Shown: piece by piece, positions 1 to 64,000 of the stretch
Numbering within the stretch: position 1 is the first letter of the stretch
Layout: each line of letters opens with the position of its first letter
From: Quercus robur
Taxonomy: Eukaryota; Streptophyta; Magnoliopsida; Fagales; Fagaceae
Length of the DNA stretch: 64,000 nt
NCBI RefSeq assembly: GCF_932294415.1
Contig: NC_065542.1
Span: 1,691,501 to 1,755,500, forward strand
Reading direction: 5' to 3'
Program-made: the position numbers and the translations under genes
The notes under the pieces: model-generated
Database searches by the model: none
The model's input: only the letters and a program-made list of their open reading frames with translations
What the model was told of the DNA's origin: nothing

Positions 1-591
1 AAAAAAATACAAAAAATAATAATAATAAACAAAATAGATTCCAATATGTTTGACTGTAAGTCTGCTATAAGATGCTTCCAAAAAGAGAATTTACTTACTA
101 CATTCAGGATTTCCTAGAGATTAATATTCATGGAGGAAAAAAATAAATAAAAATAGATGCACCTATAGAAATAAGATGCATCAGTGCATGTATTTATCAA
201 AACAAGCTCAGGAAAACAAAAATCTAATTGCCTTTAAGTACATTCTCTACAGAATAGAAAAGACAGAACATCAGTTAAGGAATGAAGTTTCAAATTACAA
301 ATCAAATACAGATCATGAAGTACAGTTTCTAAGCAAAACATCTAACGGTCAAGGATTTTCTACAATGTGAAACAGATGAGGTATGTTGGTATATGTTGGT
401 ATATAGAGTGTCATATCCAAGTTAGCCATACAGCCTACATTATAGTCTCTGGATTTCTAAAACTAATTCCTCAGTTCTACTGAACATTGAGATCTAATTA
501 CTCAGGAATCAAATTCTCATGAGTTTAGAAACTCATGAGAATCGTAAATGCTCAAGAATTTTTTTTTTATATAAAAAATCTACCAAAAAAC

Positions 592-965
592 CATGCCCTT
601 AAGGTTGTTCATCATAGAGCACAAATAAACAGTTTCCAGCAGAATATAAATCTAAATACGGATGATCAGATTCCATGATGAAAAAATCACGGCATCATTC
701 ATGGATACAATACTTAAGATTATCTGATCTTACCAGTACTTTAATGCAATTATGGCATCATATGCCCTTATAGTTGTTCATCATAGAGCACAAATAAACA
801 GTTTCCAGTAGAATATAAATCTAAATATACACTTATAAAAAATATATATAAATCTAAATATGGATTATCAGATTCCATGAAGAAATCATGGCATCATACA
901 TGGATACAATACTTAAGATTATCCAATCTTACTAGTACTCTAGTACAATTATGGCATCATATATG
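592..965. repeat. Imperfect tandem duplication, about 170-bp unit
   Basis: Two adjacent copies share GTTGTTCATCATAGAGCACA, a block ending in AGTATAAATC-like sequence, and GGATACAATACTTAAGATTA. The second copy carries a small AT-rich insertion near 830-850. The copies differ at several bases, so the duplication is not recent. I see no gene between positions 1 and 1060. Confidence 0.8.
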
Positions 966-1065
966 CAAATACACCAGTTCCCCCAAACTTTGCAAACTAC
1001 ATTTAAGCACCAAAGAAGGCTAAAAATATTCTAGCAACTCACATATTTTATACTGCGTAACTTAC

Positions 1066-2589
1066 TTTAGATTCAATAGCTTCTCCATACATTCGCAGCT
1101 CTTTAACAATACTCATCATATGGAAATTTAACTCAGCGTTCAAACCTGGGAGAACCATTCTGATATGCTGCTCCAGAATCTGAATAGGAAACAAATAACA
1201 TCAACAATGAAAAATCAAAAGAAAAAAATTAATGAAAAATAATCAAGAGTAAGAGATCTGAATACAAAACAAACAAAATCAACAATGACCAGTCAAAAAA
1301 CAGAACAAAAAATTAATAAAGACAACAAATTGTCTAAATAAGAAAGGGAAACAGAATCACAACCATTCCATTTTCCATTGCTCCAATATCTAAAAAGTTT
1401 AATTAGTAAAAAGTATATCATCTCATGCACGCTATGCATTTAGTAATTTATATGAAAAGAAAAGCACTCAGCTGTTTCCTGTCTGCATCACCAATGGGAC
1501 CATTTACAATTTTCAAAAGCTAAATGAAATTAAGCTTAACATTAACCCCTAATTAATAATAATCGGCCTCTTTTTTATAAGTTTTGGCCCCAAGAGAGGG
1601 AGAAGGGAAGATTCGAACTAGTGAATACTGCCTAATGTGACATGGTCCCTAGCCGATTGTGCTACCCTTGGGGTTAATTTAATAACAAAATGCAACAATT
1701 CCATGATGGGAGCTCTCAAAGACTCAAAAAACCCATTTTTTTCCTTTGTTTGTAGCTGTGAAATTGAAGAGATTCAAGGAAGACCCATTTGCCAAAAAAC
1801 CCCAATTTATGTACTTATACTCAATATTGAAAAAAAGAAAACAAAAAAAAATTTAATGATAGGCTAACAAGAAAAGGCTAATGACCAAAAAGCAGAGCAT
1901 AAGCCCAACTTCTGCATGAAGTACAAATTCAAGCAATAAAAATTAATTACCTGAATGAGCAGAAGTTGCACCATGCCGTTTTGAGAGCTAACTCCGATCA
2001 GGTGCAATAATTGGGTTCTCAAAGTTACTCACCAGTGCATCTTTCGGAGGATCATATGGAGGCACGTTTTCAAGTTCTGCTTTACAAGCAGCAAGAAAAA
2101 GTTAGCTTTAATGATTCTTTGTTACCGAGATTCTTCTTGCAACCTCACGTGTTCCACTTCTTTATATTTCTTTCTAATACCCCTTAGGAAAAAATATAAA
2201 GAAATGGAAGACCTGAGGAAGCAAGAAGAATCTCGGGAACATAGAATAATTAAAGCTAAGTTTTTCTTGCTGCTGCAGAAGCAGAACTTGAAAACATGCC
2301 TCCATATGAACCTCTAAAAGATGTACTTGTGAGTAACTTTGAGAACCCAATTATTGATTTATGCCTCAGGTCGTGGGTTATGACGTGAACCCACGACCTG
2401 AAGCTTGAAGCCCATTTTGACGAAAATACTTTTCAGTAAAAAAAGATTAGAAACCTATTAGAAATAAGTCATGCCATGGAAAACAACACACCCACGAACC
2501 ATTTACAAATTTAATTGTATGAAGTAACCAACCTCAGTATTAATCCTTGTTTTGGATATGGCATCATCCTTGAGCAACTTCTTCAATAC
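1066..2589 (-). CDS. Exon blocks of an unrecognised multi-exon gene (partial)
   Basis: Five blocks with AG/GT borders lie on the minus strand: 2589-2533 (VLKKLLKDDAISKTRINTE), about 2076-2033 (LENVPPYDPPKDAL), 1519-1468 (LLKIVNGPIGDADRKQL), 1389-1364 (IGAMENGM) and 1179-1066 (ILEQHIRMVLPGLNAEL..., ending in YGEAIESK before a GTAAGT donor). The last three join in consistent phase (1, then 0), which argues for a real gene rather than chance. The block at 2589 does not join the block at 2076 in phase, so an exon between them may be missing or disrupted; an inverted duplication lies exactly there. I do not recognise the protein. The final exon recalls the middle region of dynamin-like proteins only loosely. 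No start or stop codon was identified. Confidence 0.5.
1998..2355. repeat. Foldback (inverted) duplication containing an exon
   Basis: Arms of about 165 bp (roughly 1998-2165 and 2185-2352) are reverse complements at about 85% identity, with only some 20 bp between them. Each arm has an exon-like stretch ending at GTGAGT: LENVPPYDPPKDAL on the minus strand and ELENMPPYEPLKDVL on the plus strand. Each is followed by intron sequence AACTTTGAGAACCCAATTAT. A third, direct and more degraded relative lies near 2705-2800. Confidence 0.8.
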
Positions 2590-2599
2590 CTGCACAAAG

Positions 2600-3680
2600 T
2601 TCACTAACCATTAGCATCAGAAGTTGAAAATCTGTATACACTGCCAATAACCAAAAAACCTTCAAACATAGTCACTTGCCTTACGAAATGGAGAAACTAT
2701 AAATAAATATAAGAGCTGAGGAAACAAGAAGAATATTGTCAACAAAGAATCATTGATGCAACAAGTTTGTAGCTACTGCTGAAACAGAACATAAAGCAAG
2801 ATAGTCGTATTGTTGTTAGTTTTTGGTGGTTTACTAATAATAAGATTCATTGCAAAAATGTCTTATTTACAAGTAACAAAAAAAAGGAAAATCATTATGT
2901 GCATGGTTTTTTCAAAGGTAGCTCTATTTACCTTATAGTGTTCCTGCTCTCTGTATAATTAGTTTGAAAGGAGTGATTGGACAAATTCAGCTGTGGCTTT
3001 TACTAAGTTCCTGAAATAGTTGCTAGCTTTCTCTTGATCTAAATAGTTCCTCAACTTAAACACTGGTTATAATTTACTCACTTCTGTTTCCTGGCCGTAA
3101 GTCGTTGATTGGTTGAACTCCAGTTCAAAACTTGTTCAGGATTTATTCTCGTAAGGCTCTCCTATCCCACTTAAGTGTTATGGCAAAGCCTAGGACTGCA
3201 ACTGTTTATTTATTTATAAACACTATTCCTCACCTATTTACCCCAACCTCATATTTCTCTTCTCTAACTCTTCCTCACCTAAGCAGTATATCTGTACATG
3301 TAAGTAATGGACATAAATAATGTAAGCTGCACCCACATGTAAGAGGCAAATATTATAAATATAGCTAGAAGCATGAGACAGATTGTATGTCTCCGCCTTG
3401 AATTATAAACCCAAAGGGTGACCCTCGAAGCTTTTTCTTGGACTCCTCAAGACACAACTTTTACATTTCTTGTATAAATATATACCCTAATAATAGAGCA
3501 GCAAAATTCTTTGTATCATCAAAGGACAATATTTCATTAATGTACAATGAAATAAGTCAAGATTCAAAGAAATAAAAAAAATCATTAATAAAAGAAATAA
3601 TTTAGATTCATATGTTGCAAAGAAAGATGAATAAGTCCAGAAAACTAAGAAACAAGCAACATATAACCCAAAATTACAAC
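2600..3680. other. Intergenic or intronic sequence, nothing recognised
   Basis: AT-rich sequence with no convincing exon, RNA gene or complete mobile element. The degraded relative of the foldback arm at about 2705-2800 is the only repeat noticed. Confidence 0.5.
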
Positions 3681-3684
3681 GTAC

Positions 3685-3936
3685 ATCCTTTTTGTCAACT
3701 CGATGCTGTTCCGGAGGTTGGCAAAAGAAATCAGCATCAGCACGCATAGGCCAACCCAGCCGAAAACAATCAACTGACCTACAATTCACGCCAACATAAC
3801 TTTTAATATACTACATTCTGTACATACGAAACTCATATAAACAAAGAAACACATAGTACCAGAAATCTTCATTTAAATCATCATAATTTCTCCACTGAGA
3901 ATGCTTTGCTTTTCCTTCTTTGCTTCTTTTAGCTTC
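3685..3936 (-). pseudogene. Callose synthase (CalS1/3-type GSL) fragment, two exons
   Basis: Exon a (3936-3860) reads EAKRSKEGKAKHSQWRNYDD then LNEDFW. Exon b (3778-3685) reads SVDCFRLGWPMRADADFF then CQPPEQHRVDKKD. They join within the tryptophan codon (TG|G) across a clean GT..AG intron. The pair matches the conserved segment just before the first membrane domain of plant callose synthases, plasma-membrane enzymes that make beta-1,3-glucan. The family usually has EYFW where this copy has EDFW. Callose synthases are about 1,900 residues long, yet no flanking exon such as the next NFVEIRSFWH-type exon appears on either side. I therefore infer a captured or left-over fragment rather than a working gene. 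Confidence 0.8.
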
Positions 3937-3939
3937 CTG

Positions 3940-4720
3940 TAAATCACAAAACAAATGGTAAGACAAAGCAGTCATATATCAATATAATAACATGCATTTT
4001 TATATACCCAAAAGAATGTGCAGAAGCAACACCTTTGCTATCGTCAAGAAAGGTATGGGAGTTACCACCTTCTTTAGAAAAGACTCATCGTCACCACCAT
4101 AGGCGGATGAAGATTGGTGATCGTCATGACCTTCTTGATGTATTCCTTGATAACCGAGTTACTATACTATATGAATGCCTTCTTTCATCAACAGGCTGGA
4201 AAGATACTTTACTATCAATGATTACTTTGCTCAACGAACCTAAACAACAATATCATTTTTACCTGAAATATAGAAGAGTGGAAGACCTTGAGGAGAATAT
4301 AAATGAAGGAAAATCTAAAAATGCAAATAATAGATAGGAATCAAGGGAGGGAGGCTGATGATCAATCCGCCAAAGACAAGAAGAGCAAGAAAATTCTGAA
4401 GAAAGTTATCACTCAAACCTTAAATGAAAACAAAAACAAGAAAAGACAGAAACAGATATAAATAGTTCGATCCTCATCATAATAACAAATAAATTTCGTA
4501 TTCTATTGATTTATTTAATTTTTTAAATTACATATGGAAAATCAGGGTAACAGTTTTATCCTTATCAGCCAATCCTTATACATGTACATACAATCTAGAG
4601 ACACACTAAATGAACTTACGAAAATTTTGGAGACCGATATAAATAGTCCAATAGTCAAAATGGAACTACATCAAGACTAAGTTATAAACGAACCATGCAC
4701 AAAAACAGGCAGTAACAACA
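3940..4720. other. Spacer with no recognised gene
   Basis: The sequence lies between the callose synthase fragment and the stop codon of the TPR gene. A 100-codon plus-strand reading frame at 4035-4337 has no recognisable domain and no splice or start context. It could belong to degraded mobile DNA. Confidence 0.4.
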
Positions 4721-4724
4721 GCAG

Positions 4725-6986
4725 TTACCGTCTTGAGTAACGATCTACAAGTGCCTTAGCTTTCTCTGGTGCAAAGAACCGTGCCTGCACATAGGCCATA
4801 GATACTAGCTTACATCCTTGATGTGTGCAATGTGTGTACGTTCTATATAAACATAATATAAGTGCCAAGGTTCCACAAAAGCATGATAATCATTGCAATT
4901 ACATAAAAAGATACAAAACGAGGTGACCCCTTCCCAAAGAGATCCATGGTTTTAAACTTCAACTTGTACCCAATCAACCAAGCTTATACAAAGAGGAGTC
5001 AAAAGTCGTGAGGCTTTGCATTTGAGATACAATTATTCCATCAAAGTCCCTTAAAATATTTTAGTTGCAAATTAGGAAAATTCAACACTTCAAGAGTTGC
5101 TCTAAACTTCAAGCCCTCCCATGTTAGTTCAAAAGAGGAGAGTTCAAAAATAAATAAATAAATAATTTTGAGTAGAATATAAAATATATGCACAGGCATG
5201 CTCATTACCTGTCAACATAAGCTGTAATCTCCCCAACTCTTTTACCATTATATACTTGGAAAATAGTCAGCATGGATCCACAATTACACAACAAAACAAC
5301 CATAACAATAATAAAGAAAAGAAAAGAAAATAATGCATCCACAAAACATAGAAAGCTGTAGTGCCTATTGTAGCTTGCTGGTATTACTTGTGCGATTGAG
5401 GTAGAAGAATGCGCATATGAACATAGACACATACATGATTACATGTATATTGACACATAAATATACATATATGCATTTCAAAAGACACTATTATCGATGC
5501 ATACATACATGTGTACATGAATTTCCATATACATGCATATGCCAATAAATATTCACATACTCACCTGAATAAACATCCTCTCTGCATCTCCAACTTTACC
5601 GTTTTCTTTCAAAATGATTCCCTGCAGAAGAATAATACCGATCAAATTTATATGCAAGTTCAGTTCATCTCAAAATATCTAAACTAGAAGCATAACCATC
5701 AACCAGCGGGAAAGAGGGAATCAAAACCAATAAAGAACAATGACGGATTGTGAAGAACAATGTCAGTAACCATTTTGCATGCATTTTTTGGACTCTGCAC
5801 TCCATTCAATCAGTAACCAGTTCTTATTTTTCCATTGGCAATTTCCTCCATATTCTTGAAAGATTCTATTCTCTCATATCATGCATTATTCAAACAGTAG
5901 TCACACAAATCAGAAAGAAGCATGAACACATAATTATGTAACAAATTTTTTTTTTTTGATAGGTTAAATTATTCTTAGATATAGTATCCAGAAACAATTT
6001 CCATGATCCCAGGATTTATAAAAGAATACTTAACAATTAGAATAGAGTGGATAGTGGATGTGCGTGATTTAAATATGTATTTACCTGTATCTACATGCAC
6101 TCAAAGTACTAATTTTGTTTTAATAAAATATAAATAAATAAAAAATCACCATGGATGTTTTACCAGTTTGTAAAGACATACACACCATTTTAATTAAAAA
6201 GCTTCATGATTAATTTTGCAGGAACCGCCGGTAATGAAGATTCATAGAGAGAACTCCTATTAGTGAGATTCTTGTAATACTACTAATACCCCATTTTTAC
6301 CATATGCTATACAGCATACATGCACAACACAAACACAAAATCTACACTAGGATCTAGGGTTTTTCCCCTCAATGTACATTCATGAAACTAAAATTTCAAA
6401 CAATCTTGATGAAATATTCCTTTTAGCCCCTGCAATTAGATAACATGGCGAAGTTGCAAAATGACTATTAATATAGATGTTAAATTACCGATTGTCCCAA
6501 AAGTTTAAACTATTGGAATATAGTATATTTAATCATTTAACCATATACTTCTAACACTCTCCTTCACATGTGGGCTCAAACTCTCTTTTAATAGGTGAGG
6601 CACAACATATGGGATTTTAAATGGGAGGTAGAGTAGAGGGGACATGAATCGAACTCGAAACCTCCTACTCTGATACCATGTTAAATTACCGATTGTTCCA
6701 AAAATTTAAGCTATTGGGATATTGTAAATTTAATCATTTAACCACATACTACTAACTATATATATATATATATAATCTTTTTTTTCTTCACTAAAGTGTC
6801 TAGCAATGCAAAGGTTTCATACATTGAGATCTTTATAACTGAATACTTTGTTCATTATCATATACATTTTGTACCTGGTATTGGCATATTTTGATGAGAT
6901 ATGCTGGTGTATTGGTAAAAAATAATTTTCATCTTAGTTCTAAATTAACAAACATTCCAAGCTATCTGGCCAGAACATTCATTGCA

Positions 6987-7023
<37 letters not shown>

Positions 7024-7141
7024 CCTTAGCTAAGTAACCACGGAAGTCATCTGGGTGACTAGAGATGAGGCGGTCGTAAACAGATACAGCATCACTGATA
7101 TGGCCCCAATCTGAATATGCTTTACCAAGAAGTAATTCAAC
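4725..7141 (-). CDS. TPR-repeat protein, C-terminal three exons (5' part missing)
   Basis: Three phase-0 exons read VELLLGKAYSDWGHISDAVS... (7141-7025, 39 codons), GIILKENGKVGDAERMFIQ (5621-5565, 19 codons) and ARFFAPEKAKALVDRYSRR plus a TAA stop (4784-4725). Together they give about two tetratricopeptide repeats, with the typical spacing of W/G/Y...A and P..A..., and a basic C-terminus. TPR proteins are helical scaffolds for protein-protein contacts. The sequence style resembles plant plastid-targeted TPR proteins, but the targeting region is not in view. All splice sites look good and no stop interrupts the frame. Upstream exons were not found between 7.15 and 17 kb, where a PMD element begins. 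The gene may be cut off, or its 5' part may lie much farther away. Confidence 0.75.
6478..6757 (-). mobile_element. TRIM (miniature LTR retrotransposon)
   Basis: Two direct repeats of about 79 bp (6478-6556 and 6679-6757) begin TGTTAAATTACCGATTGT on the plus strand. Read on the minus strand they have LTR-like TG..CA ends. Next to the plus-strand right repeat is CTCTGATACCA, which on the minus strand is TGGTATCAGAG, the classic primer-binding site for initiator methionine tRNA, placed directly after the LTR end AATTTAACA. The interior is only about 120 bp with no coding capacity. This is the structure of a TRIM. It sits in an intron of the TPR gene, in the same transcriptional orientation. A clean target duplication is not visible because the right flank is a TA repeat. 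Confidence 0.8.
6991..7021. repeat. (GA)n microsatellite
   Basis: About 15 uninterrupted GA units lie immediately downstream of the splice donor of the TPR exon at 7141-7025. On the transcribed minus strand this is a CT-rich run at the start of the intron. Confidence 0.95.
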
Positions 7142-7144
7142 CTG

Positions 7145-8840
7145 AAATAATTCTCATTGCAAAGAAAAAAATGGCAAAGACAACCAAGAAAAAAGCCACT
7201 GAAAATCAGATTTCATTTAAGAGAAAGCAATTAAAGGATGTCTGATGATGAAAAACATTAAAAAAAAAAATTGTCAAAATTTTAAATAAAAAAAACATTA
7301 AGGAACCTGAAACATTCAGCTATCATCTTAATTTGGTGCATGTATTATTGAGATTTTTTTCACATGTACTCTTATATATCCACGGAAAAAAGGATTTAAA
7401 AATTGAGGATACAACAAATATAAAAAAGGAAAGGCATGTTTGAACATCACATATAAAGGAGCTCTAGATTTATTTTCTAGAATAGGTTAAAAAGAATTCC
7501 TTTTGCAAGCTTTCAAATTAGATTGGAGTGACAAACAAAGAGAAAGCAGAAAATTAGAGAAAGTAGCTAACTTGTCTGTACACAAATAATACAAAATGTC
7601 AAATAAAAAAGATTGAGATGCATTCCCTCTTTTTTTTTCCTCCCACAGCTATTAAGGCTTTCTTTATAGAGAGAATAAGAGAGGAGATGAAATGTTGTCT
7701 TTCCCCATACTATTTTAAAATTTTAATATCATTAGTATTTCTTTTTTTGAGAATCAAATTTGAATACCATTATTATTATACATTTTCAATGATATCATTC
7801 CTGAGGCTGCTTCTTTAGCTAAAATAAACAGAGGTTTTGAGCCCTTGTCACAGCCCCAAAGGACCTCACTTCTGAGGAGGCACACAATGGAAAAGAATTC
7901 GGATCTTACTATAGATGAGTTTTTAAAAATAAAAGAGTAATAATCAATTTTTTGTTTTAATAATAGGGTTGATGACTTGGTCTTACTCCTTTGTTATTCA
8001 GTAGCCTTTCACTTGCTAATTAGTAAGTATTATAAACTAAAAACACGATCACATAATAACATGATTCTTGGCTGCATTTAACAAAGAAAACTAATGTAAA
8101 AAATTGAATGCATAAATGCTGTTTCACATATATGACTTATCATTGTCATATATATGGTATCTTATTATTACTCCATAAGTATTAAAAGAGATGATGACAG
8201 CATTTTTGTGAAGGCATGCTTTCTAAAAACATTATCCACATAAAACCAAAGTCATTTTCATTGGTTGAACAAATGTAATACTTTAGTGAATCTAAAGGGC
8301 TAAAACCTTAGTATTGTAAGTTCTCTAGAACACTCCCTGAAAGGCAAATCAATTATGATGCAACATATTTTAAAAGGCTACACCCAAATCATAATCAAAT
8401 TTCCTTCAAGTTGCTGATTTATGATGCTTAAAATCCTCCCTTTTCCTTTTACTTTTGTAATTTTGGAATCTTAGAAGTGTAATCTGTGATTGAGAAACTA
8501 CAACTCACTTGATTGAGAAACTACAACTCACTTTCGCTGCTGCACTACAACACTGTTGAATTGTTGGTAACCTGCCAATTAAAAAAACCATAAAGTTAGA
8601 GCATGAAAGAGAATAGACAATACACGAACTGTGAACAATAAGGTGCTTTTAAGTACCAACTACAGCAGAAGGAAGCAGCAGTGTAGCACTGTACATGAAT
8701 ATCTACCTCCAGCTAATGTCCCAGCTGTACCTTTCACCTAGTTCAAATAATGTACATTAAAACCATTTCGGCCACAAAAATAATTTCATGAACTTTTCAA
8801 CACCAGCTTGAAATGTCCAGTTAAAGGAATAAGGTATGAT
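7145..8840. other. Gene-poor stretch upstream of the TPR exons
   Basis: AT-rich sequence with no exon that continues the TPR gene. A 24-bp direct tandem repeat (GATTGAGAAACTACAACTCA) occurs near 8490-8536. The 3' side of the PMD element probably starts around here, but I could not place its end. Confidence 0.4.
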
Positions 8841-8845
8841 TTCAG

Positions 8846-9643
8846 TTACCTTTTTTGAACCTTACGCTTTCTCGTATAATAAGGAGGAGGTCTTGCATGT
8901 CCTTCGTCAGATGCCTCCGGCCCAGCATTGTGTCCATGTTTGTGCCCCCCTGTCCCACATAGAGGTGCCTTAGATATGCGTTTTGGCCGACCTTCTGCCG
9001 CTGCAGCTAACCCAACAGGCTGCTCAGGCTGAACATGGGGTGGGTCAACGGCTGAAGAAGGGCCAGTGGACGTACTGTGGGAAGGTGGGAGGGGTTGCAA
9101 GTCAGGAGGGGTTTGATCAAGACCCAGGTCAAATGATGGAATAGGTGATAGCTCAGGAAATGACCGTGGGGTGGGTGGAGGGATGGTGGGACTAGGGGAC
9201 TCATGTGGGGTGGGTGGAGGGATGGTGGGACTAGGGGACTCATGTGGAGTGGCTAAAGGGATGGTGGGGGTAGGGGATGGATGTGAGGTGGGTGAAGGGA
9301 TGGTGGGGCTAACGGATGGATGTGGGGTGGGTGAAGGGATGGTGGGGCTAAGGGATGGATGTGCGGTGGATGGAGAGGGATCGAGGGTAGGGAGAACCTG
9401 AGGGGTAGCAACAGGCGGACGAGAGCAACGTCCGGTAGGAGCTGTGCTCGTGCTTGGGCTCTCAGTAGTGCTTGGCCTCTGAGTAGGCGCTGCCGCAGGA
9501 GTAGCTGCCGGTTCGTTCGGGCCCTCAGGTTCCCGAGGTCGTACACGGCCAATCTCATGCACTGCCTCCAGCACATTAATAATGTCATTGTGGGCCTCCG
9601 TACCCACTGGGTGACGACGCATCATACGGACATATCCTTCAAT
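8846..9643 (-). repeat. Pro/Ser/Thr-rich coding minisatellite in PMD exon 5
   Basis: Between about 9165 and 9370 the exon holds roughly seven units of about 33 bp encoding PTIPPPTPHESPS-like motifs. Two units (9171-9243) are nearly identical. The reading frame stays open through the array, so unit gain or loss in steps of 33 bp changes tail length without a frameshift. Confidence 0.8.
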
Positions 9644-12600
9644 CTGCACATAGAAAAACCAAGTATATTAATAATGCAATATCAAAATGAAGAAAGGAAA
9701 TCAATAGATTAATATAGGCCGCAAGGTGAAGGTTAGTTAACTTCTTGATTTCTTTAGGACATGGAGATTGAGCTATGTACAGAAAGGTTGTAATGTAGTT
9801 GCTTTAAGGTTAGTTACATTTTCTACTAAAATGAAAGAGTGAGGGTGTAGTTGGATGAGACCCCTGCCTTTGTGTGGCAGGTGGTGGATACGGATGTAAT
9901 AAGAATAGTTTCTATGAATAAATTATGATATTTCTTATACAGAAAAAAGGGATTGAAAAAGTTAGTTTAGGGGTGTTTGTGCAACTAGAATAAAGTTCCT
10001 CAGGATATCAACGCATTTCATCCTTGCTTGATCATATCAAAGTTATCTAAAGAGATGAAATATTATTTCATGGTTCCCTATTAGAAATGACTAACACTAT
10101 GTAGATAAATAGTTCTAACACATCATAGGCAGGATTCATAATCCATAACATTTTATTCAATGTACATTCATGATAAAACCAGAAAACAAGATCTAGTACA
10201 CTATCTTTGCCAACAATTCTTTCTCGTCTCTTGAACAACATGAACCTGTGTCACTCAGTGAAATATATGACAAAGACCTGCAATCATCAAAAATAGTGCA
10301 TGACAACCTAGCTTAACTTCAAATCAAATTGTCCCTACTGAAATTCTTAGAATTCTGTTAAGCCCAGCACAACTTTGATTTTGTACTCATATTTTTTTGA
10401 TGATGTATGTAAATGAGAAGAAAAAAAAAATTATGCTTAATATAAAACCACTCTAGTTCTATCAATGGTATTCCCTTGACTCCAGCCCCCCAAGCCTTTC
10501 TAAATGAAATCTGTACTTATCAATAAATTATTTTAGAGCCAATGAGCTAGTTGCACAATTAGATTGAGTCTGAATTAAATCATGTATTAAAATTTGGAGA
10601 CTATAAATAATAAATCAGTAATTCCCTAATCCCCTACTCTAACTGATTGATACAGTAACCACTAGCCAACTCTCACACCCAACTCACAGCTACCAATAAC
10701 TGCCAGTAATTGTCACTAACTGATTTCCCTTCTTCTCATTATAATACAATAGCAATACAGTCCCTAACAGTTGTTGCCACTGCCATTGCTAGTACCACTA
10801 CCATCACTTGGCAGTGTCACAGCCATCACCACTGCCACAACTAGCACTCATCGGCATTACCACTACGACCACCACAATCATCACCACTGCTAACATTATG
10901 TTACCATATGATCATCAAATGACACATTCCCTACGGAATTTGAACTTGGGATTTGGATACTTGATTCCAAGTTCAAAATTCTGCAGGATTTTGGGATTAC
11001 CTTTCTTGTTAACACAAGCAAAGGAAACCAATATTGGGAACTATCAAGTTACAACTTTGAGTACAATTTCACCTCAAAATTCCTCATCTAAACACAATTT
11101 TTTTGAGAATTTCGAAATTCTTCTAAAAATATAAACCCATGATAGGTTCAAGTAAACTGATTTTCAATGATTTAGTACAGAAGTTATGTTGAGTATATTG
11201 GGAGCTTTCAACCTTGTAATCTAATCTAAGATTAACAACAGAATTAATTAGAGATGAAACAAGAGGTTAAGCATGAGCATAGTGTAAACTATGAACCACA
11301 GAAAGAAAGATTATTGTTTGTCTATAAGCAATCTTACGCAGACAACAATTTAAAAGGGAGGTTTGATGCTAAGCAAACATTGGACCACATAAGAAGAGTT
11401 CTCTAAACAGTGGTAAACTAAGTAACAAGTACGGTAAAATGTAGAACACGTGGAGAAGTTACCATTACAATGAATCTAGCACCGGGGATATCGATAAACC
11501 TTCGAGTTATCCTTGTGAACCAATCGAAGTACTGGTGCTGTAGAGGCATATCACCAAGCACTGCTTCACAACGATGTTGAAGGCGATGACCCCACTCCGT
11601 GAGATGCATAGCATGTCTCCGCATCCAATCAACACCCATCTTCCCCCTCAAATCAATGGCATGAAGCACCGGGTCCGTGTTAACATGGCGGGGAATTTCT
11701 TGGATCATCCCAAATTGCCGAACGACACGATCCGGTGTATGTTTCTCTACTAGATGGAAACATACAAGCGGCACCATTGCCGTCCACACTGCCCTCCCTG
11801 CAACGCACCACGGCGGAAGGTTCTCGTATTCATCTTCATACGGCTGCCACACCACCTACAACAGCCCAAAAACAAATATGCAACACATTAGGCAACTATC
11901 TTTCTATTTCAAAGTTCAGCAAATATATATCTTCTTGTTGAACATGTTGAACAAAGCATTTTCATACCTGGTTTGGCAACATTAACGCTATTTGCTCCCG
12001 ATACCTGTCCCTAAAGACCTGGGCGGGCCTATTTTTCTTGTTTGGGACCCACACCCACCTACAATCAAGAACAGGGGATCAATATCTACAACTTCCCAAG
12101 TAAGATAATATTATGATTAAAACTATAATGTAATCAGATATAACTACTAATAGAATCTTATAGAAATTTACTCAATTAATAATATCACTAGAATAAAAAA
12201 AAGTCCTTAAGCCAAACAAAGCACATACAAGCCACATGACAATGACAAAAAATTAGAGTATATTAACGTAATCATATATATTGAAACTCTGTTTAACATT
12301 TTTAAATGTTGACATAAATGTTTTCACATACCGTTTTAAATAAAAATGAAAATTTATATTTTAAGTTACATGATTGTAAGCTTAGGTAATGATCACATAT
12401 TGTAAATGAAGTTACTAAGGTACAGACTTACTTAAGGGACAGTGGACCACGCACTGGAGGACCATAAGCACCCACTGGTGGGCCACGCTCAACTGCCGGG
12501 CACAAAAAGGGGAATCTGGCCCACGCCCAATACTGGACCAACAGTAAACACCCACCAATCTGACTGGCTCTCTTATCGCTTGCCCTGCATAACTGTCGGT

Positions 12601-15600
12601 ACAGCCATGCAAGGCAAGCACTTCCCCAACTATACCTTCGTGGGTTGCGAAGGTCTTCCAACTGCTGCACCCACATTAGATGCACCCTATCACCGGATTT
12701 GTCCATGAAGATTGTGTCCCCCAATAGTGCTAGGATGTAGCATCGTGCGTACCTATGCACTTCATCGTCTTCAGCATTAGGCGGCAGTGGATTGGCAACT
12801 TGCTCCAAAAGCCGTTTGATGAGAATCCTCTGGCCAGTACATTCCAGATGGTCTTCATTGGCAGGTCGAAAGCCAAGGTACTCATCGCACACAGTCTCCC
12901 ATATTTTTTGTGTGCTCCCTGTTATAGCGTCACCATCAACAGGAAGTCCAAGAAGAACCTCCACATCCTGCAATGTGATGGTGACCTCACCATGCGGCAT
13001 GTGGAATGTGTGAGTCTCGGGCCGCCATCGCTCCACTAAGGCCGTTATCAGGCCATGATCAATCTCTCTACCCGGAGTCCTGAGAAGTCCCTCCAAACCA
13101 AGTGCCTTAATGATGTCAATCACTCGATCATCCACCATTGGCTCTCGATTCGAGAACTCTTCACTACGGGCACGACATTTAAGGGACCCTGGATCCTGCA
13201 CATAAGAAAACCATGGATTAACATATGACAGCAAATTGAGTGCAATAGAAGTTGTTTATTATTTTTAACTTTGAAAATTGAAATGATACTTTAGAGTAAC
13301 CCGAAATCGACTGTCAGAAACTCGAGATGTTACTAACCCAATTTCTTTCAAAACCGGACCTATTAACTAGATAGTTGGGAAATTAGGCCTATTTTCCAAT
13401 TTCGTTCATTTTCACTCAACCAAAGGCATAAAGTAGACAAATGGTAGGAAGAAAATTCATGGGTGTTAACTGTTGGAGTGAAAATATATATTTATATTTA
13501 TAGATAGTAAACATAATATAACAACAACCCAGTCTCAACATTCTCTAATCTTGTTGGGAAGCAAGTAGGAGTAGGTGACCGCCCGGCCACCTTTGTCCCA
13601 TACTGCCATACATAGTATACTATAGGGTCTAATTCCCACAACATACCCCTATACTACACATAATATAGGACTGCATTTGATGTAGAACTGCTTGAAGTAC
13701 TTCAAGCACAAAGTATAGGGTCTAGTTTCCCGAACATACCCACTTTTCTACACATAAATAGTATGGCATTCGATGAAGAACTGATTGAGGCCTTGAAGTA
13801 CTTTAAGCACAATTGCAAAACTTGGGTGTTAGAGGTTGTAATTTCGGATTTTTAATTAAATTCAATCATGTATCAATGAATTACAAAAAAAAAAAAAAAA
13901 AAAAATCAATAAGAATTAAATTCAATTGTGTAGTTTATTGATCAATACAACTATATATTTAAACAATTGTCCTTTTGTTTATACAATAAAAAGATTATGG
14001 TTTTTTTCTTCCTTAAGGGCATTCAAAGTACTTGTATCTTCGTTTAAACCTTAAATGTTTCTATTGAAAACGCTAGGAGATGTCAATTAATTTCCAAATT
14101 ACAAGACTCTTGACAATATACTTATATCCTTGTCACTATAAAGAATCACAACTAACATAATAGACAATGCAATTTAATCACTTATTTATTTGTTTGATAT
14201 GATTTTTTTATTTAGATTATTTTATTTAAAAAAAATATTTGATGTAAGGTTTTAAAAAGTTATATATATAAACGAAATAAGTTGAAAATAAATAAATCAA
14301 TCAAACAAACACGTCTCCTTGTTCATAAAAGACACTATAATTCACAAAATGGCAGAATTTTGATAACTTGCCCAATTCAAAATTTTCAGCTGCTAGACCT
14401 AATATTTCCAACCTTTACCAGGATCAATCTTTTTTTTTTTTTTTTTTTTTTTGAGAATTACCAGGATCAATCTTTACCACCCCATTTTTCCTTCAATCAA
14501 TATATGGACCTTACTTGAAATTTGCGTCACTAGTAGTTATTGGCAGTGATAAAAACCATGTTGCAAAAGTTTCATATAGTATTAGCTGTCTCACAAATGC
14601 CTAATCCAACTCAAGACACTTTTTGACCAATGTATATTATCATACATCCAATATATTTCTTTTCTTGCTAATAAAGCTTAATGGCCGTTTAAACTAATAA
14701 CGTCAATGTTTATGAGAATCATTACTTTATCAACTTTTTTTTCAATCAACTATTTGGTATGATGACAAATATATGTATCTAGTACAAATATATAAAGATG
14801 AACATGATTAATTTGTTTTAATTAGGGAATCCACCTGTTAAATCATAATATATCCAATTCAAAGCAGACTATTAAATAATAATAATGAGTAAAAAAACAG
14901 TATATCAAAACTGGATTATATTCCACCATGATTCATTTACAAAAGGGGGTCACCTCAAAAGGGATGAAAGGTGACTAAGGTGAGGTATAAAGGAGACATT
15001 GGATACTTAAAAGGAAATGAGGTTTCGTGGGGGGGTTTTTTCCCTTTGTCTCTATAAATCTCTGTTTGAAGAAATTAAAGAGATACCCAAAAATTGTCCT
15101 AGTATCCAAAGAGACTTAACGTTTGTCAAAGAATCCACCATATAAAAATACTATAATTACTTCTATGGCGTGACCTTTTCCAAGACCAATACAAAAGAAA
15201 AGGGTGACCTTTAGAGTAATACCTTTTTTCTATATATATATAAAAAAAAAAAGAATCATACCTCAAACCTTAAAAAAAAAAAATCCGAATATATAAAACT
15301 ATATAATTTTTATTTATTTATTTTGGTGTCTAATGATTGCTAATTTGCTATTTAAATAATTTTATAATAATATTGCTATGAAGTGACTTACAAATATATC
15401 CAAGCCAACAAAAGTAACTGTAGAAGCATCCAAATATATATTAAAACAAAATGAACGGTAGAAGCATCCAACTATATATTAAAACAAAATCAACGGCCAA
15501 ATATTGACGTGCTTTTTTGCAATTCATTAAAGTCAACACATGAAAACTTTTTCTCCAAAAAAAAAAAAAAACCAGACTTTGTGTGCATGCTCTTCATTTT

Positions 15601-18600
15601 AAAATATTTGATTAGTGTTTTTAATGAAAAATATTTTATTAGTTGATTTAATAGGTTTAATCTTTTATCAATTATCATGGATTTTAATATTAAGGTTGTG
15701 TTTGACATTCATTGAAAAAAGCAAATTTTTTATTCTATTCAACTTATTTTTTACTACTATTTCGGAGTCCCATTGCATATTGGAGTCCCATTGCATATTT
15801 TGGTATTATTTATGGGTCTCATTGTATTATTTCAGCTAATTGTTAGTTTTATCTATAGTACGTTCAGTAAAAAAAATTTCAGTTTTAGTTAAATAAGTTG
15901 TTCTCAAACAAACTCTAAGTGTTTGTTTGGGAACAACTTATTACTAACAAAAATTAAAAACTTTAAGATCACTTACATTAGGAGAGAATAATTTAAAGAG
16001 TGAAAAAAGTTTTTATTTTATTGGTAGTAGAGATTGAAAGAAGTTATCTCCCAAGTATGGTCAATAAATTAATATATATATATATATATTCATTTTATCA
16101 TATTTATAAACTACCATTTTTATACTTGGGAAGTTCATAATTTTATAATTTAATAGTTGAGATGAGGGATTTGAATTTTGGATATCTAGAATTAAAAGAC
16201 CAAAAAATACCAACTAGTTGAGTTACAACTCTAAACTTATGCATATTGGTTTGAATTATGTAACAAAAATAAAGTAACCCAATAAAAGCAATCATCCAAG
16301 CATGAAACATTCCACCCAACCTCAAAACGAAGATAAAGTTAAAGAATTTTCACCATATTCTTTTTTGCTTTTAATTGATATACTACGAACAAAAAAAAAA
16401 AGAAAAGAAAAGCAAAATAGAATTACATAAAAAGGTCTACAATTAATACAATATGTTATATTAAGTCCCATAATTTTATTTTATCAATTAAAGTTTCAAA
16501 AATATAAAATCATTTCAATTTGAAGTATATGTCTATCTCCATTATTAAATTTATAATCTGGATAATAATAGAGCAAGAAAAGGCAAAAGTTTATTAATTA
16601 AAGCTGCATTTCTCTTATGATTTGTTTATAAATTAATTTGGCAGCAACTAAATAGAAATAATATAGAGAGAAAACTCAAAATAAAGAAAGTTTCACTTAG
16701 ATTAAGAGAGTGAGTATTAGAAAATGGTTTGGCAAAAAAATTTTAAAAATTGAAATTAGAAGAGATGGTAAAATATATAATTTATTAACAGTTTTAATTT
16801 TTTTTTTTCCTGTTTCATTATTGGCCAAAAGAATGTAATTATGAAAATGAATAGTGGAAAGGACAGTTTATGATAAGTTTAAAACCTTAATGGACAAAAT
16901 GAAAAATTACTACAATAAATTAAGAGGTCGATTAAAGACATAATGACCACGTTTACAAACCAGCAGGACTATGATGTGGGCAAAATAGTAATTTCGCCAC
17001 CACAAATGAAATTTATTTATGTATTTTTTGATAACATAAATGAAATTTATTATTCGTACACGAGCGCAAACTTACTTTAATATATTAAAAAAATATATTT
17101 ATATTTTTTCAATTTTGGTTTTACGGGTTTCACATTCAAAGATCCAAGAAATTTCCAAACTGTAAAAGGAAAAGGAAAAATAGAAAATACAAGAGAATTG
17201 GAATATAGTTCTCACATTTCTCACATTGATTCTTCACTGTGATTCTCTGTGCTTTTTTTTTTTTTTTTTTTTACACTACTCATATAATTTTCAACTACTT
17301 ATACCTGAATTGGGTATGTTTTATTCCGAACTAATTTCACAGCGTTTGGTCACCAATATACTCTTAAATTCACAACCTTTATGTGAGTTCATTTTTTGTT
17401 TTTTGGGTTTTCTTTTATCTGAGTGATTTCAGGGTCTGATTTATGCGAAAGATTGAAGATTTTTTCTGGGTTTGATTGGAAAAGAAGTCTGGAAAGTGGG
17501 GTTCATACAACTTCTGAGCTACCGATGCTAGATAACCGGCAGGTTCAGAAGAATGCTATGCGTAATCAATCCGCAAACAACATTGAAGGTAGGACTGAGT
17601 TTTCGTGCACCCTTTGAGGTGTACGGAGATCTGATTATAGTTTTGTTTTAAGGAATATGTTTTATGGTTTTTGGTGTTTGGTTTTGATCATGGTGGTTTT
17701 GTTTTAACTATTGTCAACTTTTCTTTTTTGTATTTATGGTTTTAAGTTTGAGATGGTTGTGTTTTGTATTAAGTGGGGGGGTTGTTGTTTTGATGAAGTT
17801 TGATCCATGGTACAATGCATATTGAGGTTTGGAAGATTCTGGTTTTTGTTTTTGGTTATAATGAATTAAGTGGTATTTTGCCTTGTTTAACGGGTTGTGG
17901 GTTTTGAGTTTGATGAACATATGTGGTTGAAATGAATGTTGACGCTACTTATCTTGTTTTTGTTGTGATCAATGGTTAAATATATGTATTTTAAGTTTGA
18001 AGTCTATATAGAGATTGTTTGGAATTAGTTCGCTGGCCTTATCCTTCTATGACTGATGATGACATGTCGGTTTGTGGTTTTGAGGAAATTTAATAACACC
18101 CAATTAATTTATAACACCCACCATGGATTAACATAACCATGGAATAACATACAACTTATAAACATACAACTTATTATTAATTTCTAAAAGCTAGTTAATG
18201 ACTTCATGCTAACTAAGAAAATTACACTTTAAAAATATTTAGGTCATAAAATCTCTTATTGGCATCAATGTTAAACATTCGTTTTTTCTAAATAAACATG
18301 TAATATTCATAGAAAGAAAAGACTTAGAAACAAATCACAGGGGGAGGGAATTAATCCCTTCTCTATCTTGTGATTTAAAACGAAAATTTAGTGAGGAAGA
18401 GATAGTGTTAAAATGTAGACACAAACCCGATTATGTATGTGCAATTTTGGAAATTGACCATATTATAGATGCATGCAGAAGTACCTTACAGAGTAAAGAA
18501 AGGATTTGAAGTGCTGCACTTGTACTTCTGCACAGTTTTAATATATATACATGTTTGTAAGTAAGAATTGTTGGAAGCCCATGTGTTTGTACTACACGCA

Positions 18601-21600
18601 AGGCAAGTGCACTAAGGTAAGCCTTAACTCCTAACCCACCAACCCCATCACTCTTAAACCCCCATTTTTTGCTGCATTTGATGTTTATCTATCTCTCTAG
18701 CTTCAGCTTTTGGTTCTTCTATCGTGTACATGTGTTTTTTTTGTGATTGAATAGCCGTTATGTACTATTGTTGTGAAACAATAATATTTTTTTCTTTGTT
18801 CTCTATTTTGTCTTTTGGGTTATCAAACTTGGCTTATAATTGACCATGTCGTATTCAATACATATGTCAAGAACTATTGAAGTATGTGACTGTATAAAAA
18901 CAGGTACATAGATAATAAAAAGGATGGAAAGAAAAAAGGGAAAAAAGGAAAATTTTTGGATATGGTGATTGGTGAAGTCATTAGTTGAAGACCCTCTAGA
19001 ATTTCAGTTATTTGTAAACGCATGTTGAAACCAATAGCTTTATCTTAAGTAAAGGCAAAACAAAAGGTGCAACTATGACTATGGTTCTAGTTTCAAATTA
19101 TGAAAGTGTTGTTGTCTTCTAAGAATTAGGGACACTTCATTTGGGATGCCGTGTACGTTTGGGACACTTCTGCACCCGTGTCCCTGTCGTATCATTTTTT
19201 TTTTTTAAATTGTGGGTCACGAGAGATATACTTATCTTTTATTTTTTTTAGTTTTAATCTTGAACACTTATATACTCTTATATTCTCATTATATTCTGCA
19301 TGATATTGGTGATGGGTCGAGCGGTTGAAGTTTTGGCAAGACTGTTGTTGTGGGGAGACACCTCTTGCTGTCAACTTTCTTCAATTGTTTAGATTTTTCC
19401 TAGATAAGGAGGCAAGTGTGGCTGAATGAAGTTCAGTAATGGGGTCTTTTTTGGGATGTTAGTTTCTTTTGTTGGGGGGGGGGGGGGGTGGTTTCATGTT
19501 CAGGAATTGCAGGCTGTGTTGAGCTTCATGTATACCATATATGGCTCTCCAGTAAGGGGGTTTGGGGAGGATAAAATGAGCTGGAAACCAATATCATACA
19601 AAGATAGCTTTCCATACAAAGAAAGTTACCCTTTTTGGGGCCTTCATCTTCCAAACACTCTTCCAAGGGAAAGGAGAACCTGCCCTAGAGCTCAAAGCCG
19701 TATAGAAAGTTTTGGCTTAAAAACCATGACCTGTGTAAGGGACCCTACATAATTTGTTTTCACCAGTCTACCTAGTTTTGGCAGAATAAATAGTATGAAA
19801 GAAAGAAATAATGTTTGGTTTAACTACGGGTCTAGAACAGAAAGTTCTTTTCCTCCTTGAGACATATATCAATGCAGCTTTTGTGGTGTTCCTTGATGCA
19901 AATAAGACTAAGAGCTGCGTGGAAATTTTGAGCATCTCCCATGGTCTAACATAGTTACTATTTCTTCTTCTTAGCTTTCATCTGCAGGGTTTATTCGCTT
20001 GCCAAGGTTTGACATGGCAATGGCTAAATCTGAGGCTAACAGTAAGCCTGTCCTAGCTGCTGAAGATATCAATATTGTCACTGTGTAGGTTCTTTTGAAC
20101 ACACTGTCTAGGTTCTTACTGTTTAATTTCTCCTGCTAATATATTCAAATTGTTCCCTAAAGTCAAATATTTAATAATTGTCACTGTTCACAGCTATGGT
20201 AGAATATACTGCTTGCAAGTTGATAGAGTTGCGATGCTCCTCCACTCATATAGGTTTTACCGTGATGCTGTCATACAACAGGTAAGTTCTTGCCCAATTA
20301 TTTTCCAGTCCTTTGATTCACTCAAGTTGGATTTTCAATCCATTAGTGGCAGACTAGCTGGATTCGTTTAAATAATTATCATGCCTTTAAAGCACATTTG
20401 AAAACCAATTTAGGATGTTGGTTATAGAGTATACAGACAGGCTTTATTACAATTTCTAAATGATAGAGTTGAACATGCATGAGTTTATTTTGTGATATGT
20501 TCATCATTTTGGTAAATTTATTTGACATTGTTCAACTAATGTATGGTTTTATTTTTTTTAATGAATCATAGCCTTCAAATGCTACTAGTAGGAGTGAGCA
20601 CTTGAGCCGGCCCACCCAAAAACCGACCCGACCCGAACCGACCCGATAGGTTTTGGGCGGGTCTGAGAATATTCGGGTCGGGTTTCGGGTTATATTTTCG
20701 GGTTATTATCGGGTTAGGGTCGGTTTCGGGTCATATAAATACCCTATGTCTGAACCCGATTTTTGTGTTTGTGAACAAAAACCCTACGTGGTCTCTATGC
20801 AATCTCCGCCTCCCTCATCTCTCTCTTTATTCCTCAAAGCCTTACAAGCCAATTTCAAGCTATTTGCTCCATTTGTCTCTGTGTAAGTCATAGAATAAAT
20901 AGCTAAACCTATTTCTTGTTATCTCTGTTTCTTGTTAATAGAGTTGGGTTTTTAATACTTTCGGATTTTGGGGTTTTTTTCTATGTGAATATTCTGTTTG
21001 GGTTTGATTTTCTTGCGTTTTGTGATGTGGGTTTTGGCTTGAATCGTTTTTTTTAAGGACCCATTTTGATTTTTTTTCAGGTTTTAAACTAAAGAGCTCT
21101 TCTGCCTCTCTTTGGGGTTTCACTATTTTGCATTTTCGCCAAGGCAAAAGACCTCTGCCACTCCCATCTTTGAAAGCTTTACTCTGTTTCTCTGTTGGAT
21201 TCGTGTACTTTTTAAGTGTTCTGTTTGCTTTATTTTCTTAAACCAAAGAACCCATGTCCTTTAAGTATGTCATGTTTTTTGCTGATATATTCACATGTAA
21301 TGGTTTTGATTTTAGCTAAAAATTCTATTTATTGACATTTGCATATAAATTATGAAAGGGGAAACTATATGTATACCTTTTATTTATTCATCCAAAGAAT
21401 AAACAAACTTGGAAACTATCAGAACAGGGTTCTTTGAGCTAATTGAGGAGTTATTTCAACTGTTTTTAAAGATTAAGACGTTGTATCTGCTGTGGTGCAG
21501 TCACTGTTTTGTGTAGTTTTCTGTGTTGGCAGAGTTGTTACCAAGTTTGTTGCATGTTCTATTTCAATGTTTGGTGTTGTTAGTTTGCTATGTTGATGCA

Positions 21601-24413
21601 ACTTTTGATGCTCTTGTTCCACCCATTTCGATTATTTCTTATCCATGTGTGAAAATGTCTGCATTGAGCAGTAAAACTAGCACATGTTAATGACTGCTAG
21701 CAAATATCCGTCATGGGCATATATACACATTAAACTACCCATTTTGCATCCTTAAATGCTTATGTATCAGAAATATCGACTTGACAAGTAGTTGGAGTAA
21801 ATAGGTTGACCCAGCTATATAATGCTCTAGCGTGTACACAACTGTGTTATAAATAGAAATAGTTGATTTCCATATGCTCTCATGTACCACTTGGTTTATT
21901 GGGTAAAGCTTTAAGCTAATAGGTCCGCATCTTTCTGATATGCTAATTATAGTACAAATATACACAGGCAATATAGTAGAAGTGCAAGTGCAAGTGCAAA
22001 TGTCTTTTTAATTGTTTAGTTGTACATTTTTTTGTGCAATATGTTTTTGGAATATCAGGTGGAAGTTATTTTTAAGCTCTGTCCAAACTTAAAGGAGCTC
22101 TCTCATTCATCATCCAATGTTGTTGATTCTATTTGAACAAATTGCCTTAACTTTGCATTGGTCCTTTGTTTATCTAGCTTTTGGTGATGATTAAAATAAA
22201 AAGTTGTATTCGTATCCCTTGTTTTTTTCTTCTTTTTGGGCAGTCGCTAGCTGAACTTAGAGAGGAGGAAAGTTTGCTATTGACGGAAAGGATAAATTTG
22301 AAAAATGTATGTTTCTTTGACTTCTTTTCCTGGGATATCTTCTTGTTTCTCCTATGTTGTTTCCTTAATCTAAATGTCTTATTGGAGATACCTAAATACT
22401 GAAATATTAATAATTTACTAATTCATTGAGCAGGAACTGCCAGCTTTGTGTCTCACTCTTGAGAAACAAAGAGCTACAAATGACAGTTTGAAGAGAATTA
22501 AGGTTAGTTTGCCTCTCTAATCAATTTCTTTGTCGTTTCTTTGATTAAAGGTGTTAGTACCAATTATAGCATCCATTCATAATTTAAAAGAATATTTCTT
22601 TTTTGCAGCAACCCCATGTGTATGAAGCCAAGTTTAATGTTGGAGCTTGAAGAAGTGCTTACATGCAGGATTACTGAAAAGAAACTTTTTTTTGACAACT
22701 AAGCATTCTGCCCAGCAATGGATTGCTGTAATCTGTTTCACGACTAAGCATTTTGTTGTAATGTAAAGCTTTAGATATCTTGCCATAGTTTTTCATTTCC
22801 GGCTCTTTAGTGCTTGTGTTGGTTTGTATGCATTTGTTTTGCTCTCTCAAAGTTCTGACACTGTTTGGAGAGTTCACAACAGAATGAAATGAATTAGAGT
22901 GGATAGGTTATAAATGAATGGAATGTGGAGGACTATATTATTTTCTTTTGTTTGGTGTGTTTTGGAGTTGCATAAGAGAAGGAATGGAAAGAAGAGATAT
23001 CATACTTGCACCTCAGATGGTTCGGTGAAGATATTGTTGGTTTTGTGTTTTTATTGTGTGTATCCATTTAATAGTCATAAATGTGGCTTGCTAAGGAGAT
23101 TTTAGCTTTTATTTTCATAAATTTTTTTTTAAATGATTTCATATTGGATATTTTTTAAATAGTATAATTTTTTTTTAAAAATGATTTGATATTGGATTTT
23201 TTTTTTTTAATGAGATTATTATTACAAAAAAGAATATAGTAACTAAATGCTCATGGAAACCAACAAGCAGCAGCAGCAAAAAAAAAAAAAAAAAAACCAA
23301 CCCGTGACCCGGAAAACCGACCCGATTTCAGACCCGATTTTCCGGGTCGGATCGGGTTTCAGACAAACAACCCCGATTTCTGTCGGGTCGGGTTTCGGGT
23401 CATAGTAAACCCGACCCGAACCGACCCAATATCAGTCCTAGCTACTAGTCACCTCATCAGAAAAAGCTCAACTGATGTATCTATTACATGCCGCATTTTT
23501 TGTCTAAATATTCAAAACTCATTGCAAAGAAGAGTACAATACCCAAAATTTTGTTGCTAGACTCTGTATGGTTTGATGCTATATAAACCTAGGCAAGAAG
23601 TGCCTGGTAGAGTATCTATATCATGATAAACTATCACTAGCACCAAAAGCTTGAACAAATAAGAAATGCTGAATTTAATTAATCTCTTTGGGGGAAGATT
23701 TTTTACTTGTGATAATCTCATCGAGCGAGGTTTCTACTTAGCTGGTTGGTGTTACATGTGCCAGTGTAGTGGGGAGACGGTAGATCATTTGTTGATCCCT
23801 AGTGATATTGCATATGCTTTATGGATCTAGTATTTAGAGCATTTGGGATTTAATGGGTGTTACCAAGAAGGGTAGTTGATCTCTTGTTCACTTGGAGGAA
23901 TTAGTTCAGGGAGCACTTATCAAATATTTGTAACTTTTCCCGTTATGTTTGATGTGGCTATGGTGGAAGGACTAAGATAGTCGTATTTTTTAAGATTCAG
24001 AATAATTAAAGGTCTAGTTGGAATCATTGCTAATTTGAACTCATGTTTGATTGGTCTAGAGCGTCGGGTCTTACATGTAGTAACTCCCTTCTAGAAATTA
24101 ATAAACTGAGAAACTATTACTTACAATTCACTAGCCATCAATAAAACAATATAACAAGAGCAACAGCCTATGATTCGTTTTTTCTAAATAAACATGTAAT
24201 ATTCATAGAAAGAAAAGACTTAGAAACAAACTAAAGTCCAGGTTCAAAAAACAAAATTCACCACACACAAAAAAAAGTGAAATCTTTAGTGGTGTGTTTT
24301 ACCTGCCCATTCCAAATGGCTTCTGATCGATGGTTGGGCTGCAACGTCAACACTGACGTGTCAATGGGGCCAGGCTGCGCATGGTTAATCTCTCCAGCAT
24401 TTGCAGCAGCCAT
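8846..24413 (-). CDS. Plant mobile domain (PMD) protein, MAIN-like / 'phosphatase 7 long form' type
   Basis: Five exons join in phase: 24413-24303 (37 codons, starts MAAANAGEINH, ends EAIWNGQ), 13195-12432 (starts DPGSLKCRARSEEF), 12058-11968 (WVWVPNKKNRPAQVFRDRYR...), 11855-11463 (VVWQPYEDEYENLPPW...) and 9643-8846. The total is about 719 residues. GPID.SVL.LQ..HRSEAIWNG followed by a domain with RWRPETHTFHMPHGEVTITL, DVEVLLGLPVDG and CYILALLGDTIF is characteristic of the PMD, found in plant MAIN/MAIL proteins and in many transposon-borne copies. The last exon is a Pro/Ser/Thr-rich tail of repeated TIPSPTPHPS-like units ending in a basic stretch. Intron 1 is 11.1 kb and contains another gene on the opposite strand plus a LINE piece. 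No stop interrupts any exon. Whether exon 1 is still spliced to exon 2 cannot be told from sequence. It is probably element-derived rather than a host MAIN gene. Confidence 0.85.
9650..11460. other. PMD intron 4, with a degraded retroelement-like patch
   Basis: No exon was recognised. The stretch at about 10600-10860 (CTCACAGCTACCAATAACTG and repeated CCACTGCCA) looks like an old LTR-type remnant on the minus strand, but no boundary was found. Confidence 0.4.
13304..13407 (-). repeat. PMD-element terminal sequence, copy A
   Basis: This 104-bp stretch is repeated in the same orientation at 25543-25646 with one mismatch seen (C versus G in GAAA[C/G]TCGAG). In both places the similarity stops at TTTCCAATTTCGTTC, which looks like the outer end of the element. 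Here it directly abuts the end of PMD intron 1. This copy therefore lacks the promoter and exon 1 that accompany the copy at 25.5 kb. Confidence 0.85.
13408..17200. other. AT-rich spacer with small repeats, no gene seen
   Basis: It holds a two-unit tandem repeat of about 100 bp at 13618-13812 (TATAGGGTCTA...CTACACATAA...GAACTG) and a two-unit 41-bp repeat at 15418-15498 (GTAGAAGCATCCAA). There is a short repeat of GGAGTCCCATTGCATATT at 15763-15800, and inverted ends AGTTGTTCTCAAACAAAC / GTTTGTTTGGGAACAACT at 15894-15939 that look like two MITE ends meeting. A (TA)n run lies at about 16070-16090. None of the reading frames is convincing. Confidence 0.6.
17525..22650 (+). CDS. Small coiled-coil protein, six exons, family not recognised
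   Basis: Exons are 17525-17588, 19988-20084, 20194-20281, 22244-22306, 22434-22502 and 22609-22650. All have GT..AG borders and compatible phases (1, 2, 0, 0, 0), giving 423 nt, or 140 residues plus TGA. The start is the ATG of MLDNRQVQKNAMRNQS, the first ATG in frame, after a T-rich leader near 17250. The middle (VAMLLHSYRFYRDAVIQQ) and the following SLAELREEESLLLTERINL and ELPALCLTLEKQRATNDSLK form a continuous charged helix, probably a coiled coil. The C-terminus is QPHVYEAKFNVGA. I cannot name the family. A hAT-type element starts 307 bp after exon 3, and exons 4-6 lie inside it, so either the gene is a chimera or the element carries part of this gene. The whole gene is embedded in intron 1 of the opposite-strand PMD gene. 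Confidence 0.65.
18277..18334. repeat. 58-bp direct repeat, copy 1
   Basis: A 58-bp stretch beginning ATTCGTTTTTTCTAAATAAA is identical to 24173-24230 in the same orientation. The second copy lies in intron 1 of the PMD gene, close to its exon 1. Flanking bases differ on both sides. The pair brackets 5.8 kb containing most of the plus-strand coiled-coil gene. Confidence 0.9.
20581..23448. mobile_element. Non-autonomous hAT-type element carrying gene exons
   Basis: The element spans 20589-23440 (2,852 bp) and is flanked by a perfect 8-bp direct repeat GCTACTAG (20581-20588 and 23441-23448). Its ends are TAGGAGTGAG and the inverted TAGGACTGAT, as in the hAT superfamily (8-bp target duplication, TAGGG-like ends). 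Both subterminal regions (20605-20740 and 23295-23432) are packed with CCCGACCCGAACCGACCC / GGGTCGGGTTTCGGGT motifs, presumed binding repeats. No transposase is present. Inside is gene-like DNA: a leader-like block with a GTAAGT donor (about 20770-20884), T-rich introns and the last three exons of the coiled-coil gene. It looks like a gene-capturing hAT element. Confidence 0.8.
23690..24060 (+). pseudogene. LINE (L1-type) 3' remnant with zf-RVT-like segment
   Basis: The plus strand reads RFFTCDNLIERGFYLAGWCY then MCQCSGETVDHLL...AYALW, which is the cysteine/histidine zf-RVT motif at the C-terminal end of plant LINE reverse transcriptases (W-C-x-C...GE...DHLL...W). The following bases still resemble the LINE tail (RRVVDLLFTWRN) but contain stops. 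Only the 3' tip survives. Confidence 0.75.
24173..24230. repeat. 58-bp direct repeat, copy 2
   Basis: Identical to 18277-18334. It lies 73 bp downstream of the splice donor of PMD exon 1 (minus strand), so it belongs to PMD intron 1. Confidence 0.9.
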
Positions 24414-25320
24414 ACTGCACAAAAATGATAAGCAATTAGTACTAGACATTATTGAAAACAAAAACAAAAACAACCTAAAACATATTGTCAATAATAATAC
24501 ATAATGAAACCACAAAATACAAAATATAAACCAGCATATAATGTATCCGTGAACTTATCATAAGACATTGCAGAAAATCTACTAAATATACATAACCATT
24601 GGATACATTTTACAGGAGACAAGATTTAACACATATCTCAGATGAATCTGATGCATGTGTGTTATCTGCAATCAAATACCCAAATTCATCCCCTTCAAAG
24701 CTACACCACATGTCATGCCATTTTTTTGTCCTCCTTCATCACAATAATATACTCAAACAAAAAGAAATAAAAAAATACTGATGTTATCTAAATGGGTCTT
24801 CGAAATTTGTCTTAAGAACATAAAATTCGAATCTAAAAAACTAAGTGAGAAATGGCATATTTGAAAAATGGGAACGAATTGAAGCAACAATCTGGGAATG
24901 AAGAAGAATGCTTCTTATACAAAAAAAAAAAAAAAAAAAAAATACAAACAAACAAACAAAACGAACTGACTCACCTTTTTTTCTTCTATTTCTTTCAGAT
25001 ACAGCGTAGGTGAGCGAGAGAGTGACTGAGGCTGGGTCGGTGAGGCTGAGAGGGTGAGTGGGTTGGGGCCGGCGTCGGCGACGGTGACGCTGAGAGAGTG
25101 AGAGGAGGAGAGGGTGACTGACAGTGTCGGTTTGCTGAGAGGGTGAGTGAGGCGTTTGACTGATGAGGGAGAGTGAGTGGGTGGGTGAGTGGGTTGGGCT
25201 GGCGTCGGCGACGGTGACGGTGACGCTGAGAGAGTGAGAGAAGGAGAGGGTGAGTGAGGGTGAGCGAGAGTCTGTAGAGGCGTTTGACTGATGAGGGAGA
25301 GTGAGTGGGTGGGCGACTGA
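24414..25320 (-). promoter_or_regulatory. PMD 5' leader region with GA-rich tandem duplication
   Basis: This is the region upstream of the PMD start codon. Between 25010 and 25320 the plus strand is a GAGTGAG-rich sequence with a two-copy direct repeat of about 130 bp. GGCGTCGGCGACGGTGAC occurs at 25072 and 25203, and GAGGCGTTTGACTGATGAGG at about 25149 and 25277. On the transcribed strand it is a CT-rich leader. An A22 run lies near 24920. No conserved protein is encoded here. Confidence 0.6.
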
Positions 25321-25354
25321 AAGAGAGCCTTAAATTCAAAAATATCCTATTAGA

Positions 25355-25566
25355 AATCGACCTTCACACACTCGGTTTCCAGGTCGTGCTCCACGTCAGT
25401 CCACGTCAATGGCACGTGACACCAACATGGAAATCGACTCTCTGATGGTCGATTTTTAGATGGCTGCCACGTGGCAATTTTGCCACATCAGATGTCACGG
25501 ACAACCAAAACCGACTCTGTGAGAGTCGATTTACAAGGCCTAAAATCGACTGTCAGAAAGTCGAGA
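25355..25566. promoter_or_regulatory. Four spaced palindromic boxes near the PMD-element end
   Basis: Four imperfect palindromes of about 24 bp share the plan ATCGAC(T)-spacer-(A)GTCGATTT: about 25355-25380, 25432-25456, 25509-25532 and 25543-25566. The third, CCGACTCTGTGAGAGTCG, is the cleanest. Such spaced inverted boxes next to a transposon end could bind a transposase or a transcription factor, which is inference. The terminal copy A at 13304 retains only the last box. Confidence 0.6.
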
Positions 25567-25646
25567 TGTTACTAACCCAATTTCTTTCAAAACCGGACCT
25601 ATTAACTAGATAGTTGGGAAATTAGGCCTATTTTCCAATTTCGTTC
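25543..25646 (-). repeat. PMD-element terminal sequence, copy B
   Basis: 104 bp matching 13304-13407 with one mismatch seen. It is presumed to be the outer (5') end of the PMD element upstream of exon 1. Confidence 0.85.
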
Positions 25647-25649
25647 TTT

Positions 25650-26775
25650 GTGTTTTTGTTCGACAGTTTGGGTTGGTTTGGATTTTGGATGAGTGACTGG
25701 GAATGGTTGATAAGAGGAAAAATTATTTTTGTTACTGTTAGATGTATGGAATTTTCGTGCTTTTTACACACGTGTAGCCGTGTGAGCCAGTCAAAAAATA
25801 AAAAGGAGTTGAAAGAATAGAAAAAGAAAAGTCTTTGGGTTCTGCTGCGGTGCAGGAAGTGCCAAGTTTGTGCCTTATTTACCTTTGGATCGGAGTCAAC
25901 ACTCAAGAGTATGTGTATAACAATACTTATATATATACAAAAAACTTCACTATTTCAATAATTGAGGTAGTGATATGTAATTGGTACTAAGTCAAAATGA
26001 TATTTATAGTAATTTTATGTAAAATGATCTGCCACCTAAAATGTTGCAAAATTTGTTATTTCTACAATTAGTAGATGGTAAAATTTGTTATGCCTACAAT
26101 TAGTGAATAGGTATATGATATACTTCCTAATTACAGGGATGAACTTGATAAAATCCCTCTCATATATTTATATACATGGGTAAATTGCATCAATTTCCTT
26201 CCTTGAGGTTTCAAGAAATATATTAGAATTCTCTTTTATTATATAAAATGACATTTTATTTTATCTTTTAAAATTTTATTATTATGTAATTGGTGACTAA
26301 GCATAACTTTGAGATTATTTTGGTTGAGAATTTAATTTTAAGTATAAATACTCTAAATTTATTTGCAATAAACATAAAGGGTCTTTTTTTCTTTTTATTG
26401 TTTTGATAAGAAAACATAAAGGGTCTTTAAGTATAAACACTCTAAATTTATTTGGTCATAAGAGGTTACTTGTTGTATAAAATAATAAATCAAAACATCA
26501 AGGGATAGAATGTCATTTATAAATATAAGGGGTTGACCTTTTTCCCAACTTTAAAGGAGGACCATACGAGATGTGGCTTGATGATAGAAGTCTTTATCTC
26601 AACACCTAAAGAGGAGTGGTTTGAGTGATAGTTCTAGCAAGATCTGTGCGGTACATGTGGTATTACTCATTGTCGTCATATGGCGCAGGATCGAGGAGTC
26701 CACACCAGAGACTCCCTTTTTTATTTAGGGAAAAAAAAAAAAAAAAAACTTTGAAGTAGGTTATTGCAATTTACA

Positions 26776-26820
<45 letters not shown>

Positions 26821-27740
26821 ATGTATATATACACACACATATATCCTAGTTAGAATTCATTGTAAAAAGAAAAAAAAATCAATACATTACAAATATGAGT
26901 TAACCCGCTACCATAGTACTATATTCCATCATTTGCTAAACCGAACCCATGTCACACAAGGATTTGATATGATGCTATAGTCTAGGGTAATTGCAATTGT
27001 GCCGGATCTAAATCCATCACGCAAAATCTCTTTTGAGCTTCTTTTTGTGTGCCTTTTTTGAATGGAAGGAGACGAGGAGAGAATAAAGGAGGAGAGTAGA
27101 ATGAAAAATAACTAAAATTGACTAAATTTTATTAATATATTCCAGCCATCTTCTCCTCTCATCTCCTCTCCATCCCTTCCAAACATAAACTTAGTCATAT
27201 AAGGGCACGACCCCAACATTCTCATATCTACTGAATTTCAAGGTCCAGACTCCAGGGTCTAGACCATCTCTGCATGTAGGCATAGGCTGGGTAGCTAATT
27301 GCCTAATTGTCCTGGCATCACTTTAAAGAATTTGCATGGCTTTCAGAGTTTAGGGTGCTTTAATTTTCAATGCTTCATCAGTTTGTTTACTAATCTGCCT
27401 TGTTTACCTCCAACAACTTCGCCTTTGTAAATTGTAATCTAAAATTAATGCTCACCCCCCACACTAGCTGCCTCCAAATTGTTAGACATAGTAACATGTC
27501 AGATCCGAATATAATCAAACCCAACACTAGTCCATCAAGCCCTTAAAGCCCGTTCCAAGAGGGATCGGGTCAACCCACTTATCCACCATTTTAGCACCCA
27601 CTAAACAATGTCCAATTTAAGCCCAATGGTCAACCCAACCCCATCGACCCAAAGCCCAAATCTAATTTCCCAAGACCAAATGGCCCAACTCAAAAGTCCT
27701 ACTCCTACCAGTCTAGTCCATTGACAACAACGTAGCATTT
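25650..27740. other. Intergenic repeats, no gene seen
   Basis: AT-rich sequence. It includes an A18 run near 26730 and a (TA)n(TG)n/(CA)n microsatellite at about 26784-26845. A MITE-like segment at about 27055-27190 has inverted ends GGAAGGAGACGAGGAGAG and CTCATCTCCTCTCCATCCC. A GGCCCAA-rich remnant lies at 27530-27745. No reading frame is convincing. Confidence 0.5.
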
Positions 27741-27747
27741 TAAGGGC

Positions 27748-28846
27748 TTGGATTTCATGGTAACTAATGAGGACTGGAAAACTAGTGAAGGTGCCACACT
27801 TTTTTCGTTCACTTCAAAGCCTCAAAGATTTGAAATTGCATTGGTCGAGACTGGGAGAAGATCTACTCCCTCGCATTGCTACTCTTACTCATATAGGACT
27901 TCTTTCACTTACTACTGCCTACGTTGGGAATCAGCTATGTTTCGGTGAAGGCTTTCCTAAGGATTTATAATTTTCCCCATTTATTGTTGAGGGTTGACTT
28001 AGTGGTTACTAAGGTCTCATGATATTCATGAGATTCTAAACTTGAAGCCTCTCGCCAATATCTTGGGGAGATTCTTTCCCGTAATAACCTGGTGTATATG
28101 TGGAATACAGGATCTGCATACACCTTCGGGAGCTCGAGGGAATAGTTAGGTTATATTTGGTAACAGTTTTTGTTTTTTATTTTTAAAAACTTGTTTTTGG
28201 AAATATAAAGAAAAAACAATTTTCTTGTATTTTTGAAACCAAAAACATGTTTGGTTAGCTGAAATTAAAAAAATAGTTTTTTGAAAAAAAATAGAAAATA
28301 CTAAAATATGTTGTTATTAATTTAAATTCTAATACTAACTCATTAAATGAGTCAGATTCATTAAATCAAATGCGTGTTTTCTTTGAATTTTGAAAACTAA
28401 AAACTGAAAATAACCTTTTGCATGCTTTTAGTTTTCTTCACAAATTGAGTTTTGAGAACAGTCTTTGTTTTTTGTCCATCTTGAGTTGCCAAACAAGTTT
28501 TTTTAGTTTCAAAAATAGAAAATTGTTTTTGAAAATAGAAAATAAAGGGAAAAAACAGTTAGCAAACATACCTTTAGATACTCTAAGAAATCTTGATACC
28601 CTATTTTGTCCAAATAATAATAATAATTTTCCTCATTTGAATGACATAATAATAGAAAAAGGGGTGATGCCCAATATGAAATCAGAATATATTGACAGCT
28701 GCATGGAGTTAATGACAATGCCTAAGGGCATTGAATACCTTAAAAATCTTCAACAACTGGATTTGGAATCTGTCTCAATAGAACTTCAAAATCGCATTGA
28801 AGGAGAAGGAAGTTTGGATTCTCCAAAGTTGCACTACATCTGGTAG
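27748..28846 (+). pseudogene. Truncated NLR gene 3' end (LRR part), split by insertions
   Basis: 27766-27970 reads LVKVPHFFRSLQSLKDLKLH, WSRLGEDLLP and AYVGNQLCFGEGFP. After an interruption, 28630-28846 reads PHLNDIIIEKGVMPNMK, then MELMTMPKGIEYLKNLQQLD and a C-terminus SLDSPKLHYIW plus TAG. Both parts are close to the LRR of the intact-looking NLR at 63.73-64.0 kb (KVPQWFRSLQNLKYLGLQWS and IIIEKGVMPNLK). Everything upstream of the last LRRs is missing. Target-like sequence ATAATTTTCC(C/T)CATTT appears on both sides of the 28.0-28.62 kb insertion. It is a dead relic of the same NLR family, and it shows how the 61.4 kb gene probably ends beyond the window. Confidence 0.9.
28145..28576. mobile_element. 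MITE-like insertion in the NLR relic
   Basis: The ends are inverted and similar: AGGTTATATTTGGTAACAGT on the left and, inverted from the right, AGGTATGTTTGCTAACTGTT. The interior is AT-rich, with repeated AAAACTTG/TTTTTGAAAATA blocks and no coding capacity. The stretch just before it (about 28000-28140) resembles a tRNA-derived SINE (GTTGACTTAGTGGTTACTAAGG, region only) but is degraded. Confidence 0.55.
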
Positions 28847-28849
28847 TAA

Positions 28850-30680
28850 TTCATAATGCTTCATGAAGGTAGTAGCTTCTCAATCCTATTAGTTTTTCTT
28901 TTTCTTTTATCTTTAAATGAATGGTTATTGCATTCATTTTTATCGTTATCTTTAAAATAAATAAAAACTTTGCATCATTAAAAGATATTTCACTAACAAA
29001 TTTACACATGTCTGCAACATGCTTGATTTATATTATTAGCATTGTCCTGTTAAAGATATTTGGATTGAAAAGAATGAATAGTTACAACTAATCCTTCATT
29101 TTTGTAAAGGCTTAAGTTTTGGAGGTAATGATTTCTGACATGATAAATAAGTGTAATAAGGCTGGGACAAAAGCTCAAAGCTAATTGACTAATTGAATTA
29201 AAAAGAATGAATAATTACAACTAATCCTTTATTTATATACTCTGATACAAAGAGGAGGGAAAATAACAAACTAACTAATCTAGCTAAGAAACTAACAGAA
29301 AGTCAATTACTAACCATCTCAGAATACACTTGTACAATAGTGATCACGTAGTTAGCTCGTGACTTGAAGACTTTAACACCGTAGAGTTAACTGTACTTTG
29401 CAACCTAGTACGACAGGTGTGTTTTAGTGTTTGTTTCTCAAAAGCACACCAAGGAATATTCTAAAACAAAATTAAAGCATTCATAGATCCAAAATATTTT
29501 CATTATTCATAAAGGATGAGTCGTTGTTAGTTAAGGCTTGGTCAATTAATTAACTTCCAAGATATACACTTTAATCAATAAAGCTATAGTCAAGAGCCTT
29601 GTAGCTTAATTGGTACCTCTCTATGCACAAAGTGCTTTGAGGTGTAGGAATGATGATTTAAGTTGTGGGGTTAACAGCATATCGTAACTATTTCAAAAAC
29701 AATTGTTGACTACATCTTAGCTTTATGAGTCATGAAGTATATTATATGAATTGTTTGCTTCATTAAAATTAAAAAAAAAATTAAAAAAAAATGAGAAAAG
29801 AAAGAAAGATTCAAAGCCAATGATGACTACATCTCATATTAAATAAGCTACACCCTTTTTGAGAAAGTGAATAGCTTCATAGCATCCACTCTATTTCTCT
29901 TCATTTTAGCCGTCCTTATCCTTTGAGAATAAGAAAGAAATGGAATATGATTAGAGAGGACGGGAACCTCAAAATCCAGCAACAGGGCTAGAGTGTTCAG
30001 CTTTCGGGTATGGTATACATGTTTTATTGCATTTGTTACATTATTACATATGCTAATGATGTAAGACAGCCAAAGTTTAATTGCAAAGTATTTGGGATAC
30101 ATCCATGCTTAAAAGTTTGATTTTATTTACTCAGTTGTTATCAGAGCAATCTTTCTATGTTCATTATTTTTTTAAATATCATCTGATGTTATGGACTACT
30201 CATGTTACTGAACTATCATATTTAAGGTTTGCTCTCCTGTTTAAGCTTTAGATGATTGGTATATTTCACTTACTTCAGAAATATCCATTCTATATAACTT
30301 AACATTTGCTAAATCCATGAAGATATAATGGATTGGGTTGAAGTTCCCCCAGTGAACAACCTTTTTATATATACTAGTGAAGGAAAAATAAAAGTCCTAT
30401 GTAAAGGAAAAATAAAAGAATTTGAGGAATTAACCTAACATATTTGGGTCCAAACATATTTTAACCTTTCAGTTAAGTGGTATTCCTATATCTTATATTA
30501 AGGTTTCTGGAAAAACAAAAATAAATTGGTCCCTCATTAAAACTGTATTCTATTCTAATAATGAATTAAGAAAAATTACAAAACAGATCCATTTAACTTA
30601 GTCTTGTTAGTGGTTTAATTTCAACTTGAACTATCCTTTATGCAAAAATTTATATTTTTGATGGTGTGTTTTAATTGCTT
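28850..30680. other. Spacer with SINE-like and dispersed repeats
   Basis: A SINE-like piece at about 29593-29700 contains TAGCTTAATTGG, resembling a polymerase III A box, but no clear B box. The segment at 29845-30020 (CATAGCATCCACTCTATTTC, GTTCAGCTTTCGGGTAT) is repeated at about 45110-45245. GAGTCATGAAGTATA...TATGAATT near 29725 recurs at about 42270 and 44455. These are dispersed repeats of NLR-flank DNA. No gene was found. Confidence 0.5.
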
Positions 30681-30689
30681 TGTAATTAT

Positions 30690-33019
30690 TTGTTAATGAC
30701 AGCTTTAATTGGGGATTTGAATGAACTCAAGTTCTCCTGGGCAGTGCCATTGGACCGTAAGGCTCTTGAGTCTTGACGAAAAACTTTAAACTCAAACTTA
30801 GCTGATTTGTACTTCACTTTTTTTAGAATAAAAATAGCTTCATCCAATATTTCTCTCTCACCTCTATTCTGATTGTGTAGGTCTTCACTTATCTTTAACT
30901 CTTCAAAACATGTGGTAAGCATTTGGAGTTGGTGTCCTTCACCTTTTTGGTTCCCTCATAAGTCGTTTCCAAAATTTGCCACGCCTCCTTGGCTAGGGGT
31001 GACCATGGGTCGGTTCGGGTCAGGTTTGTGCCCAACCCGCGACCGACCTGACCAAGTCGGGTTCCAATTTCTCAGACCCGCCGCCAACCAGTCAGAAAAT
31101 CGGATCGGATCGGATCGGACGGTTCTTGCCGGAAAGTGGTCGGGTCTCGGTCGGGGTTGATTATTTGGAAAACGGCGAGAATCCGGCCAAGAAAATATGA
31201 AAAACGGTAGAATCCGGCGAGAAAATTTTGAATAACGGTAGAAATCCGGCCAGATCTCGCCAAATCCAGCGAGATCTTGGCCATTTTCGGCAAGATCTTG
31301 GCTAGATCTAGCGAAATCTCGCCGGATCTAGCTTAAATATTCCCAAAGAAAACTCAAAACTCGCCGGATCTACCCAAAAAAATCTCAAAACTCGCCGGGT
31401 ATATGATGGGTCGGTCGGATCGGGTTTCTCGGATTTGAAAGGGGAGATCCGATCTCCGACCCGTTGATCTCGGGTTTTGGAGAATGAAATCCGTCGTCAA
31501 CCGCCGAAGCAGTCAGTTCGGTCGGCGGCGGATCGGGTTCGGTCGACGGCAACGGGTGGGTCGGTTCCGGCGGGTCCTAGGACAACCCTATCCTTGGCAA
31601 TTGTAACATGAGAAATCTTATGAAACTCATCTGGAGAAACATCACAAAAAATAGCATTTAGAGCCTGCTATTAGCATTATCTGCCGCAAGGGCTGCCTTA
31701 TCCCATGTGGAATTGGCAGCCTCCAGCCTAGTCCATCCTATATCTATAGCATCCCAAACACTCTTATCAATGGAACATAGGAATGCCCTCATACATACTT
31801 TCCAAAATGCATAGTTCCTTCCATCAAAATATGGAGGAGCATTCAGAGATTAAGATCGATCCATCTCAAACGGGGTCAAGAATCGCACTCAAGTAATTAA
31901 ATTGCAAAAAATGCACCTGCTCTGATACCAATTGGAAGTTCAAATAGTGTGTAAAACACTTATGAACGTTTAGACCCCCAATTTAAAATTACCAACACAA
32001 GCTTATAAACAAACAATATATGTGCGGAATATGAATATAAGCTAAACTCAAATTGGTAACACATCCTAAACCATAATTAATCACAATCACAGTAGTAATT
32101 AAAAGGTAAAGAGAAATGGAAGAAAGATGCAAACACAAAGATAACACGGCAATATGTTATCGAAGAGGAAACCAAAATACTCGGCGAAAAACCTCTTTGC
32201 CGCCCTCCAAGCGGTCAATAACCCACTAGAGAATGAAGTTGGGATACATGAATAGCAAAAGACCCTCCAAGCCTAATCTACCCAGTGCCCCTAAGCTCTC
32301 CAAGCTTCTTGCTCCAACAGGGTTACGTCGAACATTGTCTTCTTTAGCTTATCGGATCCCGCAATTGCTCATTGCATCAACCAAAATGAACTAATCCCTT
32401 CTGAACTGCTTCCCAAGCACCAAAATACCTCCTCACTGATATGGGTATGGTGAGATAAGGATTTGGCTAAATGTACCTCTCAAGGATATGTCAATGGAAA
32501 GGGTGAGAGTAGAGGAATTTAGAGAATCAAATGATGAAGATTGTGGATGAGTCAATCTTTTTTTTCTCTAGGGTTTCTCTCTCAAAATTCTCTCTAAAAG
32601 CTCTCTACATTTCGTGGGTATAAAGGTATTTATAATAAGGTGTATGAGGAATGCGAAAGGTCAGGTTTCAATCAAACAGGGCATTCTGGCGACTCAATCT
32701 AGTGACTGGAACAAGTTGCGAGTTTGAGTCGCGAGCTAACTACCTGGCCAGACTAGAAGTTTTGTCCTGTAGTGCTACAGCTGGCGTAACCCTTCAGCTC
32801 CCCCTGCATGCTTCACGTGTTCTACCTTTAGTGACTCGCCAGTCGCTAGATCTAGTCGCGAGACCCTTCTTGAGTGCACACATTTAAGTATTCTTCATAC
32901 TCTCTCATACACTACCCTTACATAATTCCCACCTAAATACAGGATATCTAATTGCTAAATTACAAGAAAATTTGGTACGGAATAAAGACAACACATGATT
33001 GAATAAATTCAACCTTACA
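30690..33019 (-). mobile_element. Copia-type retrotransposon relic: LTR plus gag
   Basis: On the minus strand an LTR of about 1,087 bp (33019-31933) starts TGTAAGGTTGAATTTATTC and ends CTTCCA. It is followed two bases later by TGGTATCAGAGC, the initiator-tRNA primer site (31930-31919). Then comes a gag fragment: NAPPYFDGRNYAFWKVCMRA, SVWDAIDIGW, and after an insertion KEAWQILETTYEGTKKVKDT and CFEELKISEDLHNQ. Gag has frameshifts and an in-frame stop, and pol and the second LTR are missing. A hAT element splits gag at 30994-31590. This is a dead 5' portion of a Ty1/Copia element. Confidence 0.85.
30986..31598. mobile_element. 597-bp non-autonomous hAT element inside Copia gag
   Basis: The element at 30994-31590 begins TAGGGGTGACC and ends GGACAACCCTA, inverted ends of TAGGG type. 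It is flanked by a perfect 8-bp duplication TCCTTGGC (30986-30993 and 31591-31598). Subterminal regions are rich in GGGTCGG/CGGATCGG motifs. The interior repeats CGCCGGATCT and GCGAGATCT-like words. There is no coding capacity. Removing it restores the Copia gag reading frame across VTIAKEAWQ, which confirms the boundaries. Confidence 0.93.
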
Positions 33020-33338
33020 ACATCAAAGTACAAACCACAGATCTATCAAAATACAACCCCAAAATATAAACATCAACACACCCACACACATCCAAACCCA
33101 TGGATCCATTAGTAACCATGCCTCAAATCCCATTTTTCAAACCCCAACAACCAAAAGAAACCCAATCCCTAAATCAAATAAACGAAGAAGAAGAAAAATA
33201 TAGCACAACATTTTATCCCACCTTTTATACCAGATTGGCTTCAAAATTAAGCCCACAAAAAAGAGTCACAAATTGCTAGCAACACATTGAAAATTAACAT
33301 GCAAAGAGAGAAAAATCAAAGTTTCAACTCCTCTGTTG

Positions 33339-33376
<38 letters not shown>

Positions 33377-34078
33377 TAGAGAACTTTAATGGAACTCAAG
33401 AACAAATGAATTCAAACCCAGGCATATATTTGAAACCCCAATTTCAAATCCAGACATATATTTTAGGGACTTCTCAAACCCAAAAAAATTAAACTCAAAT
33501 CAACCACTCCACAGATCTCATCCTCTCTCTGTCTTCCCCCTCTCTCTCTTTTGTCCATCCATCCAATATATCATTGACATCTCTGTAAATAGTGGAAAAA
33601 TCCAACCATCAAATTCCAATTTACCCTTAATACATATATTATTAGAGTGAGTTAGCATTGGGAGGTAGAGGTACTGGTGGGCAAAGAAAACGATGCGGTG
33701 GAGGAAGACGTGGGTGCTGTGGGAGTGGTTGATGAGAAGACCCACGGTTGATGGAGTGGTTTCTATCCATCAATCCCAAGACCCACGGCGAGCTGCTACC
33801 TATGGCCCCATGAACCCAGGTCCACCCACAGCACCACAACCCCACGCTGATGTCCACCGTAACAACCTAAAATCTCAGATCGACCACCACTAAAACCCAA
33901 ATCGCAACCTACACGTCATGCTCTGCAAAACATAAACCTAAATAGTCATGCTCCTTCTCCACAAATCAAAACCCAAACCCATATAGCCAACCTTGGCTCC
34001 TCCATTGTTGCAACCGTGACCCAAAGCTACCGCTTATCTAAACCAAAGTGTGGGAGATGAGAGAGAGATATAGATTGA

Positions 34079-34120
<42 letters not shown>

Positions 34121-34490
34121 AATCAAATAAGAAGTAATGGAAAGAGTAGTAAGTGATTTTTGCCTTTAATGATGATTCTTAGACTAATAAATCAAGTGGG
34201 TGCCATTGTAGCATCTAAGATCTCAGGTGGGTGAGCAAGCGTGAGAGAGTGCGTGGGAGAGGAGTGTTTGATCTAATTTCTTGTTTGATTTTTTGATGAA
34301 ACTTGTTAGAGTAATAGAAAATTTAGAGGCGGGTTACGGAGTATAAACGGAATGAACCACGGGTGGGTAAAGTATCAAAAATGAAACCACGGGGTAGGTA
34401 AGTTAAATTCGGACTAAACCACAGGTGGGTAATCTGTAATTATCCCTTCTTTTTTTGGTCTTATCTGTGGGAAAAAGAAGACTCTGTTTC
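33020..34490. other. Intergenic, simple repeats only
   Basis: It contains a poly-A run of about 40 at 33335-33374 and a (GA)n microsatellite at about 34082-34117. A duplicated phrase (AACCACGGGTGGGTAA / AACCACAGGTGGGTAA) lies at 34355-34435 and looks like a MITE or LTR tail. The short GTGG-rich frames near 33.7 kb have no recognisable protein. Confidence 0.5.
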
Positions 34491-34499
34491 TAAATTGCT

Positions 34500-37400
34500 T
34501 GTAATAAATGTAAAAATTTGAACCCCTTTATGCCTTAGTGCCAAGTTGTTGGAAGATTGGTGTTCAACCACGTATTTGCTCATATTCTCTGTGTCTATGT
34601 AATTTAGCTTTTGTGAACAATTAACATCCCTATTAATTTTTCAGACAATTCTATACTTGTCACTCTATGTCCACAGATAGCGACAAGAAAAATGTTTCAC
34701 CAAGAGATATGGAGATTATAGAAAGTAGTATAGAGACACTAACAAAACCCGAAGAAGTTTCTCTCACAAATAACAAAGAATAGATTAGTTTCTATTCTAA
34801 TACTATATAGGTCTTCTTGTTGCATATGTTGATGTGAGTTGATTTTTGGAAGTGTGTTCTTTGCATTTTAAATGACTTTGGCAAATGTGGGTGTGAGTGA
34901 AGTGATAACTACGAATTTTTGCAAGTGAAGTGTGAGCATGTGCTTTTTGCATACCAAGTGTTTGATAAGTTGTTTATATGAGATTTTGGGTTTAATTCCT
35001 TGTTTTTAATATGCTTTAAATCTTGTATTTTTAATGGGAGTGATTCTCAAATAATTTGGGCTAGTTTTAAAACTATAACAATTTTCTAAAGCTGTCAGGG
35101 ACAGATTTGAGTCAACTGCAATACATGATTTTTAATAAATTATAGAAAAATCTTTTTGAGCTGAATTTTTGGTGGTACATACTAGACACATAAGAGCTTC
35201 TCCCTATTTAATTTCAAGCTTTTTGGATAAAACTAAGTGGACCAAATGAATTTTATAAAAAGGGCTGACCTGTTGGAAGTTATCTAAAAGTGTGATTAGG
35301 ATGCTGAGACTTTAAAGAATTTACTCCAAACTTTTGTTGTGTGGTTTAGCTTGTAAGTTCATATGTGCTTTCTTTGACAAATGTTTTACTTTGACTAATT
35401 TTATCATTGTTTGGTAGTGACATATGTTGTATTAAATTGGTACATGCACATTGTTTGTGGAAGGGAAATTAAAGGCTTTGGTCATGTTGTAGTCCTATGA
35501 GTTTCTTGTATACTTGTTTAGTTCCTTTCTGCGTAGGGGTACTTGTCTTGGGCTGGTCAAGATAGGCTTTACGGCCTTAGGTTTGATTTTTGAGGGAATC
35601 TTTTCCGATATATGGAGACAAATTTGATAGCGTAATTTTGTAGTAGGCCTTGTTTTTAATAGGCTTGATACTTGTGTTTCTAGGTTCCAAGGTACTTAGT
35701 GATAAAACTAGTAACTTGATTGGTTGAATGCGGTGCCTAGTTGAGGTAAATTTGGAATGGACTGCTGAGGTAAGTAGCTTTTTAATGGGATTTTTGAAAA
35801 ATGACCATGTTGCATAAATGTTGTTTTTGGTTAGACATGCTTTTGGAAACTACCTATGGAAACTATATTTTCTTAAAAACTATTGTGTCATAACCTTAAT
35901 GTATATATGATTATATATATGAAAATGCATCATATTTGGTATTGCATTTGGGGAAATGCATGTATTGTTAATATGGAAAAATGAGCATCTTTTATTTAAT
36001 CTTTGATAAGGAAATCATGGATTTTATGGTATGTTAGAAAATTCAAAGATGCTAATCTTGTCTTGTTATGAGGAAAATTGCTAGAAAATCTCTTGACAAG
36101 AATGAAGTTGAAAACCTTACAAACTTTGTAGAAATTAGATTATTTAAGGTTTTTCTGAAACTACTTGGATATAAACTATGTGTTTCAAAGTAATGTAACC
36201 TGTGAGCTTTATGTGGTTTTAACACCATGTCATGTGTGATTTTCCGGTGATCACCCGATTTGGTTTCCGTAGTCTTTGTGATAACCGAATCAAATCCAGG
36301 TCAGCGTCTTTCACTTTGGATGATGCATTCTTCCTTGCTACCCATGGGGGGAAGAGGTTCCTTGATTGTGTGTAGGTGAGACTGCTACCCATGGGGCCAA
36401 GAGACCACATACAAGAGAGGTCTTATTTGACGTGCTCTCTCAGCTTCCCATGGGGGGAGAGAAATCTTGAGGGTATGGGTGAAGCTGTTGTCCATGGGGC
36501 CAAGAGTCTGCATACCAGAGAGGACAATATCATGTTAGTTGTGAATGGGTGGATCCTCTGACTGGTCTATGTGGTAGTGTGATATATTTGTGAAATTACT
36601 GTGTTAGATTTTATGGCTTTGGAATTATATTGTTGGTGCTCACAGATTATGGTATATAGTTTCAAGGTATTTACTTTGAGAAACTTTGTATTTCATTATT
36701 CAATCATTCTTGTTATATTATATTACTGTGGGTCCGGGAAGTTTACAATCCGGCCCAAACTCTATCTGGGCCCAGGGCCCGTGCCGAGGAAGACTTTTGC
36801 CGAGGACGAATGACCGATGGCCGGGGTGTCAAGGGGAACGGCTGGGAAACTACCCTGTCCTCGGCACTCCAGAACTTCAATGGGAAGATCAACGTTTTGG
36901 TGAAGGCTACCCCCAAACAGCCCCCTGAAGGGGATGTGAGTGGAATAGGGCCCACAGGGAAACAGGGTGTAAAATTGGATCAAGGAAGATGCGTTCCCCC
37001 CCCCCCCCCGGCATTAAATGCACCTGCCAATGTCCAGATCCGATTAATGAGAAAAGACGTTTGGACGGTGTAAACTTCGATCTTCGTAACTAGTAGAAAG
37101 TAAGAAGGGACGGTTGATGGGATGGATACAGAAATAAGCACCTGCCTGGCCAACAAGTGGAAGGTTAGGATCAACCAAGACGGACTATATAATAAAAAGA
37201 TAGGTGCACCGAACAAGCGGCTGGGAAAAATGGCCAAAAACCAGAGTCTCCCAGCCCACCTCCAGGAGAAAGACTTCAGGGGTGAAGACAACTTAACCAT
37301 GTATGAACGCCACGAAGAGCCCACCGCTTGGTGACCAAGGCCTAGCCTTTCAAACCCACGCTCTACAAATGATATTGTCTGAGCCTTTTTACGTGCGAAC

Positions 37401-37990
37401 CCAATACCGTTACGGTTCGTTACAAAATTGTGTCCTTACAATTACTATTATTGAAAATGGAACTTGCATTTCCCCCACCCCCATTAATTATGCTATTTAC
37501 TGGGCTTTAGCTAATTCCACTCTCCAACAGTTTTTCAGATAAATTTGCTGTACCTCGAGCATGGAGCTTGTTTAACTGGTGGTGATTGGAGTATTTGCCA
37601 ATTGAGAGAGTTATGCTATGATTGGTTGGTGACTCAACTTACTAAATTTATTGAGGCCATAGCTAATTCTATCAGAGGTTGGACTCTTGAGTTTTGTTAG
37701 CCTTGGGCATGGTAGGCCTAGATTCTGTCGTTGAGGTTGCCTATCCTAAGAAGGATGGTGATTTGATGTTGATCCATTTGGAGTCTTGGAATTTCGTGTA
37801 TATTTGGATACATTATTTGTAATTTGTATTGTTTGTAAATGTCTCATAAAGCTCTGACTTATATTGTGGAGAGATCAATATGTTTATTTATTTTATCATT
37901 TGGAAAGAAAAAAAAAATCCCCTTCAATTCCTTTTGAAGGTTTGGTTTCGCATGCTTTGAACCCTTTTGGGTTTGGGGCGTGACACATTT
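34500..37990 (+). mobile_element. Probable old LTR retrotransposon sequence (boundaries uncertain)
   Basis: The non-coding sequence has the look of a long plant Gypsy-type LTR. It includes promoter-proximal GGTAAGTAG / GATTGGTTGAATGCGG phrases near 35700-35780, GTGTGATTTTCCGGTGATCACC at 36234, and a GGGGCGTGACA end near 37976. Between 36290 and 36540 about four imperfect units of roughly 65 bp carry CCCATGGGG(GG/CC)-AAGAG. No gag or pol was found. A 714-bp solo LTR of another family is nested inside. The family assignment is inference. Confidence 0.4.
36722..37445 (+). mobile_element. 714-bp solo LTR, related to the element at 50.8-57.3 kb
   Basis: 36727-37440 starts TGTGGGTCCGGG and ends TGTCCTTACA (TG..CA), with a perfect 5-bp target duplication ATTAC on both sides (36722-36726 and 37441-37445). 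Its 3' part (CTCTACAAATGATATTGT, TTTACGTGCGAACCCAA, TGTCC.TACA) parallels the LTRs of the 50.85 kb element, so it is a diverged member of the same group. A C10 run is at about 36997. Only one LTR remains, presumably after LTR-LTR recombination. Confidence 0.9.
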
Positions 37991-37994
37991 TCTT

Positions 37995-38720
37995 TTTCTT
38001 TTTTTTCCCATTTTAGCTTACATTTTTCGTTTTTTCCCCCTAATAAGATATTTTTAACAAAATTATCTACTAGGAACATGAGAATAACTTTATACAATTT
38101 ATATTTTTCATTTTCTCATTTCTCTTTTTTACCAAATAAAAAAAAATGTTTTCCATCACTTTACTTTTAAACCTCTCCAACTAAACAGCACGAGAAAATA
38201 TTTTTTTAAACAAAATTATCTCTTTTCTCTATTCTATTCTCTCACTTTTTTATCACTAATCAAACCAATCCTAAATAATTTTTTTTTTTTTTTTGGTTAA
38301 AACAATCCTAAATAACTAGTATTTTGTTTTTGTGCCCGTAGCACATTTCACCAAAAAAAAAAAATAATAATACAAGTGGAGAGCAACTCTCTTACTTGAA
38401 GTTTTTTTTTTTTTTTGGGTGGGACCTCTTACTTGAAGTTGTAAATTACTAGCATGAGTTTTTACATGGCATTTTTAACTTTCACATAGCTTGCTGGACT
38501 GACATAGGGAATTCAAATTCGTGTTGCCCAGTAGTAATGTGAAAATACCAAAATGGTCAAAATACCACGTGACTTGGTGGACTGCCATAGGGAATCTAAA
38601 TTGGCCACTTGCCCGTCCTCGTTGACTGGGAATCTATTACGCTATCCCATGCAGCACAATATTTGGTGGGCCGACAACATTTTGCTTCAAAACGCCAAAT
38701 CAACAGTCTATACTGCATTG
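37995..38720. repeat. Dispersed duplicated segment, copy 1
   Basis: It matches about 43060-43620 in order: ATAAGATATTTTTAACAAAA, ATTATCTACTAGGAAC.TGAG, TTTTCCATCACTT, CTCTCCAACTAAACAG, AAGTTGTAAATTACTAGCAT, GGACTGACATAGG, GTGGACTGCCATAGGGA, and CGACAACATTTTGCTTC. Part of it recurs around 40820-40940 and 42640-42740. It is not coding. The short frames here are shadows of T-rich DNA. Confidence 0.8.
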
Positions 38721-39320
38721 AGACCAGGGCCGGCCGAAACCAAAAAAACAAAATTTTCCTTAGAAAAAAAAAAAAAAAAAAAACCTCAATTTTCATGATT
38801 AAAGGCTCTAATTTTTATAAAATTATAAATATATATATATTTTTTAAAGATTATACATTTTTTTTATTAAAGATGTTAAGAATATTATAAATTTCTTATA
38901 AAAAAAAAAAGATACTACAAATTTTACTACTGGCTAACAAATTGTCATGTTATTAATCACAAAAACGTGATATAAATATTCATTAATTAAATTGATGAAA
39001 TTCATCAATGAGAGTCAATATTACATTATATTTTGAACATTTTATAGTACTTTTGATTAGCACATTTTTTTTTTTTTTTCATTTCTATTAATACTCTCAA
39101 AGTATGAGATCAATAAAACCTAAACCAATTGAAACCCTAAAATATTTCAAAAAGATGTTGCAAATGTGTTAAATAATCAATTATAGATTAATCTTTCCTA
39201 ATAGTTTAAGATTTTAATTTTTGTAAACTAATATCCTACAAAGCCACATACCAAATAATATTTATCTATCTCTCTTAAAAACAAGATATAATAATAAAAA
39301 TTAGATTACAACTTTACTTA

Positions 39321-39778
39321 ACTATGCATCGTAATATATCCAAAATAAAGTATCTTTTTTAATCATAATATATTTTTATTAATATTTATAGTTCAACTAT
39401 GATATTCAATTTTCTATATGAAATTAACATTAGTTTAGTTAATATTATTCATCAAATTATGTATTCAATGTATCAAATTAACCTTAATTTGATTAGTATT
39501 AAATAATTTTGTTTAATTAATATTTACATAGTAAACGCTCCGCATATTTACTTAACTATGCATCGTAATATATCCAAAATAAAGTATCTTTTTTAATCAT
39601 AATATATTTTTATTAATATTTATAGTTCAACTATGATATTCAATTCTCTATATGAAATTAACATTAGTTTAGTTAATATTATTCATCAAATTATGTATTT
39701 AATGTATCAAATTAACCTTAATTTGATTAGTATTAAATAATTTTGTTTAATTAATATTTACATATTAAACGCTCCGTA
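39321..39778. repeat. Tandem duplication of a 234-bp AT-rich unit
   Basis: Unit 1 begins at ACTATGCATCGTAATATATC (39321) and unit 2 at the same words 234 bp later (39555). Both end near AAACGCTCCG(C/T)ATA. Only a few differences are visible (TTTTCTA/TTCTCTA, GTATTCAATG/GTATTTAATG), so the duplication is young compared with its surroundings. Confidence 0.92.
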
Positions 39779-39946
39779 TAAATTTTTCACCTTAGACCCT
39801 AAATTATGTCAACCGCTCATGATTGAGACAATATTAGTATTTATGCATTTTATGGGCAAATTAATAAAAATTTCTTCCCCTTTTCATTTTTTTTTTTTTT
39901 AGATTCCTACTTTTCTATCACTAATCAAGCATATCCTAAATAACTG

Positions 39947-40817
39947 TTTTGTACTGAGACATTTTAATATTATTTAATTGAATTAGATAAATTTTACAAG
40001 GTAAATGTAATTATATGAAAGTTAATATGAAAGATAAAGAGTTAGTAAAATGTTTAATCCCACATTAAAAATGAGAGAGACTATTTTATTTTTTTTAATT
40101 GTAGTGATTAAGAAGCTGATATGTATTGGAGCAAATATTAAGCTGGATACATTCTGAATATTTTTCATATCTATTGGTGAGTAAATGACCTTTTTTATTA
40201 TGAAAAATGAAGAGTCATTCACCCATTTAATAGATTAGCTGTTAGTCCTATTTATTCCTTCAAAAACTTCTCCTTTGATCTATTAATTGTATAACTCCAA
40301 TCGATCAGATTTATGTCTAGCAATTAATCTTGTAACATCAACTACATCAGAATTATGGACCTAATTAATCATATTACTTTGGGTAATAATTTTCTGAGGC
40401 CCATTGAGCCTATAAATAGACTCATTTAGACTCAATATAATATACAACGTTACAAACACAAAAAACAAATCCAACAATTACAAGCATTCTTATACCCTAA
40501 AAAAATAGAGAGGTTCTTGGCAAGGAAATGTGTTCTTTCTGGTGAAGTTTTGGGTTGAATACTTTGTGCAGAGGTTGTTCAAGCCATACAACATTTATTG
40601 GGCCGTTGTATCTTGAGAGACAAGTCAGAGAAGGTTTGCATTGGTTACAAAATTTAGCCAACTAAGAGTTTGAATCTTTTTAAAGAGAGCAAGTGTCACG
40701 GCTTAGTCCAGATAGTGTTGTATAATTTTTCTCTTCAAATTAATAATATTCAAAAGTATTATTTAGTTTCTCTTTGTGTTTTTTCTCCATTATTATTGTG
40801 TTTTCTCCAACATTTTG
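39947..40817 (+). mobile_element. Probable solo LTR of about 860 bp
   Basis: The sequence between TTTTG (39947-39951) and TTTTG (40813-40817) interrupts the duplicated segment CTAAATAACT..TTTTG..GTGCCCG.AGCACATTTCACC, which is continuous at about 38310-38350. It ends CTCCAACA and begins TGTACTGAG if the TG at 39950 is used. CCTATAAATAGACTC at about 40408 is a good TATA box, with a transcript-like region and AATAA-rich tail after it. No coding sequence is present. An empty paralogous site supports insertion. Confidence 0.65.
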
Positions 40818-41089
40818 TTTTGGTGCCCGAGCACATTTCACCAAAAAAAAAAAAAAAAAAAAAAAAAACAAACAAACAAACAAAAACAAGTGGAGCACAA
40901 TTGTAGGGAATTCAAAACTCTCTTACTTGAAGTTGTAAAAAACATGTTTGGTAAGGTTGTTTAATTAAGAGTTTGTTAGTTACAATTTTCAATTCAAGGT
41001 GTTTAAACACTATATTTTAAGAATACATCTAGACTAGTTTTTAGTTTTTGAGTAACGATGTTGATTTAGAAAAATGTGAGACCCATGGA

Positions 41090-41350
41090 TTTAACAATGC
41101 ACAACCATATTTTCTTTCTCTCTCCGGACTTTTCTTTTTTCTTTCTCTCTCTCTTGCACGTTGTTGTTCTTTATTCTTCTTTCTTTTTCTCTTTGTCTTC
41201 CTGTTTCTCTTGGACGCCGCCACTCTCTCTTCTTCTTTTCTTTATTTATTTATTTATGTTTCCTCTTTCTCTCCTGTACGTTGTCTTCTTCAATTTTTTT
41301 TTCTCTCTCTCTTTCTCTCTTGCACGCTGTCAACTGTCTCTCTCTTCAGT
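41090..41350. repeat. CTTT/CTCT-rich low-complexity tract
   Basis: Pyrimidine-rich sequence with two imperfect copies of TCTCTTGCACG(T/C)TGT and TTCTTCTTT blocks. It yields long Ser/Phe/Leu frames in several phases that do not represent proteins. Confidence 0.7.
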
Positions 41351-42325
41351 TTTTAGATTTGGTGTGTTGGGTTATTTTATAGGTTTTGTAAATTGGAATT
41401 TTGTGAACTATTTTAAATTTCTTTTGCAAATTTGTGTGTTAGTATGTTTAGCTCGAAAGGAAAAAGATGTGGGAAGAGAAGAGGTTCTCAATTTTGGTTG
41501 ATTTGGGTGAAATTTTATAGATTTTTGGTTTATTGGGTCTTTTAACCTAGAGAGCGAGAGAGGGAGAGGAAGAAGGAGAGAGGTATGGCTAACAACAAAA
41601 TGTGGGAGTTTCTCTCTGGTTAAATAAAAATATTTTTTTTTGTCAGAAAAATTACCAATTTTGTTTAAAAATACGTACACATATTAAATATATAATTATT
41701 ATTTTTATTTTAAAATATGTTATTTAAAATACAGTGCCAAATATATTTTTTACGTTATGAATATAGTCCAATTAATGAATACCCTTAAGACATTTATTAA
41801 AAACCATATTAAAAAATTTTAATACCATTTTAATGAGAAATTGAAAAAGTTATTAAAACATTATTTTTTTTTTTCATTTTCTCATAAAAACTTGAGAAAT
41901 TTATATTTATAATATTTTCATAACAAATCCTTAAGTGATAGGTTATTATTTGTTGTTACGGATGGGCAAATAAATAATTTAAGTTATAAATTCAAATTAT
42001 AACCAATAAAAACTTACCACCTATGGGAGTCCGTTAACTTTTTCCTTAAGTTTATGATAATAATTTTGAAAATGGTATCATTTTACTTAAAAGACAACAC
42101 ATTAAATTATGTTCTCTTAAAAAGTCGAACTATCTAAACTTGACAAACAATTTGGGACAAAGAGAGTAATAATATATACATAGTATTTTTTTTATACAAA
42201 TTTTCAAATTTTTTGCAATCACTTAATCATTGTAAGAGTGGACAAAAAAGAATATTACAAGAATTTCTCTATGAGTCATGAAGTATACTATATGAATTTC
42301 TTTCTGCATTAAAAAGAAGGGAAAT

Positions 42326-42500
42326 GTTAACAAATGCCCTCAAGGCAATTGATAACAAACCATTTTAAAAAAAAATTTATGAGAAAAGGAAAAAAAAAAA
42401 AAAAACAGTTGGTGTTTTGACAAATTTTTCTATTTTCCATAAAAGTGGTGGCAAATTTTTTCTAAAATGGATTGTTAACCATTACCCTAAGGATACCTGT
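42326..42500. mobile_element. MITE-like copy of the ...AACGAGTGCCCTTA family
   Basis: The left end ATGTTAACAAATGCCCTCAAGG and right end GGATTGTTAACCATTACCCTAAGG are inverted relatives of the palindromic element at 46186-46360. Further degraded relatives occur at about 41768 and 43885-44215. A poly-A run of about 65 follows at 42512-42575. Confidence 0.5.
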
Positions 42501-42509
42501 CAACTTGGC

Positions 42510-42577
<68 letters not shown>

Positions 42578-43059
42578 TGGGTGGCAAATGTGAGAGACAT
42601 GGCGCAAATTTACACGTTCAGTTTTTTTTTTTTTCTCTAATAAGATTTTTTTTTTTAAATGATTTACTAGAAAAATGAAAGTAAATTTATTCAATTTGTA
42701 TATATCTTTTATTCTCTTATTTTTCTTTTCAACAAAGTAAAGAAGTTTTTCATCTTATGAAAAATAAAAAATAAAAAAAAGTTTTCATCAATCCACTTTT
42801 TCATTTCTCCAACAAAAAATAAAAAATATACTTATTTCTCTTTTTAACAAAGTAAAGAAGTTTTTCATCTTATCAAAAATAATAAAAAATAAGAAAGTGC
42901 ATTTGATTAGGAGGTGAGACAGGAAAAAATAGTGGGGCTCGACAGTTTTCTCTCTGAGTTCATAAAAATTCAATTCTCTCAAAATGGAGAGAAAATAGAG
43001 AGGAAGAAAAGAGGGGTTGATGGAATTACCCATTTACCCCCAATCCTCCCCCCACAACT

Positions 43060-43620
43060 CTATATGTTGATCTCTCTCTTTTTCTTTTTCTTTTTTTCCA
43101 TTCTAACTTCTATTTTTTGTTTTTTTTTTCCTGATAAGATATTTTAAAAAAATTATCTACTAGGAACGTGAGAATAAATTTATACAATTTATATTTTTTA
43201 TCTTCTCTTTTTTTTATCAAACAAAAAAATTGTTTTCCATCACTTCACTCTTACATCTCTCCAACTAAACAGTACGAAGTAAAATTAAAATATTTTCTAT
43301 CCTCTCACTTTATTATTACTAATCAAACCAATTTTAAATAACTAAATATTTTCACTACAAGTGGAGCGCAACTCACTAACTTGAAGTTGTAAATTACTAG
43401 CATGAGTTTTTATATGGCATTTTTTAGTTTCACATGGCTTGGTGGACTGACATAGGTAATTGAAATCCGTGTTGACAGGTAATGTGAAAATATCAAAATA
43501 GTCAAAATAGCACGTGATTTGGTGGACTGCCATAGGGAGTCTAAACACGTGATTTGGTCGGCCGACAACATTTTGCTTCGTAACACCAAATTAACAGTCT
43601 ATTCTGTATAGTGACAAAAT
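43060..43620. repeat. Dispersed duplicated segment, copy 2
   Basis: Collinear with 37995-38720 (see the shared phrases there). It differs by small indels and lacks some of the T-runs. It is followed by an A23 run at about 43697. Confidence 0.8.
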
Positions 43621-44563
43621 CTTTATTTTATTCTACCAAAAAAAGTTTTCTTTTTAAATTTTTTTTATTCTTGTCTCGGAATTTGCTACGCCGAAAAAAA
43701 AAAAAAAAAAAAAAAAACCTGTCTCAAGTGGTTAGTCTTTTATTTATTTTAATGTGTCTAAAAAAATATAACCTTTTTTGAAAAGTTAATAACTAAATTT
43801 CTTAATTTATTTATTTTTTACTTTTTACTTTTTTTAAAAAAAATATCAATGCCATTTTTTCATTAGAGTTTAAATTAAAGGTCTGATTAATAAATGTCCT
43901 AAAGGTATTTATCAATGAACTATATTAAAAAACTTTAATACAATTTTTATGAAAATTATCAAAAAAATTATCAAAATATTTATTGTTTCTTTTTTTTTTC
44001 TATAAAAACTTAAGAAATGTTATGTTCATAACATTTTCATAATAAATCTTTAAATGTTAGGTTGTTATTCGTTGTTATGGATGAGAAAAAAAAATTTTAT
44101 GAATTCAAATTAGAACGAACAAAAACTTAAATCCTATAATTTATTGTGAAAATATTGAAAATGTAATACTTCTCTAAAAATTTTCTTAAAATGATTCATT
44201 AACTAATTCCTTTAGAAAATACGTTAGCTTTTTCCTTAAATTAATGATAATAGTTTTGAAAATGACATCCTTTTACATAAAAGAAGACACATTATGTTAT
44301 CTTAAAAATTTAGACTTTTTGAACATGACAAACAATTTGGGATATAGAAAGTAATAATATATACATCGTATTTTTTTTAAACAAATTTTCAAATTTTTTG
44401 CGATGAATTGGTCATTGTAAGAGTGGACATAAAAGTATATTGCATGAATTTCTTTAAGAGTCGTGAAGTATTACATGAATTTCTTTTTTGCATTAAAAAG
44501 AAACAGAAAAAAATAATAATAAATTAAAAAGATTGAAGTCAACGATGACTACAGCTCATCTTT

Positions 44564-45033
44564 AAGGGTGTGTTTGGTTGGGGTCAAAACAGGAAGGATG
44601 GAAAATAGGGAGAAGAAAATAGGGTGGAAAATGCTGTTTTTCATTGTTTGGTTAAGGAAAGAAAATAGGAGAAACAGAAAATAGAGGAGAAAGTTTTCCC
44701 TTCTGGACCCACTTTTTTTATCTTCCTAAATTGGGAGGAAAATGAGGAGAGAAAAGTGATAAGAAATGCATTTTACACAAATACTCCCATTTTATTACAC
44801 TTACCTACCCTTCTCACTTTCCCACTATTATATAATAAGGACATAATAGTCAATTATATAAACTATATTTTCCATCCTCCCCTTTTTCTCTCTAACCAAA
44901 CAAAAAAGTTTTCCACTCTCCCACTTTTTCACTCCTCCAACCAAACATACATGAGGGAAAACCAAAATTTTTCTATCTTCCCACTAATTTTTCATCCTCC
45001 CAATTTTCCACTCCTCCAACCAAACGAACCCTA
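44564..45033. mobile_element. MITE with GGGTGTGTTTGGTTGG ends
   Basis: The left end GGGTGTGTTTGGTTGGGGTC and the inverted right end GGGTTCGTTTGGTTGGAGGA are clear terminal inverted repeats. The interior repeats CCTCC(C/A)A..TTTTCCA(C/T)C(C/T). There is no coding capacity. The class (hAT-like or other) is not certain because no clean target duplication was read. Confidence 0.7.
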
Positions 45034-45282
45034 ACATTTCTGAAAATATATATCGTGGATTTTAAGTTGTTAACTGAGGAAGTCTTACGCTTACCTAACT
45101 CGTAGTAAAATAAGCTACACCAGTTTTGAGAAAGTGAATTGCTTTGATCGTCCATTATTCTTTCTCCAATAACTCATAGCATCCACTCTATTTCTCTTCA
45201 TTTTAGCTATCCCTATCTTTAGAGTGTTTAGCTTTCGGGTATATTGAAAGATGAAACCATTTGAAAACAAAATAAATAAAAT

Positions 45283-45846
45283 CATGTTACTATGGTTGTC
45301 AAAATCTTGATTTGGATTTTACAATCCTATGATTTTACGATATCACCTATCCAAAACAATCTGGATCTTTCATGGATTTTGGTAGGATCGCTACAATCGT
45401 TCAACATCGGTAGAATCGAATGAATTTGACGATCCTAAACGATTCTAGTTTCTTGTAATATTTTTTAACTTGACAAAAGCTTAGTTGGATCCAAATGAAA
45501 AATAACATCCCAATAGACCTTCTAAGGTAGAGAGATAGAGTATCAGTTGGACCTAAATAAAAAATAACATCCCAATAGAGTATAACATTTTGAGGTTTTT
45601 GACTTTTTTAAATAATAATTACAAATTGACATAGTGATGTATGGTAATTACATCAGATGAATGCAATTTTTTGGTTTTTTTATGAATGAATGTATAATTT
45701 ATGTGATTATTTAACTTACCAATGTGTTTTTTTTTTTTCAAATAATGTGAAATTTTACGATCCACAATCCGATCTTACGATCCATGATTCTACTTACTTC
45801 CCACGATCCTACACAGGATCTTGAATTTGACAACCTTACATGTGAT
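45283..45846. mobile_element. 548-bp hAT-type MITE
   Basis: The element 45291-45838 has inverted ends TATGGTTGTCAAA and TAAGGTTGTCAAA. The flanks CATGTTAC (45283-45290) and CATGTGAT (45839-45846) look like an aged 8-bp duplication (6 of 8 match). The interior is full of GATCCTACGATT-like words, typical subterminal repeats. No transposase. Confidence 0.75.
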
Positions 45847-45919
45847 TCTGTAAGAGGGAAAAGGCAAGTGAACAGAAAATAAGTGGTTGAGAAGGGCTAC
45901 ACATTTTAAGGGATTGAGA

Positions 45920-46140
45920 TTAGGTGAGTATTGCACCTAGTGCAATAGCATTGGATAACTGAGATTAAAATTTGAATTTTTAACTTTCAATCTCAACCAT
46001 TGAATTAAAAAAGTTATAAAAAAATATTTAAAAGTTAAAGTTAAAAAATAGGATGGTCAAAATCGATGTGAGAGTAAGTTGGTGTAATTGCACCTTGTAC
46101 AATACCTTAAGTATTGCATTGGATCCAAATCCATTCTCAA
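45920..46140. mobile_element. MITE-like element with GTATTGCAC ends
   Basis: GAGTATTGCACCTAGTGCAATA on the left and GTACAATACCTTAAGTATTG on the right share words with the ends of the long-TIR element at 46555 (GTGCAATACCTAGGGCATTGC). The block TTTCAATCTCAACCATTGAA-TTAAAAA recurs at about 46430-46510. These look like deletion derivatives of the Mutator-type element next door. Confidence 0.5.
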
Positions 46141-46185
46141 ATGAAAGATATTATTCTCAAGTCTCATACCAAAAAAATAAGAGTC

Positions 46186-46360
46186 ATGCTAACGAGTGCC
46201 CTTAGGACACTGGTTAAGAATCCAATTAAAGAAAGTTTTTATAGGAAAAGAAAAAAAAACAATTAATGTTTTGACAGTTTTTTTCATTTCTCATAAAAGT
46301 GATGTGAAAACTTTCTTTAATTAGATTCTTAACTAGTGCTCTAAGGGCACTCGTTAGCAT
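46186..46360. mobile_element. 175-bp palindromic MITE
   Basis: Nearly the whole element is an inverted repeat: ATGCTAACGAGTGCCCTTAG at the left and its complement CTAAGGGCACTCGTTAGCAT at the right. The match continues for about 53 bp per arm, including GTTAAGAATC(C/T)AATTAAAG. The centre is an A-rich spacer. It could fold into a long hairpin RNA if transcribed. Confidence 0.88.
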
Positions 46361-46545
46361 TTTTCAAAAAATAATATAGGAGATATTTGTCAATGTCAAA
46401 TGTTAATCGGTGATATTTGGATGGCTGAGATTGAAAGTTGATATTTGTCAATCTCAACCATTAAATTAAAAAAAATGTTAAAGAGTTAAAAAGTTAAAAT
46501 TAAAAAATAAGATGATAAAAATTAATGTGAGATGAATCGGTGGTA

Positions 46546-48853
46546 CACTGAATCGGACCGTGCAATACCTAGGGCATTGCGCGGTGTGCAATTCTATTAA
46601 TATAAACCGTCGATTTAATCTAACGTTTATAAATTTGACACCTCGTATAAGACACCCTGACGATCCGCATGATTCACTTTTGCCTTTCCCTTCTCTATTC
46701 TTTTGTCTTCAGTTTGTCCAAATTTCAGAAAGAAATAGTCTCTCTCTGACTTACCGTCTTACCCTTGATCTTTCTCTGGCACACCCATGGTATGTGAATA
46801 AATGAAAAGAGAGTTAGGTCATGGGAGTGGAATAGAATAATTAATGAAAGTAAATGGGGGGTTGGTGGGACAAAATTGTAATAAAATTAAATGTTGTGAA
46901 TAGTTAGGTTCATAGGTCGAAATAAAAATATACTTATATAATTTTTGTTTTAGTGTGGTATCTCTCAACTATGACAGTATGATTTTTCTTATATAAAGTT
47001 AGGAAAAGAGGTTAATGGATGTTTTAAAGTATTTATGTAGTGAATATATTTTTTTTTTAAATTATGGACAAATTTTTTACAAAAAAATTATTTTAATAAA
47101 AATTGTTTACTATTTTCATATTTCTTATAAAATAATATCAAAGTTTTCTTAAAATAATTTATTGACCCTTATTCAATGAATATCATTTAACACATTTAAC
47201 TATTTAAGACTGTCCATGAAATTATCAAGCAAAAAGCAAAAGTATATTATATAAAACCACATTCTAAGTAGATGTGTCAATTTCATATTATGAAATAATG
47301 TGTTTATTTAAAAAAAATATTATGCCAATAATATTTTTATAAAATTTTCAAAACAAATTAGAAATGATAAATTATTATTAATAAGAAAAAAAAATAATTA
47401 CAATTTTAAAGTTTACTTAAAATCAATCACAACTTCCCGGATATAAATTGTTGTCAAATTATTTTAAAAAGTAGAGCGAAGTCGCAATGTGAAGATAGTC
47501 ACTAGAAAGTACTTCTGTTTCACGTGACACAAGCCAACGTACTACTACCGCCCATGCACTAGTAATCTTGTAGGATTGAGTAGTCACATTTAACAATGAC
47601 AAGTACAGGATTGGCTTTCAGCAATTTTACGTCGGCAGTTCACATTTAACAATGAAATTTGAAAAGCAATCCTACAAGTACAGGATTGAGTAGTCACCTT
47701 CATAATGAGGAGTTCTGAAGTTTTGTTGACAGGATTATTGAGTTGTCATTTTCGCTCCGTAGTCAGTACGAAAGTCTTTATTCAAAGTTCAAAAATCTTT
47801 GCTTTGTCAGTAGAGATTACTAGTGCATGGGCAGTAGTAGTACGTTGGCTTGTGTCACGTGAAACAGAAGTACTTTCTAGTTTCTAGTGAATATCTTCAC
47901 ATTGCGACTTCGCTCTGCTTTTTAAAACAATTTGACAACAATTTATATCCGGGAAGTTGTGATTGATTTTAAGTAAACTTTAAAATTGTAATTATTTTTT
48001 TTCTTATTAATAATAATTTATTATTTCTAATTTATTTTGAAAATTTTATAAAAATATTATTGATATAGTATTTTTTTTAAATAAACACATTATCTCATAA
48101 TATGAAATTGACACATCTACTTAGAATGTGGTTTTATATAATATACTTTTGATTTTTGCTTGATAATTTCATGGACGGTCTTAAATAGTTAAATGTGTTA
48201 AATGGTATTCATTGGATAAGGATCAATAAATTATTTTAAGAAAACTTTGATATTATTTTATAAGAAATATGAAAATAGTAAATAATTTTTATTAAAATGA
48301 TTTTTTTGTAAAAAATTTGTCCATAATTTTTTTAAAAAAAATATTCACTACATAAATACTTTAAAACATCCATTAACTTATTTTCCTAACTTTATATAAG
48401 AAAAATCATACTGTCATAGTTGAGAGATACCACACTAAAACAAAAATTATATAAATATATTTTTATTTCGACAACCTATGAACCTAACTATTCACAACAT
48501 TTAATTTTATTACAATTTTGTCGCACCAACCCCCATTTACTTTCATTAATTATTCAGTTCCACTCCCATGACGTAACTCTTCTTTTCATTTATTCACATA
48601 CCATCGGTGTGCCAGAGAAAAATCAAGGGTAAGACGATTAGAGAGAGAGAGACTGTTTCTTTCTGAAATTTGGACAAACTGAAGACAAAAGAATAGAGAA
48701 GGGAAAGGCAAAAGTGAATCACGCGGATCGTCAGGATGTCTTATACGAGGTGTCAAATTTATAAGCGTTAGATTAAATCGACGGTTTATATTAATAGAAT
48801 TGCACACCGTGCAATACCCTAAGTATTGCACGGGATTTCAATCCCACTGAATC
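46546..48853. mobile_element. Mutator-type element with 1-kb terminal inverted repeats
   Basis: Arms 46555-47567 and 47814-48844 are reverse complements over about 1 kb with few differences, around a 246-bp unique centre. A 9-bp direct repeat CACTGAATC flanks the structure (46546-46554 and 48845-48853), the target-duplication size of the Mutator superfamily. The outer ends are GGACCGTGCAATACC on the left and, inverted from the right, GGATTGAAATCCCGTGCAATAC; the left end seems to lack about 7 bases. The mirror-image 81-codon frames in both arms (46560-46805 plus, 48586-48831 minus) are simply the same DNA. No transposase. Non-autonomous. Confidence 0.88.
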
Positions 48854-48979
48854 AGTCCAACATAGTATGACTATTGAAGACTGTGTGTCTCAAATAGTGA
48901 AGCACATGAGCTGTCGTCTTTTTCCTAATAATTTTAAAAATGTGAAGCAATAATCTTTAAAAAAAAAAAAAAGCTGTGT

Positions 48980-49640
48980 GACACAGTGACAGTAATAATT
49001 CAAGAAACAGACAAGTGAAAGTCATAAAGCAAACAAGCAGTTAAGCAAAAAGTGAAAAAAGTGAAAAAAGTGAAGAATAAGAGGAAAGTGGTCGACAATG
49101 GCTACTTCAAGTCTGTAGTAAAAGGCTACTCATTCTCTGTTTTGCTGAGAAGAAAGAAAATGCTTCTCATTCTCAACTCTCAGTCTCAAGTGAAATACAG
49201 AGTGGAGAAAAACCATCTTTATATTATTTAATTTATTTCTCTCGTTTGTGATCCTCCCTATTTAGTATTTCTTTATCACCTTCAATTGCATACTCCTCTT
49301 GTAAGCTCTCGAAGTGAACAATTCTTCTCAAGAAAATATTCGAGTTTAATTTTCAAGTAAGTCTATTCTTTCAAATATTTCACCACTGTATTTGCATATT
49401 TTAAATATTTAAAAGCATTAATTAGCTTTTGTTTCTATATTTGATCATTTGTTCTTTTGGATCTCCTAGGTTCCTACATCTATCTTCAATTTGAATATCA
49501 GATGGTGTAAATCTTGGGTATCAATTTCGAGTAGTGGACTCAGGACTGGAGGTTAGAGTTGAAATTTTTATATTTTATTTTATTAATTTGAATATTTTAA
49601 ATTGTAGTTCAATTCCACTTATGTCTATATCATCTATTCA
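48980..49640 (+). promoter_or_regulatory. Duplicate of the NLR upstream/leader region (no gene attached)
   Basis: Sequence around 49170-49370 (TCTCAAGTGAAA, TCCTCCC.ATTT, CTCTTGTAA.CTCTC) and 49480-49570 (CATCTATCTTCAATTTGAA, TTTCGAGT) matches 57590-57700 and 59150-59250, upstream of the NLR at 61.4 kb, in the same order. It looks like the promoter and 5' untranslated exons of a former NLR paralogue. Its coding part is absent, replaced by retroelement remnants (about 49700-49930) and then the LTR element at 50849. Confidence 0.65.
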
Positions 49641-50848
49641 TTCTTTATTAATTATTGAGACCAACCAATAATTCAAATACTTTGAGGAGTAATTATAAAT
49701 TTGTATGGTCTTTTTTTTTGTGGGGGTGGGGGTGGATTTCTGGACTGAATAAAAAATTTTAAGGAGTTACGACCAAAATTCTAAATCTAAGGGGGCCAAT
49801 AAGTGCATTTTTTCTGTGGCTTGTAATTATTTTTGTGATTTTCATACTACCTATAATACCTATAATGGAAAATTGAAAAAGTCGGGGGGCTATGACCCCA
49901 CACTAGCTTCAACGGTGCATTGAAAGTCCCATCTTTTTTGTGCGAAGTTCTGTGTGAACAACCGAATAGATCGAATTAGTTTGTGCTTCAAACAAAGAAC
50001 CAAATTTCATATAAGAGAGAGAGGATTGATTTTGAAGTATTGCATAATTTTCTCAGTCAAAGCAAAATTTGTGGCGAAGATAAAAACCCAAATATTTAGA
50101 AGATTTGGAATCTAATTACAATCAGTTACGGTTAAGAAGGTTGCTCTAAGATTCCAGGACACTTTCCTTTTCCCATAATTTCTCAAAAACATAAATATGG
50201 TGAAGAGGGTTTACATATTATAGTGTGTTAGTGATAATAATTCACTAAAAATATATAAAAAATCTCTCTCCTGTCCCAAATTGTTAGTTCTATCTAGAAA
50301 ATCCAACTTTTAAGAAAACATCATTTAATGTATTGTTTTTTTCTTAAAAAGCTACAAGTTCCAAAACTTCTCAAATTTATTTAAACTCTAGAGAAAAAAA
50401 TTATAAGTATTGACTTTTTAAAATAAGTTAGTTAGGTTAAGAATCAAATTCGTAATTTATCCAATATTAAAAGACTATATTACATATTTCTCCCAAAAGA
50501 CTATATTACATTTAAGCCCAATAAATCAAATATTCACATACATATTTAGATTATTCAAATATTTCATTTCCATGGTCAAACCCAAACAGCCTCGAGTACG
50601 AAATTGATTCCCTCGAAGGGAAATAGAGGAAAGTTGGCTGAAAATTAATGTATGATTCTAAATTTGATAATACTCTAACTCATCATTTACTACATTAAGT
50701 TCTCATATATTTTCATTATATTTGTCAACTTGTTGTTTAATAAAATAATAATTTAATATTAAAATGCTTTAATAGAACAAAATCATTATTTTTTAGAAAG
50801 AAAAAAAAAATCAATTAACGATATAAAAATAAAAAATAGAACAAAACC

Positions 50849-51456
50849 TGTGGGGTCCAATAATCGACGGGCCGGGCCCGTTTGCTGATGAAGGGTCCAA
50901 AGGCCCAAGCCTAAAAAGGTCATGGCCAGAGTTTAAGAATAGAGTAGCCCAATTGGCCCGGAGAAGCAGCCGAGGACAGTGCAGTCCTCGGCTGACCCAA
51001 GAAAAAGGGCAGAAAGGTAAAGGGGCGTGCTCGAAGGGGAAATCTAAAATATCTAAGAGAGGCTTCCTTTGCCACCTTCCCCATGCATATCTCTGCGCCT
51101 AACAAAGCCTTATCCATTAACTTTATCGACAACTCTCAACGACTTAGGTCTGAGACTGATGGGACAAGTATCAGTCTTGAAAGGGTCGACCCTACACGTG
51201 GACGAAGGAAATTGAACGCATGCGAGTATAAAAGAAAAAATATGTAACCTAAAAGGGGGGCTCCTCCAGTCCCACTGAAAGGAGAAAGGGCTTCAGAGGC
51301 AAATATACTGGAACCATGCATAAATATCTTAACAAAACCACAGCCGGGTAAACATGACTTAGTCTTTCGATCCCACTCTCTACAAATGATATTGTATGGG
51401 CCCATTTACGTGCGAACCCAACTCAACTGCGGTTTAACGCAAATCGTGTCCCTACA
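50849..51456 (+). repeat. 5' LTR (608 bp) with TATA box
   Basis: Starts TGTGGGGTCCAATAATCGAC and ends GTCCCTACA. TATAAAAG at 51227-51234 is the likely promoter, leaving a transcribed part of about 200 bp. The differences from the 3' LTR seen are G/A near 50970, G/T near 51007, A/G near 51104 and C/T at about 51439. Confidence 0.95.
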
Positions 51457-51474
51457 ATTGGCGCCGTCTGTGGG
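51457..51474 (+). other. Primer-binding site of the LTR element
   Basis: TTGGCGCCGTCTGTGGG directly follows the 5' LTR. TGGCGCCGT is complementary to the 3' end of plant tRNA-Asp. The rest of the match is weak, so the tRNA identity is likely but not certain. Confidence 0.6.
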
Positions 51475-51710
51475 AAGGCTTGCGTGTTAGCTCGAGCGGT
51501 GGCGAAGTTGAGCTTCTGTCGAACAAGGGACTACGAGGATGCCTGTATCACCGGCGACACATTGTTGCTATTCCAACATAGGCTCCCACTAGGGGCTACG
51601 TTCCACGGTGTCATCGACATGGGCAAGCCTAGGGGCTTCAAACATCAGGCCAGCTTCCCCCACCTTATTCGAGGAGCTAAATCTTCGGAAGATAAGCAAG
51701 TAAGGGAGAA

Positions 51711-53664
51711 TACAAGTTTTGGACAGAACCAAGGTCTTGCATGGTCCTCGGACCCAAGCCTCTAGGGAAACCAACTACTTAAAAGAAGCTTACAAGTTTT
51801 GGACAGAACCAAGGCCTTGTATGGTCCTCGGACCCAAGCCTCTGGGGAAACCAACTACTTAAAAGAAGCTTACAAGTTTTGGACAGAACCAAGGCCTTGT
51901 ATGGTCCTCGGACCCAAGCCTCTGGGGAAACCAACTACTTAAAAAGAAGCTTACAAGTTTTGGACAGAACCAAGGCCTTGTATGGTCCTCGGACCCAAGC
52001 CTCTTGGGAAACCAACTACTTAAAAAGAAGCATACAAGTTTTGGACAGAACCAAGGCCTTGTATGGTCCTCGGACCCAAGCCTCTGGGGAAACCAACTAC
52101 TTAAAAGAAGCTTACAAGTTTTGGACAGAACCAAGGCCTTGTATGGTCCTCGGACCCAAGCCTCTGGGGAAACCAACTACTTAAAAAGAAGCATACAAGT
52201 TTTGGACAGAACCAAGGCCTTGTATGGTCCTCGGACCCAAGCCTCTGGGGAAACCAACTACTTAAAAGAAGCTTACAAGTTTTGGACAGAACCAAGGCCT
52301 TGTATGGTCCTCGGACCCAAGTCTCTGGGGAAACCAACTACTTAAAAGAAGCTTACAAGTTTTGGACAGAACCAAGGCCTTGTATTGTCCTCGGACCCAA
52401 GCCTTTGGGGAAACCAACTACTTAAAAAGAAGCATACAAGTTTTGGACAGAACCAAGGCCTTGCATGGTCCTCGGACCCAAACCTCTGGGGAAACCAACT
52501 ACTTAAAAGAAGCTTACAAGTTTTGGACAGAACCAAGGCCTTGCATGGTCCTCGGACCCAAGCCTCTGGGGAAACCAACTACTTAAAAGAAGCTTACAAG
52601 TTTTGGACAGAACCAAGGCCTTGCATGGTCCTCGGACCCAAGCCTCTGGGGAAACCAACTACTTAAAAGAAGCTTACAAGTTTTGGACAGAACCAAGGCC
52701 TTGCATGGTCCTCGGACCCAAGCCTCTGGGGAAACCAACTACTTAAAAAAAGAGCTTACAAGTTTTGGACAGAACCAAGGCCTTGTATGGTCCTCGGACC
52801 CAAACCTCTGGGGAAACCAACTACTTAAAAAAAGCTTACAAGTTTTGGACAGAACCAAGGCCTTGCATGGTCCTCGGACCCAAGCCTCTGGGGAAACCAA
52901 CTACTTAAAAAAAAAAAAAAAAAAAAAAAGCTTACAAGTTTTGGACAGAACCAAGGCCTTGTATGGTCCTCGGACCCAAGCCTCTGGGGAAACCAACTAC
53001 TTAAAAAGAGCATACAAGTTTTGGACAGAACCAAGGCCTTGCATGGTCCTCGGACCCAAGCCTCTGGGGAAACCAACTACTTAAAAAGAAGCATACAAGT
53101 TTTGGACAGAACCAAGGCCTTGCATGGTCCTCGGACCCAAGCCTCTGGGGAAACCAACTACTTAAAAGAAGCTTACAAGTTTTGGACAGAACCAAGGCCT
53201 TGCATGGTCCTCGGACCCAAGCCTCTGGGGAAACCAACTACTTAAAAAAAGAGCTTACAAGTTTTGGACAGAACCAGGGCCTTGTATGGTCCTCGGACCC
53301 AAACCTCTGGGGAAACCAACTACTTAAAAAAAGCTTACAAGTTTTGGAAAGAACTAAGGCCTTGCATGGTCCTCGGACCCAAGCCTCTGGGGAAACCAAC
53401 TACTTAAAAAAAAAAAAAAAAAAAAAGCTTACAAGTTTTGGACAGAACCAAGGCCTTGTATGGTCCTCGGATCCAAGCCTCTGGGGAAACCAACTACTTA
53501 AAAAGAGCATACAAGTTTTGGACAGAACCAAGGCCTTGCATGGTCCTCGGACCCAAGCCTCTGGGGAAACCAACTACTTAAAAAGAAGCATACAAGTTTT
53601 GGACAGAACCAAGGCCTTGCATGGTCCTTGGACCCAAGCCTCTGGGGAAACCAACTACTTATAA
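51711..53664. repeat. Minisatellite inside the LTR element, 24 units of about 80-83 bp
   Basis: Each unit holds TTTTGGACAGAACCAAGGCC, then TTG(T/C)ATGGTCCTCGGACCCA, AGCCTCTGGGGAAACCAACT and ACTTAAAA(A)GAAGC(T/A)TACAAG. I count 24 units. Most variation is in the A-run at the junction (4 to about 23 A) and at TTGTATGG/TTGCATGG. Units 13-18 and 19-24 form a higher-order repeat with a 499-bp period, sharing the same unusual junctions (AAAAAAAGAGC, AAAAAAGC, A21-23, AAAAAGAGC, AAAAAGAAGC). Many frames are open on both strands because the unit itself has almost no stops, not because it encodes a protein. Confidence 0.97.
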
Positions 53665-54190
53665 AGAAAAACCGTATTACGTGGATTTTCTAGTTTGTCC
53701 TCGAATCCTCAACGCTAAAGGGACCAGTATGGAATGGAGTGACGTGTTTCCAAAAGCATAACCGAAGCCATGCAATGCTCGGTCGTGCCCTTGGATGAGT
53801 TATTTAAAGTTGGTCGTCCTCAGACAATACTCCCGCGCTTATTACAGAACGTTCAACCGTCATCTCGGTTAGTTTCCTGAGTTTAACTTACTATGAGTTA
53901 TTACTATGCCTGATAGTGTCGATAGATTAGAATTAGTTGGGTTGTGTTTCAAAAGTTCTTGCTTTAAATACCTCCGAGGAGGAACACACACATAGAGTAC
54001 ACCCACTCACAGAGTAGTGTTATCAAAGGAACAGCATTCAAAACAAGTAGAGAAGTTTCCATTTTATTTTTTTTTACTAAAGCAAAGAAACAGTACAGCG
54101 TACAATAAAAAGCTAGAATCAGTTTGTGCCAAAGATCACTACATAACCAAAAAGAAAGGAATATACAAGAGAATAAAGTAAAGCCGAGGA
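53665..54190. other. LTR element interior after the array, non-coding
   Basis: This follows the last array unit. CTTTAAATACCTCCGAGG at about 53962 and GAACACACACATAGAGTACA resemble a promoter/leader but are not attached to any recognisable gene. No gag or pol motif was seen. Confidence 0.5.
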
Positions 54191-54212
54191 AGTAGATCAG
54201 AGGAGAGGTTGG

Positions 54213-54600
54213 CTACAGCTCCAAGATTTTGTCATTCCTCAATGCTTTCACTTGCCCACAACTCAAACAGCCAAAGAGATCCAACTTGAGCTTGACACCG
54301 TCGAGGGAAAGGTGCAGGGAGTTGGAAGTTGAGGGGCTTTCTCTAAATATTTGCCCGCCACAAGGCAGAGGCGATGAGGGCGAAGAATCTTTCTTCTGAC
54401 ACACCAACGTTCTGGTATGAACAGAACCTGCTTCGGATTTTGACTAAAAGAGGGAGAGACATCCTTTCCCCTCTGTTGAAATGGAGTACTCTCTTGAACT
54501 TATGCTTCCTGTGCCCATACCTCATCATTTTTAGCCTCATAAGGGCACGGCGCTTCCGTGGCGGAGAGATTTCCTTCTTCCCAACCCTCGCCTCAGACAT
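54213..54600 (-). CDS. Minus-strand ORF in the LTR element (possible antisense gene)
   Basis: The first ORF (54600-54343, 85 codons) begins MSEARVGKKEISPPRKRRAL and contains SLPLLVKIRSRFCSYQNVGV. It is basic, with no recognised domain. About 100 bp upstream on the minus strand is TTTAAATAAG (about 54693-54702), a plausible TATA box, with a CT-rich leader between. A second frame (54407-54213, ending ALRNDKILEL) overlaps its end. A related minus-strand frame lies at 56143-55856 (PPLLVKIRSRDSSHPTSGV), so the motif LLVKIRSR occurs twice in the element. Antisense genes are known in some plant LTR elements. Here it is a hypothesis. Confidence 0.35.
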
Positions 54601-55024
54601 ATTGTGCTAAGGGAGGACAGCACTGAGTATAGGAGCTGAGATTTGGGAGAAAACTAAAGAATAGGTGCGAGGATGAAGTAATTTTCTCTCCTACTTATTT
54701 AAAGAGATAAAGAGGTGGCATTGAATTCACGCAGGGTCCCAAGGAACGCTACAGACAAGATGGCGTAGGCTCAATCTCCAACGCCACCTGCAACCAGGGA
54801 ATTAAAGGAGTCTCTGGAAGGTGCACCTCGAAGATTGGGACATCAAGAAGTACTACGTAACCAAAAACTACATAAATACCCTTTAAGTTGTGGGCCAAGT
54901 GAGTTTGTGGCCCAGGCCTGTTCTGCACGGGGGCCCAGGGGCAATGGCCCACACCTAGGAATAACTGTTGCCGAGGACAACTTCCTGCTCGGCACCTCGT
55001 GAAATACCCGGGGAAAGGGAGAAA

Positions 55025-55245
55025 CTGAACCCAAAGGGTCTTAGACAGAACCTAGGCATCGTATGGTCCTCGGACTCAAGCCTATGGGGAAACCAAGTAC
55101 TGAGAAAACCTAAGGCTTGCATGGTCCTCGGACTCAAGCCTATGGGGAAACCAAGTACTGAGAAAGTCTAAATTTAAGACAGAACCCAGGTATTACGAAG
55201 TCCTCGGACCCAAGCCTTATGGGAAACCGATTATTTGAATGGGGA
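55025..55245. repeat. Three diverged copies of the minisatellite unit
   Basis: TTAGACAGAACCTAGGCATC, TGGTCCTCGGACTCAAGCCT and ATGGGGAAACCAAGTACTGA recur at about 55040, 55095 and 55170. They share the plan of the 51.7-53.66 kb array but differ at many bases. They look like the ancestral, unamplified form of the unit. Confidence 0.9.
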
Positions 55246-55855
55246 AGGTTCTCGGCTCAAATACTGTAAAGGGTTAGAGTCAGTGTGATTAAAAAATGGC
55301 GAAACGGCCCAACTTTCATTAACCTAAGGAAACTGTCCATTTGGCGAGTGAAATGTCCTCGAATAGTTATTTCCTACACTGTATCAAGCACTTAGTCTTC
55401 ATCTTGGCAAATTTTAAGGTGCGCTTCGCCCCTCACTGGTCGGCATTGCTATGTTAAATAATTTTATTAAAGTCATGTTGACACCTTTTTATTAGCAAAC
55501 GTTTTAGCCTTAGTTATCATTGATTCAAATACTATGTTACGGTGCCGAGCAGCGTTGGGAAGCTTGTAAAATCATAAAACATAACATATGAAATAAATGA
55601 ATAGTAACTTTTATTAATATGGAAAATTGTTACAACGTACAAAGAAGGGCTTAAACAAGCCTATACAAAAAATGAACTGTCAAAATAACACTAGCATCCG
55701 CAGTACAGATAAGTAAATAATCAGCTGCCTTTTAAACTCGCCTTCAAAGCTTTTCCATTCTCTGCCTCAGTGCTACTCATATCAGGAGACGAACCTTTTT
55801 AGAAAAAAAAAAAAATAAAGGACAAGGAAGAAGAATTGGAACACATGGAAGCACT

Positions 55856-56143
55856 TCAGCAAGCTCTTGTTGCTGAAGAAAGCAAGGGAAAAAGAAGATG
55901 GAGGACATGAGTAGGAAGGAGGAGAAGAAGAGGGAAGCAATGAAAAGAAAGTAAAAGGAGCAAAAGAGGGAAAAGGGGAGCCATATTAGGTATGCTCATG
56001 AAAGAGCGAATGGAGATGACAAGGGAGGTTTTCGACTCAGTCACACCGGAAGTGGGGTGTGACGAGTCCCTGCTTCGGATTTTGACTAAAAGAGGGGGGA
56101 GGCACATCTTGAGTCTTCGCCATCCTTGCCCCGACCGAGCCAT
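55856..56143 (-). CDS. Second minus-strand ORF in the LTR element
   Basis: 95 codons beginning MARSGQGWRRLKMCLPPLLV, then KIRSRDSSHPTSGVTESKTS and a Leu/Pro/Phe-rich tail. The N-terminal half is related to the ORF at 54600-54343; on the plus strand both loci share CTTCGGATTTTGACTAAAAG. The tail is translated low-complexity DNA (GAAGAAGAGGGAAGC), which makes a functional product doubtful. Confidence 0.25.
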   Translation of the reverse strand: MARSGQGWRRLKMCLPPLLVKIRSRDSSHPTSGVTESKTSLVISIRSFMSIPNMAPLFPLLLLLLSFHCFPLLLLLPTHVLHLLFPLLSSATRAC

Positions 56144-56654
56144 CTCAAGTTTTATTAGGGCATGGCGTTTCTGGAAAAGGAAGGATTCATTAATGGCCGA
56201 CTACTATGGTGGATGTATTATTGGATTAGGAGTAACCAGACGGAAGAAGTGAACTATAAGAAGGGCCTAAGGGATTCAGATATGAAAGGATCACCTCTGG
56301 TTTTCTCTCTTTATGTAAGGGAGTAAGACAAGGGCACGTAACACGTTCTGATCCCCAAGGAAATCTGCGAATAAATGCGCATCCGTTTCGTTCCCCCACG
56401 TTATCAGTAACCGTAAGATTTGGGAGGTCTCGTAAAAGGAAGAAATTAAAGGCGTGCTACGGATAACCAAACGGTATAAGCGCATCACGCGTAAACCGAG
56501 GGAAACATCTTGTAGACCGGCGCATTCCTCGGGGAGGTGAAGAGTCGCCAACGTTGATCAAGGGCCGAATTAAATGAGCAGTAATGAAGGCTCGGAGTTA
56601 CCAAAACCCCCCTCTCCAACCAAGAGGCCGGACAGCAGGGTTTTGAGGGGCTAT

Positions 56655-57262
56655 TGTGGGGTCCAATAATCGACGGGCCGGGCCCGTTTGCTGATGAAGG
56701 GTCCAAAGGCCCAAGCCTAAAAAGGTCATGGCCAGAGTTTAAGAATAGAGTAGCCCAATTGGCCCGGAGAAGCAGCCAAGGACAGTGCAGTCCTCGGCTG
56801 ACCCAAGAAAAATGGCAGAAAGGTAAAGGGGCGTGCTCGAAGGGGAAATCTAAAATATCTAAGAGAGGCTTCCTTTGCCACCTTCCCCATGCATATCTCT
56901 GCGCCTAACAGAGCCTTATCCATTAACTTTATCGACAACTCTCAACGACTTAGGTCTGAGACTGATGGGACAAGTATCAGTCTTGAAAGGGTCGACCCTA
57001 CACGTGGACGAAGGAAATTGAACGCATGCGAGTATAAAAGAAAAAATATGTAACCTAAAAGGGGGGCTCCTCCAGTCCCACTGAAAGGAGAAAGGGCTTC
57101 AGAGGCAAATATACTGGAACCATGCATAAATATCTTAACAAAACCACAGCCGGGTAAACATGACTTAGTCTTTCGATCCCACTCTCTACAAATGATATTG
57201 TATGGGCCCATTTACGTGCGAACCCAACTCAACTGCGGTTTAATGCAAATCGTGTCCCTACA
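56655..57262 (+). repeat. 3' LTR (608 bp)
   Basis: Same length and near-identical sequence to the 5' LTR. TATAAAAG is at 57033-57040. It ends GTCCCTACA directly before the target duplication AAACC. Confidence 0.95.
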
Positions 57263-57695
57263 AAACCAATCAGGCAAAAGCATGGAAAGTTCAATATTTT
57301 TTTTTTGAGAGATTCAAGACCTTTGCAGTTAGCAAAACTTACAAACCGGTGTAGTAGAATTTTTATTTGACTTGTACCTCCATGATAAACAGTCCAACTT
57401 AATTGTCGTGTAACTTAAGCTAATTCTGCACTAATAGCTTCTACCAAATAAAGCACATTTATTTGCCAACCAAATAAATACTATTGGATTATACCATTGG
57501 GTCTAGATTCTTATCTTTGGCCAAATGCTAAAGAAATGCATATTCCAAGCTCAATTGCTAAGGAAAACCTATCAAAGAAATGTATATTCTCAAGTGAAAG
57601 ACCAAAAAATCCATCAAGATATATTTCTCATTTGCAGTCCTCCCCATTTGTAATTCTTTAGCGCCTTTATTTGAAAATTCCTCTTGTAAACTCTC

Positions 57696-58013
57696 TAAGA
57701 GCAACCACATCAGTCCATGCATTTTACACATCCATTTTTACATTAAAAACTTACTTTTTCTATTTTACACCTTAATTTTTACAAAATATTCACGTCAATT
57801 CATCTATTTTGACACATTCTTTATTAAAATAATCGATATTCTCAATTTTTTTATTATTTCCTCAACAACCCGCGCGCGTTCTCTCATTAACCTGATAAAG
57901 CTCTCTCTCTCTCTCTGCCTTGTACCAAACACGTTTTCTTTCTCATTTTTATCTGATAAAGCTCTCTCTCTCTCTGAACCCAACCCATTTTTCTCTCATT
58001 TTTTCTGTTAAAG

Positions 58014-58045
<32 letters not shown>

Positions 58046-58569
58046 GAACCCATTTTCTTTCTCATCTATCTGATAAAGCTCTCTCTCTCTCTCTGTGTGA
58101 ACCATTTTTCTTTCTCATTTTTTCTGTTAAAGCTCTCTCTCTCTCTCTGAATCAACTCTCCCTCTCGGTCTATACCGATCCACAGCTCCGATCCACAACT
58201 CCCTAGCTCCGATCATCTCTATACCGATCTCCATAGCTCCGATCCATAGCTCCGATCCACAGCTCCGATCAGGCATGCACCGACCCTAGCTCCGATCCAC
58301 AGCTCCGATCATGCATGCACCGATCTCCCTAGCTCCGATCCACAAGCACCGATCAGATCCGACCAGATCAGATTTGACCGAGATCTTCCTAGCTCCGATC
58401 CACAAGCACCGATCAATTATTGTATCTTCCTAGCTCCGATCAGGCAAGCCCCATACCCACGAGCTCCGATCAAGCGAGACCCACGAGCTCCGATCGTTCC
58501 GATAAGCACCGATCTGTCTCTTTTTTGTTTTTCCGTTTGGGTTTTTTTTTTTTTTTAGCACCGATTTGT

Positions 58570-58623
<54 letters not shown>

Positions 58624-58902
58624 CGTTTGGGTTTGTTTGTTTATCCGTTGAGGTCGTTGTGCATGGAGAAGAGAGAGAAAAATTGGTGCGAACGGAAATT
58701 AATAAAAAAACTAAATACACATGCTACAGTGCCCGTGTAAATTTACACGGGTACTGTAGCTCGTGGAAAATTTTAGATGATTATGCATGATTTAGCTGGA
58801 CTGATATAGTGTGTTTTTTGCTTCAAAATGTGTAAAAACGGTCAAAATGTGTATTTTACACATTTATACACAGTTATGCAAGAGCTGATGTGAATGCTCT
58901 AA
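57696..58902. mobile_element. Harbinger/Tourist-type element packed with tandem repeats
   Basis: The element at 57699-58899 has inverted ends GAGCAACCACATCAG and, from the right, GAGCATTCACATCAG, and a 3-bp duplication TAA on both sides (57696-57698 and 58900-58902). This is the PIF/Harbinger signature. Subterminal words TTTTACACA / TGTGTAAAA mirror each other. Inside are about five imperfect units of 55-65 bp with GATAAAGCTCTCTCTCTC and ACCCATTTTTCTTTCTCAT (57890-58150), then about a dozen units of AGCTCCGATC(C/A) (58160-58520) and a T run of about 50 (58574-58623). No transposase. It lies between 5' parts of the NLR upstream region. Confidence 0.88.
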
Positions 58903-58935
58903 GAATACAATTCTCCTGAAGAAAAAAAAATTCAA

Positions 58936-59014
58936 GTGTAGTCAATTCCAATTAAGTTTATCTTCTAAATATTAGTAATATTTAGAAGATAAACTTAATT
59001 GGAATTGACTACAC
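58936..59014. repeat. Perfect 38-bp inverted repeat, 3-base loop
   Basis: The arm GTGTAGTCAATTCCAATTAA... to ...CTAAATATT is followed by AGT and then the exact reverse complement, ending at GAATTGACTACAC. No mismatch was seen over 38 bp. The duplicate upstream region at 49.3 kb has no such hairpin, so one arm probably arose by a local inverted duplication. Confidence 0.97.
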
Positions 59015-59149
59015 TATTGAATATTTCACATTGTATAGTGAAATATCTCACTATTGAATTTTTCATACTGTATATTTTTAAAAGCATTTCATTAACATTA
59101 TTTTTTTTTTCCTATATTAAAAATTTTGCTCTATTGTATATGGTGGGTT

Positions 59150-59720
59150 CTTACATCAATCTTCAAGTTGAAAATCAAGTGAAGAAAGTCTAGGCCCTAG
59201 GGAACCATTTTCGAGTGTTGCATGTTGGAGTTATAAAATTTGTATATTTTTATTATATTAATCTGAAGATTGTAAATTGTTCTTAATTATACGTGCTATT
59301 CTTTATTAATAATCTGGATCAGATTTTGTTGGCTGAGGTTGGGTCAGTTTGATTTTTTTTTTCTTTTTTCTTCCTAATGGTTTTGCTATTTAACCAATGA
59401 GATAATCCTTGTTAGTGTCTTCTAAATCTAATTGCTTTGCTTTTGAATCAATGTACTTGTTCCAAGAACTAGTTTGTTCAACAATTTTAATAATGATATT
59501 TTAGGAAGTCTTAACCTTTATCTTTTATGTTTAGAAGAAAATAAAAATGTCAAAATATGATTTTGGTTCTTCTAGTTCCTAATATATATAACTATATATT
59601 AAGAGAAGAAATTGATGTTATTTCACAGGGGAATCTTCCATCCAAACAACTTCATCTGCCAGAGTTTCCAGTGTGACCGCTTAATACAAGACACAGAGCT
59701 GACCCTGAAATTAAGCTGTT
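59150..59720 (+). promoter_or_regulatory. Probable 5' untranslated exon region of the NLR gene
   Basis: The segment GGTGGGTTCTTACATCAATC ... TTTCGAGTGTTGCATG (59148-59225) is conserved at 49480-49570. At 59628 a CACAG acceptor-like site precedes GGGGAATCTTCCATCC, and a GGTAAGC donor-like site follows near 59739. This suggests leader exons spliced toward 61.4 kb. It is inferred only from conservation and splice-like words. Confidence 0.4.
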
Positions 59721-60767
59721 GGATTTCGTACCCGGTAAGCTCAAACTCCTCATGACATTCACACTATATCCTTTTTCCCAATTCAATTATCAAATTATCA
59801 GTTATTTCATTTTAATCCTTCATTTGAAGTTTTGATAATACCTAATGGTTCCCTCGCTTTGCCATACCACTATTATGCAAACAAAATTTGCTAATTTAAA
59901 AGACTTTTTTGTACAGTTCCTAATAATGCTTACATGATACATTGGACAACATGCTGGTTTTATAATCAGAAAACATATATGGAGACAATGATATTGTTAT
60001 TTTAGTATTGTACTTTAAAACTCTGTGTGGGTAGCAGCATATTGTTTTAGGACTTTGAGTCAATTGACACTCTAGCCCCAAAATAATTCAAAAAAGAGAG
60101 CAAAGTGTCAATTATTTTGATAATTTTGGAAGTGGAGTGTCATTTAAAAAAAAATATAAAAAAAAGTAGGGTGAGTCTAACCTCAAAAATTGAGCATAAT
60201 GAGTTTAATTTCACTATACTTTGGGGTGTCAATGTAATTTACTTAATTTTTTTTTTTCACGAGGGAAATTTGAACCTAACTTCTACTCGCTTGGGAGAAT
60301 TAGGTAGTGGCACTGAAATATAATGCTTTTAGCCCAAAAAAAGAAAAAAGAAAAAAGTAATAATAATAATAATCAAAGTCCTAAAGTTTTTTTTGCTAAG
60401 CATCAAAGTCCTAAAGTTAGCTGACTCGTACTGCTGCAGTTTTTGAATAATTGGAATTCCTTCATGCATTATATCTCTCAACTTTATTTTTATTGTATAG
60501 GTCTCCTATGAGTGGCAAGTAACAAGTCATAGCATGCCACTCTGTGTCTCTTCTTTATGCTAATCCATATTGATATTGTCAGTTTCAGGAATTTTTTCTA
60601 GGGTGGTCATTAAGAAACTTAAATAAGTTAAATTATACAATAATTAACAAAAAAGATAACTATATTTCATTATCAATGCTGCAAGCTATATTTCTTTCAA
60701 AATTTTCGTTAAATAAAATTTTTCTTGGATTTTTCTTTTTGTTTGTAAATGCCCAATATATTGTTAA

Positions 60768-61175
60768 AAGGACCAAAGTTTGACTACAAACTTAGTTGTA
60801 GCCTAAGATTACAACTTTCACAAAATAAATTAACATGACTATATATTTTGAAAATCTAACCGTTAAATTGTTTGTTTTTTATGTTTTGAAAATACATGTG
60901 AAGTTTTATGTCAATTGGATGTTATTTACTATTTGATCTATGAACTTATTTTTTATGTATAATTTTAGACTATAAAAACTCAAAAATTAAACATTTGATT
61001 GATGACATAAACTATTTATCTTTAATCTTCTTAAAGTTTTGCAAGCATGGAGGATATAAGAAAAAAAAATGTAATCTAACTGTGAAATTGTTAAAATTCG
61101 TATCTAATAAAAAAAATATTGAGCGGAGTTGTAGTCTAATCTACAATCAAGTTTGTTACTAAATTTTGTCCAAAG
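60768..61175. mobile_element. MITE of about 400 bp with GGACCAAAGTTT ends
   Basis: The left end GGACCAAAGTTTGACTACAA..ACTTAGTTGTAG and the inverted right end TTTGGACAAAATTTAGTAAC..AAACTTGATTGTAG are related terminal inverted repeats. The interior is AT-rich and non-coding. It sits about 240 bp upstream of the NLR start codon. No clear target duplication was read. Confidence 0.65.
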
Positions 61176-61418
61176 TTTAATTATATTGGACCTAAAAAAT
61201 TTAGGGTGGTCACACATTTTTTTTTTTAAGGTAAAAAAATCATAAATTTTATATATAATAATGATTTTTTTTTTTTCAAGCCAAGATGGTCCTGTTACCA
61301 CCCTGACTCTGGTCCTGTGACCACCTGACGTGGAGCCGCCAGCGTATTGATGTGATATAATTGAAGGAAAGGCAACCTGAAAACCAGTTGACGCAGCTGG
61401 AAGGGAGTTTATGGTAAA

Positions 61419-64000
61419 AATGGAGTCGGCTATAGTAGATCACTTGATTGGCAATATCCTTTCGGTGCTTGCAACTGAAGCATCGTTGTTATGGGGGGTT
61501 CGTGATGCAGTTGACAATATCAAGAATGAGTTGAAAGGCATGCGATCTTTCTTGCTAGATTTTGATAAAAAGGAAGCAGCCAATGAAGGAGAGAAATTAT
61601 GGGTGGAAAATGTGAGGGACATGGCATATGATGTTGAAGACGTCATCGATGAATTCATGTATTACATCAATATCCAACGAACACGGGGTCGATATGCTCA
61701 GTTTGTTCACCAAACCATTTACTTTCCACAGAATCTATGGGTGAGGCATCAAACCGCCACCAAGTTACAGAAAATGAATGAGACAATCAAGACCAATTCA
61801 AAGTTAAGTAAGAAATATCATGTTGATCCTATACAGGGGAAAAGCTCAGAAGATATTCACAAATGGGTTGTGCGGCATGCTGAATCGTCTTTGTTTGCTG
61901 GAGAAGATGAACTTGTAGGGATCAAAGATAAAAGGAAACAATTAATGATGTGGTTGATGGATAGAGAACAACAACAGACTGTCATTTCAATCCTCGGGAT
62001 GGGAGGATCTGGCAAGACCACACTAGTTGCCAACACCTACAAAACACTAGTTGCCAACACCTACAACACACCAGTTGCCAACACCTACAAAAATGACGCA
62101 GTAAAGAGACATTTTGATTGTTTTGCATGGATCACTGTCTCCCAAAAATATGATGTAGAAGACTTATTGAGGTGCATGATTAAGGAATTCTATGAGTCAA
62201 TGAAGGAAACAAATCCATCAGACTTGAGTTCTATGAACTACAGACTGTTAGTAAGTATGTTGGTGAGCTACTTAGAGAAGAAATCATATCTACTTGTCCT
62301 AGATGATGTTTGGGACACAAATGTCTTGGATGAACTAAAAGTATTACTCCGAGATAGTTATCCTGGGAGCAAAATCATTCTTACAACTCGCAATGAAGAT
62401 ATCGCTTGCCATCCTTTTGTGGGTAAACCTTATGTTCATCATATTCAATTGCTGGAACAGGATGAGGCGTGGGAACTCTTTTGCAAGAAAGCATTCTTAA
62501 GCAGTCCAAATAGAAGCTGCCCACCAGAGCTTAAATCTTTTGCTCAGGAACTTGTGGGAAAATGTGAAGGCCTACCTCTTGCAATTGGGGCCTTGGGCAG
62601 TCTTATGTGCTCCAAGGATATGCCTCAATGGAAAAAAATTTGCAAGAGCTTGAATTGGAGTCTAGGTAACAATCCTAAGCTACAACGATTGAAGAGCATT
62701 TTGTTGCTTAGTTTCAATGGTTTACCAAATCAGTTGAAGCATTGTTTCTTATATTGCTCCCTTTTCCCAGAAGATCATGAGATTCGAAGAAAAAGGCTCA
62801 TTAAACTATGGATGGCAGAAGGATTTGTAGAACAAGTTGAAGGGTCCACTCTAGAAGAAGTAGCTGATAGCTATTTAGTAGAACTCACTTTCAGGAACAT
62901 GCTTCAAGTTGTAAAGAGGAATGAACTTGGAAGGCCAAAGAGATGTAAAATGCATGATCTTTTGCGGGAGCTTGCTTTATCAATATCAATCAAAGAAAAG
63001 TTTGGTGTTGTACATGATGGAGGAGAAGAAATGAAAGAATGCAATGCACGCCGCATTTCAATTCATAGAACTGATGGAGAACCCAAATCATTTACGGGTA
63101 TGTCAAAGCTGCGTTCTTTTCTTGTTTTTAACAGGTCGTTGAAAACATTGCCTTCAAGAAGTAAAATGTTAAGGATTCTAGATTTGGAGGATGCCCCCAT
63201 CGAAGAACTGTCTGATGAAGTATTCAAATTATTCAACTTAAGATATTTGAATTTAAGGGGAACTTTACTTAAGAGGCTCCCAAATTCCATAGGGAGGCTC
63301 CTTAATCTTCAAACCTTGGACCTAAGGGACACACAAATAGAGGCCCTTCCTCGTGGAATAGGGAAGTTGCAAAACTTGCGGCATTTAATAATGTATCGCT
63401 ACACTAGAAATGGGAACGACTTCAGACGTGCTATTGGGATGCAAGCACCATCAAATATTGGGCAGTTAAAGAATTTGCAAACCTTGTGTTGTTTTGAAGC
63501 AAAAGGTGACTTGATTGGACAAATTCAGAGAATGACCCAACTTACCTCGATTGGTATTGGCAACGTGAAAGAAGCAGATGAGACGGACTTATGTATCTCA
63601 ATTCAAAACATGGGACTTCTTAGGGTCTTGGCTATCTTAGTAACTAATGAGGAGGAAACTCTCCGAATGGATGCACTCCCATCTCCTCCTCCCAACCTTC
63701 AAAATCTTAGTTTGACTGGAAAATTAGAGAAGGTGCCACAGTGGTTTCGTTCACTTCAAAACCTCAAATATTTGGGTCTGCAATGGTCAAGACTGGAAGA
63801 AGATCTACTCCCTCACATCGCTGCTTTGCCACATCTGCGACGTCTTTCACTTACTAATGCCTATGTTGGAAAACAGCTATGTTTCAATACAGGCTTTCCT
63901 GAGCTTACAGATTTGGAAATTTGTAATTTCCCTCAATTGAATGAGATAATAATAGAAAAGGGGGTGATGCCCAATCTGAAATGCCTATGTATTTTCAGCT
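61419..64000 (+). CDS. CC-NBS-LRR disease-resistance protein (RPM1-like), 3'-partial, with early frameshift
   Basis: Intracellular immune receptor family. Numbering from the ATG at 61419 (another in-frame ATG is at 61410): coiled-coil Rx-N domain with the EDVID-type motif VEDVIDEF (72-79), P-loop GMGGSGKTT (193-201), RNBS-A FDCFAWITVSQ (232-242), kinase-2 LLVLDDVW (291-298), RNBS-B SKIILTTRN (317-325), GLPL (384-387), RNBS-D CFLYCSLFPED (442-452) and MHD (511-513). LRRs run from about 565 to the window edge. Two oddities stand out. An extra C (GATC|CAC around 61437-61443) puts the first eight codons out of frame: the ATG frame stops at TGA 61476, and the main frame has TAG at 61435. The main frame's first ATG is 61540 (codon 41). 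In addition, the helix after the P-loop is triplicated. From 61441 to 64000 no stop occurs. It may be a pseudogene or may start at 61540. Confidence 0.93.
62020..62091 (+). repeat. Threefold 24-bp coding repeat just after the P-loop
   Basis: Three units (62020-62043, 62044-62067, 62068-62091) encode TLVANTYK, TLVANTYN and TPVANTYK. Other NB-ARC proteins have a single T-L-x-x-x-x-Y-x here. The repeats are in frame and differ at only a few bases, so they are recent and add 16 residues. Confidence 0.97.

Follow-up and report, generated by a model that had tools for sequence, protein, structure and literature searches.

Transposons of the hAT superfamily that carry pieces of host genes have been described before, and several published cases resemble the one reported here. 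One is the Pack-hAT Zm-hAT-TL35758 in the maize gene Zm00001d013112 (Gisby and Catoni 2022, PMC8903248), which likewise lies in a gene, adds exon sequence to it and has an empty site, in that case a syntenic one. There, one exon is made longer and a splice donor is gained, whereas here three whole 3' exons from two donors are predicted from the sequence to be supplied to a gene fragment. The same source describes Zm-CACTA-181, which shares the topology (seven terminal exons of a maize gene model are element-encoded) but is a CACTA and not a hAT, and a merged transcript was not found there. In the maize Ac/Ds family, Ds2-22 and other Ds elements are hATs that, as here, carry two exons and the intervening intron copied from a gene elsewhere, although from one donor and, in the passages available, with no mention of an insertion within another gene; break-repair errors are mentioned as a possible origin of the gene fragments in Ds elements (PMC3260210, in the part available). 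In the Ac macrotransposons and composite insertions of maize p1, hAT ends also mobilize a host exon, but the composites described in the available part of that study consist of linked Ac/fAc and adjacent DNA (PMC9910405), whereas here a single backbone holds unlinked fillers. An earlier note on this DNA had stated that gene capture is far less documented for hAT than for Mutator elements, in agreement with the same Ds study, which calls gene capture rare in hAT (PMC3260210), though such captures are in print (PMC8903248) and the term Pack-hAT is also used in PMC8277862. As far as these sources go, both 3' exons provided by Pack-type elements and captured exons in hAT elements are already published (PMC8903248, PMC3260210); the uncommon part here is the presence of two donors and the nesting in a second gene-collecting repeat.

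The window analysed comprises 64,000 nucleotides of Quercus robur (C38:1691501-1755500, where C numbers denote contigs and L numbers loci), and the genome searched amounts to 786 Mb in 42 contigs. We consider it highly probable that the window contains a Pack-hAT, internally deleted and holding captured gene pieces, located in the intron of an RMC1 fragment that is nested in a gene-collecting repeat (Table 1).

Table 1. Features of the window that make up the nested element and its surroundings (window positions)
Feature	Position	Strand	Remarks
Larger repeated unit, this copy	1850..25646		carries RMC1 fragment and hAT; sharp right end at 25646
Exon 1	17525..17588	+	weakly supported
RMC1 fragment, left part	19601..20588	+	99% to RMC1 locus on C35
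Exon 2 (RMC1 exon)	19988..20084	+	96/97 to C35
Exon 3 (RMC1 exon)	20194..20281	+	88/88 to C35
Left 8-bp target duplication, GCTACTAG	20581..20588		single copy at empty sites
Pack-hAT element	20589..23440		2852 bp; TIR TAGGASTGA
5' hAT backbone	20589..21634	+	common to siblings on C5 (L030, 94%) and C2 (L031, 91%)
Captured piece from C1:37.15 Mb (L035)	21628..21996	+	97.6%
Captured piece of gene D (C5:33.79 Mb, L032)	22001..22534	+	94% over 534 bp; two exons, flanking intron
Exon 4 (D exon)	22244..22306	+	63/63 identical
Exon 5 (D exon)	22434..22502	+	65/69 identical
Filler between D and RBM39-like pieces	22535..22568		34 bp, including a short local repeat
RBM39-like gene 3' end (C6:22.69 Mb, L033)	22569..23000	+	96.6-98.4%; also in L030 and L031
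Exon 6 (RBM39-like last exon)	22609..22650	+	42/42 identical
3' hAT backbone	23001..23440		match to L030, L031 and L034
Right 8-bp target duplication, GCTACTAG	23441..23448		single copy at empty sites
RMC1 fragment, right part (intron)	23449..24176	+	match reaches 23688 on C35, 24176 on C3

The borders of the element are well defined. It begins with TAGGAGTGA and ends with TAGGACTGA (read inward from its last base on the other strand), words of the CGGGTC/GACCCG type are concentrated in the outer 150 bp or so at both ends, and over the whole window and both strands GCTACTAG is confined to the two positions that flank it. Among 207 TAGGA...TCCTA pairs spaced 50-6000 bp apart in the window, identical outer 8-mers were found in one, whereas two cases in total arose in 200 windows simulated to keep the dinucleotide statistics (mean of 383 such pairs each). 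Two empty sites, on C35 and C3, have the flanks joined around a single GCTACTAG without the element, and their matches to window positions 20589 and 23441 overlap by the 8-bp word plus one chance base. The 2.85-kb hAT with TAGGA ends proposed earlier is therefore borne out by the unique GCTACTAG pair, the empty sites and the ends of its siblings, and its 8-bp match is not a coincidence. Since the C35 and C3 intron is intact through the insertion point with one GCTACTAG, a finished element was inserted into a pre-existing intron. The element thus combines the 8-bp duplication of the hAT superfamily with short terminal inverted repeats common to a transposase-encoding relative (the ends of L030 are alike). 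Elsewhere in the window, a second, GC-rich hAT-like element was noticed by eye at 30994-31590 (TAGGGGTGACC...GGACAACCCTA), flanked by TCCTTGGC at 30986-30993 and again at 31591-31598, and 51707-53670 is occupied by a tandem array whose unit, estimated from self-match spacing, measures about 81 bp.

A genome search for other copies, as the earlier note had recommended, located the hAT with exons 4-5 at eight places, and two siblings with a related backbone were examined: L030 (C5, 4802 bp, duplication matching in 8/8 positions) and L031 (C2, 2030 bp, 7/8). Both show the same kind of ends as the window element. L030 contains predicted transposase ORFs (Dimer_Tnp_hAT, 5.8e-28; hAT RNase-H, 3.2e-16) at the place where the window element has the exon 4-5 stretch, a stretch that is absent from L031, and the backbone of the window element skips from the part of L030 before these ORFs to the part after them. 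There is no transposase between the ends of the window element, which makes it non-autonomous; it holds DNA of host genes whose sources are still present elsewhere (gene D and the RBM39-like gene); and it was mobile with the captured DNA, as indicated by one insertion with a duplication at the RMC1 intron. The eight places with exons 4-5 all share the right flank as far as matched, and none was seen to be another, independent insertion of precisely this form. Taken with the donors and the empty sites, the siblings confirm one of the possibilities raised at the outset, a gene-capturing (Pack-type) hAT that gave rise to a chimeric reading by insertion.

The earlier note had also proposed that the element holds the 3' exons of the very gene it interrupts. 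Instead, exons 4 and 5 come from D and exon 6 from the RBM39-like gene. In the gene model of D, drawn by eye from parts of the gene, exons with VAVNGETNSNKRSRKRK and MSDDEWVKEAMTDDTVV precede the matched exons, which are followed by HDLQSQQNEK...LPDLNLPFDDDSRMS; no Pfam family above the cut-off was found for D. Apart from D and the eight places, a genome search with exon 5 returned one weak, unrelated match. RBM39 structures were the best four of eight PDB matches to the tail of the RBM39-like protein (top E 4.6e-4). Because this tail is present in both L030 and L031, its capture came earlier; the acceptor that precedes it in L030 is CAA, not CAG. L030 also carries the neighbouring D exon (L030:4225-4594, 96.8% to L032), so the hAT family met D more than once, or once as a longer piece, and the D exons of the window may derive from an older, longer capture and not directly from D. 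In L030 this exon lies directly upstream of the transposase ORFs (L030:4589-6253), where it possibly replaces the N-terminal part of the transposase. The search for an intact parent thus led to separate parents on C35, C5 and C6 (RMC1, D and the RBM39-like gene, each read in parts).

Exons 2 and 3 belong to RMC1. A PDB search with the 140-residue product of the six exons gave RMC1 (regulator of MON1-CCZ1; E 0.028) as its sole match at E values up to 10, and when the query was exons 2-3 preceded by a few exon 1 residues, the match was to 9l0d (residues 188-226, E 0.0057). These two exons were matched at seven loci (14 matches), namely the window, C41, C40, C5, C4, C35 and C3. A genome search for RMC1_C (PF07035), with five candidates scored, gave one match (C35:23890585-23890794). 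On C35, exons 2-3 lie about 13.4 kb upstream of this match, and between them we located, with a plant RMC1 probe, an exon with an AG acceptor and phase 0 (GSLPIYSSRIAVSVVDN... / GSLPIYSSRIAVSVVDNVVLVHQNDAKVVILYDIYADSRAPISAPLPLLLRGFPRFN..., GSLPIYSS...). Because the RMC1_C match and this next exon lie downstream of exons 2-3, C35 is the RMC1 parent as far as seen, the region upstream of exon 2 having been viewed to about 2 kb. A locus at C3:39.85 Mb was considered as parent and rejected, having gypsy-like protein pieces in its flank (by eye) while the RMC1_C match is on C35. The same intron sequence is present on C35 at the insertion point, followed by a different exon, so that this element-free locus contradicts the premise of a single gene; it comes close to the observation that the earlier note had named as refuting, although it is from the same genome and not from another species. 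We take the Arabidopsis gene At3g12010 to be RMC1. The accessible part of PMC2075485 lists no recent duplicate of this gene, there named Mic-1-like. The insertion does lie in an intron, as had been supposed, but what had been read as a coiled-coil gene is, on the evidence of these alignments, a two-exon gene fragment of RMC1 (19601-24176 minus the hAT). An exact 58-bp direct repeat (18277-18334 and 24173-24230) flanks this fragment with its hAT inside the larger unit, and our guess would be that a staggered break was patched with the RMC1 fragment.

The RMC1 piece and the hAT are found together at C41, C40, C5 and C4, with 98.1-99.6% identity over long aligned stretches; lower values are limited to 1.2 kb on C4 (94.8%) and to the leftmost 0.5-0.9 kb on C41, C40 and C5 (95.5-96.6%). 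Six copies (window, C41, C40, C5, C4 and C6) have a common right end with different flanks, the C4 copy deviating in the last bases. On the left, the match ends at window position 1850, beyond which C40, C41 and C5 continue together, and on C40 the unit reaches at least 24 kb. At C6, C4:10.7 Mb and C2:79.55 Mb the match begins within the hAT (at 20884, 21252 and 21665), and exons 2-3 were not found there in the genome search. The larger repeat multiplied after the landing of the hAT. Pieces of magnesium chelatase H are common to the copies on C40 (L050) and C5 (L051) (CobN-Mg_chel, 3.4e-37; DUF3479, 4.2e-31), so that the large repeat holds several gene pieces, the RMC1 piece among them. Further left on C40 (L052), a topoisomerase piece (2e-10) was read from that copy. 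Helitrons have a 3' end in CTRR that follows a hairpin, and they make no target duplication. The right end of the larger unit is hairpin capable and terminates in GTTC, not in CTRR; its left end was not found, and a terminal inverted repeat was found neither in the window nor in 8.4 kb of C40 (7.4 kb left of the point matching window position 1850). A direct repeat of 107 bp (98%) occurs at 13304-13410 and at 25543-25649; the latter copy forms the larger unit's right end, and the former adjoins ORFs with a plant mobile domain (PF10536) at 11421-11855 and 12431-13255, both on the minus strand (E 2e-21 and 8e-54).

The six exons do join in phase into 140 residues, as the earlier note had it, but exon 1 is a free choice: 56 of the 97 ATGs in 15000-19900 reach an in-phase GT before a stop, and eight ATG/donor pairs are found with a stricter donor. 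The joins 1/2 and 2/3 are not phase 0, whereas the three joins after exon 3 all are, and phase-0 borders occur in RMC1 after exon 3, on both sides of the D exons and before the last exon of the RBM39-like gene. We infer that the in-frame reading is a by-product of these borders. An ATG ORF at 20797, considered as the start of a gene within the element, was rejected by eye (donor phase 2, out of frame with exon 4). Two parts of the chimera, of 110 and 86 residues, had no Pfam match above the cut-off (best E 0.12), and nothing was obtained from NCBIfam with the 140-residue ORF, exons 4-6 or a 29-residue ORF. The apparent single gene is, in our reading, a patchwork of RMC1, D and RBM39-like exons, that is, a predicted chimera. 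If transcribed, it would yield a hybrid mRNA running from the RMC1 exons through the D exons into the RBM39-like last exon and 3' untranslated region.

It is very unlikely that this chimera is a working gene, expressed and selectively kept in the multicopy unit. Of five copies examined, counting the window, four have the 140-residue reading unchanged and the fifth has it in phase, and splice sites are intact in four of five, but the copies are mostly about 99% identical and few changes are expected regardless, so that the unchanged reading is weak evidence for a working chimera. Moreover, the C41 copy has no exon-3 acceptor, the C4 copy is missing 12 bases of exon 2, three of the four changes in exon 5 relative to D alter the residue, and at three other places exons 4-5 occur with no match to exons 2-3. 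A single gene with its own last three exons inside a composite element or macrotransposon that reinserted in phase, another of the possibilities initially listed, would account for the in-phase ORF and for the single outer end pair with its matching duplication, and Ac-based composite insertions with a p1 exon are known in maize (PMC9910405, part available). Exons 4-5 and exon 6, however, come from separate donors that retain their own neighbouring exons, the parent RMC1 locus has a different next exon and the sibling L031 lacks exons 4-5. When inner hAT ends were sought as exact pentamers, no further TAGGA was found inside the element, and the lone internal TCCTA, at 22350, is within the intron copied from D, so the inner ends at both flanking elements that define a macrotransposon were not seen. 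We regard this single-gene composite as practically excluded, since the donor genes and the empty sites refute it. A pair of independent hAT insertions, one on each side of the exons, was rejected as well, considering that the outer 8-bp duplication matches and exact inner ends were not found.

How the pieces entered the element has two candidate answers. The genome contains a hAT family with one member containing transposase ORFs, and the RBM39-like 3' end is already present in the two siblings examined. In the window element the transposase part is missing, and its place is taken by two unlinked pieces, one from C1 and the other from gene D (two whole exons, C5). This element was inserted, with an 8-bp duplication, into the two-exon RMC1 fragment, which sits in the larger repeat present elsewhere with the hAT inside. 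The capture itself probably took place during repair of the gap that a longer hAT left when it was excised or broken, with other sites serving as templates. To judge by the joins of this one element (a 3-bp word at one, a 7-bp word with a single mismatch at another and, at the third, the 34-bp filler with its short local repeat), two unlinked pieces and the absence of exact inner ends fit gap repair in a longer hAT. The same final structure could result if two hAT insertions close to each other had fused, trapping the captured DNA and losing their inner ends, a route proposed by Catoni and colleagues for all Pack-TYPE superfamilies, hAT included (PMC8903248, in the part available). Fusion differs from gap repair in the capture step alone, and the confidences in the two overlap, but we find fusion unlikely: the place of the L030 transposase ORFs is occupied by two pieces from different contigs, and one fusion traps one contiguous stretch, so that two events would be needed. 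The three joins and the lack of exact inner ends also speak against it.

It is very unlikely that a new multicopy gene was assembled from three or more host genes (RMC1, D and the RBM39-like gene) by gene-collecting transposons acting one after the other, two in all, and that it is joined in phase, expressed and multiplied with the outer unit. If so, the spliced product would be a short protein consisting of an RMC1 piece with a coiled-coil tail. As a Pack-hAT nested in a larger repeat, the locus offers an unusually legible case of exon shuffling, in which nearly every piece is traced to a source within this genome. Sites lacking the element are available, as are siblings that have the captured exons and siblings that lack them, and the events follow a nested order. 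The locus adds a hAT example in which two donors contributed whole exons, and it illustrates that nested capture can imitate one normal gene and mislead annotation.
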